Assembly (NCBI GenBank): GCA_001771065.1
Contig: MESQ01000080.1
Coordinates: 1-64,000 of the forward strand
Source: Burkholderiales bacterium RIFOXYD12_FULL_59_19
Lineage (GTDB): Bacteria > Pseudomonadota > Gammaproteobacteria > Burkholderiales > Burkholderiaceae_C
Reading direction: 5' to 3'
DNA: 64,000 bases
The notes under the pieces are model-generated. The model searched no databases. It worked only from the letters and a program-made list of their open reading frames with translations, and had not been told where the DNA came from. A program made the position numbers and the translations under genes. Below are positions 1 to 64,000 of this stretch, piece after piece. The first letter of the stretch is position 1, and each line of letters opens with the position of its first letter.

Positions 1-2854
1 CATTGGCCTCGGTTGCGTAGGTCAGGGTTGGGTCGGTGTTGCCGTAAATCTTCGTCTGGCCAGCATTCGCCGTCAGGTTGATTGGGCGCTGCGTGATGGT
101 GTGACCACCCGTGTTGGTGGCACCTGTAAGCGCATAGCCCAGGCTGCTGTAGGGAAACAACCCGGTGATGGATAAGTCATATGCACCGACCGGGCTGGCG
201 GCAGACCCGCTCGACCCTAAGGTTGCGCCGATAGTGCCAACATTGATGTCGCCGTTTTGCAGGGTTCCTGCGGCCACTTCGTAACCCACAGGCCCAAAGG
301 CCGTGCCATAAGTGCTGACAACGGCCATCTGCTGCACGGTGATAGCCGACGATTCGCGGTAAATGGCATTGAGTCCCGTTGATAAGGCCGCACTGAAATT
401 GGAAGTGACCTCGTCGCTGCTGTAGCGGAATCTACCGCTGCCAGAGCCAACCAATGCGGTCAGGCCGGTACTGCCTGCTACGCTACCGGAATAAAGTTTA
501 GCGATACCAGCGGCAGCAGTCACCGTGCCAGCCCCCGTAATACGTATGTTGCTTGCTCCAGCAGTCAGCGCAGTCTCAGCGCGCCCGGCGTTCAGAGTAA
601 TGGCATTCGCTGCTGCACTGGTCGTTGTAATCGCCTGGGTCACCGTCAAATTGCCATTGAGCGTCTGAATATCTATCAGCCCATCGGTGGCAACACCAAG
701 CCCAAAAATGTTGCCTACAGATAGCGCTGTACTGTTGTAAAAACTGAGATTGCCGCTGCCGTTCAATCCAACCAAGGTTGTGACGTTATTGCCAATTGCT
801 GTGTTCAACAGAAATTGGGTAGTTCCACTGCCTGCCAGAAAGAGTGTGGCAGCCGATATATTGCCACTACCGCTGAACGTGGACATCGACGCCAGACCAT
901 CAAACAGATTCAACTGCAAGTCGACTGCATTCAAGTCACCATTTAGCACCATGCCTGCATTAGTTTGAAATGTTACGGGGACACCGGCCCCCGCTGCGAT
1001 GGTTACGCCAGCAGCACCCACTGTGATGGTCCCCGTGGTCAGGTCGCCAATGTTGATACCGGAAAAGGTATTTGAGAAATCGGTTGAAAAATTCGTTGCC
1101 GTGAGTTGAATGTCGCCGGCGCCACCAGCGATTCCAATGGTTTTATTGGCCGTTAGCGGCATGATATTCAGATCGGCATTTCCGGTGACAGCACCAGCAA
1201 TAGTCATGGCGTTGCCGATAAGTGCGATAACCCCGCTGGGAAAAGGCGCCACTGGAGTAGTATTGATCGACGATCCCGCCTGCAAGTCAATGGAGTTTCC
1301 GTACAGCTCTACGTTGCCACCATTGGTAGCAATACTTCCAGTGCCGTTTAAGGTAACGCCGCCGATGCCGTTGCGAGTGCTATCACTGTTAAGGACAACA
1401 TTGAGCGCAGATGCCCCTGCGTTCGAGATCGCCGCATTGATGGCAATATTCTTGAATGCATTGAGCGTCAAGGTGGTTGGCAGGCCATCCACAGTGGTTG
1501 CAATTGCGTCGTTTACAGTGATGTCACCAGCAGTCCCACCCAACACACCGCAGGCAACACCGGTGCAACTGCCAATATTTGAGTCAAGCGTGACGTCTGT
1601 GGTCTGCAAAGCGGTGGCGATAGTACTGCCAGTGACATCCCCTCCAACCGCTTGAACTGTGATGTTCACGGGGTCCAGCAACCACATCCCGACATTGCCG
1701 GTGGCACCAAGGGTATCAACCCGAGTTGGGCTGTCAATTTTCAGGCGCGAGGCCGAGGTTTCAACAAAACCTCCTTGCCCACCCAAATCGCCGCCTTTGG
1801 CGCTGATAACAGCACTGACCTTGGTCACACTGTCTGGGGTTTTCAGGTCGGCGATGGCGGTAATGCTGCCACCGTCACCGTTGCTGGAGGGTGCAGCATT
1901 GGCACGCAAACTTCCCCCGACATCAATTTGGTCGGACGCCACCAGCCTGATTCGCCCGCCGTCCTGCACCAGTCCGCTGGCCTCAAGATCACCACTGTTT
2001 TTAACCACCCCACCTTGCAGCGCATTGGCCGCCTGCGCGCTCAAGATGATCAGGCCACCGGGTGCTTCGACCAGGTGCCGGTTGTCCACCAGTGACTTGA
2101 TCTGCGACGGCGACACCGTCAGGCCAGCCAGCGTATGGCTGCCGCTGATGTCCAGCGTGATGCTTTCGCCAGAGGCCAAAGCAACGGCTCCCAGTTGCGC
2201 GACGATGACACCCTGGTTGCGCACCTCGGGTGCCATCAGGGCAATGTAGCCGCCCAGCCCGGCTTCAAGCGCCGCCCTGAGCTGCCCTTCATTCACCACA
2301 GAACCGGTGCTGCCAAGGCGTGCAAAGGTATTTTTACCCGCCATGAAGTCGGTGTTGCTGATGCTGTGCGTGGTGGCCACCAGTGCACCCACGTTGACCG
2401 ACGCGCCCCGTCCAAAATACACACCGCTGGGGTTGACCAAAAAAACTTGCCCGTTGGCTGCGATGCGCCCCAATATTTCACTGGCTTGGCCTCCAAGCAC
2501 CCGGTTGAGCGTGACAGACGCTGCGCTGGGCTGTAAAAACTGCACCTGGGCTTGCGACCCGACGTTAAAGCTTTGCCAGTCGATCGCCGCCCGTGGCGTG
2601 CTTTGTTGGATGCTTAAATGGCCGTTAGCGCCGCTGATACTTGCGCTACCCGCTACTAATTTTCCACCTGTTGGCAGTTCGGTCAGGCCCGGTGCTGCCA
2701 GCGCTGCGCCGCTTGACAGCAGGCTGCTGACCACACCAGCCAAAACCAGTGCACTGCCACGCGCGCCGCCTTTGCCTTTGGCACGGCAACACTCGGCCAC
2801 GGCGACAAAAGCGTTTGCACTGGCACGCCAGACCAAGCGATAGGTTTTGTTCAT
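1..2854 (-). CDS. TpsA-family exoprotein (filamentous hemagglutinin-like), 5' part only
   Basis: Secreted partner of a two-partner (type Vb) secretion system, expected to cross the outer membrane through the TpsB encoded just upstream. I translated the minus strand by eye from ATG 2854 and met no stop to the window edge, giving about 951 codons, so the C-terminus is missing. The N-terminus has the extended signal region (MNKTYRLVWR, then a hydrophobic stretch ending near residue 53). A TPS domain follows with an NPSG motif at residues 141-144 (VFLVNPSGVYFG). The rest is Gly/Asn/Thr-rich repetitive sequence typical of a beta-helix. The last visible residues (GQTKIYGNTDPTLTYATE) resemble the start of an MBG-type repeat. 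Role as adhesin is inferred. Confidence 0.9.
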   Translation of the reverse strand, partial: MNKTYRLVWRASANAFVAVAECCRAKGKGGARGSALVLAGVVSSLLSSGAALAAPGLTELPTGGKLVAGSASISGANGHLSIQQSTPRAAIDWQSFNVGSQAQVQFLQPSAASVTLNRVLGGQASEILGRIAANGQVFLVNPSGVYFGRGASVNVGALVATTHSISNTDFMAGKNTFARLGSTGSVVNEGQLRAALEAGLGGYIALMAPEVRNQGVIVAQLGAVALASGESITLDISGSHTLAGLTVSPSQIKSLVDNRHLVEAPGGLIILSAQAANALQGGVVKNSGDLEASGLVQDGGRIRLVASDQIDVGGSLRANAAPSSNGDGGSITAIADLKTPDSVTKVSAVISAKGGDLGGQGGFVETSASRLKIDSPTRVDTLGATGNVGMWLLDPVNITVQAVGGDVTGSTIATALQTTDVTLDSNIGSCTGVACGVLGGTAGDITVNDAIATTVDGLPTTLTLNAFKNIAINAAISNAGASALNVVLNSDSTRNGIGGVTLNGTGSIATNGGNVELYGNSIDLQAGSSINTTPVAPFPSGVIALIGNAMTIAGAVTGNADLNIMPLTANKTIGIAGGAGDIQLTATNFSTDFSNTFSGINIGDLTTGTITVGAAGVTIAAGAGVPVTFQTNAGMVLNGDLNAVDLQLNLFDGLASMSTFSGSGNISAATLFLAGSGTTQFLLNTAIGNNVTTLVGLNGSGNLSFYNSTALSVGNIFGLGVATDGLIDIQTLNGNLTVTQAITTTSAAANAITLNAGRAETALTAGASNIRITGAGTVTAAAGIAKLYSGSVAGSTGLTALVGSGSGRFRYSSDEVTSNFSAALSTGLNAIYRESSAITVQQMAVVSTYGTAFGPVGYEVAAGTLQNGDINVGTIGATLGSSGSAASPVGAYDLSITGLFPYSSLGYALTGATNTGGHTITQRPINLTANAGQTKIYGNTDPTLTYATEAN

Positions 2855-2866
2855 GGTGCTCAAGCG

Positions 2867-4561
2867 TTAGTAGTACAGACTGGCGGTCAGCCAGAAACGA
2901 TGTTTGACCAGCGTGCCGTCGGAGTCGCTGCCGTTGGCCAGCGCATTGGGGTTGCGGCCAATGCGCTGAGCCCAGATCAGACGGGCTTCGGCATTTTCAT
3001 TGTTGGACCAACCCAGACTCAGCCCGGCACCCCTCAAAATGGCACCATTCTGCAAGGGCGCTCCCGGGAAAGCGTTGTCGGTGTTGACTTGAACGCGGCC
3101 CCAGTCATAAAAGCCAACCAGGTTGAATTCGGCTGACAAGCGGGTTTGCAGCTCGATATTGACCAATTGGCCCGCACTGCCCGCCGCCTCACTGGACGAA
3201 TAGGCCCGCACGCCACTGCCTCCGCCGAGATAAAACTTTTCTGCCGAGTCGAGGTTTTTATTGGCCATCTGACCTCTTAGCGTGGCCATGAGCGAGATAC
3301 GTTCATTGATGGGTTGTTGTCCGCTGATGTGATAGCGCAGTTTGCCAAATTGGCCATGCGTTTGCGCGCCTGTGGCATCGGCCAAAGCGCTGGGCGAGCC
3401 GGACAAGTCAACCTTGCCAGTGGTGAAATTCAGGCTGGCCGTGGTCAGGCCGCTGCCGCCAACGCTGTGCTGACCGCTCAAACTCAAACCGACTGTATTG
3501 ATACGATAGTCAGACACTGGGTTGATGCCAGCATCGTTGACATAGTGCTTGCGCTCCGCGCCAAGCGCGGCTGTCAGGTTGGTAGAGCGCGTGCGTAGCA
3601 GCGGGTAGCCCAGTGTCACACCAATAGTGCTGGCGCTGCCACTGGCTTGCAGCGCCGAAAAACCCACCTCGACAACGTTGTATCTCAAATATGAACTACT
3701 CACATCCACCACGGCACCGTGCAGCCCCAAAGGGCGCCGGTAGGCGATACGGGCGTAATCGCTGCCTTGGGTGTGCATCAGGTTCAGATCAAGCGCATCG
3801 CCCACCCGTGTCGGGCTCGCCAGAGTGACATCGCCGCTGAGTTGGGTGCTGCCTGTGGCGCGCGAACCAGTGTTGTCCATTCGTACATCGCCAGTGATGA
3901 AAGGTGCGTTGACTGTTTGCAGCACCAGATCGGTCTCACGGTCTTTTTGGCCCGGCGCAAGTTTGCCCTGCACAATGACACCCGATAATTCTTCCAGCAG
4001 CAAAAGCGCTTCGTCAATTTGCAGGGTGTTTACTGGCTCACCGGGGCGCTGGGCTGCCAAAACCCGGTCTTTAAGGATTTCAGGCTCTACCCGCAAAGCC
4101 ACATCCGCATCGGTGTTCTGCACGACAACCTGCCCGAACTGCGCCTCAACGATCTGAATGCTGACCCTGCCATTACTCACTTCTTGCTGTGGCAGGTAGC
4201 TGCGAACCACCCATCCGGCTTCGCGGTAAGCGTCAGCAACAGCGGCAGCGACTCCTTGCAGCTCGGCGTAAGTCAGGTTCTGTCCCACATAGTTGGCAAC
4301 CACTACCTGTAATTGCGCCTCGCTTAAAAGTGTGTTGCCAATAAATGCGAAGCCCGACACCGCAAAGCTTGGTCCGACCACCGCTGGGGCTTGTGCGGCA
4401 CTGGGTTTGACGGGTTTCGGTAATTCAGGTACGGCAGGGGAGCGTTCGCGTTGCAATTGTTGCTGCAAAGCGCCGGCATCAACGGCTTGCTGGGCACTGG
4501 CGTTTGCGGCCAATGCCAGCAAGATCAGAGTGCAAGCTTGGTGTCGAGTTTTGATCGGCAT
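2867..4561 (-). CDS. TpsB outer-membrane transporter (ShlB/FhaC/HecB family)
   Basis: Outer-membrane beta-barrel that recognises the TPS domain of its partner and exports it. The 564-residue protein has a signal peptide (cleavage probably after ANASA, about residue 23) and a Pro-rich linker. Two POTRA-like regions lie at about 66-140 and 145-215, followed by a C-terminal barrel ending in an aromatic residue (SLYY). The conserved VRGY loop motif reads VRAY at 451-454. The gene ends 12 bp before the TpsA start and begins 10 bp after the upstream regulator, so the three are probably co-transcribed. Length and domain order fit the family. Confidence 0.93.
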   Translation of the reverse strand: MPIKTRHQACTLILLALAANASAQQAVDAGALQQQLQRERSPAVPELPKPVKPSAAQAPAVVGPSFAVSGFAFIGNTLLSEAQLQVVVANYVGQNLTYAELQGVAAAVADAYREAGWVVRSYLPQQEVSNGRVSIQIVEAQFGQVVVQNTDADVALRVEPEILKDRVLAAQRPGEPVNTLQIDEALLLLEELSGVIVQGKLAPGQKDRETDLVLQTVNAPFITGDVRMDNTGSRATGSTQLSGDVTLASPTRVGDALDLNLMHTQGSDYARIAYRRPLGLHGAVVDVSSSYLRYNVVEVGFSALQASGSASTIGVTLGYPLLRTRSTNLTAALGAERKHYVNDAGINPVSDYRINTVGLSLSGQHSVGGSGLTTASLNFTTGKVDLSGSPSALADATGAQTHGQFGKLRYHISGQQPINERISLMATLRGQMANKNLDSAEKFYLGGGSGVRAYSSSEAAGSAGQLVNIELQTRLSAEFNLVGFYDWGRVQVNTDNAFPGAPLQNGAILRGAGLSLGWSNNENAEARLIWAQRIGRNPNALANGSDSDGTLVKHRFWLTASLYY

Positions 4562-4571
4562 ACGGGTGGGC

Positions 4572-6779
4572 TCACTTCACAATGGATGTTGTAAGCGCAC
4601 GCCGACGGTTGACCTCGAGCATTTTCCAGCGACAAATTGGCACGCTGACCAACAACTCTGCGCCGATATGATAAATTTCTGCGTCTGATGACACGCAAAA
4701 GCTGATGCCTGGTGATTCACCCCCAATGACCGACTCTTCGGCAAAAAAGTCGCCTGCCCGTAATTTTTCAACCAATACGTCACCACTAAACCGATCCACG
4801 TCGCCACTTTTGATCATGTGCAGGTGCTTGCCGTGGGTCAGATCAAATCGGTGGCCAAACGGGTAAGGCTTGAGGGTCAATCCCTGGGCCAAAAGGTTGA
4901 GGGTGGTGTAGGGTATGCCATCGCCGAACAACCAGGTTTCAGCCAGAAAATTCCAGCCAAGCTGCAAGCGTTCAATCTGGGTGTAGACGTTGTTGATGCG
5001 AACAAAGTCGCGGTACAGCTTGGCCGATATCTTCAGCACGTGCACGTAAGAGGTGGTACGGTAGGTGTGGCGCGAAGGCTTTTCACGCAAGGCCGATATT
5101 TCCCCAACCATGGTGCCGGCAACCAGTTGACGTTTGATGTTTCTGCTGGCGTGGATCATTTCAACATAGCCGCTGAGCAACAAATAGATGTGGTCGGTTA
5201 CCTCACCCTCGCGGATGATGATTGTGCCAGGGTTCAAAATTGGCGTTTCATTGTTCAGGATCATTCGGAACTGCGCACTAGCGACGTTTGAAAAATCTTC
5301 TTTCAGGTAGCCAAACGCAGAGCGCATACCATAGTCCTGGAATGAAGGAATCAACACATCCACCGTACCAAAGGCGGCTTCCGAGCCAATTTCTTTTTGC
5401 GCATCTGTCATGGCGCTGTTGGAGGTATGGGCCAAAACGATTTTTTTCGTACTGTCGCAACGAAAATCTTCGGCTGACCCATGAATCATGCCACCACCGA
5501 TATCCAGCTTTTTCAGGTCAACGGGCTCCAGGTAGGCATACTTGACGCGATCGGCAAACTCTTGCGAAATGCCTGTGTCGTTGGCATCTTTTTTGACCAT
5601 GCCATCAATCACACCAAAAGAGGCAATGTCTGCGTAATGGGCGTAAACCTTGAAGCCATCTTTCCAGAGCGCTCGAAACTGAAAAATGGAGGTCTCAACC
5701 GGGTGCGGTGACAAAATTGGACGTACCTCAAGCCCCTCGACATCGTTCCACTTGTCAAATTCAAGGCTGCAAATTTCAAAGTAATGATCCAGGTCAGCTT
5801 CCTGCATGGACAGCAAGGCGCACATCTTTTTGGCGACTGAAGCACGCACCATGGGCGTTGCATAGTATTTGAGCCGGCGATCCGTGCGCATCAGCGCCGG
5901 CAAACCGGCAAAGTGGTCATCGTGCGAATGGGTATGAAAAATGCCTTCGATTTCATTGACAGAGATACCCAACGCTTCAAGGCTTTGAATGATGGTTGGC
6001 CCGGCATCGATCAGGTAAATTTTTCCCTGGAACATCAGGATGGACGACATGGAGGGGCGTTCAGTGTCCCAGCCGTCCCCTTCGCCAGTGTGAATGACCG
6101 CAAAATATTCACGTTTGACATGGTGACAGCCCAGCGAAATGGGCGAACGGTAAATTTCTCCAAATTTGAGGTTGAGGTCTATGGTCAGCTTTTCATCTTT
6201 GTAGTCAAACTCAAAAACGTTGACCTTAAGCCGCCGAACGCCCACGCCGTTGCGGATTTCGACGCGCGCGTCGTTGACGACGCAAGTATCCAGAAAGTCG
6301 CTGCTGGCGCGAATTTTTCCGAAAGCAAATTTGAGTTTCATCTGCATCAACTCAGCCGCCTGGGTCTCAGAGGCACCTGCTTCTTGTAGCTCAGCTTCAG
6401 ACACCAGCCCGTAGTTGCCGCGGTAAATGTACTGAAGCTGTGCCTCGACTTGTTCGCGTGAACCAACGATCAGCGGTTTGCTGCCTTTGTTGTTGACGTG
6501 GCCGGGAATGCCCATACCCTGGCGGTAAAGCATTTGCAAGACCGGAAACTCGGCCATATTGCAAAACATGCCGTTTTGCAGCATCAAATCTGACAGCAAA
6601 ATCACGTTTGGGCCGGTCTCAAACACCACACCATTGGCCTCGGTGCGCACGATCAGGCCACGCCGGATCATATGTTTGACGCTATCAGACGGACAGCCGC
6701 ACAGCACATAAACTTCGACTTGCGGAACCTCGACCCAAAAAACACCAGGGCAAACATAAATTTTTTTGAGTTTTTTCAT
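4572..6779 (-). CDS. MBL-fold protein with two cyclic-nucleotide-binding domains
   Basis: A 735-residue predicted cytoplasmic protein with no signal peptide. The first 110 or so residues form a module I do not recognise. A metallo-beta-lactamase domain spans roughly 225-480, with the zinc motif HTHSHDDH at 282-289. Two cNMP-binding-like domains follow: about 510-610 (PGTIIIREGEVTDHIYLLLSG, then GTMVGEISALREKPSRHTY) and about 640-725 (LTHGKHLHMIKSG, then LRAGDFFAEESVIGG). It is first in a probable operon with tpsB and tpsA. A role in sensing cyclic nucleotide and hydrolysing a phosphoester is inference from the domains; the substrate is unknown. Confidence 0.8.
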   Translation of the reverse strand: MKKLKKIYVCPGVFWVEVPQVEVYVLCGCPSDSVKHMIRRGLIVRTEANGVVFETGPNVILLSDLMLQNGMFCNMAEFPVLQMLYRQGMGIPGHVNNKGSKPLIVGSREQVEAQLQYIYRGNYGLVSEAELQEAGASETQAAELMQMKLKFAFGKIRASSDFLDTCVVNDARVEIRNGVGVRRLKVNVFEFDYKDEKLTIDLNLKFGEIYRSPISLGCHHVKREYFAVIHTGEGDGWDTERPSMSSILMFQGKIYLIDAGPTIIQSLEALGISVNEIEGIFHTHSHDDHFAGLPALMRTDRRLKYYATPMVRASVAKKMCALLSMQEADLDHYFEICSLEFDKWNDVEGLEVRPILSPHPVETSIFQFRALWKDGFKVYAHYADIASFGVIDGMVKKDANDTGISQEFADRVKYAYLEPVDLKKLDIGGGMIHGSAEDFRCDSTKKIVLAHTSNSAMTDAQKEIGSEAAFGTVDVLIPSFQDYGMRSAFGYLKEDFSNVASAQFRMILNNETPILNPGTIIIREGEVTDHIYLLLSGYVEMIHASRNIKRQLVAGTMVGEISALREKPSRHTYRTTSYVHVLKISAKLYRDFVRINNVYTQIERLQLGWNFLAETWLFGDGIPYTTLNLLAQGLTLKPYPFGHRFDLTHGKHLHMIKSGDVDRFSGDVLVEKLRAGDFFAEESVIGGESPGISFCVSSDAEIYHIGAELLVSVPICRWKMLEVNRRRALTTSIVK

Positions 6780-6838
6780 TGGTTTTCTTTCTTAAGGTCA
6801 AAAAAGATGACTTGGTGTCGAGTGTTCTACTGGAATTC

Positions 6839-6868
6839 ATAATAGCGCCTTTGAACAAATTCTGGCAA
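6839..6868 (-). promoter_or_regulatory. Candidate sigma-70 promoter of the MBL/cNMP-tpsB-tpsA operon
   Basis: On the minus strand TTGCCA (6868-6863) and TATTAT (6844-6839) are separated by 18 bp. The start codon is about 53 nt downstream of the predicted transcription start. The match is visual only, and no experimental start is known. Confidence 0.5.
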
Positions 6869-7038
6869 GGCGCAAATGGCGAGGTCGCGTTTGGACGCAG
6901 TCGATTTACAACTTTTGATTGTCAAGAACCAACTGTTCAACCGTTTGAATTCCGTGTGCGGGCCGTTAGAGTTCGGTCATTGCGAAATTGCCAGGGTTGC
7001 AAACCCATCCCAACACAAAACCCCTAAAATCCGGGGTC

Positions 7039-7103
7039 TCCAAGGAGCGTTGCAGCAGGCTTAAGCAGCTTGTCAGGCTTGGATACTCACAACGACGCTC
7101 ACC
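7039..7103 (+). promoter_or_regulatory. S-adenosylhomocysteine (SAH) riboswitch
   Basis: The segment matches the SAH riboswitch layout. Helix P1 is TCCAAG (7039-7044) with CTTGGA (7078-7083). The conserved GGAGCGTTGC follows the 5' strand of P1, and the conserved CAGGCTTGGA closes it. The pseudoknot is GAGCGT (7045-7050) pairing with ACGCTC (7095-7100). It lies directly upstream of metH, a methyl-cycle gene and a known location for this class in proteobacteria. SAH is the product of methylation reactions, and its binding normally increases expression. Confidence 0.88.
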
Positions 7104-7125
7104 TGATTAATTTTCCACAGGTGAG
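7098..7125 (+). promoter_or_regulatory. metH: Anti-Shine-Dalgarno hairpin, expression platform of the SAH riboswitch
   Basis: CTCACCTG (7098-7105) is perfectly complementary to CAGGTGAG (7118-7125), which contains the metH ribosome binding site 4 nt before the ATG at 7130. CTC 7098-7100 also belongs to the riboswitch pseudoknot, so the two structures exclude each other. SAH-bound RNA should free the ribosome site. The base pairing is seen; the switching is inferred. Confidence 0.75.
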
Positions 7126-7129
7126 TTGC

Positions 7130-9952
7130 ATGTCTGAAATTGTTGTTCCCCCCATGAAGTTGTCCGGCCTGGAGCCCTTGACGATCGACGTCGCGCCGAC
7201 TGCCGATGCGCTTCAATCTGTTGGGGACAGAGCTGAAGATCTGTCCCAAAAGTTTCAGGTAGCGACTTTTGTCAACATTGGCGAGCGCACCAACGTCACC
7301 GGCTCCAAGGCTTTCGCCCGCATGATCCTGAATGGCGACTACGAGCAAGCCCTGAGCGTGGCGCGCCAGCAGGTCGAAAACGGCGCCCAGATCATCGACA
7401 TCAACATGGACGAGGCCATGCTCGACAGCCAGGCCGCCATGGTGCGCTTTTTGAACCTGATCGCCTCCGAGCCCGACATCTCGCGCGTGCCGGTGATGAT
7501 TGATTCGAGCAAATGGAGCGTCATTGAGGCCGGCCTACGCTGCGTGCAGGGCAAGCCGGTGGTCAACTCCATCAGCATGAAGGAGGGTGTGGCGGCCTTC
7601 AAACAACAGGCCAAACTGCTGCACCGTTATGGCGCAGCTGCCGTGGTGATGGCGTTTGACGAACAGGGCCAGGCCGACACCTATGAGCGCAAGATCCAGA
7701 TCTGCGAACGCGCCTACCGCATCCTGGTCGACGAGGTGGGTTTCCCGCCGGAAGACATCATTTTTGACCCCAACATCTTCGCCATTGCCACCGGCATCGA
7801 AGAGCACAACAACTACGCGGTCGACTTCATCAACGCCACGCGCTGGATCAAACAGCATCTGCCGGGTGCCAAGGTGTCGGGTGGTGTGTCCAATGTGTCT
7901 TTCAGCTTCCGCGGCAACGACCCGGTGCGCGAAGCCATTCACACCGTGTTTTTGTACCACGCCATCAAGGCCGGCATGGACATGGGCATCGTCAACGCCG
8001 GCATGGTTGGTGTCTATGACGACCTGGAGCCCGAACTACGCACGCGTGTCGAAGACGTGGTGCTGAACCGCCGCCCGGATGCCGGCGAACGCCTGGTGGA
8101 AATTGCCGAGGGCGCCAAGGGTGCCGCCAAGGACGAGTCCAAAAAGCTCGAATGGCGCGGCACACCGGAGCACCCGGTCACCGTGGAACAGCGCCTGAGC
8201 CACGCCATGGTGCACGGCATCACCGACTTCATTGTGGTCGACACCGAAGAAGCCTACCAGGCCATCACCGCCAAGGGCGGGCGGCCGCTGCATGTGATCG
8301 AAGGCCCGCTGATGACTGGCATGAGCATCGTGGGTGACCTGTTTGGCCAGGGCAAGATGTTTTTGCCTCAGGTGGTTAAAAGCGCCCGGGTGATGAAGTC
8401 TGCCGTGGCGCACCTGATTCCGTACATTGAAGAAGAAAAACGCCTGGACGAAGCCGCCGGGCGTGACGTACAGACCAAGGGCAAGATCATCATCGCCACG
8501 GTCAAGGGCGACGTGCATGACATCGGCAAGAACATCGTCACCGTGGTACTGCAATGCAACAATTTTGACGTGGTCAACATGGGTGTGATGGTGCCAGCCC
8601 ATGAGGTCCTGGCACGCGCCAAGGCCGAGGGTGCCGACATCATTGGCCTGTCGGGCCTGATCACGCCCAGCCTGGAGGAAATGGCCTACGTGGCAGCCGA
8701 GATGCAGAAAGACGACTATTTCCGCAGCAAAAGAACCCCGCTGCTGATTGGCGGCGCCACCACCAGCCGGGTCCATACCGCCGTCAAGATTGCACCGCAC
8801 TATGACGGCCCGGTGGTCTACGTGCCCGATGCCTCGCGCAGTGTGGGTGTGGCACAAAACCTGTTGGGCGAAGCCGCCGCCAACTTTGTCACCGAGCTCA
8901 ATGCCGACTACGAACGCGTACGCCAGCAGCACGCCAACAAGAAACAAACCCCGTTATGGCCGCTGGCCAAGGCCCGCGCCAACAAAACGCCGGTGGATTG
9001 GTCAAGCTACCAACCCACACCACCCAAATTCATTGGCCGACGCGTCTTCAAAAATTTCGACCTGGGTGAACTCGCCAACTTCATCGACTGGGGCCCGTTC
9101 TTCCAGACCTGGGATCTGGCCGGGCCGTTCCCCGCCATTCTGGACGATGAAGTGGTCGGCCCTGAAGCCACCAAGGTGTATGCCGACGGCCAGGCCATGC
9201 TGAAAAGAATCATCGAAGGCCGCTGGCTCAGTGCCAATGCGGTGGTCGGGCTGTACCCCGCCAACAGCGTCAACGACGACGACATTGAGCTCTACACCGA
9301 CGCGAGCCGCAGCACGGTGGCCATGACCTGGTACGGCCTGCGCCAGCAAGCGGCCAAGGAAGAGATTGACGGCGTGATGCGCCCGAGCCGCTGCCTGGCT
9401 GACTTTGTGGCGCCCAAGGATGCAAAAGCCCCCAACAGCCCGCGCCTTCAGGACTACGTCGGTGTCTTTGCCGTCACGGCAGGGCTGGGTGTCGAAAAAA
9501 AGGAAGCACAGTTTCTGGCGGCCCACGACGACTACAGCGCCATCCTGTTCAAGTCACTGGCCGACCGGCTGGCCGAAGCCTTTGCCGAGTGCCTGCACAA
9601 AAAAGTGCGCACCGACCTGTGGGGCTATGCACCCCACGAAGCGCTGGCGGCCGCCGACCTGATCGCCGAAAAATACCAGGGCATCCGCCCGGCACCCGGC
9701 TACCCGGCCTGTCCCGACCACAGTGTCAAGAAAGACATGTTTGAACTGTTGCAGTGCCCTGACATCGGCATGACGCTGACTGAGAGCCTGGCCATGAACC
9801 CGGCGGCCAGTGTCAGCGGTTTTTACATTGGCCACCCCGACAGCACCTATTTCAATGTCGGCAAAATCGGCGACGACCAGCTCAAGGACCTGGCCACACG
9901 GCGCGGCATGCATGAGCGCGACCTGCAGCGCCTGCTGGCGCCCAATTTGTAA
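7130..9952 (+). CDS. metH: Cobalamin-dependent methionine synthase, C-terminal three-domain form
   Basis: Transfers a methyl group from methyltetrahydrofolate via methylcobalamin to homocysteine, making methionine. The 940-residue protein starts directly in the pterin-binding domain ([16 protein letters not shown] near residue 45). It continues with the cobalamin cap and binding domains, the base-off motif DVHDIGKN with the cobalt-ligand His at about 463. It ends with the AdoMet-binding reactivation domain (about 620-940, with [12 protein letters not shown]). The N-terminal homocysteine/zinc domain of the E. coli enzyme is absent and must be encoded elsewhere, as in other bacteria with split metH. 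ATG 7130 is chosen because AGGTGAG precedes it and the riboswitch lies upstream; the longer ORF would start inside the riboswitch. Confidence 0.95.
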
Positions 9953-10052
9953 TTTTGGGGGGAATCTCCGGCAAAGCGTTGCCGACAAGGCCATTTTGTG
10001 AATTCTGCTTGTAATATGCGTTTCTGATCAATTCTGGCACGCCCCATCCATC

Positions 10053-12095
10053 ATGTCCGAGTCAACCGCACCCCTGGTGTCCGATATCCCGCTGTTTGAT
10101 GTCTTCATCGCACTGCCTCCCCAAGTGGAGGTTGAGCAGTTGACTTTGCATGAAACAAGTCTGACGCCGCAGCAAATCGAGACACTGTCCAATGCCTTGC
10201 GCAAAGCCCCGAAGGTCAAAATTGGTGCTGCCGTGGCAAGCGAACGCTGCGAACACGCCAAAGTGCAGTTTGCCAATTCAGGTCTGGTCCTGAGCATCGT
10301 GCCCTTGCTGGCACTACAGGCGGTCAGGCCAGGCAGCTTGAGTGAACACTTTACCTGCCCGGCCTGCAACCAGCAGGTGGTTCTGCCTGAAAACCGCCAA
10401 TGCCCTGCCTGCGGCGTGTTTGTTGACAAGGTGGACGAAGCCTTTCTGCTGAAGCGAAAAATCCTGCAGCAGGAACGTGCCAAAATTGAAATGCAGGCGG
10501 CCAGAGAAACGAGCGAAGCCGAGAAAAATACACGGCGGGCGCTGGAAGACGCGCTTCGGGCCAAAATACGCGAAGAACTGGAAGCCGAATACGGCCTGGC
10601 ACGCAAGGGAATGTTCCAGGGTAAAGCCGGTTTGATGCGGGCGACCGGGATCCTGGCCGTGGTGGCTGGCGCCTTTGTAGGCGGCCAAAACCTGCCCATG
10701 CAAAATTTGCCCTGGGCTGACAAGGCCAGTCAAAGTGCCAGTGCCGACAATGTTGACAAGATGCTCAGCACCGGCCTGGGGGCCAGCGCTGCGTCCGACA
10801 GCAGCGGTGCATCCGGCGACGCGCCGACCGGTAAGACCGGCGACCCCGATATTGACAATGACCCCATGATGCAGGCCATTGGGGGCCATCGGGTGGGCGC
10901 CAAAGGCATCAGCATGGAACAGGCGCTGGGCGCGGCCACGGTGTTGGCCAAATCCGTGGGCAATACCACCGCACAACGTGCCCTGGCTGGTGGTGCTGGC
11001 GGCGGTCCTGCAGCTGCCACGGCTGGCGGCGCAGCCCCTGCAGCTACCACGGCTGGCGGCGCAGCAGCCGCCACCGAAGTCCCCGCCGCCATCAAACTGA
11101 CGATGGAGGCCGAATTTGCCAGCACCCTGGCCGAGTTGGGGCAGCTACCGCGCGCCCGCGCGGCCCTTGACACCGTGAAAGCCAGGCCAACCTTGGCTGG
11201 CGAGCCCCAGGCTGCGCAAGCCGTCAGGCTTGCCGACCTTGAAATCCGGGCCTGGGCGCTGCAGTCCCTGCCCGAAGGCAAGGCACGTAATGCGGCCGAC
11301 AAACTGCGCGCCCTGGCAGAAGCCATATCCGACCCCGCTGAACGTACCCTGACGCTGAGCCGAGCCGGTGTCATTTTGAGTCAGCAAACGCAGCTCGCAC
11401 CAGAGGTTTCACACGCCTTCTTGGCTTTGGCTGCCAATGCCGTGAAGACCGTGGCGGACACCAACCAAAGAAGCCTCCTGGTGGGCGAGTGGATGGTTGC
11501 CATGGGCCATGTTTTGCTGGCCGAGGCCAGTACCCACGCCAGTGCAGGACGCTGGGCCAAGGTCCAAAAATCGGCATCGGCCTTGGCCAATCTGATGGAA
11601 CAGGCCCCCAATGACACCACCCTGTTCAAGTTCCACGCGCTCAATTTCCGTATGCAACAACTTTTAGGACAAGGCAGCAAGGCCGACCAAAGCCTGAAAA
11701 CCGCCTTGTCTTTGGCAGCCAATTTCAGCAAATTTGCAGAACGTGGCGAGGCACTGCGCCGCACGGCCCAACTGGCGGGTCACGAGGCGCAAGCTGCCAT
11801 TGCGCCCGCCGTCAATGCCTTGATGGCCCAACTGGACTCAGCCAGCGGACCGGACAAAGCCCAGGCCCTGGTGCAATTGGCCTTGCTGCAAGCGCAGGCG
11901 GGTGCCCAGGAAGCTGCAGATCGCCTGAGTCAGCAAGCGGAGTCGGTCAACGGCCTGACTGCGATGGAACGGCTTGAGGTCAAATCCGATCTAATTGTGC
12001 GGACCGATCTGGCCATGGCGAAGGCTTTGCACCAGTCTGGCGCACTGGCACAGGCCGAAAACCTGTTGCAGCGCATCAGCGACTATCTTTATTAA
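10053..12095 (+). CDS. Zinc-ribbon, single-pass membrane protein with helical repeats, function unknown
   Basis: I do not recognise this 680-residue protein. Residues 1-95 are a globular N-terminal part. A zinc ribbon with two CPAC motifs lies at about 101-124 (FTCPACNQQVVLP, then QCPACGVF). A charged coiled coil follows at about 140-185 and a likely membrane helix near 196-215 (ATGILAVVAGAFVGG). An Ala/Gly/Thr-rich linker holding a tandem repeat comes next. The Ala-rich helical C-terminal half (about 340-680) resembles TPR-type repeats. A small membrane protein starts 7 bp after its stop and is probably co-transcribed. It could be an envelope scaffold, but that is speculation. Confidence 0.7.
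   Translation: MSESTAPLVSDIPLFDVFIALPPQVEVEQLTLHETSLTPQQIETLSNALRKAPKVKIGAAVASERCEHAKVQFANSGLVLSIVPLLALQAVRPGSLSEHFTCPACNQQVVLPENRQCPACGVFVDKVDEAFLLKRKILQQERAKIEMQAARETSEAEKNTRRALEDALRAKIREELEAEYGLARKGMFQGKAGLMRATGILAVVAGAFVGGQNLPMQNLPWADKASQSASADNVDKMLSTGLGASAASDSSGASGDAPTGKTGDPDIDNDPMMQAIGGHRVGAKGISMEQALGAATVLAKSVGNTTAQRALAGGAGGGPAAATAGGAAPAATTAGGAAAATEVPAAIKLTMEAEFASTLAELGQLPRARAALDTVKARPTLAGEPQAAQAVRLADLEIRAWALQSLPEGKARNAADKLRALAEAISDPAERTLTLSRAGVILSQQTQLAPEVSHAFLALAANAVKTVADTNQRSLLVGEWMVAMGHVLLAEASTHASAGRWAKVQKSASALANLMEQAPNDTTLFKFHALNFRMQQLLGQGSKADQSLKTALSLAANFSKFAERGEALRRTAQLAGHEAQAAIAPAVNALMAQLDSASGPDKAQALVQLALLQAQAGAQEAADRLSQQAESVNGLTAMERLEVKSDLIVRTDLAMAKALHQSGALAQAENLLQRISDYLY
11007..11066 (+). 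repeat. Two-copy 30-bp tandem repeat inside a coding region
   Basis: Units 11007-11036 and 11037-11066 are near-identical (CTGCAGCT[G/A]CCACGGCTGG...). They encode two copies of an Ala/Thr/Gly decapeptide in the linker of the zinc-ribbon protein. Slippage at this site would change linker length in steps of ten residues without breaking the frame. Confidence 0.8.
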
Positions 12096-12101
12096 ATACG
12101 G

Positions 12102-12452
12102 ATGAAAACGCCAGCCCAGCAGCCCGCAAACACCGGAAGCAACACAAGCCTGTGGGCTGGGGTGGCGGTGCTCATGGTCATTGTGCTGGCCATGGGTGCC
12201 GCGCTGATACGCATCCAGGCCCAGCCGCAGGAACCACGCCTGGTGGTCTTGCCCGACGCGGTGGCAACATCCACCACAGCACAAGCGGCAGCTGCAGCCA
12301 GTGGGCCCACACCAGTTGTGCCAGCCGAAAGCCCGTTGCCGCCAGCGCCATCTGCCGGGACCCAGCAACCCCGGATCGTTCAACCACACACGTCAGAACC
12401 GGCCGTGGCGCGGCCCCCTGAGCGGGACGCAGTACCCGGCGCTAGCCGCTGA
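12102..12452 (+). CDS. Small single-pass membrane protein, function unknown
   Basis: A 116-residue protein with a short N-terminal cytoplasmic tail, one strong hydrophobic helix at about 16-38 (LWAGVAVLMVIVLAMGAALI) and an Ala/Pro-rich tail. It starts 7 bp after the zinc-ribbon protein and its 3' end overlaps the convergent MFS gene by 11 bp. No conserved motif was recognised. Proximity suggests it works with the upstream membrane protein. Confidence 0.6.
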   Translation: MKTPAQQPANTGSNTSLWAGVAVLMVIVLAMGAALIRIQAQPQEPRLVVLPDAVATSTTAQAAAAASGPTPVVPAESPLPPAPSAGTQQPRIVQPHTSEPAVARPPERDAVPGASR

Positions 12453-13677
12453 GACCTGGCGACACCGGACTGGACCGGCGCAAGCTCAGGCGCTGCGCCA
12501 GCATCAGCGCGCCCACACCCATCCCGCTCAAACCCAGCAGCAGCCACAAGCCGTGGCTGTAGCCTGCCTGGGGTGACCACATCAGACCCAACAGCAGCGG
12601 GGCTGCCGCCCGTGCCAAGGCCATCGGCACACCCAAAGCACCGTTGAGTGTGGCCACATGGTCACGGCTCACGTACTGTGCAATCGCCGTGCCCTTGACA
12701 ATGGTGAGCATGCCATTACCAAGCCCGTAAAGCAGCGCAAACAGGCCCACCACCACCACCTGCCAGGGCGCAAGAAATGGCGCCAGCAACAGCAGCAGCA
12801 GCGCCAACGGAATCAACAGCGGCACCAACCGGTTGACCTGATGCAGGTCGGCATGGTGCTCAAAGAAAAAAAGCAGCAAACGGCCAAGCACCTGCGCCAG
12901 GCCAATGGCAGCGGGCAGCGCAATGACCCAAAACTCGGGCAAGCCGTTTTCGCGCAACAGGCTCACCATGTGGGCCGGAATGGCGACCGTGACCGACATC
13001 ATCACCACCGTGAAAACGCCCACCAGCAAGAAAGGCGCGCTGCGCAGCAGGGGCCGCACACCTGGCACAGGGCCGTCGGCCTGATGCGCCGTAAACCTTG
13101 CCGACACGGGCGCCCCGCGCAAGCCGAGCCAATGCAGCGGCGCACACAGCAACACATGCAACAAGGCCAGCCCGAGCACGGCATCACGCCAGCCAAATAC
13201 CTTCATGAGCCAGGCCGTGAACGGAATAAACACCGTACTGGCCAGGCCACCCAAAAAGGTGAGCGTGATGATGGCGCGGCGAAAATCGTGCGGAAAACGT
13301 CGCGTCAGCAAGGCAAAGGCCGGTGAGTACAACACCGCCGCCATGGCTGCACCCAAACCCAGCCAGACCGCATACAAACCGGCCAGGCTGGTCACCCGGC
13401 TATGCAAGACCAGGCAAAGCCCGGCCAGCAGGGAACCCACCGTCATCACGGTACGCTCATGGCCGCGATCAATCCAGCGGCCCACCGGATAGGCCATCAG
13501 CCCTTCGGCCAGCAAGCCCAGACTGAACGCCAGCGACACCTGGGCGCGGCTCAGTCCCAGGTCGCGCTCCAGTGGCTCGATCAGCAGGGAAAACAGGTAA
13601 AAAATACTGCCCCAACTGATCAGCTGCGCCAGTGACAGGCGCAGCACAAAAGAGGCATTAAAACGCGTGGATAACAT
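12442..13677 (-). CDS. Major facilitator superfamily transporter
   Basis: Inner-membrane secondary transporter of about 411 residues with roughly 12 hydrophobic segments. An MFS loop motif lies between helices 2 and 3 (GRWIDRGHERTVM). The start at 13677 (MLSTRFNASFVLRLS) is preferred, because the 33 residues of the longer ORF are Pro-rich and overlap the region next to comM. It follows comM by 13 bp on the same strand. Substrate is unknown; the pattern resembles the monocarboxylate/oxalate-formate antiporter-like group, but this is weak. Confidence 0.8.
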   Translation of the reverse strand: MLSTRFNASFVLRLSLAQLISWGSIFYLFSLLIEPLERDLGLSRAQVSLAFSLGLLAEGLMAYPVGRWIDRGHERTVMTVGSLLAGLCLVLHSRVTSLAGLYAVWLGLGAAMAAVLYSPAFALLTRRFPHDFRRAIITLTFLGGLASTVFIPFTAWLMKVFGWRDAVLGLALLHVLLCAPLHWLGLRGAPVSARFTAHQADGPVPGVRPLLRSAPFLLVGVFTVVMMSVTVAIPAHMVSLLRENGLPEFWVIALPAAIGLAQVLGRLLLFFFEHHADLHQVNRLVPLLIPLALLLLLLAPFLAPWQVVVVGLFALLYGLGNGMLTIVKGTAIAQYVSRDHVATLNGALGVPMALARAAAPLLLGLMWSPQAGYSHGLWLLLGLSGMGVGALMLAQRLSLRRSSPVSPGLSG

Positions 13678-13690
13678 GTCTGGACCCAGC

Positions 13691-15226
13691 CTAGGACGCG
13701 CGCAAGGCGCGCCGGTATTGCATGGCTTCGGCGACGTGACCAACCTGGGTGCTGTGGGCGCCGGCCAAGTCGGCAATGGTGCGCGCCACCTTGAGCGCCC
13801 GGTGCGTGCTACGCGCCGACCAGCCCAGTCGGGTGGCCGCCACGTTGAGGAACTTGGCCGCTGCCTCGTCCAGCAGCAGATAACGCTCCAGCGCCTGACC
13901 CTGCAAAGCCTGATTGGTCACCCCCTGGCGCGACACCGAGCGCTCACGCGCGGCGCTACAACGGGCACGAATATCCGCGCTTGACTCACCGGCTGGCGCC
14001 TGCAGCAGCTCGCTGCTGGCCACCGCGGGCACTTCAACATGCAAGTCAATTCGGTCAATCAGCGGGCCGCTGAGCTTGCCCTGGTAACGCGCCACCTGAT
14101 CGGGTGTGCAGCGACAGGTCTTGTGCGTCGAACCCAAATAACCGCAGGGGCACGGGTTCATGGCCGCAATCAACTGGAACTGCGCCGGAAAATCGGCACG
14201 GCGTGCCGCCCGCGAGATGGTGATGCGCCCGGTCTCCAGCGGCTCGCGCAGGGCCTCCAGCGCAGCACGCGAAAATTCAGGAAATTCGTCCAAAAACAGC
14301 ACGCCATGGTGCGCCAGCGAGATCTCACCCGGGCGCGGCGGTGAGCCTCCGCCCACCAGTGCCACGGCGCTGGCGGTGTGATGCGGGTGACAGGTGGGAC
14401 GCTGCGCCCATTGCGCCAGCACAAAGCGCCCACCCAGGCTGGCAATGGCAGCGCTTTGCAAGGCCTCGTCGGTGGTCATGGGCGGCAGCAAGCCGGCAAA
14501 ACGCTGCGCCAGCATCGACTTGCCCGACCCCGGAGGCCCCATCAGCAACAGGCTGTGGCCACCAGCGGCGGCGATCTCGAGCGCCCGTTTGGCAGCCAGT
14601 TGACCCTTCACATCGGCCATGTCTGGGTAATGCGCCTCCTGCATGTGTGTCACCGCGCTGACCCGGCTCCAGCCGCTGGCAGGTTCTGGCGCGGGCGCAT
14701 CTGTCGCCTGCGGCAGAAAATGCTGCACCACATCAAGCAAATGCTGCGCCCGGTACACCTGCGCGCCAGGCACCAGCGCCGCTTCTTCGGCACTGCCGGG
14801 CGGCAACACCAGTTGTGTCACCACATGGCTGGCGTGTAATGCCAGACTCATCGCCAGCGCGCCACGCACGGCACGCAGCTCACCCGACAGCGACAGCTCG
14901 CCAGCAAATTCATAACCCGCCAGCTTGCCGGCATCAATCTGGCCGCTGGCCGCCAGAATGCCCAGCGCAATGGGCAAGTCAAAACGCCCCGAGTCCTTGG
15001 GCAGGTCGGCAGGCGCCAGATTGACGGTGATTCTTTTGTTGTTGGGAAATTCGAGCCCCGAGTTCTGCAGCGCCGAGCGGACCCGCTCGCGCGCTTCCTT
15101 GACCTCCACGTCCGCCAGGCCCACCAACGTGAAACTAGGCAAGCCATTGGCCAGATGCACCTCGACCGTGACTGCGGCGGCCTCCAGCCCCAGCAAGGCC
15201 CGGCTTTGCACCAAAGACAAACTCAT
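13691..15226 (-). CDS. comM: ComM-family AAA+ ATPase (YifB, Mg-chelatase-like)
   Basis: Hexameric helicase that promotes branch migration during natural transformation in other bacteria. The 511-residue length is standard. An N-terminal Lon-S5-like domain (about 1-170) precedes the Mg-chelatase-type AAA+ core. Walker A is GPPGSGKS at about 229-236 and Walker B is GVLFLDEFPEF. A Cys-rich insert (MNPCPCGYLGSTHKTCRC) and the C-terminal Mg_chelatase_C domain complete the family pattern. The stop is 13 bp before the MFS gene. Its presence suggests, but does not prove, DNA uptake ability. Confidence 0.93.
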   Translation of the reverse strand: MSLSLVQSRALLGLEAAAVTVEVHLANGLPSFTLVGLADVEVKEARERVRSALQNSGLEFPNNKRITVNLAPADLPKDSGRFDLPIALGILAASGQIDAGKLAGYEFAGELSLSGELRAVRGALAMSLALHASHVVTQLVLPPGSAEEAALVPGAQVYRAQHLLDVVQHFLPQATDAPAPEPASGWSRVSAVTHMQEAHYPDMADVKGQLAAKRALEIAAAGGHSLLLMGPPGSGKSMLAQRFAGLLPPMTTDEALQSAAIASLGGRFVLAQWAQRPTCHPHHTASAVALVGGGSPPRPGEISLAHHGVLFLDEFPEFSRAALEALREPLETGRITISRAARRADFPAQFQLIAAMNPCPCGYLGSTHKTCRCTPDQVARYQGKLSGPLIDRIDLHVEVPAVASSELLQAPAGESSADIRARCSAARERSVSRQGVTNQALQGQALERYLLLDEAAAKFLNVAATRLGWSARSTHRALKVARTIADLAGAHSTQVGHVAEAMQYRRALRAS

Positions 15227-15247
15227 GGAATGATCTCGCTTTAAAAA

Positions 15248-15296
15248 GTGCGTTTCTTAGCGCACGGCGGACAAATTTGCACTTTTTTGGTGCAAA
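15248..15296 (+). promoter_or_regulatory. Two NtrC-like binding sites (enhancer) upstream of glnK
   Basis: Two inverted repeats lie about 30 bp centre to centre. GTGCG (15248-15252) pairs with CGCAC (15261-15265). TTTGCAC (15276-15282) pairs with GTGCAAA (15290-15296) and closely resembles the NtrC consensus TGCACC-N-GGTGCA. They sit about 105-150 bp upstream of the expected sigma-54 start, a usual enhancer distance. NtrC binding is inferred. Confidence 0.7.
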
Positions 15297-15375
15297 CTGT
15301 CTTTTTATACAGATATCTTAGCGCAAAGCACCGCCTGCATGGCGACGAGCCTGATCTGCGGGCCTGAAATAAGGT

Positions 15376-15391
15376 TGGCATGAACCCTGCT
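15376..15391 (+). promoter_or_regulatory. Sigma-54 promoter of glnK-amtB
   Basis: TGGCATGAACCCTGCT matches the -24/-12 consensus TGGCACG-N4-TTGCW, with GG (15377) and GC (15389) exactly 10 bp apart. It lies about 88 bp before the glnK start, downstream of two NtrC-like sites, and predicts induction under nitrogen limitation. Confidence 0.8.
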
Positions 15392-15454
15392 TATCATGCC
15401 TGTCCATTCAACCGTTGGAGGGCTTATGAAGCTTCAATCATCGGACATCAATGA

Positions 15455-15817
<363 letters not shown>

Positions 15818-15841
15818 CCAACCCGACTTGAGATCACCAAC

Positions 15842-17380
15842 ATGAAAAAACTACTTGCCTCCCTCACCCTGGGTTTGAGCCTGTTGCTTGGCAGCACCGC
15901 CATGGCCCAAACCCCTGCGGCGCCAGCCGCTTCCGAAGCTGCTCCCGTGGCGGCCATGGCCGAAGCCAAACCGGCTGAAGCCCCCGCTGCCGCACCGGCG
16001 GCTGCGCCCGCCGCGCCGGACGTTGCCGAAGCAGCACCGGCGCCTGTCCCCAACAAGGGTGACACCGCCTGGATGATGGTCTCCACCCTGCTGGTGATCT
16101 TGATGACTGTGCCAGGCCTGGCGCTGTTCTATGGCGGCCTGGTGCGCTCCAAGAACATGCTGTCGGTGCTGATGCAGGTCATGGTCACGTTCTCGCTGAT
16201 CGTGGTGCTATGGTTCATCTACGGCTACAGCCTGGCGTTTACCGAGGGCAACGCGTTCTTTGGCGGCTTTGATCGTCTCTTCATGGCCGGAGTCTGGGAC
16301 AACGCGGCGGGCACCTTTGCCAATGGCGCCACCTTCAGCAAGGGTGTGGTCATCCCGGAAATCGTGTTTGCCGCTTTCCAGGCCACCTTTGCCGGCATCA
16401 CCGGCGCGCTGATCGTGGGTGCCTTTGCCGAACGCATGAAGTTTTCAGCCGTGCTGATGTTCATGGCGCTGTGGTTCACTTTCAGCTACGCCCCGATTGC
16501 CCACATGGTGTGGTTCTGGATGGGCCCTGACGCCTACACCGCCGCCGACCTGGTGGATGGTCTCAATGCCAAAGCCGGTTACCTCTGGCAGTCTGGCGCG
16601 CTCGACTTTGCTGGCGGCACGGTGGTGCACATCAACGCTGCTGTGGCGGGTCTGATTGGCGCCTACATGGTGGGCAAGCGTATTGGCTACGGCAAGGAAT
16701 CCATGGCCCCGCACAACCTGACCCTGACCATGGTGGGCGCATCGCTGCTGTGGGTGGGCTGGTTTGGCTTTAATGCCGGTTCTGCGCTCGAAGCCAACGG
16801 CTTTGCCGCGCTGGCCTTCATCAACACCTTTGGCGCCACTGCGGCGGCGGTGCTGGCCTGGTGTATTGGCGAAACGCTGATGCGTGGCAAGGCATCCATG
16901 CTGGGCGCGGCTTCGGGTTGTGTGGCAGGTTTGGTGGCCATCACCCCGGCTGCAGGCAACGTCGGCATCGGTGGTGCGCTGATCATCGGCTTCCTGTCTG
17001 GCTTTGCCGGTCTGTGGGGCGTGAATGGCCTGAAGAAACTGCTGGGCGCTGACGACTCACTCGACGTGTTTGGTGTGCACGGTGTTTGCGGCATCCTGGG
17101 TGCCATCCTGACCGGTGTCTTCAACAGCCCGGCCCTGGGCGGCCCCGGCTATGTGGCCGACTGGGTCACCGCTTCCATGGTGACTGCCGACAACTTCTCC
17201 ATTGCTTCGCAAGTCTGGATTCAAACCAAGGCGGTGCTGACCACCGTGATCTGGTCTGGCGTAGTGTCGTTTATTGCCTTCAAGATTGTTGACCTGACGA
17301 TTGGTCTGCGTGTGTCTGAAGAGCATGAGCGCGAAGGTCTGGATGTCACATCACACGGCGAGACGGCCTACAGCCGTTAA
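15842..17380 (+). CDS. amtB: Ammonium transporter AmtB
   Basis: Inner-membrane trimeric channel for ammonium. The 512-residue protein begins with a cleavable signal peptide (about 1-22, STAMAQ). An unusual Ala/Pro/Glu-rich stretch of about 45 residues precedes the first transmembrane helix (GDTAWMMVSTLLVILMTVPGLALFYGG). The family core is complete, with the pore-His region TVVHINAAVAGL and the conserved FGVHGVCGILGAILTG. The C-terminal tail binds GlnK in homologues. It follows glnK and is followed by a strong terminator. Confidence 0.95.
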   Translation: MKKLLASLTLGLSLLLGSTAMAQTPAAPAASEAAPVAAMAEAKPAEAPAAAPAAAPAAPDVAEAAPAPVPNKGDTAWMMVSTLLVILMTVPGLALFYGGLVRSKNMLSVLMQVMVTFSLIVVLWFIYGYSLAFTEGNAFFGGFDRLFMAGVWDNAAGTFANGATFSKGVVIPEIVFAAFQATFAGITGALIVGAFAERMKFSAVLMFMALWFTFSYAPIAHMVWFWMGPDAYTAADLVDGLNAKAGYLWQSGALDFAGGTVVHINAAVAGLIGAYMVGKRIGYGKESMAPHNLTLTMVGASLLWVGWFGFNAGSALEANGFAALAFINTFGATAAAVLAWCIGETLMRGKASMLGAASGCVAGLVAITPAAGNVGIGGALIIGFLSGFAGLWGVNGLKKLLGADDSLDVFGVHGVCGILGAILTGVFNSPALGGPGYVADWVTASMVTADNFSIASQVWIQTKAVLTTVIWSGVVSFIAFKIVDLTIGLRVSEEHEREGLDVTSHGETAYSR

Positions 17381-17390
17381 TCAGAGAGGG

Positions 17391-17480
17391 GGCTGCCAGC
17401 ATCAAGGGCTGGCAGCCAGAAAATCAGTCTCTCCTTGTGTTTTGAAACCCACCCAGCTTCGGCTGCGGTGGGTTTTTTTT
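17391..17480 (+). terminator. Tandem hairpins with a rho-independent terminator after amtB
   Basis: The first hairpin is a perfect 10-bp stem, GGCTGCCAGC (17391-17400) with GCTGGCAGCC (17408-17417), but has no T-run. The second is a textbook terminator: AAACCCACC (17445-17453) pairs with GGTGGGTTT (17467-17475), an inner CAGC-TTCG-GCTG tetraloop stem extends it, and T's run to 17480. Confidence 0.9.
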
Positions 17481-17541
17481 GCCCGCCTATTTGACGACGC
17501 TGTTGGCTCAAGAAACGCTGGCAAACCAATACAGGCGAGGG

Positions 17542-18087
17542 TTAGGCGTCGGTTTCAGCTACCAACGCCTGCAACTTGAGAATGGTTGCCCAGTTTCTGG
17601 TTGTCACTGATCTCCCTGCGTTGCCGAGCAATACTCGTCCAGCTTTGCTTTCCAAGATGCCGGCTGCGCAGTGCAAGTACGCGGCATTCTTGCCGACCAA
17701 GAAACGCTCGGGCAACACGACCAAAGATTCGACTGCACCAAGCCCGGATAACATGGCGTTGTCTTGAGCGAAGACAACCAAGAGATGTGAATGGTTGTTT
17801 GCCTGCTCGGCCAACTGGTTCTCACCAACGATGGCCGACAACTCTTTCGCCGACTTGACGATGACGGGTACTTCCACCTTCAGTTGTTCCGATATGGCGG
17901 CGGCTATGGTTGCCGCATGCTTGGCCTGCGTTCCCTTGGTTGCTCGGAATACGGCGTTGCCGCTATTGAGCAGCGTCGCGACGTCTGTGTACCCAAGTTC
18001 AGTCAGCAAGGCTCGCAGATCGGCCATGGCAATTCGCTTGGCTTTGCCAACATTGATGCCGCGCAACAGGGCCACAAATTTTGGCAT
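17542..18087 (-). CDS. DUF1697 family protein
   Basis: A 181-residue cytoplasmic protein beginning MPKFVALLRGINVGKAKRI, the diagnostic start of DUF1697, followed by the conserved LLNSGNAVF segment. The family length is about 180 residues and its biochemical role is unknown. It is the last gene of a minus-strand group with the AlaX-like and SRPBCC genes; 22 bp separate it from AlaX. There is no sign of truncation. Confidence 0.85.
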   Translation of the reverse strand: MPKFVALLRGINVGKAKRIAMADLRALLTELGYTDVATLLNSGNAVFRATKGTQAKHAATIAAAISEQLKVEVPVIVKSAKELSAIVGENQLAEQANNHSHLLVVFAQDNAMLSGLGAVESLVVLPERFLVGKNAAYLHCAAGILESKAGRVLLGNAGRSVTTRNWATILKLQALVAETDA

Positions 18088-18109
18088 TGGCGACGCCTAT
18101 CGTTGAAAT

Positions 18110-18823
18110 TCAGCGGACGCCGAGGGCGCTCCGCTGGAAGGATGGCTTGGCATCGCTGGGCTGCGACTGATGAGATTCCGGTAATGCAACATAAATCTCG
18201 ATTCGCTCCTGGTTCTTGCCCTGATTCTTTCTCTTGAGCGAAATTGAGCCAACTTCTCCAGTCCTGCTCACATGCGTTCCGCCGCACGGTACACGGGAAA
18301 AGTCATTGATCATCCAGTAACGACGTTCCGCCACGATGTCTTCAAACCCGGTAACGATAACAAGGTTGGCGGCAACAATGGCGTTGGCGGCATCGGCAAT
18401 GTCCGGCAAAATTTCTGCAATGCTTGCGGGCAAATCGAAATCAATGCGGGCTTTGTCCTGGGAGATATGCGCACCTGTCTTTTTGACCCCGGGCAGTTTG
18501 CGATAAACAAGTTCCAAAACCAGTTCAGCGGCGAAGTGCAAGCGCATGAGCTGGTAGCGGCGCGGCCAGTCAATCTCGACCACCACCGGTTGTCCAACCT
18601 TGAGCGAATGCCCATCTGGCAATGCGTACCAGATATCAGTCCCACGCTTGCTTGCCTGGCGCACCTGGAAGCCGCCAATTGTTCCATGGTCACGTTCCTG
18701 CCCGCCCGATAGCGCAAAGAAAATGGTCGAACATAACAAAACCTCATCATCAGCGACGGCAGACACGCTTGTCTCCACCCGGGTAAGGTAGGGGTCTTCC
18801 CAGAAAAGCTTGCGAGACGTCAT
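18110..18823 (-). CDS. Alanyl-tRNA editing protein (AlaX family)
   Basis: Free-standing homologue of the AlaRS editing domain that would hydrolyse mischarged Ser- or Gly-tRNA(Ala). The 237-residue protein shows the start MTSRKLFWEDPYLTRVE, the segment FFALSGGQERDHGTI and the C-terminal CGGTH zinc motif. The usual first zinc pair HxxxH reads HFAAE, so one His is replaced by Glu; some members of the group appear to have this. Start 18823 is chosen because its ATG overlaps the stop of the SRPBCC gene (ATGA), giving translational coupling. Confidence 0.85.
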   Translation of the reverse strand: MTSRKLFWEDPYLTRVETSVSAVADDEVLLCSTIFFALSGGQERDHGTIGGFQVRQASKRGTDIWYALPDGHSLKVGQPVVVEIDWPRRYQLMRLHFAAELVLELVYRKLPGVKKTGAHISQDKARIDFDLPASIAEILPDIADAANAIVAANLVIVTGFEDIVAERRYWMINDFSRVPCGGTHVSRTGEVGSISLKRKNQGKNQERIEIYVALPESHQSQPSDAKPSFQRSALGVR

Positions 18824-19356
18824 GGTTGTCCGGCTTGCGAGGCCCAAGGTGTGACATGAGGGGCGGCCAAGGGTGCGGGCTCTTGGGCGGACCCCTCGAT
18901 GGCAGGGTGGGCGGCATTTTTCCCGTGTTGAACTTCAGCCGCAAGGCGCTCTAGATTTTGCTCGTTAGCCAAGGCCACAAATTGGGCTATTCTGTCGTAG
19001 TGCTCTGCAGTATCAAAGGTCTGCCGCCACTTTACTTCTGTGCCACCATCCTTCGGCACGAGTTCTATGGTCAATAAAAAGTGATGCCCATTGAGATGTT
19101 CGATCTCGAAGACCTGATTGGCAATGACGCGGGTGAATCGGCTCTCGTTCGGGTAGTTTTTGCCATCCGGACCCTGCATTGTTAGTAGCCACTTCCCACC
19201 GGACCTGAAGTCAAACTGGTGAATCGTGTTCGTGAATCCAGCTGGGCCCCACCACTTGGCAACCCGAATAGGATCGCTCATGGCGGCAAAGACTTCCGGC
19301 GCTGTGGCAGTGAGCATTTTGGACCTTGAATCGGAGCGCGTTTCGATGGGTTCCAT
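18820..19356 (-). CDS. SRPBCC (AHSA1/START-like) domain protein
   Basis: A 178-residue protein of the activator-of-Hsp90-like ligand-binding fold. Its recognisable features are TAPEVFAAMSDPIRVAKWWGP near the start, the FRSGGKWLLTMQGPDG strand and the TFDTAEHYDRI tail. The last 40 residues are Ala/Pro-rich and outside the domain. It is the first gene of a three-gene minus-strand group with alaX and the DUF1697 gene. Ligand and role are unknown. Confidence 0.8.
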   Translation of the reverse strand: MEPIETRSDSRSKMLTATAPEVFAAMSDPIRVAKWWGPAGFTNTIHQFDFRSGGKWLLTMQGPDGKNYPNESRFTRVIANQVFEIEHLNGHHFLLTIELVPKDGGTEVKWRQTFDTAEHYDRIAQFVALANEQNLERLAAEVQHGKNAAHPAIEGSAQEPAPLAAPHVTPWASQAGQP

Positions 19357-19906
19357 TTCGAGCCTTTCGTGGGATGTCCGCGCGGGCTTTGGTACCGTCT
19401 AACGATCAGCGCTTTTCCGCCGCGCTGCAATGCTTGAAGAAGCCATAAACGCCTCCCGCAGCGGATAAACGATGTCGGACTAAACCGCCTGCCCAGACGG
19501 TGACGACAGGGAATCGCAAGCTCTTCCCCGTTTGTGGCGTCAGATCATAGCGCGATACAAGCGCAAATCCGCCAGCAAATCACCCAACACACGCGCAATG
19601 CAATACCACTTCAATGCCCTACAGCCTAATTTTGAACCCGTCATCCGACTTTACCAGCACGCCACGCAGCCCTACCCCCGCCAGCTTTGTCGACAGCTGC
19701 CAACCCCCTGCTGATTCCTGCCCGTTATCGCCTGCAGCAATGCAGGGCTGGGGCTGGCTGGCGCGTGAAGTGCGACCAGAAACACCTGAAAATCATCGGA
19801 CTGTCTTCAAACCAATGCCCGTCTCACGTATTGCCCCAGGCCTTCGAATAAGATGCAACGACGCCAGCTTGGCACCCCGCCCAATCGCCCACCAGGAGCA
19901 ATCCCC
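19357..19906. other. 550-bp intergenic region between divergent genes
   Basis: It lies between the minus-strand SRPBCC group and the plus-strand SMP-30 gene, so it should contain both promoters. Only short ORFs without coding character are present. I could not identify a clear -35/-10 pair, RNA gene or repeat. A good Shine-Dalgarno (CAGGAG, about 19892) precedes the SMP-30 start. Confidence 0.5.
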
Positions 19907-20884
19907 ATGATCCCCAACCCCGCCTATGCGCCAGAGGCCTGGCAAACCGTCACCCAGCACATCGCAACCCTGGGCGAATCGCCGTTTTGGCACCCGTATG
20001 AGCAAATGCTTTATTGGGTGGACATTTCGGGCAAACAGATCCTGCGGGCCAACATCTACATGGGCACGGTGGAGGCCTGGGACCTGCCCAGTGAGCCGGG
20101 TTGTATTGCCCCGGCAGCCAGCGGCGGGCTGGTGATGGCGCTGCGCGACGGTGTCTTTCGGGCGCAGGCTTGGGGCGGGCCGCTGCAACTTTTGACCACG
20201 CTCGACTATGACCCCAGCCACATGCGCGCCAACGACGGCAAGTGTGATGCGCTGGGCCGCTTCTGGGTGGGCACCATCGACGAAACCCGAACCTTGCACA
20301 ACGCGGCCCTGTTTTGTGTTGACGCCCGCAACTCGGGGCACACCGGCACACCGCAGGTGCGTTGCATGATCAACCCGACCGACCTCCCCGCCGCCACCGC
20401 CAACGGTCTGGCCTGGAGCCCGGACGGCGGCACCCTGTACTGGGCCGACACGCCCAGCCATACCGTGTGGGCCTGGAACCATGACCAGACCAGCAACAGC
20501 CTGAGCACCCAACGTGTCTTTGCCGACTTCAAGGCCAAACCCGTAGGTTGGTTGCCTGGCACGCTCGATGCCAACAACGGCGGCTACCGGGGGCGCCCCG
20601 ACGGCGCCGCGGTGGATGTGCAGGGCAATTACTGGGTGGCCATGTTCGAGGGTCGTCGGGTGTGCCAGTTTGCGCCCGATGGCAGTCTGCTGGCAGAATT
20701 TGCCGTGCCACTGCAGTGCCCCACGATGCCGTGTTTTGGCGGCGAAGACCTCAAAACCCTGTACCTCACCAGCGCCCGGCATCACCGCAACGCTGCGGAA
20801 TTGGCGGCGTTTCCGCTGTCCGGCAGTGTGCTATCGATGCGGGTTGAGGTGCCCGGCTTGCCAGTCAACTTTTTCCAGGACTGA
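19907..20884 (+). CDS. SMP-30/gluconolactonase/LRE family protein
   Basis: Six-bladed beta-propeller, probably a calcium-dependent sugar lactonase acting in oxidative sugar catabolism. The 325-residue protein carries the family signatures LGESPFWHPYEQMLYWVDI, RANDGKCDALGRFWVGT, NGLAWSPDGGTLYWADT and the terminal GGEDLKTLYLTSAR. The start at 19907 is supported by CAGGAG nine or so bases upstream; the longer ORF adds 18 Pro/Gln-rich residues. No sugar dehydrogenase or transporter adjoins it, so the substrate cannot be inferred. Confidence 0.88.
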   Translation: MIPNPAYAPEAWQTVTQHIATLGESPFWHPYEQMLYWVDISGKQILRANIYMGTVEAWDLPSEPGCIAPAASGGLVMALRDGVFRAQAWGGPLQLLTTLDYDPSHMRANDGKCDALGRFWVGTIDETRTLHNAALFCVDARNSGHTGTPQVRCMINPTDLPAATANGLAWSPDGGTLYWADTPSHTVWAWNHDQTSNSLSTQRVFADFKAKPVGWLPGTLDANNGGYRGRPDGAAVDVQGNYWVAMFEGRRVCQFAPDGSLLAEFAVPLQCPTMPCFGGEDLKTLYLTSARHHRNAAELAAFPLSGSVLSMRVEVPGLPVNFFQD

Positions 20885-20994
20885 AATCAATGCGATTTGT
20901 CAAACTTGGTGCAAAAAAAGACCACAAACGCCCCCGTCATCCTGGCACAGGACTAAACTGAAAGTTCCAGTTTTTACCTCTCAGGAGAACCGTC

Positions 20995-21306
20995 ATGACT
21001 GACACCCTTCAGCACACCAAAAACAAACTCATGGATGACCTGCACCAGGGCATTGCCGACGCAGAAGAGCTGCTGAAACTCACCGCCAACCAGGCCGGTG
21101 AAGGCGCCGCCCAATTGCGTGAGCGTGTGCGTGATCGCATGAGCAAAGCCAAGGTCGAGTTGCTCCATATGCAACAGGCCACCGTAGAAAAAGCCAAGGC
21201 CGCAGGCCACGCCACCGACGTTTTTGTCCACGAGAACCCCTGGAAATCCATCGGTATCGCGGCCGGTATTGGCCTGGTGGTGGGCTTGTTGATCAGCCGC
21301 CGCTAA
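20995..21306 (+). CDS. DUF883 family protein (YqjD/ElaB-like)
   Basis: A 103-residue protein with an amphipathic helical N-terminal two-thirds and one C-terminal membrane helix (WKSIGIAAGIGLVVGLLISRR). The VFVHENPWKSIGIAAGIGLVVG segment is diagnostic. Homologues such as E. coli YqjD and ElaB are inner-membrane-anchored ribosome-associated proteins of stationary phase. The next two genes match YqjE and YqjK, reproducing the E. coli yqjDEK order. The Shine-Dalgarno CAGGAG precedes the start. Confidence 0.88.
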   Translation: MTDTLQHTKNKLMDDLHQGIADAEELLKLTANQAGEGAAQLRERVRDRMSKAKVELLHMQQATVEKAKAAGHATDVFVHENPWKSIGIAAGIGLVVGLLISRR

Positions 21307-21311
21307 ACCAC

Positions 21312-21707
21312 ATGCCGGGCGAAAACGCCGGTCTGTTTGGCCAGTTGCAGCAGTCCCTGGGCACAGTCATTGAACTCTTTCGGGTTCGACTGGCCCTGCT
21401 GGGCACCGAGCTTGAGATGGAAAAACAGCGTTTGGCCGCTGGCTTGTTTTGGGGTGCGATCGCCTTCATGTGCCTGACCGTGGCCGCCGTGCTGTTCTGC
21501 GGCTTTGTCATTTTGCTGCTGTGGGACGGCTACCGCCTGGCCGCCTTCGGTGTTCTGGCCGTGCTGTTTCTGGCGTGCGGCGTGTTTCTGCTGCAAGTCG
21601 CACAGCGTCGGCTGGGGGCCGAGTCCAACCTGTTTGGCACCAGCCTGGCTGAGCTTGAGCGTGACCGCGCCAGCTTCACGTCACCCGTCCCGCATGAACC
21701 CCAATGA
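21312..21707 (+). CDS. YqjE-like membrane protein (phage_holin_3_6 domain)
   Basis: A 131-residue protein with an amphipathic N-terminal helix (LFGQLQQSLGTVIELFRVRLALLGTELEMEK) followed by two adjacent membrane helices at about 45-70 and 75-98. Databases often label this family phage holin, but the chromosomal context (between YqjD- and YqjK-like genes, no phage genes) argues for the YqjE membrane protein. It starts 5 bp after the YqjD-like gene and overlaps the next gene by 14 bp. Confidence 0.82.
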   Translation: MPGENAGLFGQLQQSLGTVIELFRVRLALLGTELEMEKQRLAAGLFWGAIAFMCLTVAAVLFCGFVILLLWDGYRLAAFGVLAVLFLACGVFLLQVAQRRLGAESNLFGTSLAELERDRASFTSPVPHEPQ

Positions 21708-21993
21708 ACTTCAGTTGCGCCAGCGGCGCCTGCTGACACGCAGCACCGAGTTGCGCATGCAACTGCGCAGCAATTTGCACAGCCTGCAGCGACCGGCCGC
21801 CCGGGCTGACCAAGTCACGGCGGGCATGCTCTGGCTTTACCAGCATCCGCAGTGGCCAGCCGGTGCGCTGGCGCTGTTGCTTGTGCTCAAACCCAAACGG
21901 GCGCTGATTTGGGCCGGCAAACTCTGGTGGCTATGGAAATCCGCCCGTGTGCTGCGGCACTGGCGCGCTATCCTGCTGGCCTATTTAAGTTAA
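21694..21993 (+). CDS. YqjK-like protein
   Basis: A 99-residue basic protein starting MNPNELQLRQRRLLTRSTELR. It has a hydrophobic helix at about 51-72 (QWPAGALALLLVLKPKRALIW) and an Arg/Trp-rich end. The start at 21694 overlaps the end of the YqjE-like gene, and the upstream part of the longer ORF is a shadow of that gene. Its position as third gene of the trio supports the YqjK assignment. Function is unknown even in E. coli. Confidence 0.7.
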   Translation: MNPNELQLRQRRLLTRSTELRMQLRSNLHSLQRPAARADQVTAGMLWLYQHPQWPAGALALLLVLKPKRALIWAGKLWWLWKSARVLRHWRAILLAYLS

Positions 21994-22018
21994 CCAGAAC
22001 GGTGCTGTCAGCCAAATT

Positions 22019-22049
22019 CCCGGATTGCGCTGCGCTGCATCCGGGCTAC
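22019..22049. repeat. REP-like palindrome (CCCGGAT...ATCCGGG)
   Basis: CCCGGATTGCGCTGCGCTGC followed by ATCCGGGCTAC forms an imperfect palindrome between the YqjK-like gene and glcE. The same sequence family recurs at 30205-30281 and 61795-61893. Copies outside genes suggest a dispersed extragenic element. Confidence 0.75.
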
Positions 22050-22157
22050 ACGCACCCAGCATCGCAATTTTTCGAACCTCTTGTGTTCGAAAAATTCAAT
22101 CCGAACGACGGGGCTTGTGCTCTAACATCGGGGCCACTGTTTTACCTGTGGACACCC

Positions 22158-23288
22158 ATGGACACCGAACTGCAACACATCACTGACCAAATCAACACCG
22201 CTGCTGCGCAACACACCCCATTGCGCATTCGCGGTGGCGGCAGCAAAGACTTCTATGGCGAAGCGCTGCAGGGTGAACTGCTCGACACCACAGCCTACCG
22301 TGGCATCGTCAGCTACGAGCCCAGCGAACTGGTGGTCACGGTGCGCGCCGGCACCCCCCTGGCCGAACTCGAAGCCGCCTTGACTGAGAAAGGCCAGTGC
22401 CTGGCGTTTGAGCCACCCCGCTTTGGCCCTGCCAACGGCACCTGCGGCGGCATGGTGGCGGCGGGCTTGAGCGGCCCGGCCCGTGCCAGTGTAGGCGGCG
22501 TGCGTGACTATGTGCTGGGCGTGCAGCTCATTAATGGGCGCGGCGAGCAGCTCATCTTTGGCGGCCAGGTCATGAAAAACGTGGCCGGCTACGACGTCTC
22601 GCGCCTGATGGTGGGGGCCATGGGCACGCTGGGGCTGCTCACCGACATCTCGCTCAAGGTATTGCCCGTGGCGCCGGCCGAGGCCACGCTGGTGTTCGAA
22701 CTTGACCAGGCCAGCGCGCTGGGGCAATTACACCGCTGGGGTGCACAACCGCTGCCGCTCAACGCCAGCTGCTGGGTGCGCGACGACACCGCCCCCAACA
22801 CCCCCGAACTGCTGTTTGTGCGCCTGCGTGGCGCCATCGCCGCAGTAGAGTCAGCCTGCACCAGGATGCTGACCGAGGGTCCCGGCAACCGTATGGACAA
22901 CACCCAGGCCGGGTCCGACTGGAGCGCATGCCGCGACCTGAAACTGCCGTTCTTTACCACCCCGGCCGCTGAATCAATGGCCCTGTGGCGCTTGAGCCTG
23001 CCGCAAACTGCCCCAGTGCTGGACCTGCCCTGGCCCCAACTGGTCGAGTGGCATGGCGGCCAGCGCTGGCTCCGGGCTCCTGAGTCGGCACGGGAACAAC
23101 TGCGCCAGGCCGCCAGCGCGGTAGGCGGCTCCGCCAGCGTGTTCATGGCTGCCAGTGACGCCACCACGGGCACCAAAAACTGCTTCAGTCCGTTGAGTCC
23201 CGCCATCGAACAAATCCACCGCCGCCTGAAAGCCGAGTTTGACCCGGCAGGCATCTTTAACCCGGGTCGTCTGTACGCCGACATCTAA
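22158..23288 (+). CDS. glcE: Glycolate oxidase FAD-binding subunit GlcE
   Basis: Subunit of the membrane-associated glycolate dehydrogenase that converts glycolate to glyoxylate. The 376-residue protein has the FAD_binding_4 pattern: SYEPSELVVTVRAGTPLAELEAAL, then FGPANGTCGGMVAAGLSGP and QVMKNVAGYDVSRLMVG. The start at 22158 (MDTELQHITDQ) matches family length; a longer ORF reading back to 21852 overlaps the YqjK-like gene. glcF follows 14 bp later. The GlcD catalytic partner is not next to it, which is unusual. Confidence 0.93.
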   Translation: MDTELQHITDQINTAAAQHTPLRIRGGGSKDFYGEALQGELLDTTAYRGIVSYEPSELVVTVRAGTPLAELEAALTEKGQCLAFEPPRFGPANGTCGGMVAAGLSGPARASVGGVRDYVLGVQLINGRGEQLIFGGQVMKNVAGYDVSRLMVGAMGTLGLLTDISLKVLPVAPAEATLVFELDQASALGQLHRWGAQPLPLNASCWVRDDTAPNTPELLFVRLRGAIAAVESACTRMLTEGPGNRMDNTQAGSDWSACRDLKLPFFTTPAAESMALWRLSLPQTAPVLDLPWPQLVEWHGGQRWLRAPESAREQLRQAASAVGGSASVFMAASDATTGTKNCFSPLSPAIEQIHRRLKAEFDPAGIFNPGRLYADI

Positions 23289-23302
23289 AAAGCCAACAGC
23301 AG

Positions 23303-24538
23303 ATGCAAACTCAACTCAGCGCCCAATACCAGGGCACACCCGATGGCCTGGCGGCCGAGGCCATTTTGCGCAAGTGTGTGCACTGCGGTTTTTGCACCGC
23401 CACCTGCCCCACCTACCAACTGCTCGGCGACGAGCTTGATAGCCCGCGCGGTCGCATATACCTGATGAAACAGGTGCTTGAAGGCACCGTGCCGACGCGC
23501 AAAACGCAGCAGCACCTGGACCGCTGCCTGACCTGCCGCAACTGCGAAACCACTTGCCCCAGCGGCGTGCAATACGGCCATTTGCTCGACATTGGCCGCA
23601 AGCTGGTGGACGCCCAGGTGCCGCGCCCGGCGGGCGAGCGCGCGCTGCGCTGGGCCTTGAAAGAAGGCCTGCCGTCACCGCTGTTTGGCCCGGCCATGGC
23701 CATGGGCCAGCTGGTGCGGCCGCTGCTGGCAAAAGCCTTGCAAAACAAGGTGCCAGAAAAAAAGAAGGCCGGCCACACACCCACCCGCGTACTCAACCGC
23801 AAGGTGCTGGTACTGGCAGGCTGTGTACAACCCGCCATGAGCCCCAACATCAACAGTGCCACGGCGCGGGTGTTTGATGCCGCCGGCATCCAGTGCGTGG
23901 TGGCGCCCAAGGCGGGTTGCTGCGGCGCCGTCAAGTTTCACCTCAACGACCAGGACGGTGGCATGGCGCAGATGCGCGCCAACATTGACGCCTGGTGGCC
24001 GCACATTGAAGCCGGTGTGGAGGGCATTGTGATCAACGCGTCAGGCTGTGGCGTGACCGTCAAGGACTACGGCCACATCCTGCATGACGACCTGCATTAC
24101 GCCGCCAAGGCGAAGCGCGTGAGTGAACTCACCAAAGATGTCAGCGAATGGCTGCCCGAACTGGCGGGCAAGCTCAAGAACCAGGTATCAGGCAGCGCCA
24201 GCCGCATCGCCTTTCACCCACCATGCTCGATGCAGCATGGCATGCAATTGCGCGGCGGCGTAGAGAAATACATGGGCGAGCTGGGCTTTAACGTCAAGAC
24301 CACGGGCTGCGAAGCGCACCTGTGCTGCGGCTCGGCAGGCACTTACAGCGTGCTCAACCCCACCATTTCCTACCAGCTGCGCGACCGCAAATTGGGCAAT
24401 CTGGCCACCACCTTTGGCACCGACAAACCAGAGCAAATCGTGTCGGCCAACATTGGCTGCATCACCCACTTGCAAAGCGGTACCGACACACCCGTGCGGC
24501 ACTGGATAGAAGTGCTTGACGAAGCGCTGCACAAATAA
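23303..24538 (+). CDS. glcF: Glycolate oxidase iron-sulfur subunit GlcF
   Basis: Electron-transfer subunit with two 4Fe-4S clusters near the N-terminus: CVHCGFCTATCP at about 28-39 and CLTCRNCETTCP at about 75-86. Two CCG domains (GCCGAVKFHL; CCGSAGTYS) follow, as expected for GlcF/LutA-like proteins. At 411 residues the length is normal. It passes electrons from GlcD/GlcE to the quinone pool. It is the last gene of the pair; a degraded aminotransferase fragment lies downstream on the other strand. Confidence 0.94.
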   Translation: MQTQLSAQYQGTPDGLAAEAILRKCVHCGFCTATCPTYQLLGDELDSPRGRIYLMKQVLEGTVPTRKTQQHLDRCLTCRNCETTCPSGVQYGHLLDIGRKLVDAQVPRPAGERALRWALKEGLPSPLFGPAMAMGQLVRPLLAKALQNKVPEKKKAGHTPTRVLNRKVLVLAGCVQPAMSPNINSATARVFDAAGIQCVVAPKAGCCGAVKFHLNDQDGGMAQMRANIDAWWPHIEAGVEGIVINASGCGVTVKDYGHILHDDLHYAAKAKRVSELTKDVSEWLPELAGKLKNQVSGSASRIAFHPPCSMQHGMQLRGGVEKYMGELGFNVKTTGCEAHLCCGSAGTYSVLNPTISYQLRDRKLGNLATTFGTDKPEQIVSANIGCITHLQSGTDTPVRHWIEVLDEALHK

Positions 24539-24735
24539 GCGCGCATGTGGGGGCGCCGCGCGGCCACCACGTCAATGCACGGCCCAAAGGCCGAACAGGT
24601 GAACAAATGGCCTGGGCGCCAGTGCCGTCGGCGTAAGCTGCCAGCGCCTCAAAGCGCTGGTGCATGGCGGCATCAAGCCCGCGCCCGATGCGCGCCAGGT
24701 CGGCCGACAGGCTGTCATCCAGCAAATTCATGCGT

Positions 24736-24849
24736 TCACAGGCTGGCAAAGTAGGCGTAGCGCATGCCGGGTGGGGCTGAAGCAATCAGCACATCGGCCA
24801 GTTCTTGGGCCACTTCCGTGGTGAAAAATCTGGTGTGGGCATAAGGTGG
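24736..24849 (-). pseudogene. Fragment of a class-III aminotransferase
   Basis: The minus strand encodes PPYAHTRFFTTEVAQELADV, then LIASAPPGMRYAYFAS and a stop. This matches the N-terminal part of PLP-dependent class-III aminotransferases just before the glycine-rich SGGSEAVE segment, which is absent. Only about 38 residues remain and neither end connects to more of the enzyme. The rest of the 429-bp gap 24539-24967 shows no gene I can support. Confidence 0.6.
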
Positions 24850-24967
24850 GATAGGCGTAAGGGCAAAATCGGCAGCGCTGCAAACTGATCGGCGAGTTAA
24901 CCAGTATAAAAACACTTGTTTCACGTCCAGCACGATATACATCATAGGACTTACGCATAATTCACCC

Positions 24968-25867
24968 ATGACTACCTTACCTCCCCTGCCTTGTTACCTC
25001 AACGGTGTGTTCACCCTGCTACCCGATGCCAAAATCAGCGTGATGGACCGCGGCTTCATTTTTGGCGACGGCGTCTATGAAGTGGTGCCGGCCTATGGCG
25101 GCCAGTTGTTTCGCTTTGCCGAACACATGGCACGGCTTGACCGCAGCCTGGCCGAAGTACGCATCACCAACCCGCTGACGCATGCCCAATGGGCCGACGT
25201 TGCACAGCAATTGATGGCGACGTTTTCCGCCGCCAAAGGCGTTGGCGCCGATGCGCTGGACCAGTTGATCTACATCCAGATCACCCGCGGCGTGGCCCTG
25301 CGCGACCACGTCATGCCCACCGACATCACACCCACCGTGTTTGTCATGACCAACGCCATGAAACTACCCACCGAGGCGCAGCGCAGCCAGGGTGTGGCCT
25401 GTGTCACGGCCGACGACTTCCGCTGGGAAAAGGCCCACATCAAGAGCACCAGCCTGCTGGGCGCCGTGTTTGCGCGCCAGATCAGCTTTGATGCCGGCGC
25501 CCTGGAAACCGTGATGTTCCGCAATGGCTTTTTAAGCGAAGCCGCTGCCAGCAACGTGTGGGTGGTCAAGGACGGCCGGGTGCTGGGCACACCCAAAGAC
25601 AGCCTGGTGCTCGAAGGCATTCGTTATGGCCTGATCGAAGACATCTGCCGTACCCGTGGCATCCCGTTCGAGTTGCGCCGCATCAGCCGTGAAGAAGTGC
25701 AACAGGCCGACGAAGTGCTGTTGTCATCGGCCACCAAGGAAGTGCTGCCGGTGACCCTGCTCGACGGCCGGGCAGTTGGCAGCGGCCAGCCAGGCCCGGT
25801 GTGCGCCCAGCTGATGGCGGGCTACAACGAGGCCAAGGCGCAGTCGCTGACGCCAGCAGCCCACTGA
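24968..25867 (+). CDS. D-amino acid aminotransferase (branched-chain aminotransferase fold)
   Basis: PLP enzyme of fold type IV that interconverts D-amino acids and 2-oxo acids, supplying D-Ala or D-Glu. The 299-residue protein has ISVMDRGFIFGDGVYEVVPA near residue 20, the PLP-lysine segment HIKSTSLLGAV at about 157-167, and FLSEAAASNVWVV followed by LSSATKEVLPVTLLDGR. 4-amino-4-deoxychorismate lyase has the same fold but usually differs at the start. The downstream nucleotidyltransferase begins 18 bp later, so the two may be co-transcribed. Confidence 0.88.
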   Translation: MTTLPPLPCYLNGVFTLLPDAKISVMDRGFIFGDGVYEVVPAYGGQLFRFAEHMARLDRSLAEVRITNPLTHAQWADVAQQLMATFSAAKGVGADALDQLIYIQITRGVALRDHVMPTDITPTVFVMTNAMKLPTEAQRSQGVACVTADDFRWEKAHIKSTSLLGAVFARQISFDAGALETVMFRNGFLSEAAASNVWVVKDGRVLGTPKDSLVLEGIRYGLIEDICRTRGIPFELRRISREEVQQADEVLLSSATKEVLPVTLLDGRAVGSGQPGPVCAQLMAGYNEAKAQSLTPAAH

Positions 25868-25885
25868 CCTTGCCGTGACCCGCCC

Positions 25886-26659
25886 ATGCCGTCGGCCCAG
25901 GCGCACCTGACACCCGCCAGCGCCATGCTGCTGGCTGCTGGCCGCGGCGAGCGCATGCGCCCGCTCACCGACAGCTGCCCCAAGCCCTTGCTGAAAGTGC
26001 AGGGCAAGCCGCTGATGCGCTGGCAGCTGGAGGCACTGCAGCGCGGGGGCTGCGAGCAGGTGCTGATCAATACCGACTGGCTGGCTGAGCAGATCGTACA
26101 GGCGGCCCATCCGCCCGGTCTGGCCCTGCGCTACTCGCACGAAGGCCATGACTTTGGTGGCGCGCTGGAAACCGCCGGTGGCATTACGCGCGCGCTGCCC
26201 CAGCTGGACGAGGTGTTCTGGGTGCTGGCAGCCGATGTGTTCACGCCCGGTTTTGAGTTCAGTCAGGCAGCGCTGGCGCGCTTTGCCGCCAGCGACAAGC
26301 TAACGCACCTGTGGCTGGTGCCCAACCCGGCGCACAACCCGGCAGGCGACTTTGGCCTGCAAGCGATGGCTGATGACCCTGCACTGGCGCTGAATCTGCC
26401 CAAGGACGACCCGCGCCCGCGCTTAACCTTTTCCACCATCGGCCTGTACCGCCGCGCCCTGTTTGAGCCGCCGTGGTGCGACATCACGCCGGGCAACCCA
26501 CAGGGCATCAAAGCCCCGCTGGCCCCCCTGTTGCGCCGCGCCATGGACCATGGCCTGGTGTCAGCCGAGCTGTACACCGGCCCCTGGACCGATGTCGGCA
26601 CGCCAGAGCGGCTGGCCGAACTCAATGCGCTCGTTGATCGCACCTGCCATTTACCTTGA
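25886..26659 (+). CDS. Sugar nucleotidyltransferase, probable MurU (MurNAc-1-P uridylyltransferase)
   Basis: The 257-residue protein has the nucleotidyltransferase signature AMLLAAGRGERMRPLTDSCPKPLLKVQGKP at about 13-42 and the metal-binding Asp in VLAADVFTPGF. It ends in GPWTDVGTPERLAELNAL, as in MurU and the N-acetylmuramate-1-phosphate uridylyltransferases of the cell-wall recycling route. Related glucose-1-phosphate enzymes cannot be excluded. Its recycling partner AmgK is not adjacent. The stop codon lies within a 12-bp inverted repeat (26653-26691). Confidence 0.8.
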   Translation: MPSAQAHLTPASAMLLAAGRGERMRPLTDSCPKPLLKVQGKPLMRWQLEALQRGGCEQVLINTDWLAEQIVQAAHPPGLALRYSHEGHDFGGALETAGGITRALPQLDEVFWVLAADVFTPGFEFSQAALARFAASDKLTHLWLVPNPAHNPAGDFGLQAMADDPALALNLPKDDPRPRLTFSTIGLYRRALFEPPWCDITPGNPQGIKAPLAPLLRRAMDHGLVSAELYTGPWTDVGTPERLAELNALVDRTCHLP

Positions 26660-26691
26660 AAATCCAAAATAACAATTTCGATTTTCAAGGT
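26653..26691. promoter_or_regulatory. Perfect 12-bp inverted repeat before the DUF4143 ATPase gene
   Basis: ACCTTGAAAATC (26653-26664) and GATTTTCAAGGT (26680-26691) are exact reverse complements with a 15-nt AT-rich spacer. It overlaps the stop of the preceding gene and ends 14 bp before the ATPase start. There is no T-run, so an operator or RNA hairpin is likelier than a terminator. Confidence 0.7.
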
Positions 26692-26705
26692 GTTAATATC
26701 TCGTC

Positions 26706-27920
26706 ATGATTGACCGAAGCCTGCTTTTTGAAGTGCTCACACAACGGCTGACCGAGTCGCGGGCGCTGGCCCTGCTTGGTGCCAGGCAAGTTGGCAAGAC
26801 CACACTGGCGCAGCTGTACGCCTCGCGTCATAACTGCGTTTACTTTGACCTGGAGGACCCGCAGTCACTTGAACATTTGAGCCAGCCCATGGTGACGCTG
26901 GATGCGGCCCTGAGCGCTGGACGCACCGTCGTGATAGATGAGGTGCAGCGGCGGGCAGAACTGTTTCCGGTACTGCGCACACTGATCGACCGGCACGCCC
27001 GCAACAGCCAGTTTTTGTTGTTAGGCAGCGCATCACCGCTGCTGCTGCAGCAGTCTGGCGAGTCACTGGCGGGTCGTCTGGGCCTGTTGTATATGGGTGG
27101 CGTGGCACTTTCGGAGTGGACACACACCAACAGCAGCAGCAGTGCCAAAGGTTTGTCCCCTGTTCACATGAACCAGCTCTGGCTACGCGGCGGATTCCCG
27201 CGGGCGCTGCTGGCGCCCTCTGCCCGAGCTGCCATGCGCTGGTTGCGCGACTACCTGTCACTGGTCATTGAGCGCGACATGCCCCAAATGGGTTTGAACG
27301 TGGCGGCGCTGACCATGCAGCGCTTCTGGCGCCTGCTGGCGCACTACCATGGCCAGACCTGGAACGCGGCTGAGCCGGCACGCAGCCTGGGTGTGAGCGA
27401 GCCGACCGTGCGCAAATACCTGGACTTTTTGGTCGGCCTGCAACTCGTGCGTCAACTGCCACCGTGGCACGAAAATCTGGGCAAACGCCAAGTCAAGGCG
27501 CCCAAAATTTATATCCGCGACAGCGGCTTGTTGCACTATTTGTGGGGCGTGGAAGATGATGACGCGCTCTGGCTTCACCCCAAGAGCGGTGCCAGCTGGG
27601 AAGGCTTTGCCCTGGAGCAGGTGCTGCATGTCGCGCAACCTGATGAAGCCTATTTCTGGGCCACCCATTCAGGTGCCGAACTCGATTTATTGATGTTCAA
27701 GCGGGGGCTGCGCGTGGGGGTGGAGTTCAAGCGCATCGATGCCCCAAAAATCACGCCGTCCATGCTGATCGCCATTCAGGACCTGCACCTCGATGCCCTC
27801 TACGTGGTGTACCCCGGCCAGCGCCGTTATCACTTGCAGCCAAAAAGCGCCGCCATCAGTACCCCCATTGAAGCCATTCCGTTGAACGATTTGGCTACCC
27901 TTCCTGCCGACTGGAACTAA
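26706..27920 (+). CDS. AAA ATPase with DUF4143 domain
   Basis: A 404-residue cytoplasmic protein of the AAA_14/DUF4143 family. The N-terminal ATPase domain has Walker A GARQVGKTTLA at about 26-36 and Walker B TVVIDEVQ at about 77-84. The C-terminal half has the winged-helix part (LGVSEPTVRKYLDFLVGLQLV) and the nuclease-like end (GAELDLLMFKRGLRVGVEFKR). These genes are usually solitary and mobile, with unknown function; possible toxin-antitoxin or DNA-repair roles have been suggested. PepP starts 3 bp after its stop, so read-through into pepP is likely. Confidence 0.88.
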   Translation: MIDRSLLFEVLTQRLTESRALALLGARQVGKTTLAQLYASRHNCVYFDLEDPQSLEHLSQPMVTLDAALSAGRTVVIDEVQRRAELFPVLRTLIDRHARNSQFLLLGSASPLLLQQSGESLAGRLGLLYMGGVALSEWTHTNSSSSAKGLSPVHMNQLWLRGGFPRALLAPSARAAMRWLRDYLSLVIERDMPQMGLNVAALTMQRFWRLLAHYHGQTWNAAEPARSLGVSEPTVRKYLDFLVGLQLVRQLPPWHENLGKRQVKAPKIYIRDSGLLHYLWGVEDDDALWLHPKSGASWEGFALEQVLHVAQPDEAYFWATHSGAELDLLMFKRGLRVGVEFKRIDAPKITPSMLIAIQDLHLDALYVVYPGQRRYHLQPKSAAISTPIEAIPLNDLATLPADWN

Positions 27921-27923
27921 ACC

Positions 27924-29324
27924 ATGCCTACCCCTCATATCAACACCAAGATACACGCCCAACGCCGCGCCCAGCTCGCCCAAAAAATTGGCGCCGGTGG
28001 CATGGCCATCATCCCCACTGCACCCGAGCAGCAGCGCAACCGCGACAGCGACTTTCCGTACCGCGCCGACAGCTATTTTTATTACCTGACCGGTTTTACC
28101 GAACCCAAGGCCTGGCTGGTAGTGACCGGCGACGGCCGCAGCACGCTGTTTTGCCAACCCAAGGACATGGAGCGCGAAATCTGGGACGGCTACCGCCTCG
28201 GGCCGTTGGTAGCGCCTGAGCAGCTGGGGCTGGATGCGGCGTATTCGGTGGCCGAGCTTGATGCCCAATTGCCGGCCCTGATCGACGGCCGCGATGCCGT
28301 CTGGTACCCGTTTGCCACCCACAAGGGGCTGGAGACGCGCATCGACGGCTGGCTGGGCGGCCTGCGCGCCCGTGTGCGTTTTGGTACGCTGTGCCCGAAA
28401 ACGCAGCACGACCTGTGCGGCGTGTTGGACGAAATGCGACTGCTCAAGGATGCCCATGAGCAAGCCACCATGCTGCACGCCGGACAAATCAGCGCGGGCG
28501 CCCACATTCGGGCCATGCAGGTCTCTGCCAACATGCTACGCGACGGGCAAGAGGTGCGCGAGTACCACCTGGAAGCCGAACTGCTGCACGAGTTCCGCCG
28601 CCACGGCGCGCAGTTTCCGGCCTACGGCTCCATCGTGGCCGCTGGCGCCAACGCCTGCGTGCTGCACTACCGTGCCGACCGTGGCTTGGTCAGGAACGGC
28701 GAATTGGTGCTGATTGACGCCGCCTGCGAGCTTGACGGTTATGCCTCGGACATTACCCGCGCATTCCCCGCCAATGGCGTCTTTACCGGGCCGCAGCGCA
28801 CGCTGTATGAGATGGTGCTGGCGGCACAAGAGGCTGCCATTGCCGCCACCCATGCGGGCGCACGCTTTACCGACCCGCACGACGCCGCCGTCAAAGTGCT
28901 GGCGCAAGGCATGCTCGATGTGGGTTTGCTCGACCGCAACAAGGTCGGCAGCCTGGACGACGTGATTGCGCAACGTGCCTACTTTCAGTTTTACATGCAC
29001 CGCACCGGCCATTGGATTGGTATGGACGTACACGACTGCGGCGACTACACCGAACCCAGCGAAATCGGCCAGGTGAGCACACGCCAGGACGCCCTCACCG
29101 GCGACACCATCAGAGACCGCCCGGCGCGCATTTTGCGCACTGGCATGGCACTCACCATCGAACCCGGCATTTACGTGCGCCCAGCCGAAGGTGTGCCTGA
29201 ACACTTTCACAACATCGGCATCCGTATTGAAGACGACGCCATCGTGTCAGAGGGCGGCTGCACACTGCTGACCCGCGACGTGCCGGTGGGCGTGGCCGAC
29301 ATTGAGGCGCTGATGCGCGGTTAA
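27924..29324 (+). CDS. pepP: Xaa-Pro aminopeptidase (PepP-like, M24B)
   Basis: Cytoplasmic metallopeptidase removing N-terminal residues next to proline. The 466-residue protein has the AMP_N domain (about 1-135, with DSDFPYRADSYFYYLTGF). The pita-bread catalytic domain has the metal ligands in LIDAACELDGYASDITRAFP, HRTGHWIGMDVHDCGDY, LTIEPGIYV and IGIRIEDD. Length and order match PepP. It is very close to the ATPase upstream (3 bp) and 31 bp before the IclR gene. Confidence 0.93.
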   Translation: MPTPHINTKIHAQRRAQLAQKIGAGGMAIIPTAPEQQRNRDSDFPYRADSYFYYLTGFTEPKAWLVVTGDGRSTLFCQPKDMEREIWDGYRLGPLVAPEQLGLDAAYSVAELDAQLPALIDGRDAVWYPFATHKGLETRIDGWLGGLRARVRFGTLCPKTQHDLCGVLDEMRLLKDAHEQATMLHAGQISAGAHIRAMQVSANMLRDGQEVREYHLEAELLHEFRRHGAQFPAYGSIVAAGANACVLHYRADRGLVRNGELVLIDAACELDGYASDITRAFPANGVFTGPQRTLYEMVLAAQEAAIAATHAGARFTDPHDAAVKVLAQGMLDVGLLDRNKVGSLDDVIAQRAYFQFYMHRTGHWIGMDVHDCGDYTEPSEIGQVSTRQDALTGDTIRDRPARILRTGMALTIEPGIYVRPAEGVPEHFHNIGIRIEDDAIVSEGGCTLLTRDVPVGVADIEALMRG

Positions 29325-29355
29325 AACAGATACCACTCAGGAAAGAGCTACCACC

Positions 29356-30171
29356 ATGCCGCTCAAAAGCAGTTCCGATTCCGCCCGTGGCACCGAAGGC
29401 AAAAACGGTGTCCAGTCCCTTGAAATTGGCATGACGATTCTGCGTGCCATCAGCGGTGGCCACCGTGCCATGATGCTCAAGGACATTGCTGCGGCGGCTG
29501 ACATGCCGGCCAGTAAAGTGCACCGCTATATCGTCAGCCTGGTACGCGCCGGACTGGTGGAGCAAGACCCCATGAGCGCGCGCTACGACCTGGGGCCATT
29601 TGCCCTGAGCCTGGGACTGGTGGCGGTGGAGCGCCTGGACCGGGTCAAAATCGGCCTGCAAGCCATTGCCGAACTGCGCGATGAGGTCAACCAGACCATC
29701 GCGCTGGCGGTCTGGAGCGACAACGGCCCGGTCATCATCCGCTCATTGCGCCCCTACCGCCCCATCACCGTCAACGTGATCACCGGCAGCGCCCTGCAAC
29801 TGCTCACCTCGGCCAGCGGCCGGATTTTTGCGGCCTATTTACCGCGCAGCACCACCAATGCGCTGATTGGGCGTGAACGCGCCACACTGGCCTTGCCGCC
29901 AGCACTGCAAACCGAAGTTGGCATTAATGCCATGCTGGCCCAGGTACGCACTGACAAGCTGTCTGTGGTCAGCGACTACCACCTGGTGCCAGGAGTTACG
30001 GCAGCAGCCGCGCCTGTTTTCAATTTCAAGCACGAAATCACCCTGTCGGTACTGGCCATCGGCGTCAAAAGCATGATCGACCTGACGCCCGACGGCAAAG
30101 TGGTGACCGCCCTGAAACGCTGCGCCCAGAATCTGTCGCTGCGGCTGGGGCATGTCGAGCAGGACACCTGA
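29356..30171 (+). CDS. IclR-family transcriptional regulator
   Basis: A 271-residue regulator with an N-terminal winged helix-turn-helix (about 20-85: GMTILRAISGGHRAMMLKDI, then ADMPASKVHRYIVSLVRAGL). The C-terminal effector domain is about 95-265 (AVWSDNGPVIIRS, LTSASGRIFAAYLP). The family commonly controls aromatic catabolism. It lies immediately upstream of the livH-paa region in the same orientation, making it the best local candidate for the regulator of that locus; no PaaX or PaaR gene was seen. A palindrome in the downstream promoter is a possible binding site. Confidence 0.9.
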   Translation: MPLKSSSDSARGTEGKNGVQSLEIGMTILRAISGGHRAMMLKDIAAAADMPASKVHRYIVSLVRAGLVEQDPMSARYDLGPFALSLGLVAVERLDRVKIGLQAIAELRDEVNQTIALAVWSDNGPVIIRSLRPYRPITVNVITGSALQLLTSASGRIFAAYLPRSTTNALIGRERATLALPPALQTEVGINAMLAQVRTDKLSVVSDYHLVPGVTAAAAPVFNFKHEITLSVLAIGVKSMIDLTPDGKVVTALKRCAQNLSLRLGHVEQDT

Positions 30172-30204
30172 GCCGGATGGCCGGACGGCCGATCAACCCA
30201 ACCA

Positions 30205-30281
30205 CCCCGGATTGGCATCCGGGCTACAAACTGTCAACATCCGCCACCCGTAGCCCGGATAAAGCGCAGCGTAATCCGGGG
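30205..30281. repeat. Pair of inverted REP-like elements
   Basis: CCCCGGATTGGCATCCGGG (from 30205), followed by CTAC, is met by an inverted copy at 30250-30281 (GTAGCCCGGATAAAGCGCAG, then CGTAATCCGGGG). It is placed between the IclR gene stop and the livH promoter, where it may act as a bidirectional stem-loop. It belongs to the same family as the copies at 22019 and 61795. Confidence 0.8.
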
Positions 30282-30366
30282 CCACCAGCAACTGCCCCAC
30301 GTTTAAACACCTGACCAACCTGAAAAAACCCTTTCAGTCCATCTCAAAAAAATTTTTGAATATCAT

Positions 30367-30395
30367 TTGACAGAACTAGTTCCTTAATGCAGAAT
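30367..30395 (+). promoter_or_regulatory. Candidate promoter with palindromic operator before livH
   Basis: TTGACA (30367-30372) and CAGAAT (30390-30395) are 17 bp apart. The spacer begins with the perfect 10-bp palindrome GAACTAGTTC (30373-30382). A repressor bound there would block RNA polymerase; the neighbouring IclR protein is the obvious candidate. The -10 match is moderate (4 of 6). Confidence 0.5.
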
Positions 30396-30450
30396 TCAAT
30401 CCAATAAACCGCCTGGCTTGACTCGCCAAAAAAACAACAGGAGACAACGC

Positions 30451-30507
30451 ATGTTGACGTGCTCAACCCGTTCCGGGTGTTTTGAATCTGCCGCCAGGAG
30501 CGCCTGA
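30451..30507 (+). CDS. 18-codon leader ORF translationally coupled to livH
   Basis: ATG 30451 is preceded by a good Shine-Dalgarno (ACAGGAG, about 7 nt away) and reads MLTCSTRSGCFESAARSA. The TGA stop shares its A with the livH ATG at 30507 (TGATG). The overlap implies that ribosomes finishing the leader reinitiate on livH. The codons show no obvious amino-acid run for attenuation. Expression is inferred only from the start signal and the overlap. Confidence 0.45.
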   Translation: MLTCSTRSGCFESAARSA

Positions 30508-31382
30508 TGCTGGCCGAATTTCTGCAATTCCTGTTTTCCGGCATCACGGTGGGCGCCACCTACGCGCTCGCCGCGTTGGGTTTCACGCTGATCTACAACG
30601 CCAGCAATGTGATCAACTTTGCGCAGGGCGAATTCATCATGCTCGGCGGCATGCTGGCGGTGTTTTTCACCCAGGGCGGCCTGCCCATGCCGGTCGCGCT
30701 GGCGCTGGCCATTGCGCTGCCGGCACTGGTCGGCGTGGTGGTTGAAAAGCTGGCGATTGAGCCGGTCAAGGGCGCCGAGTCGGTCACGCTGATCATCATC
30801 ACCATTGGCGCTTCGCTGGTCATTCGTGGTCTGGTTCAGGTCTGGCTGGGCAAAGGCACCTTCAGCCTGCCGGCGTTTTCTGGCGATGTACCGCTGCAAA
30901 TTCTGGGTGCCACGTTGATGCCGCAAAGCCTGTGGGTGCTGGGTGTCACGGCCATTGTGGTGGTGGCGCTGTGGTACTTTTTTAACCGCACCTTACACGG
31001 CAAGGCCATGCTGGCCACCTCCTACAACCGGGTCGCGGCCGAGCTGGTCGGCATCAACACAAACTGGGTGCTGTTTTTGAGCTTTGCCATGTCGGCGGCA
31101 CTGGGCGCACTGGGGGGCATTCTGGTGACACCCATCACACTCACCTCGTATGACGTGGGCATCATGCTCGGGCTCAAGGGTTTTGTGGCCGCCGTGGTCG
31201 GTGGCCTGGGTAACGGCCTGGGCGCGGTGGTCGGCGGCTTGCTGGTAGGTATTCTGGAAGCCATGGGCGCGGGCTACATCTCGTCGTCTTACAAGGATGC
31301 GATCCCGTTTGTGCTGATCCTGCTGATCTTGTTCTTCATGCCGCGCGGTCTGTTTGGTGGCAAATCCACGGATCGGGTCTGA
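30507..31382 (+). CDS. livH: Branched-chain amino acid-type ABC transporter permease LivH
   Basis: Inner-membrane permease of 291 residues with about 8 hydrophobic helices and the LivH signatures ALAALGFTLIYNASNVINFAQGE and GLKGFVAAVVGGLGNG. It is first in livH-M-G-F. Given the genes that follow, the likely cargo is an aromatic acid rather than leucine (inference from context). It shows no anomaly and begins two codons before MLAEFLQF-type family starts. Confidence 0.92.
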   Translation: MLAEFLQFLFSGITVGATYALAALGFTLIYNASNVINFAQGEFIMLGGMLAVFFTQGGLPMPVALALAIALPALVGVVVEKLAIEPVKGAESVTLIIITIGASLVIRGLVQVWLGKGTFSLPAFSGDVPLQILGATLMPQSLWVLGVTAIVVVALWYFFNRTLHGKAMLATSYNRVAAELVGINTNWVLFLSFAMSAALGALGGILVTPITLTSYDVGIMLGLKGFVAAVVGGLGNGLGAVVGGLLVGILEAMGAGYISSSYKDAIPFVLILLILFFMPRGLFGGKSTDRV

Positions 31383-31384
31383 GC

Positions 31385-32317
31385 ATGAAAAAGAGTCCTT
31401 TCATTGGCCTGTACATCATCATGGCCGTGTTACTGGTGCTGCCCTTTGTGCTGCCCAACAGCTTTTATGTCGACCTGGCGATCCGCATGGCCATCAACGC
31501 CATCATCGTGCTGGGGCTGAACCTGCTGATTGGTTTTGCCGGCCAGATCAGCCTGGGTCATGCCGGTTTTCTGGGCATCGGGGCCTACGCCACGGCGGCA
31601 CTGCCGAGCCATTTTGGCTGGCACCCGATGCTGGCCTTGCTGGCCGGGGCCGCAGCGGCTGGTTTGCTGGCAGCCATTGTGGCGCGGCCAATTTTCAAGC
31701 TCAAGGGCCATTACCTGGCCATGGCCACCCTGGGCCTGGGCATCATCATCAACATCGTGGTGCGCAACGAAGCGGCCTGGACCGGTGGTCCGGACGGCAT
31801 GCCGGTGCCCGCCATGAGCCTGGCCGGATTCGAGATTTCGGGTGATAAACACTGGTACTGGATCGTTGCCGTGCTGCTGTCGGTCAGTGTCTGGGCCTCC
31901 CTGAACCTGATTGACTCACCCTTTGGCCGGGCGCTGCGTGCGCTGCACGGCAGCGAGGTGGCATCCAAGGTGGTGGGGGTCGACGTGGTGCGTTACAAGG
32001 TAGCCATCTTTGTGTTGTCGGCCGTGTTTGCCAGCATCATGGGCAGCGTCACCGCGCATTACGTGGGTTTTGTCACGCCCAACCTGGCGGACTTCTTCCA
32101 CTCGATTGAGCTGGTCACCATGGTGGTGATCGGCGGCATGGCCTCGGTCTATGGCTCGGTGGTGGGCGCCGTGCTGCTCACGGCCCTGCCGCAGGCGCTG
32201 ACCTCGTTTGAAGGCTGGGAAACCGTGATCTTTGGCGCCATTTTGATGCTGTGCATGATCTTTCTGCCCAAGGGCCTGGTGCCCACCCTGGCCGCCAAAT
32301 TCAGCAGCGGAGAATGA
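31385..32317 (+). CDS. livM: Branched-chain amino acid-type ABC transporter permease LivM
   Basis: Second permease, 310 residues. Signatures are LGLNLLIGFAGQISLGHAGFLGIGAY at about 43-68, FKLKGHYLAMATLGLG and VTMVVIGGMASVYGSVVGA. It starts 2 bp after livH and its stop overlaps a possible ATG for livG, indicating a tight operon. It forms the membrane channel with LivH. Confidence 0.92.
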   Translation: MKKSPFIGLYIIMAVLLVLPFVLPNSFYVDLAIRMAINAIIVLGLNLLIGFAGQISLGHAGFLGIGAYATAALPSHFGWHPMLALLAGAAAAGLLAAIVARPIFKLKGHYLAMATLGLGIIINIVVRNEAAWTGGPDGMPVPAMSLAGFEISGDKHWYWIVAVLLSVSVWASLNLIDSPFGRALRALHGSEVASKVVGVDVVRYKVAIFVLSAVFASIMGSVTAHYVGFVTPNLADFFHSIELVTMVVIGGMASVYGSVVGAVLLTALPQALTSFEGWETVIFGAILMLCMIFLPKGLVPTLAAKFSSGE

Positions 32318-32319
32318 AC

Positions 32320-33081
32320 ATGGCCCTGCTTGAAGTCAAAGACCTGTCGATCCACTTTGGTGGTGTCAAGGCGGTGCAAAACGTCAGTTTTACCATTGAC
32401 GCCGGTATTGTCTACGCGGTAATCGGCCCCAACGGCGCCGGTAAAACCACGCTGTTCAACCTGATCACCGGGGTCTACACGCCGACCACCGGCACGATTT
32501 TGCTCGACGGTGAATCCATCGGTGGCAAATCGCCGGACGCGCTGGCCCGCCGGGGCGTGGCGCGCACGTTCCAGAACCTGCAAATCTGCATGAACATGGA
32601 CGCCATTGAAAACGTCATGGTCGGGGCGCATTTGCGGCTGGACCGCAACCTGCTCAAGGCCGCCCTGCGCTGGCCCGTACTCAAACGCCGCGACCGCGAA
32701 TTGCGTGGTGAGGCGGCTGAACTGATGCGCTTTGTCGGCTTGCAAGACTACATCAACACACGCGCCGACAGCATGCCCTACGGCGCGCTCAAACGGCTGG
32801 AAATTGCCCGCGCCCTGGCCATGAAGCCGCGCCTGATTTTTCTGGACGAACCCGCTGCCGGTCTCAACCCCAAGGAAACCATCGAGGTGGATGCACTGGT
32901 GCGCAAGGTGGCCGATTCGGGCGTCACGGTGGTGCTGGTCGAGCACGACATGAAGATGGTGATGAACCTCTCGGACCGCATTCTGGTGCTGGACTACGGC
33001 AGGAAGCTGACCGAGGGCACAGGCTTGGAGGTGCGCAGCAACCCCGATGTGATTGCCGCTTATCTGGGCGCGCACGCCTGA
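32320..33081 (+). CDS. livG: Branched-chain amino acid-type ABC transporter ATPase LivG
   Basis: A 253-residue ATPase with Walker A GPNGAGKTT near residue 36-44, the long LivG insert before the signature helix, and Walker B LIFLDEPAAGLNPKE. The canonical LSGGQ signature reads MPYGALKRLEIARAL, a change seen in some LivG proteins. Start 32320 is preferred to the ATG at 32314, because GGAG at 32309 is then 7 nt away rather than 1. It pairs with the LivF-type ATPase downstream. Confidence 0.92.
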   Translation: MALLEVKDLSIHFGGVKAVQNVSFTIDAGIVYAVIGPNGAGKTTLFNLITGVYTPTTGTILLDGESIGGKSPDALARRGVARTFQNLQICMNMDAIENVMVGAHLRLDRNLLKAALRWPVLKRRDRELRGEAAELMRFVGLQDYINTRADSMPYGALKRLEIARALAMKPRLIFLDEPAAGLNPKETIEVDALVRKVADSGVTVVLVEHDMKMVMNLSDRILVLDYGRKLTEGTGLEVRSNPDVIAAYLGAHA

Positions 33082-33095
33082 ACCCAAGGGACACC

Positions 33096-34412
33096 ATGGA
33101 CGCACTCAACATCATCAGCCAGGACCACAGCAACATGTGGCGGCTGGCCATCACCATCGACCACATCGCCACCGACATTGAACAAGGCGCCCCCGTCGAG
33201 TCGGCATTTTTTAATGCAGCCTTTGACTACATCGACCAGTTTGTCGACCGCTTTCACCACCCGAAAGAAGACGACTATCTGTTTCGCTTGCTGCGCCTGC
33301 GCAGTACCGAAGCCGCAGACATTCTGGACCAGCTGGAGCTGGAACACCGAGAAGGTCCGGACACGCTTGCCGCCTTACGCGCCAGGGTCATGGCCGCAGC
33401 CGCCGGAGAGTTGTCGGGCGCCCAGATCGCCACCGAACTGCGCAACTACACGGCCATCCTGAAGAACCACATCCGGACCGAAGAAAAATCGGTTCTGCCG
33501 CTGGCACGCAACAGTTTGATTGCTGCGGACTGGGCTGAAATCAACCAGGCGTTTCTGGACAACAGCGACCCTGTTTTTGGCGAAAAGGCGCAGGCAGAGT
33601 TTCGCCAGCTCTACCACCGTGTGGTCAGTCTGGCGCCTGAGTCGGTGGGCCTGGGCGGCCACAGCGAAGGCACGCTGCAACCGCTGCCGCAGCGCACCCA
33701 AAACGAGGTGCAACTGCGCGTCGAAGGCATGGAAAGCTGTTACGGCCGCATCAAGGCACTCAAAGGCATCAGCCTGGAAGTGCGCCGGGGCGAAACCGTG
33801 GCCCTGGTCGGCGCCAACGGGGCGGGCAAGACCACGTTTTTACGCACCCTGTCGGGCGTGCAACCCATGAGCGCGGGCAGCATCCATTTCAAGGGCGAAG
33901 ACATCAGCAAGCTGCGATCCGACAAACGCATGCGACGCGGCATTTGCCAAAGCCCCGAAGGCCGCCAGGTGTTCGGCCCGCTGTCGATTGAAGACAACCT
34001 GCGGCTGGGCGCCTACACCCAGCCACGCGCGCAGGTGGAAGGCGACATGGAAAAGATTTTCACCATGTTCCCGATCCTGAAAGAAAAACGCGCGCTGCCG
34101 GCGGGCACCCTGTCAGGCGGCCAGCAGCAAATGCTGGCGATTGGCCGCGCGCTGATGGGCCGCCCCAGCCTGCTGTTACTCGACGAGCCATCCATGGGTC
34201 TGGCGCCGCTGCTGGTGGAAGAAGTCTTTAACGTCATCAAGATGCTCAAGAGCCAGGGCATGACGATTTTGCTGGTCGAACAAAACGCCTTTGCTGCGCT
34301 GGCCATTGCCGACCGCGGCTACGTGTTGGAGACCGGCACCGTCACCCTGACCGGCACCGGCCAGGAACTCATCAGCAACGAACAGGTGCGCGCCGCGTAC
34401 CTCGGAATGTAA
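33096..34412 (+). CDS. Hemerythrin-LivF fusion: N-terminal HHE domain joined to an ABC ATPase
   Basis: One uninterrupted 438-residue ORF. Residues 1-180 form a hemerythrin-like four-helix domain with the full di-iron ligand pattern: His11, His54-x3-Glu58, His84 and His125-x3-Glu129. A linker (about 185-203) leads to a complete LivF ATPase: Walker A GANGAGKTT at 239-247, then LSGGQQQMLAIGRAL and LLLLDEPSMGL. LivF proteins are normally about 235 residues without this extension. The gene follows livG by 14 bp, so it supplies the second ATPase of the importer. An oxygen- or redox-responsive control of transport is an attractive but untested inference. Confidence 0.9.
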   Translation: MDALNIISQDHSNMWRLAITIDHIATDIEQGAPVESAFFNAAFDYIDQFVDRFHHPKEDDYLFRLLRLRSTEAADILDQLELEHREGPDTLAALRARVMAAAAGELSGAQIATELRNYTAILKNHIRTEEKSVLPLARNSLIAADWAEINQAFLDNSDPVFGEKAQAEFRQLYHRVVSLAPESVGLGGHSEGTLQPLPQRTQNEVQLRVEGMESCYGRIKALKGISLEVRRGETVALVGANGAGKTTFLRTLSGVQPMSAGSIHFKGEDISKLRSDKRMRRGICQSPEGRQVFGPLSIEDNLRLGAYTQPRAQVEGDMEKIFTMFPILKEKRALPAGTLSGGQQQMLAIGRALMGRPSLLLLDEPSMGLAPLLVEEVFNVIKMLKSQGMTILLVEQNAFAALAIADRGYVLETGTVTLTGTGQELISNEQVRAAYLGM

Positions 34413-34433
34413 ATAGAACCCCAAGGAAAACAC

Positions 34434-35399
34434 ATGATCAAAAAATTTGCATCCCAGGCCGACCTCGAGGTCAAGAAGACCACCTTTGCCCAGCTCTCCG
34501 AGCACTGTTGGGCCTACACCGCCGAGGGCGACCCCAACACCGGCGTCATCATTGGTGACGACGCGGTGCTGATTTGTGACGCGCTGGCGACGCCGGTGAT
34601 GGCGCAAAGCCTGATTGCCGAAATCCGAAAGGTGTCTGACAGACCCATCAAATACGTGGTGCTGTCGCACTACCACGCGGTGCGTGTGTTGGGCGCCTCA
34701 GGTTACAAAGATGCGGGCATGCAGGAAATCATTGCCAGCCAGGGCACTTACGAGATGATTGTCGAGCGCGGCGCGCAAGACATGCAGTCTGAGTACGAAC
34801 GTTTTCCGCGCCTGTTTGACGCCTTTGACTCCATCCCCGGCCTGACCTGGCCCACCATGGTGTTCAAGGACGAGATGACGCTGTGGATGGGCAAGCTCGA
34901 AGTCAAGATCATGCATCTGGGCCCCGGCCACACCAAGGGTGACACTATTGTCTGGGTGCCCTCGGAAAAAGTGCTGTTTTCGGGCGACCTGATGGAAGCC
35001 GATGCCGCTTGTTACACCGGCGATGCCCAACTGGAAGAATGGCCCGCCACGCTGGACGCGCTGGTGGCCCTGAAGCCCGAAAAAATCGTGCCCGGCCGTG
35101 GCCCGGCGCTTGACACGCCTGAGCGTGTGGCCGCCGGCCTGGCTTACACCCGTGATTTCGTCAGCACCTTGCTGAGCTCGGCCAAAGAAGCGGTAGCCCA
35201 GGGCATGAACCTGAACCAGGCCATGGCGCATTGCCGCAAGGCGATGGACCCCAGGTTTGGCCAGGTCTTTATTTACGAACACTGCCTGCCGTTTGACGTG
35301 ACCCGCGCCGTGGACGAGGCCAGCGGCATCAAACACCCACGCATCTGGACGGCTGAGCGCGACAAGGAAATGTGGCACGGCCTGCAAGCGGCTAAATAA
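34434..35399 (+). CDS. MBL-fold protein with a variant metal motif
   Basis: A 321-residue metallo-beta-lactamase-fold protein. The usual HxHxDH zinc motif reads HYHAVR at residues 79-84, so the Asp and the last His are replaced by Val and Arg. The later ligands (LGPGHTKGDT, FSGDLMEAD) are kept. It may bind a single metal or have lost hydrolase activity. It lies between the hemerythrin-LivF gene and the FAD hydroxylase gene with short gaps, so a role in the aromatic pathway is likely. A thioester- or lactone-hydrolysing function is only a guess. Confidence 0.82.
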   Translation: MIKKFASQADLEVKKTTFAQLSEHCWAYTAEGDPNTGVIIGDDAVLICDALATPVMAQSLIAEIRKVSDRPIKYVVLSHYHAVRVLGASGYKDAGMQEIIASQGTYEMIVERGAQDMQSEYERFPRLFDAFDSIPGLTWPTMVFKDEMTLWMGKLEVKIMHLGPGHTKGDTIVWVPSEKVLFSGDLMEADAACYTGDAQLEEWPATLDALVALKPEKIVPGRGPALDTPERVAAGLAYTRDFVSTLLSSAKEAVAQGMNLNQAMAHCRKAMDPRFGQVFIYEHCLPFDVTRAVDEASGIKHPRIWTAERDKEMWHGLQAAK

Positions 35400-35445
35400 G
35401 TCACACCAACATCGGCACAAAAAAATTTAACACCAGAGACAAGCC

Positions 35446-37119
35446 ATGTTGAGCACTTACCAGTATCCAAAATTTGACTACATCCGCCCGCCAGAGCACT
35501 CTGGTGCTGACAAAAAGCGCTACCCCGTGGTGGTGGTGGGCGCCGGCCCGGTGGGGCTGGCGGCGGCCATTGAGCTGGCGCAGTCCGGCGTGCCGGTGGT
35601 GCTGCTGGACGACGACGACACCGTGTCGGTGGGTTCGCGCGGCGTCTGTTACGCCAAGCGCACGCTTGAAGTGCTGGACCGCCTGGGTCTGGGTGAGCCT
35701 TGTATGGACAAGGGGGTGAGCTGGAACGTGGGGCGCACATTTTTCCGCGAGCAAGAGGTGTACAACTTCAACCTGTTGCCGCAGCCTGACCACAAGCGTC
35801 CCGGCATGATCAACCTGCAGCAGTATTACCTGGAAGAGTTCGAGGTGAAGCGCGCCCAGGAGTTGCCTAATCTGGACCTGCGCTTCAAAAACAAGGTGGT
35901 GTCCGTGACACCTCAAGGTGATGGCGCCACGCTGCAAGTGGAAACCCCGGACGGCATTTACTCTCTGGAAACCGACTGGCTGGTGGTGGCCGACGGCGCC
36001 CGCAGCGGTATTCGCCGCCTGATGAATCTGGACATTGAAGGCAAGATTTTCAAGGACCGTTTCCTGATTGCCGACGTGGTCATGAAGGCCGATTTTCCGC
36101 ACGAACGCTGGTTCTGGTTTGACCCGCCGTTTCATCCGGGACAGTCGGTGCTGTTGCACCGCCAGGCCGACAACGTGTACCGCATCGACTTCCAGTTGGG
36201 CTGGGACGCCGACCCCGAAGAAGAGAAGAAGCCCGAAAAAGTCATTCAACGCATCAAGGCCATGCTCGGTGATGACCGTGAGTTTGAGCTGGAATGGGTC
36301 AGCGTCTACACCTTCCAGTGCCGCCGCATGAACGCCTTTACCCACGGCCATGTGCTGTTTGTGGGTGACGCGGCACACCAGGTGTCGCCATTTGGCGCGC
36401 GCGGTGCCAACTCCGGCATTCAGGACACCGACAACCTGTGCTGGAAACTCAAATTGGTGGTGGAAGGCAAGGCCCCGCCCGAATTGCTCGACACCTATTC
36501 AGAAGAACGGGTCTTTGCCGCCGAGGAAAACCTGCTCAACTCGACCCGCTCCACCGACTTCATCACGCCCAAAAGCAAAACCTCGCTGACGTTTCGCAAC
36601 GCCGTGCTGAGCCTGGCGCGCAACCATGCCTTTGCGCGTGGGCTGGTCAATTCTGGCCGTTTGTCGGTGCCGAGTCACCTCACCGAGTCACGCCTGAACA
36701 CACCCGATGACGGCAGTTTTGCCGGCGACATGGTGCCCGGCGCGCCGATGGACGATGCGCCGATGCTGGTGGACGGCCAGGAAGCCTGGCTGCTGGATCA
36801 GGTGGGCAATCGCTTTGCGGTGCTGCTATTTGTCAATGACACCGCAAGCGTTGATGCCAGGCTGCTAGCCAGTTGCCAGGTCGTGGCGGGCGGCCCGCTG
36901 GCACCCGAGGTGGTGCTGGTCGCGACCAAAGTTGGCGCCGCAACGCCAGGCCTGCGCGTACTCGAAGACCGTGCCGACCGTTTTGCCGAGCGTTATGACG
37001 CGCAGCACGGCAGTTGCTACCTGGTGCGACCCGACCAGCATGTGGCCGCGCGCTGGCGCAGCTTTGACGCGGCGCAAGTCGGCACCGCCCTGGCCCGCGC
37101 CACCTGCAATCTGTCCTAA
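35446..37119 (+). CDS. FAD-dependent aromatic hydroxylase (MhpA/PheA-like monooxygenase)
   Basis: Group A flavoprotein monooxygenase of 557 residues that would hydroxylate an aromatic acid using NAD(P)H and O2. It has the FAD Rossmann motif GAGPVGLAAAIELAQ at 32-46, the DG motif (VVADGARSGIRR) and the second FAD motif GDAAHQVSPFGARGANSGIQ from residue 307. The C-terminal thioredoxin-like tail matches 3-(3-hydroxyphenyl)propionate hydroxylases. The substrate is not determined; the downstream VOC and FAH genes suggest the product is ring-cleaved next. Confidence 0.88.
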   Translation: MLSTYQYPKFDYIRPPEHSGADKKRYPVVVVGAGPVGLAAAIELAQSGVPVVLLDDDDTVSVGSRGVCYAKRTLEVLDRLGLGEPCMDKGVSWNVGRTFFREQEVYNFNLLPQPDHKRPGMINLQQYYLEEFEVKRAQELPNLDLRFKNKVVSVTPQGDGATLQVETPDGIYSLETDWLVVADGARSGIRRLMNLDIEGKIFKDRFLIADVVMKADFPHERWFWFDPPFHPGQSVLLHRQADNVYRIDFQLGWDADPEEEKKPEKVIQRIKAMLGDDREFELEWVSVYTFQCRRMNAFTHGHVLFVGDAAHQVSPFGARGANSGIQDTDNLCWKLKLVVEGKAPPELLDTYSEERVFAAEENLLNSTRSTDFITPKSKTSLTFRNAVLSLARNHAFARGLVNSGRLSVPSHLTESRLNTPDDGSFAGDMVPGAPMDDAPMLVDGQEAWLLDQVGNRFAVLLFVNDTASVDARLLASCQVVAGGPLAPEVVLVATKVGAATPGLRVLEDRADRFAERYDAQHGSCYLVRPDQHVAARWRSFDAAQVGTALARATCNLS

Positions 37120-37126
37120 GGAGCCC

Positions 37127-37354
37127 ATGATGCCGCTCAACCTGCAAGCCAATTTTTCCGAGCCCGGTCAACGCTACTTTCGCGCCTTCACCCCCGGCGA
37201 CGATTTTTACCAAACGCTGATCGACACCCACCGTGACCTCAGCGACGAGCAAAGCGCCATGGTCAACGCCAAGCTGGTGCTGCTGCTGGCCAACCATATA
37301 GGCGACATCACCGTGCTGCGTGAAGCCATGCACATTGCCCACAACGACGCTTAA
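37127..37354 (+). CDS. Small DUF2783-like protein
   Basis: A 75-residue acidic protein (MMPLNLQANFSEPGQRYFRA, then FTPGDDFYQTLIDTHRDLSD). It is recognised as the DUF2783 family that commonly accompanies aromatic hydroxylase genes. It begins 7 bp after the hydroxylase stop with an AAGGAG ribosome site. It is possibly a small accessory subunit; function is unknown. A second in-frame ATG lies one codon later. A dispersed palindromic element abuts the stop codon. Confidence 0.7.
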   Translation: MMPLNLQANFSEPGQRYFRAFTPGDDFYQTLIDTHRDLSDEQSAMVNAKLVLLLANHIGDITVLREAMHIAHNDA

Positions 37355-37409
37355 TCAGTTGAGGACAGCGCTGGCTCGCCAGGCGTAGCTGCGGTCTGTC
37401 CCACAAGTA
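37354..37409 (-). repeat. Dispersed GGGACAG/CTGTCC palindromic element, copy 1
   Basis: Read on the minus strand it starts TTGTGGGACAGACC and ends CTGTCCTCAACTGAT. An inner stem CTGGC-TC-GCCAG lies at 37371-37382. The ends match copies at 49133-49189 and 62024-62058, while the middles differ. It begins right at the DUF2783 stop codon and precedes the VOC gene. Confidence 0.8.
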
Positions 37410-37423
37410 ACAAGGTAAACCCG

Positions 37424-37963
37424 ATGCAAATCCAGAAAATCCACCATGTGGCCTACCGCTGCAAAGATGCCAAACAAACCGTGGAGTGGTACGGCAAGTA
37501 CCTCAACATGGCCTTCATCCTGGCGATTGCCGAGAACGAGGTGCCTTCCACCCACGAGCCCGATCCCTACATGCACGTCTTTCTGGACGCGGGCGGCGGC
37601 AATGTGCTGGCGTTTTTTGAGCTGCCCACCCAACCCGAGATGAGCCGCGACCTGAACACGCCGACCTGGACACAGCATCTGGCGATGCAGGTGGCCACGG
37701 TCGACGAACTGTTGGAAACCAAGGCCAAGCTGGAAGCCGATGGCATCGAAGTGGTGGGGCCCACCGACCACACCATCTTCAAGTCGATCTACTTCTTTGA
37801 CCCCAGCGGCCACCGGCTGGAACTGGCCGCCAACACCGGCACACCCAAGATGGCCAAGATGCTCGACGAGACCAAGTGGGACATGCTCAACGAATGGGCC
37901 ATCACCAAAAAAGCCCCGCAGCACGCCCGCTGGATGCACGACGGCTCTTATGCCGGGGAGTAA
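37424..37963 (+). CDS. VOC-family protein, possible extradiol-type ring-cleavage dioxygenase
   Basis: A 179-residue vicinal-oxygen-chelate protein with two beta-alpha-beta-beta-beta modules. The metal triad is visible as His8 (KIHHVAYRC), His85 (TQHLAMQV) and Glu133 (GHRLELAAN), the 2-His-1-Glu set of VOC dioxygenases. Other VOC enzymes (glyoxalases, isomerases) use similar ligands, so dioxygenase activity is inferred from its place between an FAD hydroxylase and an FAH-type hydrolase. The next gene starts 6 bp after its stop. Confidence 0.8.
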   Translation: MQIQKIHHVAYRCKDAKQTVEWYGKYLNMAFILAIAENEVPSTHEPDPYMHVFLDAGGGNVLAFFELPTQPEMSRDLNTPTWTQHLAMQVATVDELLETKAKLEADGIEVVGPTDHTIFKSIYFFDPSGHRLELAANTGTPKMAKMLDETKWDMLNEWAITKKAPQHARWMHDGSYAGE

Positions 37964-37969
37964 ACACGC

Positions 37970-39001
37970 ATGAAGCTTGCCACACTCAAACAAGGCGGGC
38001 GCGACGGCACGCTGGTGGTGGTCAACCGCGCCTTGACCCACTGCCGCGCCGTACCCGCCATTGCCCGCACCCTGCAAGCTGCGCTGGACGACTGGGAGGC
38101 TTGCGAGCCGCAGTTGCGCCAGGTGTATGAAGCCCTCAACAGCGGCGCCTTCAGCAACCCGGATGTGTTTGACCCGGCGCTGTGCCATTCACCGCTGCCA
38201 CGCGCCTACCAGTGGGCCGACGGCTCGGCCTATGTCAACCATGTGGAGCTGGTGCGCCGCGCCCGCGGTGCCGAGTTGCCGCCGTCATTCTGGACCGACC
38301 CACTGATGTACCAGGGCGGCTCGGACTCGTTTGTCGGTCCGCGTGACCCCGTTTATGCCCTGTCCGAAGACTGGGGCATTGACCTAGAAGCCGAGGTGGC
38401 GGTGGTCACTGGCGACGTCAGCATGGGCTGCAGCGTGGCAGACGCCGCCAAGTCGGTGCGCCTGCTGATGCTGGTCAACGACGTCTCGTTGCGCAACCTG
38501 ATCCCGGCGGAGCTGGCCAAGGGTTTTGGCTTCTTCCAGTCCAAACCGGCCAGCGCCTTCAGCCCGGTGGCGGTCACGCCCGACGAGTTGGGTGCCGACT
38601 GGCAAGATACCCGGGTACACCGGCCTTTGACCGTGCACCTGAATGGCGCCTTGTTTGGCCAGCCCGATGCGGGCACCGACATGGTCTTCAACTTTGCCCA
38701 GCTCATTGCCCACGCGGCGAAAACACGGGAACTGGCAGCGGGTTCGGTCATTGGCTCGGGCACGGTGTCCAACAAACAGGGCGACCTGCAAGGCTCGTCA
38801 ATTGCCAATGGTGGTGTCGGCTACTGCTGCATTGCCGAGGTGCGTATGTACGAGACGATCGCGTCCGGCCAAGCGCAAACCAGCTACATGAAGTTTGGCG
38901 ACCGCGTGCAGATCGATATGACCGACCGCTTTGGCGCCTCGATTTTTGGCGCCATTGCGCAGACCGTCACCCGTTATCCAGGCGCTGCAGCGCCAAATTA
39001 A
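37970..39001 (+). CDS. Fumarylacetoacetate hydrolase family protein
   Basis: A 343-residue protein of the FAH fold that cleaves a C-C bond in a ring-fission product. The metal-binding segment DWGIDLEAEVAVVTGDVS and NDVSLRNLI, followed by FGFFQSKPASAFSP, are clear. The tail has GSVIGSGTVSN and YMKFGDRVQIDM. It forms a hydroxylase-dioxygenase-hydrolase set with the two genes upstream. The exact substrate could be a maleyl- or fumaryl-pyruvate/acetoacetate type compound and is not determined. Confidence 0.88.
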   Translation: MKLATLKQGGRDGTLVVVNRALTHCRAVPAIARTLQAALDDWEACEPQLRQVYEALNSGAFSNPDVFDPALCHSPLPRAYQWADGSAYVNHVELVRRARGAELPPSFWTDPLMYQGGSDSFVGPRDPVYALSEDWGIDLEAEVAVVTGDVSMGCSVADAAKSVRLLMLVNDVSLRNLIPAELAKGFGFFQSKPASAFSPVAVTPDELGADWQDTRVHRPLTVHLNGALFGQPDAGTDMVFNFAQLIAHAAKTRELAAGSVIGSGTVSNKQGDLQGSSIANGGVGYCCIAEVRMYETIASGQAQTSYMKFGDRVQIDMTDRFGASIFGAIAQTVTRYPGAAAPN

Positions 39002-39040
39002 TTGGACTCTGACCCCCATTATTTTTTTCAAGAAAATCCC

Positions 39041-40708
39041 ATGAACCATCCCCTGTTTGAAAAACACCGCGCCAAGCTTGACGCCGCGCTCAACGCCATC
39101 CACAGCCGTGACTACTGGGCCGCGTACAACGAGATGCCTAGCCCCAAGAGCTATGGCGAAACCGCCCCCGCAGACGGCAAACTCGCGTTTGAGGCCCATC
39201 TGGGTCAGAAGTTTGACCTGCAGCAGCCCGGCACCACGGCCTGGCTAGCGCCAGAGGTGTCGCCGTTTGGCATTGACCTGAATGTGCAATACCCGGTATG
39301 CGACATCGAGGCGCTGATTGGCGCTGGCCAGCTCGCCATGGTCGGCTGGCAGGCAGTCGGGGTGGAGGGCCGCACCGGCCTGTGCATCGACATGCTGGAT
39401 CGCCTGAACGCCCAGAGTTTCGAGATCGCCCACGCCGTCATGATGACCACCGGCCAGGGCTGGATGATGGCGTTCCAGGCGGGCAGCCCGCACGCCCAAG
39501 ACCGTGGCCTGGAGGCGGTGACCTACGCTTACCGCGAGCAAAGCTTTGTGCCTGCCGAGGCCACCTGGGAAAAGCCGCAAGGCAAGAATCCGCCGCTGGT
39601 CATGAAAAAGCATTTTCAGATCGTCGGCCGCGGTGTGGCCGTGGTCGTGGGTTGCGCCACTTTTCCGACCTGGAACACCTATCCCGGCCTGTTTGCCGCG
39701 CTGGCGACCGGCAACCCGGTCATCATCAAACCGCATGACCACGCGGTGCTGCCCGCCGCCATCACGGTGCGCACCCTGCGCGCGGTGTTGGCCGAGCACG
39801 GCATGGACCCCAATCTGGTCAGCCTGTGTGTGCCGTCCAGGCCCGAAACCACGCAGGCGCTGGTGACCCATGCGGCGGTGAAATCGGTCGACTTCACCGG
39901 CGGCAACGTGTTTGGCCAGTGGCTCATCGACCACTGCCGCCAGGCCCAGGTCTATGCCGAGCTGGCCGGTGTGAACAACATCGTGATCGACTCGACCGAC
40001 GCCTACAAACCCATGTTGCGCAACCTGGCCTTCACCCTGTCGCTGTACTCGGGCCAGATGTGCACCACCTCGCAAGCGCTGTTGGTGCCCGCGGGCGGCA
40101 TTGACACCGAAGACGGCCACAAGACCTATGACGAGGTGTGCGCCGACCTGGCCCGCGCCATCGAGGGCTTTCTGGCCAAGCCCGAGGTGGCTTTTGCCGT
40201 GCTGGGCGCGGTGCAATCCCAAGCCACGCTGGCGCGTATCACGCTGGCCGAAAGTGGCACTTTGGGCCGGGTGCTGCTGGCGTCCAAAAAACTCGACAAC
40301 CCCGAGTTCCCCAAGGCCGAAGTACGCACCCCGGTGCTGCTGGCCTGCGACGCGGCTGATGAAGCGGCCTACATGGAAGAGCGTTTTGGCCCCATCACGT
40401 TTGTCGTCAAGGTGGCGGACACCGCAGCCGCCATCGCGCTGTCGGAGCGCATCATCAACAGCCACGGTGCGCTCACGGCCGGTCTCTACTCGACCCGTGC
40501 CGACGTCATCGACGCCATGACGGCCACCACCTGGCGTTCCAAAGTGGCCCTGTCGATCAACCTGACCGGTGCAGTGTTTGTGAACCAGTCTGCTGCGTTC
40601 TCCGACTACCACGGCACCGGCGGCAACCCGGCGGCCAATGCCTCGTATTCGGACTCGGCCTTTGTCGCCAACCGCTTCCGGGTGGTGCAGCGCCGTTATC
40701 ACGTTTGA
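39041..40708 (+). CDS. paaN: PaaN: aldehyde dehydrogenase of the phenylacetate pathway
   Basis: NADP-type aldehyde dehydrogenase oxidising the semialdehyde formed by hydrolytic opening of oxepin-CoA. The 555-residue protein has the catalytic Cys in LYSGQMCTTSQALLV and the Glu in YAELAGVNN, as in the PaaN family. Unlike E. coli PaaZ it has no C-terminal MaoC hydratase domain, so the ring-opening hydratase must be a separate protein. Start 39041 (MNHPLFEKH) fits the family; the longer ORF overlaps only untranslated sequence. paaG follows 9 bp later. Confidence 0.9.
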   Translation: MNHPLFEKHRAKLDAALNAIHSRDYWAAYNEMPSPKSYGETAPADGKLAFEAHLGQKFDLQQPGTTAWLAPEVSPFGIDLNVQYPVCDIEALIGAGQLAMVGWQAVGVEGRTGLCIDMLDRLNAQSFEIAHAVMMTTGQGWMMAFQAGSPHAQDRGLEAVTYAYREQSFVPAEATWEKPQGKNPPLVMKKHFQIVGRGVAVVVGCATFPTWNTYPGLFAALATGNPVIIKPHDHAVLPAAITVRTLRAVLAEHGMDPNLVSLCVPSRPETTQALVTHAAVKSVDFTGGNVFGQWLIDHCRQAQVYAELAGVNNIVIDSTDAYKPMLRNLAFTLSLYSGQMCTTSQALLVPAGGIDTEDGHKTYDEVCADLARAIEGFLAKPEVAFAVLGAVQSQATLARITLAESGTLGRVLLASKKLDNPEFPKAEVRTPVLLACDAADEAAYMEERFGPITFVVKVADTAAAIALSERIINSHGALTAGLYSTRADVIDAMTATTWRSKVALSINLTGAVFVNQSAAFSDYHGTGGNPAANASYSDSAFVANRFRVVQRRYHV

Positions 40709-40717
40709 GGCTTTACC

Positions 40718-41509
40718 ATGACCTACCAGAACATTCGTTTTGAAGCCCGGGACGGCATTGCCCGCCTGACGCTCAATCGCCCGGAAAAGCTCAACAGCTT
40801 CACCGGCGCCATGCACGCCGAATTGCGCGCCGCGCTCGATGCTGTGCAGCACGACAAAAGCGTCCGCGTGCTGGTCATCACTGGTGCCGGGCGTGGCTTT
40901 TGTGCCGGGCAAGACCTGGCCGACCCCGACATGGCCATGGGTGTGCGTGGGCCCGACATTGGTAACGTGGTGGAGCAAAACTACAAACCGCTGATTCTGG
41001 CCTTGCAAAACCTGCGCGTGCCGACCGTTGCACAAGTCAACGGCATTGCCGCCGGGGCCGGGGCCAGCCTGGCACTGGCCTGTGATCTGGTGATTGCCGG
41101 CAAGTCCGCAGCCTTCTTGCAGGCCTTCAGCAAGATCGGCCTGATTCCCGACACCGGTGGTACCTGGTTTTTGCCACAACGCGTGGGCATGGCACGGGCC
41201 ATGGGGCTGGCGCTGCTGGCAGAAAAACTGCCCGCCGAAAAAGCGGCTGAATGGGGCCTGATCTGGCAAGCCGTGGACGATGCGGATCTGACGTCCACGG
41301 TGAACCAGCTCGCCGCCCAGTTGGCTGCCATGCCGACCAAGGCGCTGGTGCGCACCCGCGCCGCCATGCACGCCGCACCCAACCACACGCTGGAACAGCA
41401 GCTCAACATGGAAGGCGGCTTTATGCGCGAGCTGGGCTGGAGCCCGGACTTTGCCGAAGGTGTGGCCGCCTTCATGGAAAAGCGCGCGCCCAAATTCACC
41501 GGAAACTAA
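40718..41509 (+). CDS. paaG: PaaG: 1,2-epoxyphenylacetyl-CoA isomerase
   Basis: Crotonase-fold enzyme converting ring-1,2-epoxyphenylacetyl-CoA to oxepin-CoA and shifting double bonds later in the pathway. The 263-residue length is standard. The oxyanion-hole loop GRGFCAGQDLADPDM and the active-site Asp in LIPDTGGTWFLP are the PaaG pattern. It lies between paaN and paaH. Confidence 0.93.
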   Translation: MTYQNIRFEARDGIARLTLNRPEKLNSFTGAMHAELRAALDAVQHDKSVRVLVITGAGRGFCAGQDLADPDMAMGVRGPDIGNVVEQNYKPLILALQNLRVPTVAQVNGIAAGAGASLALACDLVIAGKSAAFLQAFSKIGLIPDTGGTWFLPQRVGMARAMGLALLAEKLPAEKAAEWGLIWQAVDDADLTSTVNQLAAQLAAMPTKALVRTRAAMHAAPNHTLEQQLNMEGGFMRELGWSPDFAEGVAAFMEKRAPKFTGN

Positions 41510-41516
41510 CAACCCC

Positions 41517-43040
41517 ATGACACAAGCGCTCTCCAAACACGCAGTGGTCGCCGTCATCGGTGCCGGTGCCATGGGCGCCGGTATTGCCCAGGTGGCCGCA
41601 TTTGGCGGGCACCCGGTCAAGCTGCTCGACAACCGCCCCGGCGCAGCCGCCCAGGCGATTGAGGGCATTCGTGCCCAGTTTGAAAAAATGGCGGCCAAGG
41701 GCAAAATCAGCCCCGAGACTGCCACCGCTGCGGGCGCTCGCTTGCAGGCGGTCGCGCAACTGGTGGACCTGTTTGATGCGGCCCTGGTGGTGGAAGCCAT
41801 TGTGGAAAATCTGCAGGTCAAGCAGACGCTGTTCAAGGCGCTGGAAACCGTGGTGTCCAAGGGCTGCATTCTGGCCAGCAACACCTCGTCGATTTCCATC
41901 ACCGCCATTGGTGCAGCGCTCACGGGCCCGCAACGCCTGGCGGGCTTGCACTTCTTTAATCCGGCACCCTTGATGGCGCTGGTGGAGGTGGTGTCGGGTC
42001 TGGCCACTGCGCCGGAAGTGGCCAGCACCTTGTATGACACCGCGCTGGCCTGGGGCAAGACCCCGGTGCACGCCAGGTCCACCCCCGGTTTTATCGTCAA
42101 CCGGGTCGCGCGCCCGTATTACGCCGAAGCCTTGCGTGTGCTGACCGAGGGTGGTGCCGATTGCGCCACGCTTGATGCCTGCTGCCGCGAGGCGGGGGCC
42201 TTTCGCATGGGACCGTTCGAGCTGATGGACATGATTGGCCATGACGTCAACTTTGCAGTCACCAGCTCGGTGTGGCGCGCGTTTTTTAACGATCCGCGCT
42301 TTTTGCCCTCACTGATTCAGCAAGACCTGGTGGACGCCGGTTTTCTGGGTAAAAAATCTAGCCGGGGTTTTTACAACTACCAGGAAGGCGCCAGCAAACC
42401 GCAGCCCGTTACCGTGCCAGCGCTGGCCCGGCCCCATGACATCGTGCTGTACGGTCAGTCTGCCGCAGCCCGGGCCCTGGCCCTGCGCCTGCAAGCCAAT
42501 GGCGTTGGTTTCACCCGGACGCAAGCCATGGGCACCACCCTGGCCACTGCGGGGGCGGCCTCCCTGCGCATCACCGATGGCCGCACCGCCACCCGCTGTG
42601 CCTTTGACAGCCAAACGCCCAACACCGTGCTGGTGGATTTGGCACTGGACTACCAAACAGCCACCCGGCTGGCCGTGAGTGTGGCCGCCCAGTGCGACGA
42701 CACGGCCGCCAACTGCGCCATCGGCTTGCTGCAGGCGGCGGGTTTTGCCGTGTCGCAGCTGCAGGACATTCCCGGCCTGATCGTCATGCGCACCGTGGCC
42801 ATGCTGGCCAATGAGGCCGCGGATGCCGTCAACCAGGGCGTCTGTGACGCCGCCGCTGTCGACACCGCGATGCGCCTGGGCGTCAATTACCCCTGCGGTC
42901 CGCTGGCTTGGGCCAACAGCATTGGCCTGGCGCAGGTCAGTACTGTGCTGGGTCATCTGGCGCAAACCTATGGCGAAGACCGCTACCGCACCTCGCCCTT
43001 GATCCAACACCACGTTTTTGCTGCAAAGGACTTTTCATGA
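41517..43040 (+). CDS. paaH: PaaH: 3-hydroxyadipyl-CoA dehydrogenase
   Basis: NAD-dependent dehydrogenase of the final beta-oxidation steps. The 507-residue protein has VIGAGAMGAGIAQVAA at the start, HFFNPAPLMALVEVV and two C-terminal 3HCDH domains (GPFELMDMIGHDVN; NYPCGPLAWANSIG), typical of PaaH. Its stop overlaps the paaI start (ATGA), so translation is coupled. The start at 41517 is 7 bp after paaG. Confidence 0.93.
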   Translation: MTQALSKHAVVAVIGAGAMGAGIAQVAAFGGHPVKLLDNRPGAAAQAIEGIRAQFEKMAAKGKISPETATAAGARLQAVAQLVDLFDAALVVEAIVENLQVKQTLFKALETVVSKGCILASNTSSISITAIGAALTGPQRLAGLHFFNPAPLMALVEVVSGLATAPEVASTLYDTALAWGKTPVHARSTPGFIVNRVARPYYAEALRVLTEGGADCATLDACCREAGAFRMGPFELMDMIGHDVNFAVTSSVWRAFFNDPRFLPSLIQQDLVDAGFLGKKSSRGFYNYQEGASKPQPVTVPALARPHDIVLYGQSAAARALALRLQANGVGFTRTQAMGTTLATAGAASLRITDGRTATRCAFDSQTPNTVLVDLALDYQTATRLAVSVAAQCDDTAANCAIGLLQAAGFAVSQLQDIPGLIVMRTVAMLANEAADAVNQGVCDAAAVDTAMRLGVNYPCGPLAWANSIGLAQVSTVLGHLAQTYGEDRYRTSPLIQHHVFAAKDFS

Positions 43041-43501
43041 CCGACCAACTCACCGACCCACAGGCCTTAGCCGACGCCGTCACCCAGGCCATGTGGTCGC
43101 GCGACCGCGCCACACAAGGCCTGGGCATGCAAATTTTGAGCGTCAAGCCGGGTTACGCGCTGATCGCCATGCCGGTGCGCGGTGACATGGTCAATGGCCA
43201 CCACATCTGCCACGGTGGCTTCATGTTCATCCTGGCCGACAGCGCCTTTGCCTTTGCCTGCAACAGCTACAACCAGAACACCGTGGCCTCAAGTTGCAAC
43301 ATCGATTTTCTGGCGCCGGCCCATGCGGGCGATGTGCTGGAGGCCGAAGCGGTGGAGCGCTCGCTGGCGGGCCGCACCGGGGTATACGACATCACGGTGC
43401 GCACCCGCATAGGCAAAACGGTGGCGCTGTTTCGCGGCAAGAGCTACCGCATCAAGGGCGAAGTGATTGCCGGCCTGCAGCAAATCGATGCCGCCAATTG
43501 A
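43037..43501 (+). CDS. paaI: PaaI: hotdog-fold acyl-CoA thioesterase
   Basis: Thioesterase that releases CoA from stalled or toxic phenylacetyl-CoA intermediates. The 154-residue protein shows GHHICHGGFMFILADSAFAFA, in which Asp is catalytic, and the SCNIDFLAPAHAGDVLEAEA strand. It overlaps paaH by 4 bp and precedes paaK by about 80 bp. Confidence 0.92.
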   Translation: MTDQLTDPQALADAVTQAMWSRDRATQGLGMQILSVKPGYALIAMPVRGDMVNGHHICHGGFMFILADSAFAFACNSYNQNTVASSCNIDFLAPAHAGDVLEAEAVERSLAGRTGVYDITVRTRIGKTVALFRGKSYRIKGEVIAGLQQIDAAN

Positions 43502-43583
43502 CCCGCCTGGCCGACTGAAGTCAGCCCTATAGAACCCGGAGCCAGCAAGACAGGCACCGCTATTTCACGTTTAGGAGACCCAC

Positions 43584-44909
43584 ATGACCGTCAAACAACC
43601 CCAACCCGGCGAACTTGAAGCCATTGAAACCGCCAGCCGCGACGAAATCTCGGCGCTGCAACTGGAACGCCTCAAATGGTCTTTACAGCACGCCTATGAC
43701 AACGTGCCGTTTCATAAAAAGGCCTTTGACGACAAAGGCGTCCACCCCAGCGATCTGAAAACCCTGGCCGACCTGGCCAAGTTTCCATTCATGACCAAGA
43801 CCGCGCTACGCGACCAGTACCCCTTTGGCCTGTTTGCCGTACCCAAGGAAAAAGTGGCGCGACTGCACGCATCAAGCGGCACCACTGGCAAGTCGATCGT
43901 GGTTGGCTACACGCTCAAAGACATCGACAACTGGGCCAATCTGGTGGCGCGCTCGATCCGCGCCGCCGGTGGCCGTGCCGGCGACATGCTGCACAACGCC
44001 TACGGCTACGGCATGTTCACCGGTGGCCTGGGCGCACACTACGGCGCCGAGCGCCTGGGTTGCACCGTGGTGCCGATGTCGGGTGGGCAGACCGAAAAGC
44101 AGGTGCAGCAAATTGTTGATTTCCAGCCGCAAATCATCATGGTCACGCCCAGCTATTCGCTGGTGATTGCCGAAGAATTCGAGCGTCTGGGCATCACGCC
44201 GGATCAAATCTCGCTCAAGATCGGCATCTTTGGTGCCGAGCCCTGGGGCGAAGGCATGCGCAAAGAGATCGAACGCAAACTGGGCATTGACGCCATCGAT
44301 ATCTACGGCTTGACCGAAGTCATGGGCCCCGGCGTGGCCTGTGAATGCATCGAATCGAAAGACGGCCCGGTAATCTGGGAAGACCACTTTTACCCCGAGA
44401 TCATCGACCCCGAAACCGGCGAGGTGCTACCGGACGGCTCTGACGGCGAACTGGTGTTCACCTCGCTGACCAAAGAAGCTTTTCCTGTGATTCGTTACCG
44501 CACCCGCGACCTGACGCGACTGCTGCCACCCACCTCGCGCGCGTTCCGGCGCATGGGCAAGATCACCGGCCGCTCGGACGACATGCTGATCGTGCGCGGT
44601 GTCAATGTGTTCCCGAGCCAGATCGAAGAGCAGATCCTGCGCGACAAGCGGCTCTCGGGCAACTACCAGATTTTGCTAAGCCGCGATGGCCATCTGGACA
44701 ACGTCGAGGTGCGCTGCGAACTACAACGCGAATTCTCCGGCAAGCTGTCGGCGGCGGACGTGGCCGTCATCAGCAAAGAGTTGCAACACCACATCAAGAC
44801 CATCGTCGGCATCTCGACCCGGGTCACCGTGCTGGAGTTCGAGGCGATTCCGCGCACCCAAACCGGCAAGGCGCGCCGCCTGATTGATGAGCGGCCCAAG
44901 CAACTCTAA
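43584..44909 (+). CDS. paaK: PaaK: phenylacetate-CoA ligase
   Basis: ATP-dependent ligase making phenylacetyl-CoA, the entry step of the pathway. The 441-residue protein has the AMP-binding loop HASSGTTGKSIVVGYT, then YGLTEVMGPGVACEC, TGRSDDMLIVRGVNVFPSQIE and the C-terminal Lys in RTQTGKARRL. GGAGACCC precedes the start. Its gene is 10 bp from paaJ. Confidence 0.95.
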   Translation: MTVKQPQPGELEAIETASRDEISALQLERLKWSLQHAYDNVPFHKKAFDDKGVHPSDLKTLADLAKFPFMTKTALRDQYPFGLFAVPKEKVARLHASSGTTGKSIVVGYTLKDIDNWANLVARSIRAAGGRAGDMLHNAYGYGMFTGGLGAHYGAERLGCTVVPMSGGQTEKQVQQIVDFQPQIIMVTPSYSLVIAEEFERLGITPDQISLKIGIFGAEPWGEGMRKEIERKLGIDAIDIYGLTEVMGPGVACECIESKDGPVIWEDHFYPEIIDPETGEVLPDGSDGELVFTSLTKEAFPVIRYRTRDLTRLLPPTSRAFRRMGKITGRSDDMLIVRGVNVFPSQIEEQILRDKRLSGNYQILLSRDGHLDNVEVRCELQREFSGKLSAADVAVISKELQHHIKTIVGISTRVTVLEFEAIPRTQTGKARRLIDERPKQL

Positions 44910-44919
44910 GGAAGCCACC

Positions 44920-46125
44920 ATGACCGAAGCCTTTATTTGTGATGCCATTCGCACCCCCATTGGCCGCTACGGCGGTGCACTGGCGGGTGTGCGCGCTGAC
45001 GACCTGGCCGCCATCCCGCTCAAAGCCCTGATGGAACGCAACCCCCAGGTCAACTGGGCCAGTGTGGACGACATCATTTATGGCTGCGCCAACCAGGCCG
45101 GTGAAGACAACCGCAACGTGGCACGTATGGCCGGCCTGCTGGCTGGCCTGCCCATTGAGGTGCCGGGCACCACGGTGAACCGCTTGTGCGGTTCGTCGCT
45201 GGACTGCGTTGGCATGGCGGCGCGCGCCATCAGGTCGGGCGACACCGAGCTGATGATTGCCGGTGGTGTGGAAAGCATGTCGCGCGCGCCTTTTGTTATG
45301 GGCAAGGCCGAGTCAGCCTACTCGCGCAGCGCCGCCATTTTTGACACCACCATTGGCTGGCGTTTTCCCAACCCGGTCATGAAGAAACTTTTTGATACCC
45401 ATTCGATGCCGCAAACCGCTGACAACGTGGCGGCCGACTTCAACATCTCGCGGGCCGACCAGGATGCGTTTGCCGTGCGCTCGCAGCAGCGCTGGGCTGC
45501 AGCCCACGCTGCTGGCCGCTTTGCCGACGAGCTGATCCCGGTGCGGATTACGCGCAAAAAAGGGGACCCGGTGGTGCTCGACACCGACGAACACCCACGC
45601 CCCGAGACCACGCTGGACATGCTGGCCAAACTCAAGGGCGTCAATGGCCCCGAGTTGTCGGTGACGGCGGGTAATGCCTCTGGGGTCAACGACGGTGCCT
45701 GTGCCCTGTTGATCGCCAGCGCCGCCGCCGCGCAAGCCAACGGCCTGGTCCCTCGCGCGCGCATCGTGGCCATGGCGGCGGCCGGTGTGGCACCGCGCAT
45801 CATGGGTTTTGGCCCGGCCCCGGCGGTGCGCAAGGTGCTGGCCAAGGCCGGCCTGAGACTCGACCAAATGGATGTGATCGAACTCAATGAAGCCTTTGCG
45901 GCACAGAGCCTGGCGGTGCTGCGCGACCTCGGACTCAAGGACGACGAGGCGCGGGTCAACCCCAATGGTGGTGCCATTGCGATGGGGCATCCCCTGGGTA
46001 TGAGTGGTGCGCGGTTGGTCACAACCGCCATGTACGAACTGGCACGGCGTGGCGGGCGTTATGCGCTTTGCACGATGTGTATTGGTGTGGGGCAAGGCAT
46101 TGCCCTGGTGATAGAGAAGGTCTGA
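44920..46125 (+). CDS. paaJ: PaaJ/PcaF-type beta-ketoadipyl-CoA thiolase
   Basis: Thiolase giving acetyl-CoA and succinyl-CoA at the end of the pathway. The 401-residue protein has the active-site Cys in NRLCGSSLDCVG, then NEAFAAQSLAVL, GGAIAMGHPLGMSGARL and the second Cys in CTMCIGVGQG. The start at 44920 (MTEAFICDAIRTPIGRYGG) has AAGGAAG upstream and matches family length. Confidence 0.95.
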   Translation: MTEAFICDAIRTPIGRYGGALAGVRADDLAAIPLKALMERNPQVNWASVDDIIYGCANQAGEDNRNVARMAGLLAGLPIEVPGTTVNRLCGSSLDCVGMAARAIRSGDTELMIAGGVESMSRAPFVMGKAESAYSRSAAIFDTTIGWRFPNPVMKKLFDTHSMPQTADNVAADFNISRADQDAFAVRSQQRWAAAHAAGRFADELIPVRITRKKGDPVVLDTDEHPRPETTLDMLAKLKGVNGPELSVTAGNASGVNDGACALLIASAAAAQANGLVPRARIVAMAAAGVAPRIMGFGPAPAVRKVLAKAGLRLDQMDVIELNEAFAAQSLAVLRDLGLKDDEARVNPNGGAIAMGHPLGMSGARLVTTAMYELARRGGRYALCTMCIGVGQGIALVIEKV

Positions 46126-46152
46126 TTTTTTAACCCCTGTAGGAGACAAAAC

Positions 46153-47298
46153 ATGAAATTTACGATGAAAAAACTGGCGATTGGTACCGCCTTGGCCCTG
46201 GGCACACTGGCGGCTTTTGCCGCAGACACGATCAAGATCGGGTCTGTGCTGTCGGTCACCGGCCCGGCTGCCTTTTTGGGTGACCCCGAGCTCAAGACGC
46301 TGCAGATGTATGTGGAAGAAATCAACAAAAAAGGCGGGGTGATCGGTCGCCAACTGGAGTTGGTGCATTACGACGACGGCAGTGACGCTGGCAAAGCCAA
46401 CGGTTTTGGCAAGCGTCTGATCGACGATGACAAGGTTGACATCATTGTGGGCGGCACCACCACCGGGTCCACCATGTCGATGGCGCCGCTGGTCGAAAAA
46501 GCGGGGGTTCCGTTCATCTCCCTGGCCGGTGCGGTGGTGATCGTCGAACCGGTCAAGAAGTGGGTGTTCAAAACCCCGCACACCGACCGCATGGCCGCTG
46601 AAAAAGTCTTTGAAGACATGAAAAAACGCGGCCTGACCAAGGTCGCCCTGTTCTCCGAGACCAGCGGTTTTGGCCAGTCCGGCAAGAAGGAAACCGAAGG
46701 TGTGGCGGCCAAGTACGGCATCACCCTGGTCGCCAACGAAACCTACGGTCCCAAGGACACCGACATGAGCCCGCAGCTCACCAAGATCCGCAACGTGCCG
46801 GGCGTACAGGCCGTGTTCATTTTTGGTCTGGGTCAGGGCCCGGCCATTGCCACCAAGGGCTACAAGCAGCTTGGCATGACGCTGCCGCTGTACCACGCGC
46901 ATGGCGTGGCGTCTGAAGAGTTCATCAAGCTCGCAGGTCCAGCCGCTGAAGGGGTTCGCTTGCCAGCCGCCGCACTGCTGGTGGCCAACAAACTGGCCGC
47001 CAATGACCCGCAAAAGCCAGTGGCCGAAGGCTACGCCAAGGCTTACAGCGCCAAGTGGAAGTCGGATGTGTCGACCTTTGGCGGCCATGCCTATGACGGT
47101 CTGATGCTGGCGGTGGACGCAATCAAGCGCGCCGGCGGCACCGACAAGGCCAAGGTGCGTGATGCGATTGAAGCCACCAAGGGTTTTGTGGGCACCGGCG
47201 GCATGGTCAACATGTCGGCCACCGACCACATGGGCCTGGACCTGTCGGCCTTCAAGATGCTGGAGATCAAGGGCAGCGACTGGACCCTGGCGCAATAG
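46153..47298 (+). CDS. ABC transporter substrate-binding protein (LivK/amide-binding family)
   Basis: Periplasmic binding protein of 381 residues with a signal peptide (about 1-23, AAFA-ADT) and the type I fold start DTIKIGSVLSVTGPAAFLGDPELKTL. livHMGF, about 12 kb upstream, has no binding protein of its own, so this protein probably delivers substrate to that importer. Being inside the paa cluster, it likely binds phenylacetate or a related acid (inference). AGGAGA precedes the ATG. Confidence 0.9.
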   Translation: MKFTMKKLAIGTALALGTLAAFAADTIKIGSVLSVTGPAAFLGDPELKTLQMYVEEINKKGGVIGRQLELVHYDDGSDAGKANGFGKRLIDDDKVDIIVGGTTTGSTMSMAPLVEKAGVPFISLAGAVVIVEPVKKWVFKTPHTDRMAAEKVFEDMKKRGLTKVALFSETSGFGQSGKKETEGVAAKYGITLVANETYGPKDTDMSPQLTKIRNVPGVQAVFIFGLGQGPAIATKGYKQLGMTLPLYHAHGVASEEFIKLAGPAAEGVRLPAAALLVANKLAANDPQKPVAEGYAKAYSAKWKSDVSTFGGHAYDGLMLAVDAIKRAGGTDKAKVRDAIEATKGFVGTGGMVNMSATDHMGLDLSAFKMLEIKGSDWTLAQ

Positions 47299-47328
47299 GA
47301 GAAGCCGGTTAAACCCCACGGACGCACC

Positions 47329-48114
47329 ATGTACGACACACTTGATATCGAACATTCCGGCCAGGTCGCCACGGTCTGGATGAACCGCCCGGAGGTGTTC
47401 AACGCATTCAACGAGCAGCTGATTGCCGACCTGAGCGATGCCTGTAACCGGCTGGACGCGGATGCCAGTGTGCGCGTGGTGGTGCTGGGCGGACGCGGCC
47501 GGCATTTTTCGGCCGGCGCTGACCTGAACTGGATGCGCCGCGCAGCAGAAGGCAACGAAGCGGACAACCTGGCCGATGCACGCCGCTTTGCCCGCATGCT
47601 GCGCCTGCTGGCCAGCTTGTCCAAGCCGACCATCGCCCGCATTCAGGGTGCAGCCTTGGGCGGCGGCACCGGGCTGGCCGCAGCGTGTGACATGGCGGTG
47701 GCCAGCAGCGACGCGGTTTTTTCCACGTCCGAGGTCAAGTTCGGCATCATTCCGGCGGTGATCAGCCCCTATGTGCTGCGTGCCATCGGGCCGCGCCATG
47801 CGCTGCGTTATTTCCAGAGCGCCGAACGCATCAGCGCCGAGCGCGCGCTAAGTATTGGCCTGGTGAATGAAGTCACGCCGGTGGATGCACTCGATGCCGG
47901 CGTGGCGGCCTTGATCGAGCCTTTGCTAGCGGGTGCACCCAGCGCCCAAAAGGCCGCCAAGGAACTGATCGAAGCCATCAAGGGCCGACCGATTGACGCG
48001 CAAACGCTGGAAGACACCGCCCAGCGCATCGCCCGCCAACGCGCCACCGCAGAGGGCCGCGACGGTGTTGCGGCGTTTCTGGACAAACGGCCACCCGCTT
48101 GGGCTGCGCGTTAA
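47329..48114 (+). CDS. Enoyl-CoA hydratase (LiuC-like, in the position of paaF)
   Basis: Crotonase-family hydratase of 261 residues with [17 protein letters not shown] and [14 protein letters not shown]. These motifs look more like methylglutaconyl-CoA hydratase (LiuC) than the usual PaaF. No other candidate for 2,3-dehydroadipyl-CoA hydration is in the cluster besides PaaG, so it probably does the PaaF job. Both conserved crotonase Glu residues should be checked by alignment. It is followed directly by paaA. Confidence 0.85.
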
Positions 48115-48146
48115 GTTTATTTTTTAACCCACAGGAGTCACAGCTT

Positions 48147-49214
48147 ATGTACACGCAGTCGTTCAATGTGCAAGAGACCCCCGGCCAGAAAAAGGCAGCA
48201 CCTGTTGCCTCGCTGGAAAACCCCGAGGCACAGACGCGTTTTGATGCCCGCATCGATGCCGACGGCAAGATCGAACCCCAAGACTGGATGCCCGAGGCCT
48301 ACCGCAAAACCCTGGTGCGCCAGATCAGCCAGCACGCCCACAGCGAAATTGTGGGCATGTTGCCCGAGGGCAACTGGATCAGCCGCGCCCCCAGCCTGAA
48401 ACGCAAAGCCATTTTGATTGCCAAGGTGCAAGACGAAGGCGGCCATGGCCTGTACCTGTACAGCGCCGCCGAAACCCTGGGCACGGGGCGTGACCAGATG
48501 CTGGCCGACCTGCACAGCGGCAAAGCCAAGTACAGCTCGATCTTCAACTACCCCACGCTGAACTGGGCCGATGTCGGCACCATTGGCTGGCTGGTGGACG
48601 GTGCGGCCATCATGAACCAGATTCCGCTGTGTCGCTGCAGTTATGGCCCCTATGCCCGCGCCATGATCCGCGTCTGCAAGGAGGAATCTTTCCACCAGCG
48701 CCAGGGCTACGAAGCTTTACTGGTCATGATGCAGGGCACGGCCGAACAAAAAGCCATGGTGCAGGACTCGGTGAACCGCTTCTGGTGGAAATGCCTTGCC
48801 ATGTTTGGCCCGCCGGATGCCAACAGCCCGCACAGCGAACAAGCCATGCGCTGGGGCATCAAACGCATCAGCAATGATGATTTGCGTCAAAAATTTATTG
48901 ATGCCACGGTGCCACAAGCCAATGTGTTGGGCGTGACCCTGCCCGACCCCAAGCTCAAGTGGAACGAAGAGCGCCAGCACTATGACCATGGCGAGATCGA
49001 CTGGGACGAGTTCTGGGCCACGGTGAACGGCAACGGCCCGTGCAACCACGAGCGCCTGTCGACCCGCGTCAAAGCCCACAACGATGGCCAATGGGTGCGC
49101 GACGCCGCCCTGGCCCACGCAAACAAACAACTTTGCGGGACAGACCAAGAATTGCGGAGCAATTTTGCTCTGTCCTCAACTGATCGTAAAAACCAACACA
49201 AGGAAGCAGCATGA
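48147..49214 (+). CDS. paaA: PaaA: catalytic subunit of phenylacetyl-CoA 1,2-epoxidase
   Basis: Di-iron oxygenase subunit that epoxidises the ring. The iron ligands lie in [18 protein letters not shown] and KEESFHQRQ (Glu and ExxH pairs). At 355 residues it is longer than usual, because a dispersed palindromic repeat (49133-49189) has entered the 3' end in frame, replacing the normal short tail with about 25 extra residues ([20 protein letters not shown]). The stop overlaps the paaB start (ATGA). Start 48147 follows CAGGAG. Confidence 0.94.
49133..49189 (+). repeat. Dispersed GGGACAG/CTGTCC palindromic element, copy 2, inside paaA
   Basis: It starts TTGCGGGACAGACC (49133-49146) and ends TCTGTCCTCAACTGATCGTA (from 49169). 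The inner stem is AATTGC-GGA-GCAATT (about 49150-49164). It lies within the paaA reading frame without disrupting it. Ends match the copies at 37354 and 62024. Confidence 0.85.
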
Positions 49215-49513
49215 GCACCACTACCCCCGCATTAAAAGACTGGCCCCTCTGGGAAGTGTTTGTTCGCAGCAAACAGGGCCTGGAGCACAAGCACTGCGGT
49301 AGCCTGCACGCGTCTGACGCCCAGCACGCGCTGCAAATGGCGCGTGACGTCTACACCCGGCGCCAGGAAGGCGTGAGCATTTGGGTGGTGCCCAGCAAGA
49401 GCATTGCCGCCAGCGCCCCGGAAGACAAGGACGCGCTGTTTGACCCGGCAGCCGACAAAATTTATCGCCATCCCACCTTCTATGACATTCCTGAAGAAGT
49501 GGGGCACATGTAA
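49211..49513 (+). CDS. paaB: PaaB: small subunit of phenylacetyl-CoA epoxidase
   Basis: A 100-residue accessory subunit that bridges PaaA-PaaC heterodimers. The pattern [20 protein letters not shown] and [20 protein letters not shown] is diagnostic. It overlaps paaA by 4 bp, and its TAA stop (49511-49513) shares its last A with the paaC ATG (49513), so translation of A-B-C is coupled. Confidence 0.95.
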
Positions 49514-50301
49514 TGGCCGCTTATTTTCAAGACTACCTGCTGCACCTGGCTGACAACACGCTCATTCTGGGCCAGCGCAACGCCGAGTGGTGCGGCCACG
49601 GCCCGGTGCTCGAAGAAGACCTGGCGCTGGCCAACAACAGCCTCGACCTGATCGGCCAGGCGCGCCTGCTGTACCAGCATGTGGCCACGGTGCGCAAGGA
49701 CGGCAAAAGCAGCGAAGACCTGTTGGCTTACTTCCGCGATGTACCCGACTTCAAGAACTACACCCTGCTGGAGTTGCCGCACAGCACCGCGCTGGCGCCC
49801 ACCAGCCGTGGTGACCGGGACTACGCGGTGACGATTGGCCGCAACTTTCTCTACAGCGCCCTGATGGTGCTGGTGTGGGAAGGGCTCAAGGGTTCTGCGG
49901 ATGCGCAATTGGCCGCCATTGCCGCCAAGTCGCTCAAGGAAACCCAGTACCACCTGCGTCACGCCCATGACTGGCTGCTGCGCCTGGGTGACGGCACCGA
50001 CGCGTCCCACGCCAAAATGCAGGCGGCGATCACCCACTTGATGCCTTACACCCAGGAGTTCTTTACGCCCAGCGCCATGGAAACGGCCGTGGTCAAGAGC
50101 GGCCAGGGCGTTGACACCCGGCCCCTGCAAGCCAGCTGGAACGCGATCGTGGACGACGCGCTGGCAGCGGCCACCCTCAAGCGTCCGGCCGCTGGTGGTT
50201 TTGTCACCACGGGCAAAACCGGCGTGCACTCCGAGCACCTGGGTTTTGTGCTGGCTGAAATGCAAAGCCTGGCGCGTGCCCACCCCGAGGCCGTCTGGTA
50301 A
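49513..50301 (+). CDS. paaC: PaaC: structural subunit of phenylacetyl-CoA epoxidase
   Basis: PaaA paralogue of 262 residues that lacks a di-iron site and stabilises the complex. Conserved segments are LLHLADNTLILGQRNAEWCG, ALANNSLDLIGQARLLYQH and SLKETQYHLRHAHDWLLRLG. It lies in the order A-B-C-D-E. Its ATG overlaps the paaB TAA stop by one base. Confidence 0.95.
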   Translation: MAAYFQDYLLHLADNTLILGQRNAEWCGHGPVLEEDLALANNSLDLIGQARLLYQHVATVRKDGKSSEDLLAYFRDVPDFKNYTLLELPHSTALAPTSRGDRDYAVTIGRNFLYSALMVLVWEGLKGSADAQLAAIAAKSLKETQYHLRHAHDWLLRLGDGTDASHAKMQAAITHLMPYTQEFFTPSAMETAVVKSGQGVDTRPLQASWNAIVDDALAAATLKRPAAGGFVTTGKTGVHSEHLGFVLAEMQSLARAHPEAVW

Positions 50302-50306
50302 TTCCC

Positions 50307-50903
50307 ATGCCAAGCCATGCCACGCCGGGCCAGGCACAGTCTGCGTCAGCGGCCTTGCCCGACGGCCCGATTGCGCTGAAAGAACCAAACGACGCGTTCT
50401 ACGCCACTTGGTGTCTGCTGGAGTCGGTCACCGACCCCGAGATTCCGGTGGTGAACCTGCGCGAGATGGGCATCTTGCGCGCGGTGCGGCAAACCGCCAC
50501 GGGTCTGGAGGTGGTGATCACCCCGACCTACAGCGGCTGCCCGGCCATGAGCCAGATGCAGGACGACGTGGTGAATGCCTTGGCCAAAGCCGGTGTCGCG
50601 GCCCGGGTGCTGATACAGATTGCCCCGGCCTGGTCCACTGACTGGATGACGCCTGAAGCGCGCGAGAAGCTCCGCGCCTATGGCATTGCCCCGCCGCACC
50701 CCAGCGGTTGCGGCACGCCGGTCACCCACGTCATCCAATTTGCCGCCAAAAATACAGCGGGAGCTAACGAACTTACCGTGGCCTGCCCGCAGTGCGGCTC
50801 ACACAACACGACTGAAACCTCGCACTTTGGCTCGACTGCCTGCAAGGCGCTGTACCGCTGCCTGAACTGCCTGGAACCCTTTGACTACTTCAAACCCTAT
50901 TAG
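50307..50903 (+). CDS. paaD: PaaD: iron-sulfur assembly-type protein for the epoxidase
   Basis: A 198-residue protein with an N-terminal DUF59 domain (VTDPEIPVVNLREMGILRAV) and a Cys-rich C-terminal zinc or Fe-S motif (CPQCGSHNTTETSHFGSTAC, then KALYRCLNC). It is probably needed for maturation of the epoxidase complex. The start at 50307 follows paaC by 5 bp; the first 25 residues are variable. Confidence 0.93.
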   Translation: MPSHATPGQAQSASAALPDGPIALKEPNDAFYATWCLLESVTDPEIPVVNLREMGILRAVRQTATGLEVVITPTYSGCPAMSQMQDDVVNALAKAGVAARVLIQIAPAWSTDWMTPEAREKLRAYGIAPPHPSGCGTPVTHVIQFAAKNTAGANELTVACPQCGSHNTTETSHFGSTACKALYRCLNCLEPFDYFKPY

Positions 50904-50909
50904 GCCAAC

Positions 50910-52013
50910 ATGTCTACATCCCCCCGTTTTCACGACCTGCGCGTCGCGCGTGTCAGCCCCGAGGCGGCTGGCTCGGTGGCCGTTGCCCTGAGCGTGCCCA
51001 ATGACCTGCTTGACAGCTTTGACTTCCAGCCCGGCCAATACCTGACCCTGCGCAGCAAGATCGACGGCGCCGATGTGCGCCGCAGCTACTCGATCTGCTG
51101 CACCCACAGCCACCTGCAAAAAAATCACGAACTGGTGGTGGGGATTCGCCCGATGGAGGGTGGCGTGTTCTCCAACTGGGCTGCGACCCAGCTCAAGGCC
51201 GGTGACACGCTGGCGGTGATGCCGCCCGACGGTCGTTTTGTCTCAAAACGCCCGCGCGCCCTGCACCGCGTCGGTTTTGCAGCCGGCTCGGGCATCACGC
51301 CGATTTTGTCGATCATGGCCAGCACGCTGGAAGACCAGTTGGATGCCAAGTTCACCCTGGTCTACGGCAACCGCAGCATGGCCAGCGTGATGTTCAACGA
51401 GGCCCTGCAAGACCTGAAAGACCGCTTTGCCGGCCGTCTGACCCTGATCCACATCCTGTCGCGCCAGGCGCAAGAAGCCGACCTGCTGCAAGGCCGCATC
51501 GATGGGGACAAAGTGCGCGCACTCATCGCCGCCCTGTTGCCCGTGGGCAGCATGGACGAGGTGTTCATCTGCGGCCCCGAGGCCATGATCAACGTCACCG
51601 AAAAAGCGCTGCTTGACGCTGGTGTACCCGCCAAACAGGTGCACACCGAGCGCTTCACCTCACCCACGCTCGAAGCCTTGACCCCGGCCGCGCGCCAGGC
51701 CGCCGTGGCCAACCTGAAACTGCCCGCCGGTGGCCAGGTGGCCCTGACCGTGGTGCTGGATGGCAAGTCACACGCGTTACACATGAACCCGGACGACCAT
51801 GTGCTCGACGTCGCCATGGCCGCCGGGCTGGACCTGCCGTTTTCCTGCAAGGGCGGTGTCTGCGCCACCTGCCGCTGCAAGGTCATCACCGGCAGTGTGG
51901 TCATGGACAAAAACTACGGCCTGGAGCCCTGGGAGACCGACAACGGCTTTGTGCTGAGCTGCCAGTCGCGCCCGACCAGTGAAGCGGTCACTGTGAGTTT
52001 TGACGAGCGTTGA
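50910..52013 (+). CDS. paaE: PaaE: NADPH reductase of phenylacetyl-CoA epoxidase
   Basis: Flavin/2Fe-2S reductase that feeds electrons to PaaA. The 367-residue protein has the FAD site RRSYSICC, the NAD(P) site GFAAGSGITPILSIM and the ferredoxin domain with Cys313, Cys318, Cys321 (CKGGVCATC) and Cys351. Domain order FAD-NAD-Fe2S is that of PaaE. It is 6 bp from paaD. Confidence 0.95.
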   Translation: MSTSPRFHDLRVARVSPEAAGSVAVALSVPNDLLDSFDFQPGQYLTLRSKIDGADVRRSYSICCTHSHLQKNHELVVGIRPMEGGVFSNWAATQLKAGDTLAVMPPDGRFVSKRPRALHRVGFAAGSGITPILSIMASTLEDQLDAKFTLVYGNRSMASVMFNEALQDLKDRFAGRLTLIHILSRQAQEADLLQGRIDGDKVRALIAALLPVGSMDEVFICGPEAMINVTEKALLDAGVPAKQVHTERFTSPTLEALTPAARQAAVANLKLPAGGQVALTVVLDGKSHALHMNPDDHVLDVAMAAGLDLPFSCKGGVCATCRCKVITGSVVMDKNYGLEPWETDNGFVLSCQSRPTSEAVTVSFDER

Positions 52014-52037
52014 CCCCAGCAAGCCTTTGGACCTGCC

Positions 52038-52679
52038 ATGCCTTGTTACGCGATTGAAGGGGTGATCCCCGTGATAGACCCCAGCGCCTACGTGCATCCC
52101 ACGGCGGTGTTGATTGGTGATGTGCACATCGGCCCCAACTGTTACGTGGGCCCCAACGCCAGCCTGCGCGGGGATTTTGGCCGCATCGTGCTGGCAGCGG
52201 GCGCCAATGTGCAAGACAACTGCGTCATGCACGGCTTTCCGCAGCAGGACACGGTGGTCGAGGAAAACGGCCACATCGGCCACGGTGCGGTGTTGCACAG
52301 CTGTGTGGTGCGCCGCAATGCCCTGGTCGGCATGAATGCGGTGGTCATGGACGAAGCCGTGGTGGGAGAGGCGGCCGTGGTGGCCGCCTGTGCCTTTGTG
52401 CCCGCCGGTATGCAAGTGGCGCCCGCCACCCTGGTGGCGGGAATACCGGCCAAACTGGTACGCGCCCTGCGTGACGACGAAATTGCCTGGAAACTGGCGG
52501 GTACACAAACCTACCAGGACCTGACCCGGCGCTGCCTGGCCAGCCTGACAGAGGTGCAGCCCCTGCCAGCCGCCGAGCCCGACCGCCCCCGGGTGCGCGC
52601 GCCGGACGTCAAGTCCCTGATTGCATCCAAGCGCGGTCAGGCCACCACCACCAAGGTTTTTACCGATCCGCAGCCGTGA
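52038..52679 (+). CDS. paaY: PaaY: hexapeptide-repeat thioesterase of the phenylacetate cluster
   Basis: Left-handed beta-helix protein (213 residues), a thioesterase/carbonic anhydrase-like fold with hexapeptide repeats [20 protein letters not shown] and [20 protein letters not shown]. His residues for metal binding lie in CVMHG and GHIGHGAV. Homologues relieve toxic ring-opened intermediates (PaaY family). It is the last gene of the paa set; the next 190 bp have no gene. Confidence 0.9.
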
Positions 52680-52847
52680 GCTAGCCGGGCAGCCCATCAT
52701 TTAGCATTGCGTTGCCGCAATCAAAGCCCGCAAGCAGATGCGCGACCCCAAGTGTATTGACGACCGGCAGCTATACGGCAGTCCAGTTTTAACCATCGCA
52801 GCCAACCTCAGGGGTTCCCCTGCATCAAGATCGCCCCCACGTCAAAA

Positions 52848-52863
52848 GTAACACATGTGTTAC
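52848..52863. promoter_or_regulatory. 16-bp perfect palindrome, probable toxin-antitoxin operator
   Basis: GTAACACATGTGTTAC reads the same on both strands and lies 8 bp before the toxin ATG at 52872. Type II toxin-antitoxin loci usually have such an operator bound by the antitoxin. No other copy was noticed in the window. Confidence 0.75.
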
Positions 52864-52871
52864 CATAACGC

Positions 52872-53227
52872 ATGACAATCAAAGTCGAAGAGTACATCCG
52901 TGAGGACGCATCCAACCGTACAAGCAATGGTTTGACAGCCTGTCAGCGCAGGCTGCAGCCAAGGTGACCGTTGCCAAACTTCGAATGACTTTGGGCAATA
53001 CGTCCAGTATCAAGTGGTTTGACGGCATGGGTGAATATGTCATTGACTGGGGACCAGGCTACCGGATTTACCTCGCCAAAGATGGCGACACGCTCATCGT
53101 CCTGTTCGGCGGTGGAACCAAACGCGGCCAGCGGCGTGACATCGACAAAGCCAAGGCATTGTTGGTTGAGTACAAGGCTCGCAAAAAGGCGATAACTGCC
53201 AAATCAGGCAACAAGCACAAGGGGTAA
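52872..53227 (+). pseudogene. RelE/ParE-family toxin, broken by a one-base deletion
   Basis: The reading from ATG 52872 gives MTIKVEEYIREDASN, the normal family start, then breaks off. Between AAC (52914) and TAC (52919) only CG is present where a full codon is needed. In the other frame the sequence continues YKQWFDSLSAQAAAKVTVAK and runs to 53227. Restored, the protein would be about 118 residues, standard for this family. A shorter 87-residue product from ATG 52964 would lack the first 31 residues. The antitoxin follows at once. Confidence 0.8.
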
Positions 53228-53231
53228 CAGA

Positions 53232-53552
53232 ATGGCATTGACCAGAAATTTCAAAGAAACCGTCATCCAGCGTGTGCAGAGCGACGCGTCATTTGCGCAG
53301 GCGCTGCTTGATGAGGCTGCGACACTATTTCTCAATGGTGAGCCGGAAACAGCCCGACTGATTTTGCGTGACTTGGTGAACGCCACTATCGGTTTCGAGC
53401 AACTCGCAACTCTGACCGCCAAGCCGAGCAAGAGTTTGCATCGGATGTTGTCGCCCACTGGCAATCCCAATATGGACAACCTGGCGGCCATTTTTCGAGC
53501 AGTGCGCGAACAGCTGCAGGTCAGCCTGTCTGCGCACTCGGTCGCGGCCTAA
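53232..53552 (+). CDS. Antitoxin of a RelE-type module (HTH family)
   Basis: A 106-residue protein with a Cro/C1-like helix-turn-helix part at about 60-95 (FEQLATLTAKPSKSLHRMLS, then PTGNPNMDNLAAIFRAVRE). It follows the toxin by 4 bp, the toxin-first order of HigBA-like loci. The frame is intact, with no stop or frameshift. The upstream palindrome is the likely autoregulatory site. Confidence 0.85.
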   Translation: MALTRNFKETVIQRVQSDASFAQALLDEAATLFLNGEPETARLILRDLVNATIGFEQLATLTAKPSKSLHRMLSPTGNPNMDNLAAIFRAVREQLQVSLSAHSVAA

Positions 53553-53565
53553 AGCTGCTGGCCAA

Positions 53566-54189
53566 TCAAATCTCGGTCTGCTCGGCCATTTCCAAAGCGT
53601 CATCGACCTCGATACCCAGGTAGCGCACGGTGCTCTCCAATTTGGTGTGGCCAAGCAGCAGTTGCACGGCACGCAAGTTTTTTGTGCGCCGGTAGATCAA
53701 GGATGCCTTGGTTCTGCGCATCGAATGGGTTCCATATTCCGACGGATTCAACCCAATCTCTGTCACCCACGAATCCACAATGCGGGCGTATTGGCGGGTT
53801 CCGATATGGGGTGACTCATGAATGCGACTGGGGAACAAGTAGTCGTCCTGGCCAAGTTTGGCCTCCTTGATCCATTCACTGACAGCATCACGGGTTGGCT
53901 GCGTTATCTCGAACTGAACAGGCCGCGAGGTTTTTTGCTGCATCACGGTGGTACGCGGCGCACCATGTTCGCCATGGCAGATGTCGCGCACCCGCATCTT
54001 GACCAAATCGCAAGCCCGTAGTTTGCTGTCGAGTCCCAAGTCGAACATGGCGAGCTCACGAACCCGATGTTGAAGTTGAAGACGGACACGGATAGCCCAG
54101 ATCTCTTTCAATTTGAACAGCGATTTTTGACCGACGATCACACCCTTGTTCCAAGGTGCGTGCTGAACGTACTCAGATGAGTTTTCCAT
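53566..54189 (-). CDS. Tyrosine recombinase (catalytic domain only)
   Basis: A 207-residue integrase. All catalytic residues are visible: Arg58 (SKLRACDL), Lys86 (QQKTSRP), His155 and Arg158 (HSMRRTKA), His181 (LLGHTKLES) and Tyr190 (STVRYLGIE). The N-terminal SAM-like core-binding domain is absent, as in a known group of short phage-integrase-family proteins. It ends 14 bp after the convergent antitoxin gene. It could move a small element that includes the toxin-antitoxin pair; no attachment sites were found. Confidence 0.9.
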   Translation of the reverse strand: MENSSEYVQHAPWNKGVIVGQKSLFKLKEIWAIRVRLQLQHRVRELAMFDLGLDSKLRACDLVKMRVRDICHGEHGAPRTTVMQQKTSRPVQFEITQPTRDAVSEWIKEAKLGQDDYLFPSRIHESPHIGTRQYARIVDSWVTEIGLNPSEYGTHSMRRTKASLIYRRTKNLRAVQLLLGHTKLESTVRYLGIEVDDALEMAEQTEI

Positions 54190-54445
54190 GATGGACTCCT
54201 GGTTGATTGAGGGGGTCCAACTTTGAGCCGACGGCAGGAAAGTGCAAGCACAGGATTTCTCCGGCAGTAAAGCCGACCTTGGCCGAGTTCTGCAAGGTGC
54301 CCGAAGCGGTCACACGCGGCAGCGAGTTAGTCGGCTCTTATGCAGCGTTACCGGTCGCTCGCCGTGCACAAAGAATTTGAGCCGATTTCTCCAAAGCGGT
54401 CATTGCCGTTGTCGGTCCAATTTTGTGATTTCTTCGCCGCCAAAA

Positions 54446-54514
54446 CTCCGAAGCGGTCGTTCGGGGGCGACAACCAGTTTTTGTCCGTGGCGGTCAGCAC
54501 TGCAGCGATTCCGG
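54446..54514 (-). repeat. Diverged intergenic repeat, copy 1 (with 54190-54605 otherwise empty)
   Basis: On the minus strand it reads CCGGAATCGCTGCAGTGCTG then GAACGACCGCTTCGGAG, 52 bp apart. A matching copy at 61423-61490 has the same two motifs 51 bp apart. Several GCGGTC-like short motifs surround it. The rest of 54190-54605 has no supported gene. Confidence 0.6.
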
Positions 54515-54605
54515 TCCTAGAGTTTTGCGATCTGCCTGCTCCATAGCAGCCGTTGGTAGCAAAGAATTAGGGCTGGAATGGGATGAACTTTCGGGCAAGC
54601 CGAGC

Positions 54606-54922
54606 CACCCACGCGCTCATCGGCACATTACCTGTGGGCAGTGCTGATCGCCAGAAGCTACGAAGTATTCCCGCTGCTGTGCCCGATGTGCGGCGGACAG
54701 ATGCGCCTGATCGCGTTCATTACCGAGGGCGTGTAAATCCGCAAGATCCTTGATCACATCGGGGTGGGTTCTGAGCCCCCGCACATTGCCCTGGCACGCG
54801 GGCCGCCGCTGAGGGATGACTGCGACGCGCAGACGGATGAGGGGGTGCACATCGAGACAGACTGGTATCTAGCGGCGCAAGCGGCCCCCGACTACGAGGA
54901 CTATCAGCGCATCAACTGGTGA
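54606..54922 (+). pseudogene. 3' remnant of an IS91-family transposase
   Basis: The sequence translates as TRSSAHYLWAVLIARSYEVF, PLLCPMCGGQMRLIAFITEG, V then a TAA at 54734-54736. After the stop it continues in frame to RINW and TGA at 54922. This is the C-terminal part of IS91-type transposases (the CPMCGG motif and the ARGPP segment are diagnostic). No upstream part of the transposase is present. Confidence 0.75.
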
Positions 54923-55096
54923 GAGGTCGAGACGGCGATTAGATGCGCTGCGGGATGTTCCTGCGCCCCATACACGCCGCGCACCGCAAAATTCGCTCCT
55001 GAACACCAAGCCCTGGTGGTGAACCTGGTACCAGGGCTGGTAAATCGGGCGTCTCACACGGATTGAGGGCGCTTCAACGGTGCGATACTCGGCCCC

Positions 55097-57916
55097 ATGT
55101 GGTTGAAACGCCTCTCCGTCTTAAGGGTGCGCCTGCATGGAGTGATCTGGCTGTTCGCTAGCCTGTTGGGGGGTGCACAGGCGCAGCAGAATATCCCGCA
55201 GGATTTGCTGGACTTGCGGGCCAAGTCGCTGGCCAGTGGTGCCTCCGTGATTGAGCGGCAAAAAATATGCGAATCTCTGGTGCCTGCGGCCAATTCGCGG
55301 CTGCCTGCCCAGGACTCGTGGCGCTTGCGTGTGGCCTTGGACTGCGCGAATACGGACGCGACTGCGGGTGAACTGGGTCGATCCATCCAAAAGCTGGATG
55401 CGCTATTGAAGGAAATCCGTTCGCTGGACGCACACCCCGCCATGGAAATTATTGCCATGAAATACCGCGCCACTGCGCTGGCCAATTCGGGGCTTCGCGT
55501 TGAGGGCGTCAAAGAGCTTGAAAAAACACTTGAGCTGGCCAACCAACGTTTTGGCGTTAATTCTGCGCATTCGCAAGACGTGGGCATGCGCTTGTGTGGT
55601 GCCTATCAAAACGCTAATCGGTATGACGACGCCATCATTTTGTGTGGGCAGATTGCCAAACAACGCGCCAGTTCACTCCAGGGAGATTTCATTCGGGCCA
55701 ATGCCAATCGCTATGCAGGGTCATCTTTTGTCCGACGCAACAATGACACCGATGTTGCTCGCGGACTTGAGTTGCTAAAGTCAGCTGCTGCCGAGCTGTC
55801 AGCCGCCAACGGTGAAATCAATGTGCATACCTTGCAAACGCGCCGCGAATATGCCTATGGTTTGCTACGCAACAAGCAATACGACCAGGCTCACGATGCC
55901 GTTCGCCTTGTGCGCGAGGGTTTTGTGCGCCTGTATGGTGAGCGGCATGATGAAGTGACGAACAGTGACGCATTGCTACGCGTTATTTTGATTGAACGAG
56001 GCAACTACACCGCCGCGTTGTTGATGAAGGACGGTGCTTCAAAAGCTTCTGCCGATGCCAGCGCCATTGGCGTCCCGAGCCCGATGAGTCCCACTAGCCC
56101 CATTAGCCAGTTGAGTCGCGATTTGGTGGTGGCAATCACCTTGCTCAACTTGCAAAAGAACGATGAGGCCTTGCCCGCCCTGCAGGCTTGGGCTGATGGG
56201 ATTGAGACGCTGCGCAATGAGACCACGTTGGATGCCGTGACCATGGCCCAGTTCGCGCAGGAATGGCATAGCGGCTACCAGTACTTGGCCATCGCCAACC
56301 ATCGCAAAGGGTTCGTCCGGCAGGCGCTGGTCAGTCTAGAGTTGGCAAAAGCGCGCTCGCTCAACACCTCCATGGAGGAGATGGACCGTTTGCGCTCGTT
56401 GCCTAAAACTGAGCAGGCTCTGGCGCTTGACCAGGTTCGCCAGGCCGCGTTGCAGCGTCAGCGGCAACGGCTTGCCACGCCCGGCAGCCCGTTGTCCCTG
56501 GAAGCCAGCCGCCTGGCGACACAGCTTGAAGATCAGTTTGCGCAGCGGCTGGCACGTGGCGCGGCATCCTCCTCTCGAGCTCGCATCAGTGGCGAGGTGG
56601 TGGACGCGGATGTGGCGCGGCTAGCGGGTCAGCTCAATGAAGATGAGGCCTACTTGAGTTTGGGCTACGGCCTGTCAAAAAGTGAAACCGTGATGCCCTT
56701 GCTGCTTCGCCGAAACCGCACCTATGCCCCCAGTCGGCCGTTGGTTGTCATGCGCAACCTGGACCGCACCATCTACGCGATGCGGATGCTTACCCAGCAC
56801 GGCACCACGGGCCTTCAAAAAATGGGCAAAAAGCTGGTTGCCAAGTTGCCGGAGGGTTTTGACGTGGTGGACGTGTCGGCCAGTGAACCCCGCGTTGACG
56901 ATGCCCGTGTGGTGGTCGAATACCTCTCTGGCAAATTGCTGCAACCGTTTCGCAACGAACTTAAGGGAATTCGCCGGTTGATCGTGTCACCCGACGGCCC
57001 CACCTGGCTGATTCCGTTTGACCTGCTGGAGCTGGACGGCCAGCCACTGTTCAAATCGGTCACGGTCAGTTATGCGCCGTCAGTGTCTGTGCTCAACGTT
57101 CAATATGAGCGCTTAGTGGCCCATCGCCAAGGCGGCGCATCCGCCCGGTTGCTGACCGTGGGGGGTGCGCACTACCAAAATACTGTGCAACTCATGCCCG
57201 GCAGCCCCATTTACCTCAACCGGGTTAAAGGTGTTGGCACCCCCTCACCGTTTGACTTGGCCGTGCTGGCTGATGCGACCAGCGGCCCTGAGTTTTTTGG
57301 ACACTTGATGGGCATGGTTCGGGGTGTGCCTGACCTACCCGGGTCGCTTCAAGAGGTTCGCCTCATTGGTCGGCAATTCCAGAGCGCCAATGTGTTGGCA
57401 CTGACTGAATCCAGTGCGACGGAAAAGCAAGTTGATGCACTGGTCAGTGCAGATTTGTTGGGGCAATATGATTACATTCATTTCGCCACCCATGGCATCG
57501 CCCAAACCCGGCGGCCGCTGATGAGTGCACTGGTGTTGGGGTTGGAAGACCGGGGCGGCAAATACGACGGCTACATCAGCGCACAGGAAATTTCCAGTTG
57601 GAATCTTCAGGCCAAAGTCGTTGTCTTGTCCGCCTGCGACTCTGCCATGGGTGTGACAGTGGGTGGTGAGGGAATTTTGGGGCTTCCCCACGCGTTTCTT
57701 GTGGCGGGTGCTGCCACGACGATTCAGACCCTGTGGGCCATCCCCGACATGGAAACCGCAGGGTGGATGGCGTCGCTTTACCAACGGATGCTGGGGGGCG
57801 ACAAGCCTTCCAATGCGCTGGCTTGGGTCAAACAAAAAATTGCGAGCGAGCAAAAATGGATCCCCCGGTATGAGTTGCCTACACCGTGGGCGGCCTTTGC
57901 GGTGTACGGCTGGTAA
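55097..57916 (+). CDS. TPR-CHAT protein with signal peptide (caspase-like protease fold)
   Basis: A 939-residue protein with a signal peptide (about 1-29, LLGGAQAQQ) and a long helical TPR region (about 60-430). A linker region follows, then a C-terminal CHAT domain (about 600-939). The caspase-like dyad is present: His799 in YIHFATHG and Cys847 in VVLSACDS. The tail EGILGLPHAFLVAGAATTIQ is family-typical. CHAT proteases work in defence and signalling in some bacteria, but this one is predicted to be exported and has no recognised partner. It is flanked by two IS91-type remnants, suggesting mobile delivery. Confidence 0.9.
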   Translation: MWLKRLSVLRVRLHGVIWLFASLLGGAQAQQNIPQDLLDLRAKSLASGASVIERQKICESLVPAANSRLPAQDSWRLRVALDCANTDATAGELGRSIQKLDALLKEIRSLDAHPAMEIIAMKYRATALANSGLRVEGVKELEKTLELANQRFGVNSAHSQDVGMRLCGAYQNANRYDDAIILCGQIAKQRASSLQGDFIRANANRYAGSSFVRRNNDTDVARGLELLKSAAAELSAANGEINVHTLQTRREYAYGLLRNKQYDQAHDAVRLVREGFVRLYGERHDEVTNSDALLRVILIERGNYTAALLMKDGASKASADASAIGVPSPMSPTSPISQLSRDLVVAITLLNLQKNDEALPALQAWADGIETLRNETTLDAVTMAQFAQEWHSGYQYLAIANHRKGFVRQALVSLELAKARSLNTSMEEMDRLRSLPKTEQALALDQVRQAALQRQRQRLATPGSPLSLEASRLATQLEDQFAQRLARGAASSSRARISGEVVDADVARLAGQLNEDEAYLSLGYGLSKSETVMPLLLRRNRTYAPSRPLVVMRNLDRTIYAMRMLTQHGTTGLQKMGKKLVAKLPEGFDVVDVSASEPRVDDARVVVEYLSGKLLQPFRNELKGIRRLIVSPDGPTWLIPFDLLELDGQPLFKSVTVSYAPSVSVLNVQYERLVAHRQGGASARLLTVGGAHYQNTVQLMPGSPIYLNRVKGVGTPSPFDLAVLADATSGPEFFGHLMGMVRGVPDLPGSLQEVRLIGRQFQSANVLALTESSATEKQVDALVSADLLGQYDYIHFATHGIAQTRRPLMSALVLGLEDRGGKYDGYISAQEISSWNLQAKVVVLSACDSAMGVTVGGEGILGLPHAFLVAGAATTIQTLWAIPDMETAGWMASLYQRMLGGDKPSNALAWVKQKIASEQKWIPRYELPTPWAAFAVYGW

Positions 57917-58009
57917 TGTTTCTTGAAAGAATTTCACACAGGGCCTAAGCGGGCGCGGCAAAGTTGCATTGAAAATAGCGGGTGTGTGTCGTCCGGATAC
58001 GCCTTAGCC

Positions 58010-58293
58010 GCCAAGCCCAAACTCTACAACCCGCGCCACCCCGAGCGCACGCTGCTGTATCAAACCATCGCCGAGCACTTCGAGACCTGGTTTGAGTTGG
58101 CCAGTGCCGGCCAGTTCGGCGGCCAAGGCGACCACCACACCCCCAAGCCTTATGTCCGCCAGGCCTTTCGCAAATACCTCGAATGAGGCATCTTTGCATA
58201 CGGCTTTATCGCCTTCATTCACCGCGTCGGATCCAGCCTGAATGGGCATGTGCGCTTCCACGTCTGTGCTGTTGACGGCGTGCTTGAGGAGGT
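58010..58293 (+). pseudogene. 5' remnant of an IS91-family transposase with internal deletion
   Basis: It translates as LYNPRHPERTLLYQTIAEHF, ETWFELASAG and PYVRQAFRKYLE. A TGA (58184-58186) stands where the family has Cys, and the reading then continues GIFAYGFIAFIHRVGSSLNG, HVRFHVCAVDGVLEEV. The zinc-finger segment is deleted, so two distant parts of the transposase are joined. 58294-58561 has no supported gene. Confidence 0.7.
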
Positions 58294-58561
58294 GGAGCTC
58301 TTACACTGGACTACCTTGGAACAGCCACTGGTGGCCGACCGCTTCCAGCCTGTTCCTGCCGGAGAAGGCCGTGCAGCCCGGTTTCCAAAGTCAATGCCGG
58401 CTGTAGGCTGGAAGCGGGTCTACAGCAATTCCAATTTCCTCCCTGATACCCGACATTGGCAACAGCGAACCGACCGTCTGAAATGATGCATTGCTTTTGA
58501 CCACAGGGTCACCGGCAACTAGTTGTTATTCGCCCCAAATTCAGCAGCCATTTTTACCAAA

Positions 58562-59497
58562 TTAGGCAGCAAATGGTCTAGTACCATCGGGGCGATTCAC
58601 AGGGTTGAACATGCGCCGTGCGTTATCTGCGATGGCTCCGGCCACAAACCCAAACAGCGATGGTGGAAAATCGTGGCCCATTCCGTCGACGGTGAGTAGT
58701 TCGGCACCTTTAATGTTGGCTGCCGTGTCTTTCCCTGCCTCAGGTGAAACTAGTGTGTCGTCTGACCCATGCAATACAAGCGTCGGCGCAGTTATGTTGG
58801 CTAGTCGCAATCTCATGTCACCAGTTGCTGCGATGGCGGCGATATGCCGCCAAAACCCGGTTGGGTTGTATGCTCGTTTGACTTCGGCCAAGGCTTGGTC
58901 ACGTTGAGCGGATTCGTCGAACGGATAGCCTCGCCCGGCAATCACTTGAGAAAAGGCAACGCAATGTGCGAGATAGCCCTGTTCGTCTTTCAAAGGATGT
59001 GGCGCGGGCGATGTCATCGCCGCCATCACTGCAGGGCTGGCCTGCGGTAGATCACGATTGCCAGTACTCGACATAATGGAAACCAGAGATAGAACGCGTT
59101 CAGCATGCTCGCTGGCCAACAGTTGTGCAATCATGCCGCCCATTGATCTCCCAACCACGTGCGCTCGTTTGATCATCAACGAATCGAGAAGTCCTACAGC
59201 GTCGTTCGCCATATCGAACAGCGTATAAGGCACATTGGGCGTTTCGCCGCGAGAGACTGCGTCGGCAATTGCAGCGAGATCTGGCATCGACGCGCTATGG
59301 AAGTGGGTTGAAAGGCCAGCGTCGCGATTATCAAAGCGAATCACGCGGTAGCCTTGTTCTGCCAATATCTGGCAAAACGTTTCGCTCCAGCGAATCATCT
59401 GCGTACCCAGACCGGAAATCAGCAGAACAGCTTCCGCCTCGTTATTGCCAAAACAATCGTATTCAATTTCAATTCCGTTCGCTTTAATCTTGGGCAT
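58562..59497 (-). CDS. Alpha/beta hydrolase
   Basis: A 311-residue hydrolase with the nucleophile elbow GRSMG (Ser118), oxyanion segment LLISGLGTQMIRW and a C-terminal His in VDGMGHDFP. An Asp in VLHGSDDTLVSPEAG completes the triad. The start at 59497 (MPKIKANGIEIEYDCFG) has AAGGA about 9 nt upstream. It is last in a minus-strand group with the MarR, GIY-YIG and DUF2239 genes. Substrate unknown; the closest pattern is 3-oxoadipate enol-lactonase-like or non-haem peroxidase-like hydrolases. Confidence 0.85.
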   Translation of the reverse strand: MPKIKANGIEIEYDCFGNNEAEAVLLISGLGTQMIRWSETFCQILAEQGYRVIRFDNRDAGLSTHFHSASMPDLAAIADAVSRGETPNVPYTLFDMANDAVGLLDSLMIKRAHVVGRSMGGMIAQLLASEHAERVLSLVSIMSSTGNRDLPQASPAVMAAMTSPAPHPLKDEQGYLAHCVAFSQVIAGRGYPFDESAQRDQALAEVKRAYNPTGFWRHIAAIAATGDMRLRLANITAPTLVLHGSDDTLVSPEAGKDTAANIKGAELLTVDGMGHDFPPSLFGFVAGAIADNARRMFNPVNRPDGTRPFAA

Positions 59498-59644
59498 GGC
59501 GTGTGGTCCTTCAATGTTCTTGTGTCGCGCGCTTTGTGGGAGCGCTCCGATATTTCGTTTGGCCCGATTCACTGCTGCACGATGGATGCCTTGCCTGGCT
59601 GTGCAAGTGACAACGCACCCAGCAAGTGGGCGCGATAACGTTGC

Positions 59645-60076
59645 TTATGAGAGTTCTAAGGTTGGCGTACGTGCAAGCGTAAACAGTGCTGCGGACACCG
59701 TCGCAACCGCTGCGGGGGCGATTGATGCGACGGCTTCGGTGCAAATGCTATCGGCAGTTTCACGCGCGGCGTTCACCAGCGCACGCCCGGCTGGGCGAAG
59801 CACGGCCTGACGATTTCCATTCGCACCCTCGCGCACCACAAGGCCAATTTTCTCGAGCAAGATCAACTTACGCAGCACAGACGATTGCGGCTGACCAAGT
59901 GGCCGCACGAGTTCCGGGATGCCAATCCGACTACCGTCCGCTTGCGCTAGCAAATTCAGCAGGACAAAGTCGTTGAAACCGACACCATGGTATAGGCCCA
60001 ACTGGTCGTCGAGCTTGAGTTGCAAGCTGGCGTTGGCACGATGTAGCGCCAAACAGAAGTCGAGATTCGTGTTCAT
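59645..60076 (-). CDS. MarR-family transcriptional regulator
   Basis: A 143-residue winged-helix regulator (MNTNLDFCLALHRANASLQL at the start; recognition region LVRPLGQPQSSVLRKLILLE, then KIGLVVRE). The C-terminal part is Ala-rich. Its ATG overlaps the stop of the GIY-YIG gene. It may bind the duplicated ACCCGGGT motif in the promoter of this group (inference from proximity only). Confidence 0.85.
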   Translation of the reverse strand: MNTNLDFCLALHRANASLQLKLDDQLGLYHGVGFNDFVLLNLLAQADGSRIGIPELVRPLGQPQSSVLRKLILLEKIGLVVREGANGNRQAVLRPAGRALVNAARETADSICTEAVASIAPAAVATVSAALFTLARTPTLELS

Positions 60077-60444
60077 CGAGGTTCACTCCTTGGATCTCCG
60101 TAGCCGAGTTCGCCAAGACAAGGGATTTCCTGGCGCCACAGGCTAACGAGCAATTCCAATTCCTGTGCGGCATTGAACGTTGAATCTTCGCTGGGTTTAA
60201 CCATGTCGAGTACCTCAAAGAGAAAGCTGGTCTCGCCATGTTCAACCCAGTCCTGTGCAAGCCTCACATTGCGATGCTGCCCATACCGCAGTTCAAAACG
60301 ATGTCGGTTGAGCGTGCCTTGTACGTTCGTACTTCCGGCAACCAACGCCCGGCCCGTGATCTGGTTACGGATCGCATAGACACCGGCTCGGCTATTTGTC
60401 TCCAGATACTGTCGTTTCAGCGTTCTATTGTTTGTCATCATCAA
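60073..60444 (-). CDS. GIY-YIG nuclease family protein
   Basis: A 123-residue protein with the GIY-YIG pattern altered to GVYAIRNQITGRALVAGS at about 20-37. A basic segment (LNRHRFELRYGQHRN) and the later acidic part (ETSFLFEVLDMV) follow. It may be a DNA-acting or structural nuclease-fold protein; activity is not assured because the second Tyr is replaced. It lies 20 bp after the DUF2239 gene and overlaps the MarR gene by 4 bp. Confidence 0.75.
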   Translation of the reverse strand: MMMTNNRTLKRQYLETNSRAGVYAIRNQITGRALVAGSTNVQGTLNRHRFELRYGQHRNVRLAQDWVEHGETSFLFEVLDMVKPSEDSTFNAAQELELLVSLWRQEIPCLGELGYGDPRSEPR

Positions 60445-60464
60445 TCCTCTTTATCCCAAATAAG

Positions 60465-61103
60465 TCACGACGCAGGCGATGGCACGTCTGTCACCAGCAG
60501 CGGATAAGCCAGGCACCTGACGTAATCGCGAACGTCGGTCGGCCAAGCTTCGGTCAGTTGGTGGAACTTTGCCGCGTCGTCTGCGAACAGCGCACGCGAG
60601 GCCTCTTCAAACCCCGCCATATCACCAGCCATGGTTGACATGAAGTGGTAGGCACGTTCGGTTGCCAGGCGTTGCAGGTCTCGGTCTACGTTGGCCCGGC
60701 GTGACTCATCAACCAGTTTGCGCAAAGTCACTGATGCACCGCCTGGCTGTGCAGCCAACCAATCCCAGTGGCGCGGCAGTAGCGTGACTTCTCGCGCGAC
60801 AACACCAAGTTTTGGCCGACCACGGCCACGTGGCTCACCAGATTCCCCAGAATCGATCAGTGCCGATTCGTTTCCTTGAAGCTGGCACCCCTCTGGAGGT
60901 AGACGTGCCAACATCTCGGCATCGCTTCCTCGAATGTCAATTTCGACAACTTGGCCAGTCTGGTCGCAGAAGGTCAGCAGCGGATTGGGTACGCCTGTCG
61001 CCAGGGCGAGTTTCACAGTCAATGCGTTGATCTTCAAGCTGCCAGAGGCAATTCGCTTGTGGCCGTTGAAGCTGGTGTAGGAAGGTGTAGCGGTATCAGA
61101 CAC
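60465..61103 (-). CDS. DUF2239 family protein
   Basis: A 212-residue protein starting with GTG at 61103 (MSDTATPSYTSFNGHKRIAS). The segment GRGRPKLGVVAREVTLLPRH followed by WDWLAAQPGGASVTLRKLVD is diagnostic of DUF2239. The function is unknown; the latter half looks like a DNA-binding helical region. It is the first gene of the operon and has a consensus-like promoter 31-59 bp upstream. Confidence 0.88.
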   Translation of the reverse strand: MSDTATPSYTSFNGHKRIASGSLKINALTVKLALATGVPNPLLTFCDQTGQVVEIDIRGSDAEMLARLPPEGCQLQGNESALIDSGESGEPRGRGRPKLGVVAREVTLLPRHWDWLAAQPGGASVTLRKLVDESRRANVDRDLQRLATERAYHFMSTMAGDMAGFEEASRALFADDAAKFHQLTEAWPTDVRDYVRCLAYPLLVTDVPSPAS

Positions 61104-61131
61104 GGTGAGATTGGGCTTGAATTGGATAAGC

Positions 61132-61180
61132 CAATAATACCCGGGTTAAATTACTGTGTCAATAATACCCGGGTTAAATT
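61132..61180 (-). promoter_or_regulatory. Sigma-70 promoter with duplicated ACCCGGGT operator-like repeat
   Basis: On the minus strand TTGACA (61162-61157) and TATTAT (61139-61134) are exactly 17 bp apart. A 21-bp direct repeat (61132-61152 and 61160-61180), each with the 8-bp palindrome ACCCGGGT, covers the -10/spacer and the region upstream of -35. The repeat period is 28 bp. The transcript would start about 24 nt before the GTG of the DUF2239 gene. Confidence 0.85.
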
Positions 61181-61422
61181 TGAGCCATGGTGCTTCTGTG
61201 ACTGGCGCATCGGTACTGTCAGGGCCTCCCTTTCTTGCTCGACACTACCGAAGTGGATCAACTCCATGCGCCAATTCGGTCAGCGCCCACCGGGGGATCC
61301 CGCTTCACCTGTTAGCCAGTGTGTTCGGGCAGTCCTGCCAACTCCGCTGTGTCCGGCCAAACCAATGTGTGGACTCCAAAGACATGAAACTGGGCAACCC
61401 TAAAGCGGGCATTGGCGAATAC

Positions 61423-61490
61423 CCGGTATCGCTGCAGTGCCGACCACCAATTTCAAAAGCTGATTTTCACGGCTGAATGACCGCTCCCGA
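61423..61490 (+). repeat. Diverged intergenic repeat, copy 2
   Basis: CCGGTATCGCTGCAGTGCCG (from 61423) and GAATGACCGCTCCCGA (61474) match the copy at 54446-54514 on the other strand. The flanking stretch to about 61610 looks like further degenerate repeat. Between the DUF2239 promoter and the BrnA-like gene (61181-62107) no gene is supported. Confidence 0.6.
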
Positions 61491-61794
61491 GATTCAGGTG
61501 TCAAAAACGAAAGTCTGCTTCCGGCGAAATTGAAGGTCAGCTTTCCCACTTTCCGGTGCTGTCCTTGCGGCTCTGGTGAACGGCGGGTAAGGGTCTGGAC
61601 CTGCCCCATAGTCAGTCAAATCCAATGTCGGCTGGTGGTCGAACACGGGTGCCCAGTTTCACGATGTGGTCACCAGAAAGCTGACCGTCGTTTTGTTTCA
61701 GCCAATGCCCGGTCTGGAGGAGCTAGATCGGAAGCGGCTACTACCGGTAAGGGTCTTTGCAGAAATAGAAACAATGGCTCTGGTGCGCAGTGCC

Positions 61795-61893
61795 GTAGCC
61801 CGGACGCGTAAGCGGAATCCGGGATCGTCGTCAGCCACCACGTTGCGTTACGCCCCAAAACCCCGCATTGCGCTTGCGCTTCATGCGGGCTAC
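61795..61893. repeat. Inverted pair of REP-like elements
   Basis: GTAGCCCGGACGCGTAAGCG and GAATCCGGGAT (61795-61824) face CCCGCATTGCGCTTGCGCTT and CATGCGGGCTAC (61862-61893). It belongs to the family at 22019 and 30205. It is located in the repeat-rich gap of the accessory region. Confidence 0.75.
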
Positions 61894-62023
61894 GGGGTCA
61901 GCTTCATCCTTGGGGGTGTTGCTCTGGCTTCGGCTAGCGGCGTGCGTTGGTGTCTGACGTAGCGCCATTTTGGAGGAGGCTTGGGGCGAAGCCTCAAGCC
62001 GGGGGACATTCGCGTATTTGAGA

Positions 62024-62058
62024 CTTGCGGGACAGGCCTTCAGCTCTGTCCTCAACCG
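62024..62058 (+). repeat. Dispersed GGGACAG/CTGTCC palindromic element, copy 3 (short)
   Basis: CTTGCGGGACAGGCC (62024-62038) is followed after five bases by CTCTGTCCTCAACCG (62044-62058). It is the shortest copy, lacking the variable inner stem, and lies about 50 bp before the 3' end of the BrnA-like gene. Confidence 0.75.
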
Positions 62059-62107
62059 TTTATCCCAATGCGCGCTGCGGGTCAAAACGAACAGCATGGT
62101 TGCCAAA

Positions 62108-62305
62108 TCAAACCAAAGTCCGCTGCCCCAGCCACTCGCGCAAGGCATCGATCATCCGGGCCTGCCAACCCGGACCGGTGGCTTTGAAGGCGGCAAGCAC
62201 GTCTGGGCTGTAGCGCACGGTCACGGCTTGTTTGGTGTCAGCCTTGCGCGTACCGACCGGACGACCGCGGGTTTTGTATTGGGCGATCATGTCAGTGGTA
62301 TGCAC
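62108..62305 (-). CDS. BrnA/DUF4415-like antitoxin, N-terminally shortened
   Basis: A 65-residue protein with the DUF4415 core YKTRGRPVGTRKADTKQAVT, then VRYSPDVLAAFKATGPGWQA. The start is a GTG at 62305; the frame remains open for about ten codons upstream (AKRGEFAVV) with no ATG, so the true N-terminus may be lost. No BrnT toxin is adjacent, so it is an orphan. Such proteins bind DNA by a ribbon-helix-helix-like fold. Confidence 0.6.
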   Translation of the reverse strand: MHTTDMIAQYKTRGRPVGTRKADTKQAVTVRYSPDVLAAFKATGPGWQARMIDALREWLGQRTLV

Positions 62306-62400
62306 GACCGCAAATTCGCCGCGCTTGGCCCCCGCTCAAGAGTCGGTGATCCCGATATCTGCTGCGGCAGCCTTGGGTACGTCAGAGCTATTGATCAGAA

Positions 62401-62823
62401 TTAGCCGACCAGGTACAGCTCCACGCGATCGGTAGTCCAGGTCGCTATCCCGGTGCCAAAGAAGTCGGCATCTTCCGTCCATATTGGGCAGGCAATCGTC
62501 ATGGCGCACGCAAGAATAGGCCAATCATCGGCGTCGCGAATGGAAATCCTTTGCAGCGCTTGCGTTTGCACTCCTGCATAGACATCCAGTTCCAGCGGCC
62601 GGACGATTGATTCCAGTGCGTCAAGCACCGCCATCGCCGATTCGTTATTCACCCCTCTTTTTTCCAGCAGCGCTGGAAGTTACTTTCGGGCGTCAACGTA
62701 TGCAACATCGGGCGCGAAGAACTGGACCGTCTCTGCATTGGCAACAATGAGTTCACGCACCCGCTTACCCAGCACAGCTCGAATCAGGATCTTGGCATCC
62801 AGAACGATCGCTTTGTTGCTCAT
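62401..62823 (-). pseudogene. PIN-domain toxin interrupted by an in-frame stop
   Basis: From ATG 62823 the frame reads MSNKAIVLDAKILIRAVLGK, then RVRELIVANAETVQFFAPDV, AYVDARK and TAA at codon 48 (62682-62680). It continues in the same frame LPALLEKRGVNNESAMAVLD and runs to 62401. The metal-binding Asp9 (VLDAKIL) and the late acidic residues of the PIN fold (DADDWPI, TEDADFF) are kept. A Tyr codon would restore the gene. The ATG overlaps the stop of the antitoxin. Confidence 0.82.
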
Positions 62824-63104
62824 GCCATCACTGCTGCAGGTTTCTTGGGCGCGCTCGAGCGTTTGCGAGCAGTTTTAAATTCGGCGACCACGGCGTCCAC
62901 ATCAACGCTCTTCGCTGCAAGCATGCGATCCAAAGTCTTGGTAGCCTTCTTCAATGAGGCAATGTCTGCCTCGACCTGACCGTGGGTAGGTATGAAATAA
63001 CCAATGGTTTGCCCGTGTCGCGTCACAGCGACCGGCGTGCTCGACGCAATGAACTCGGCCATGCCAGCACGAAATTCCCGAATACCTACTTTGGTAGCTT
63101 CCAT
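62820..63104 (-). CDS. Phd/YefM-type antitoxin
   Basis: A 94-residue antitoxin (MEATKVGIREFRAGMAEFIA then SSTPVAVTRHGQTIGYFIPT) with the Phd/YefM DNA-binding N-terminus and a basic C-terminal tail. ATG 63104 is preceded by AAAGGA. The longer ORF begins in the regulatory region and is not used. Its stop overlaps the toxin start (ATGA). The antitoxin is intact while the toxin is broken. Confidence 0.85.
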   Translation of the reverse strand: MEATKVGIREFRAGMAEFIASSTPVAVTRHGQTIGYFIPTHGQVEADIASLKKATKTLDRMLAAKSVDVDAVVAEFKTARKRSSAPKKPAAVMA

Positions 63105-63129
63105 CAAGTTTCCTTTAAATTCAAACACA

Positions 63130-63155
63130 TTTTGTGAATCGTAGTGTACACAAAA
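63130..63155. promoter_or_regulatory. Inverted repeat before the Phd-type antitoxin
   Basis: TTTTGTG (63130-63136) and CACAAAA (63149-63155) are exact reverse complements 12 bp apart, 25 bp before the antitoxin start. It is a probable autoregulatory operator; antitoxins of this class repress their own promoter. Confidence 0.55.
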
Positions 63156-63300
63156 CAGCAAAAGGAGCAAGATCTAGTGCACCCAAACTGGCGTTGTCCA
63201 AAGGTTGCACTGCGCTTGGGCGAAAATCTGAACATCTGCCATTTTTTAACCTTAGCGCCGTTGCCCCACGGAAGTTGACCAAGCCAAGCCCATCAAATCC

Positions 63301-63939
63301 ATGAAAATCTTCAACTACTTTCGCAGCGGCACCTCGCACCGTCTGCGCATTGTGCTCAATCTCAAAGGGCTCGACTGGGACTATGTGGCGGTGGATTTGC
63401 GCGCCGAGGCGCACTTTGACGCGGCCTTCAAGGCGCTTAATCCACAGGGTTTGGTGCCCACGCTGATCGACGGTGACCTGGTGCTGACCCAGTCGCCCGC
63501 CATCATCGAATGGCTCGAAGAGCGCTACCCGCAGCCGCCACTGCTCCCCGCAGACCCGAATGACCGGGCCCGCGTGCGTGCCCTGGCCGCCATTGTGGGT
63601 TGCGACATCCACCCGCTCAACAACCGCCGCGTGCTGGAGTACCTGCGGCACACGCTGGGCTGCGACGAGGCCGCCGTGTTGGCCTGGTGCGCCACCTGGA
63701 TCAACGCAGGTTTTGCGGCGCTGGAGACCATGCTGGCGGCTGCCCCGAAGCGCGGCAATTTTTGCTTTGGCCATGGCCCGACCTTGGCCGACGCTTATCT
63801 GGTCGCGCAAGTGGAAAGCGCGCGGCGTTTCAAAATCAGCCTCGCGCCCTACCCGCTGATTGTGGCAATCGACCAGACCTGCAGCGCGCTACCGGCATTT
63901 GCACTTGCCGCGCCCAAGGCCCAACCCGACGCTGCTTGA
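63301..63939 (+). CDS. maiA: Maleylacetoacetate isomerase-like glutathione S-transferase
   Basis: A zeta-class GST of 212 residues that isomerises maleylacetoacetate or maleylpyruvate using glutathione. The N-terminal thioredoxin fold reads FNYFRSGTSHRLRIVLNLKG and the glutathione loop LVPTLIDGDLVLTQSPAIIE. The C-terminal helices (GCDIHPLNNRRVLEYLRHTLG) fit MaiA/NagL-type enzymes. The usual SSC motif is SGTS here. It might work with the FAH-type hydrolase 25 kb upstream, but that link is speculative. Confidence 0.85.
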   Translation: MKIFNYFRSGTSHRLRIVLNLKGLDWDYVAVDLRAEAHFDAAFKALNPQGLVPTLIDGDLVLTQSPAIIEWLEERYPQPPLLPADPNDRARVRALAAIVGCDIHPLNNRRVLEYLRHTLGCDEAAVLAWCATWINAGFAALETMLAAAPKRGNFCFGHGPTLADAYLVAQVESARRFKISLAPYPLIVAIDQTCSALPAFALAAPKAQPDAA

Positions 63940-64000
63940 GGCGCTTGTCTTGGGGCGCTTTATACTCAGCGCCGTTGCCAATTTGCCTCTTGATAACCGG

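Follow-up and report, generated by a model that had tools for sequence, protein, structure and literature searches.

One open reading frame of the window, by which we mean the whole 64,000-nucleotide stretch of DNA analysed here, joins a hemerythrin (HHE) domain to a full LivF-type ABC ATPase. The gene lies at 33096..34412 on the + strand, as do all the window genes below, and runs from an ATG start through 438 residues with no internal stop, exactly as the first-pass annotation had claimed. That annotation had named a frameshift or an assembly artefact as what would undo the claim. Either can be ruled out for practical purposes, as the same fusion is found across named strains and independent loci: it is intact in 77 of the 80 loci kept from a GTDB contig scan with the HHE alignment (the best 80 of 161 relatives), and it is present in 9 of the 299 genomes of a family search. 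The HHE domain looks like a selected accessory of the ATPase, as suggested by its conservation, its linkage to genes of aerobic phenylacetate degradation (paa), its losses, and the purifying selection seen in a genus whose metal ligands have changed.

The fusion gene and its relatives

The HHE part (33096..33665, residues 1–190) was delimited from Pfam PF01814, predicted structures and alignments. It passes into a linker (33636..33707, residues 181–204) whose pLDDT is below 50 at residues 185–202, and the LivF-type ATPase part follows (33711..34409, residues 206–438), as located by Pfam, NCBIfam and Foldseek. Pfam places Hemerythrin (PF01814) on residues 3–137 (E 1.4e-15, 58.3 bits against a cut-off of 25.3) and ABC_tran (PF00005) on residues 222–366 (E 6e-31). 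The match over the curated cut-off and a predicted four-helix bundle identify the N-terminal part as a hemerythrin HHE domain; the bundle is followed by two short helices and then by DPxFG ... APxxxGLG motifs, which are in part common to stand-alone HHE genes. For the ATPase half, the top NCBIfam model is LivF (PRK11614; residues 204–437, E 6.3e-80) and the top Foldseek match is T. maritima 1ji0, at 52% identity, while the operon supplies two permeases, LivG and, 12 kb downstream, a periplasmic binding protein. Since the fusion scores 268 bits on PRK11614, below the equivalog cut-off of 441, we class it as LivF-type and not as a branched-chain amino acid equivalog. With the LivF of branched-chain amino acid importers (E. 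coli LivF; 1ji0) it shares the full ATPase (residues 205–438), the livH-livM-livG-livF operon and a nearby Peripla_BP_6 protein; it differs in about 200 extra N-terminal residues carrying the hemerythrin domain and in its linkage to paa genes. The view that LivF proteins normally have no such extension agrees with the own genome, where, among 109 matches, no row but that of the fusion spans both parts of the query.

Fourteen bases lie between the livG stop (33081) and the start codon of the fusion, and 21 bases separate its own stop from the next gene start, so a single transcript is likely. Two other descriptions of the protein were considered. Iron-sulphur repair proteins of the RIC/YtfE kind are marked by a ScdA_N domain preceding the HHE domain, and Pfam (E 0.001) returns only Hemerythrin, ABC_tran and AAA_21 for the fusion, with no ScdA_N. 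Translation of a free, full-length LivF from the internal ATG at residue 212 is unlikely from a reading of the sequence, because the conserved ATPase residues L207 and V209 precede that start.

In the 77 intact GTDB loci the HHE part, the Walker A motif and the ABC signature stand in one frame; the other three are cut or broken near contig ends. Since so many of the kept relatives share the architecture, the fusion is not an artefact. Beyond the family search, full-length fusions were found in 8 of 349 genomes of an order search, 4 of 369 of a class search and 4 of 398 of a phylum search, all of these overlapping and including the own genome. At the thresholds used, matches to the LivF part only numbered 2 (family), 14 (order), 6 (class) and 8 (phylum), of which 7, 3 and 8 of the last three sets, respectively, were placed. 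The database search for HHE–LivF architectures with mapping of their neighbours, which had been proposed as a check, has therefore returned a conserved fusion with paa genes around it. The 101 fused rows used below (80 GTDB loci and 21 from other genomes) include the three cut or broken loci and five repeats; with the window, they hold 97 distinct sequences, three of them cut or broken.

The GTDB loci include strains of Dechloromonas agitata, Azonexus hydrophilus, Zoogloea ramigera, Brachymonas denitrificans and Malikia granosa. The genera in the titles of the best 80 are Rhodoferax, Polaromonas, Malikia, Brachymonas, Giesbergeria, Dechloromonas, Azonexus and Zoogloea, all of the Betaproteobacteria; the remaining titles give higher ranks only, one of them Gammaproteobacteria. 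More distant full-length fusions, at 47–58% identity, occur in genome G800, in G1193, G1199 and G1081, and in G367, G434 and G470, the last three belonging to one genus. The domain is retained across several families of the class. Among plasmid HHE relatives (28 records hold one), a LivF fusion is annotated in none of the seven regions read. One metagenome bin holds two different HHE–LivF fusion genes (L056 and L058, CAIYYA contigs 211 and 156), representing either a second paralogue or a mixed bin.

Metal ligands and predicted structure

All six ligands named in the first-pass annotation (His11, His54, Glu58, His84, His125 and Glu129) are present at those positions, giving the HHE pattern H, HxxxE, H, HxxxE. 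Together with the ABC signature LSGGQ they are invariant in a nine-row alignment, and the full set is intact in 98 of the 101 fused rows, over which H11, H54, H125 and E129 are invariant. The GTDB scan patterns selected in part for H11, H54 and E58, but not for H84, H125 or E129. The structure alignment comprised the window and 73 of the 80 loci (430–450 aa), and one earlier ligand count covered 74 loci and the window. The three exceptions (loci L159–L161, corresponding to G367, G434 and G470) carry Thr in place of E58, Tyr in place of H84 and a His at residue 88. Given His 88, the changed site in this genus may be a remodelled metal site.

The motif of O2-carrier hemerythrins, as given in PMC9388753, is H-HxxxE-HxxxH-HxxxxD. 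At residue 88, where this motif has the second His of the third helix, the window protein has Pro, and residue 130 is Glu, not Asp; a His at residue 88 occurs in 4 of 102 rows. The protein is not a canonical O2-carrier hemerythrin by this motif, and with the second His absent, O2 binding by the fused domain is not to be assumed.

AlphaFold predicted the HHE part alone with a mean pLDDT of 89.9 and a pTM of 0.86, as four long and two short helices. The model of the whole fusion (pTM 0.57) has an ABC fold for the ATPase half, and the low confidence of both the linker and the overall arrangement allows no docking position of HHE on LivF to be claimed. The nearest solved folds for the HHE part are 2p0n (NMB1532; probability 0.99, TM 0.61/0.71, with a weak E of 0.61) and 3cax (PF0695; probability 1.00, TM 0.62/0.36, with a weak E of 0.028). 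A sequence search of the PDB matched 2p0n, with an E of 0.009, and, at 0.18, a designed coiled coil. The titles of 2p0n and 3cax describe proteins of unknown function or uncharacterised proteins and mention no ATPase fusion.

Genomic context and history of the fusion

The transporter genes livH (30507..31382), livM (31385..32317) and livG (32251..33081), all assigned by Pfam and NCBIfam, precede the fusion. LivG is the partner ATPase of the fused LivF; its GTG start at 32251 overlaps livM, and the true start may lie further downstream. Upstream of the permeases are an IclR-family regulator (29356..30171; closest to the NCBIfam model PcaR/PcaU/PobR, below cut-off) and an AAA_14/DUF4143 ATPase (26706..27920). 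Four genes lie between the fusion and paaN: a metallo-beta-lactamase-fold hydrolase (34434..35399; closest to SoxH-related models, below cut-off), an FAD-dependent oxidoreductase of the FAD_binding_3 family (35446..37119; PRK08132 over cut-off), a glyoxalase/dioxygenase-superfamily protein (37424..37963) and a fumarylacetoacetate hydrolase (FAH) family protein (37970..39001; Pfam).

The aromatic-degradation set described by the first-pass annotation, which had livG directly before the fusion as found here, can be named as aerobic phenylacetate degradation from its paa genes. It comprises paaN (39002..40708; TIGR02288 over cut-off), paaG (40718..41509; TIGR02280 over cut-off), a paaH-like 3-hydroxyacyl-CoA dehydrogenase (41451..43040; Pfam only), the phenylacetate-CoA ligase gene paaK (43584..44909; TIGR02155 over cut-off), a paaJ/pcaF thiolase (44884..46125; TIGR02430 over cut-off) and an enoyl-CoA hydratase family protein (47329..48114). 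These are followed by the epoxidase subunit gene paaA (48099..49214; TIGR02156 over cut-off), paaB (49211..49513; 100 aa, assigned by eye and from its location, with ends that overlap the stop of paaA and the start of paaC), paaC (49513..50301; TIGR02158 over cut-off), paaD (50307..50903; TIGR02159 over cut-off), paaE (50910..52013; TIGR02160 just below cut-off) and paaY (52038..52679; TIGR02287 just below cut-off). The window thus holds paaABCDE, paaG, paaK, paaN and the thiolase, with PaaA, C, D and E of the O2-using epoxidase recognised by family models. The first ring attack of the phenylacetate pathway uses O2, and the earlier description of an O2-dependent aromatic pathway stands. Behind the set is a gene (55097..57916) whose 939-aa product ends in a CHAT (caspase-like) domain.

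A periplasmic substrate-binding protein of the Peripla_BP_6 family (46153..47298) is encoded inside the paa set. Its relatives, at 55–75% identity, adjoin livH in most unfused and some fused operons fetched, and on this gene order it is likely the partner of the transporter. The metallohydrolase and the FAD oxidoreductase (34434–37119) also accompany the transporter, each as a cluster found in 11 of the 80 GTDB loci, and both genes are present at the unfused G747 locus, which has no paa match in 15 kb. The substrate could therefore be a hydroxylated aromatic acid.

To map the paa linkage, we ran tblastn with the paa proteins of the window and one PaaX (E 1e-30, 40% identity). At least one paa-type gene was found in 68 of the 80 fused GTDB loci (the best 80 of 161 relatives); when only the 54 loci of at least 12 kb are counted, 52 have a paa-type gene and 47 a core gene (one of N, K, A, C, E, X). 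Paa-type genes also accompany 17 of the 21 fused loci from other genomes, some of which are short pieces, and 12 of 20 unfused relatives. The only match in seven own-genome contrast loci, which surround other HHE genes and include two livF-hhe cases, was to a thiolase, which is not paa-specific.

The HHE domain is kept by selection, as its low dN/dS indicates: 0.07–0.23 in pairwise comparisons of the window with nine relatives and 0.04–0.16 in eight other pairs, making 17 pairs overall. The LivF part is lower still, at 0 to 0.10 in 15 usable pairs (L114/L087 and L087/L089 were ignored as offset artefacts). The two pairs tested in the ligand-changed genus gave HHE values of 0.04 and 0.07, so the domain is retained there for a reason that is perhaps independent of the usual metal site.

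For the history of the fusion, a quick IQ-TREE phylogeny was built from joined LivH, LivM, LivG and LivF (66 rows, 1109 columns). It took in 24 of the 80 GTDB loci; of the 45 fused rows gathered, 44 entered the tree and one, on a short contig, was lost. All 44 fused rows and six unfused ones (G138, G092, G777, G739, G747 and G489) fall in one 50-row branch (SH-aLRT 99), which excludes the two outgroup rows and the 14 remaining unfused rows. Seven changes suffice on this tree, for example one gain and six losses, and the fused rows as a sole, loss-free clade are rejected (AU test, p 0.001). The trees support a single fusion, after which the HHE domain was lost about six times. Several independent fusions are less likely, since the HHE tree groups the 18 fused rows included in it (of 101) in a single branch (SH-aLRT 96). 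Both the count and the sequence of these events are approximate, as the trees are quick ones with program-flagged long branches (the outgroup, G747 and others). In G777, which has the same genus code as the fused G849, livF comes straight after livG and has a short new start; G138, G092, G739 and G747 have no HHE match between livG and livF. G489 has a 50-residue low-complexity extension on LivF, with no HHE. It is the tree neighbour of L159–L161, and the extension is perhaps a linker remnant. Because the operon is kept through about six apparent losses in the clade, the transporter appears workable without the domain.

Related HHE domains also occur as separate genes. The own genome has 16 hemerythrin places, for all of which the neighbouring frames were listed, with Pfam run on the neighbours at five (the window and contigs C57, C89, C97 and C43). 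At C57:72570-74683 and C89:5048-7271 the order is livG-livF-hhe as separate genes. Genes for a Cupin_2 protein, an FAA hydrolase and a Rieske oxygenase lie near the former, and a LigB dioxygenase gene lies about 4 kb from the latter. A separate HHE gene directly behind livGF is found again in G837 (contig C141) and in Azospirillum oryzae, where the plasmid order is 3-hydroxybenzoate 6-monooxygenase, maiA, binding protein, two permeases, two ATPases and a hemerythrin gene. The separate genes of C57, C89 and A. oryzae resemble the window gene in their related domain, C-terminal GLG ending, and livGF and oxygenase neighbours; there, however, HHE is a gene of its own after livF, whereas here it is fused in front and has its own branch of the HHE tree. 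The stand-alone genes of C57, C89 and C15 end in an APxPxGLG motif, the same motif at which the fused protein enters its linker; the fusion therefore seems to have placed a complete hhe gene ahead of livF. The fused branch does not include the four livF-adjacent stand-alone HHE genes, which suggests that the coupling of HHE and livF arose more than once; adjacency takes four changes on the HHE tree (midpoint-rooted for drawing), of which well-supported branches force only two.

A stand-alone search listed 39 places, from which 30 loci were taken; five of these proved fused and the other 25 (L220–L244) were viewed. With livF adjacent in 2 of the 25, the idea of HHE as a general transporter partner is narrowed to a recurring minority pattern. 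At L234 an ABC ATPase gene lies about 560 bases from the stand-alone HHE gene. A universal-stress-protein-like sequence stands beside HHE or in frame with it in 10 of the 25. In-frame examples are C81:20747-21298 (-) of the own genome, read by eye, and L142 5533-6558 on a plasmid of Azoarcus KH32C, where the universal-stress-protein-type sequence is annotated; by their sequences, these two would represent another fusion type of the same HHE family. At C97:6522-8301 (+) and C43:43946-45735 (-) of the own genome, HHE lies directly behind the TRAP gene dctM and beside gentisate-type genes, those at C97 encoding a Cupin_2 and an FAD_binding_3 protein. The C97 HHE aligns without a C-terminal extension. 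HHE may thus also partner a second, unrelated transporter type.

Possible roles of the HHE domain on LivF

In PMC9388753, hemerythrin fusions to MCP, diguanylate cyclase and HD-GYP proteins are described as O2 or redox sensors, and hemerythrin sensors are reported on chemotaxis receptors, c-di-GMP enzymes and one P-type ATPase family. DcrH, Bhr-DGC, Bhr-HD-GYP and the P1B-5 ATPases described there resemble the window protein in carrying a hemerythrin-like domain on a signalling or transport protein. The output here differs in being an ABC importer ATPase, and the window motif, H-HxxxE-H-HxxxE(E), has no second His in its third helix.

The first-pass annotation had suggested that oxygen, NO or iron status gates uptake of an aromatic acid. 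The best single reading of an HHE domain on LivF, to which we give a probability of about 0.4, is that of an O2 or redox gate, as far as sequence comparison can suggest. The fusion protein would be the LivF subunit, the motor, of an ABC importer linked to the paa genes, whose substrate is most likely phenylacetate or a closely related aryl-acetate. In this transporter class LivG pairs with LivF as a heterodimer, so each importer would carry one HHE domain, riding in the cytoplasm on a flexible linker and holding a non-heme iron centre, probably di-iron. The oxygenation or redox state of this centre would shift the position or contacts of the domain and thereby raise or lower the ATPase activity of LivF. 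Import, and the spending of ATP and CoA on the acid, would then proceed only when O2 is available to the PaaABC(D)E epoxidase.

Such a gate is favoured by the near-complete retention of the ligands, the low dN/dS of the HHE part, the paa linkage and the separate hhe genes behind livGF, and it would be in line, by analogy, with the characterised sensor fusions described in PMC9388753. Against it stand the unmatched O2-carrier motif, about six losses with the operon kept, the ligand-changed genus that remains under selection, the predicted structure, in which HHE has no confident docking, and the location of most stand-alone HHE genes away from livF. The losses and the ligand-changed genus count in particular against the metal site being essential everywhere. 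Among the genomes compared for respiratory genes, long NosZ matches occur in 12 of 22 fused genomes and in 1 of 6 unfused ones from the clade (4 of 22 and 1 of 6 over the model cut-off), with none in the own genome, and the cbb3 oxidase gene ccoN is present in all 28. Neither gene distinguishes the two groups convincingly, and these counts give no clear sign of denitrification, NO or a low-O2 lifestyle as the driver.

Three other roles were weighed against a gate. The domain could serve local protection or buffering, binding or removing O2, peroxide or NO, or holding iron, near the membrane and the Paa enzymes while leaving the ATPase uncontrolled. PMC6449761 proposes a protective or oxygen-storing/scavenging role for separate HHE genes in benzoate clusters (COG3945 in their assignment), and the universal-stress-protein-like sequences at ten of the 25 viewed stand-alone loci, as well as a ligand set of the six-residue HHE kind and not the O2-carrier kind, point the same way. 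Yet one domain per transporter offers little scavenging capacity, and a free protein would serve equally, whereas the tether to the motor subunit is kept across most of the clade; we regard protection as a close rival to the gate, with perhaps one chance in four of being right. Slightly less probable, though likewise a close rival, is a metal-independent adaptor, a bundle that docks a partner (for example PaaK, a Paa enzyme or an inhibitor) or steadies LivG/LivF, with iron tuning or stabilising it. Purifying selection that persists where E58 and H84 have changed (one genus, three genomes) would fit an adaptor, as would the flexible linker of the model and the strong linkage with paaK and other paa genes. 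But a pure adaptor would not need six ligands that are intact in nearly all fused rows, no partner has emerged from the analysis, and His 88 in the changed genus allows for a remodelled metal site. Finally, the domain could be a functionless passenger of an accidental fusion that LivF tolerates, a view which its apparent losses and its faster evolution than that of LivF would fit; given its low dN/dS, near-invariant ligands and retention across several families of the class, we consider this very improbable.

A broader form of the O2 or redox gate, in which a class of ABC importers has uptake gated by a fused, iron-containing hemerythrin-family domain, with a recurrent partnership and one metal-altered lineage, is put forward only tentatively, the odds being somewhat against it. 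If it is true, HHE and LivF would have been paired as separate genes on several occasions and fused on one, with a version of changed or absent metal site arising in one lineage.

The mostly open-access full texts searched, as far as they were available, contain no description of an HHE–LivF fusion, although databases may list the architecture uncommented. None appears in the accessible portions of PMC6449761, PMC9388753, PMC9765128, PMC2907700 and PMC4919030, a supplementary architecture figure aside. PMC6449761 reports COG3945 hemerythrin genes in benzoate clusters of Betaproteobacteria, some beside a benzoate ABC transporter, and calls their role 'not clear'. The fusion gives a handle on the question raised there of why HHE genes occupy aromatic-acid clusters together with an uptake transporter, and related species with and without the domain, as well as one genus with a changed metal site, provide natural controls. 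If the domain is indeed an O2 or redox gate, import of the acid would follow, at the post-translational level, the supply of O2 for the first ring-attacking enzyme, and hemerythrin sensing would extend to the direct control of nutrient uptake, on the motor of an ABC importer.
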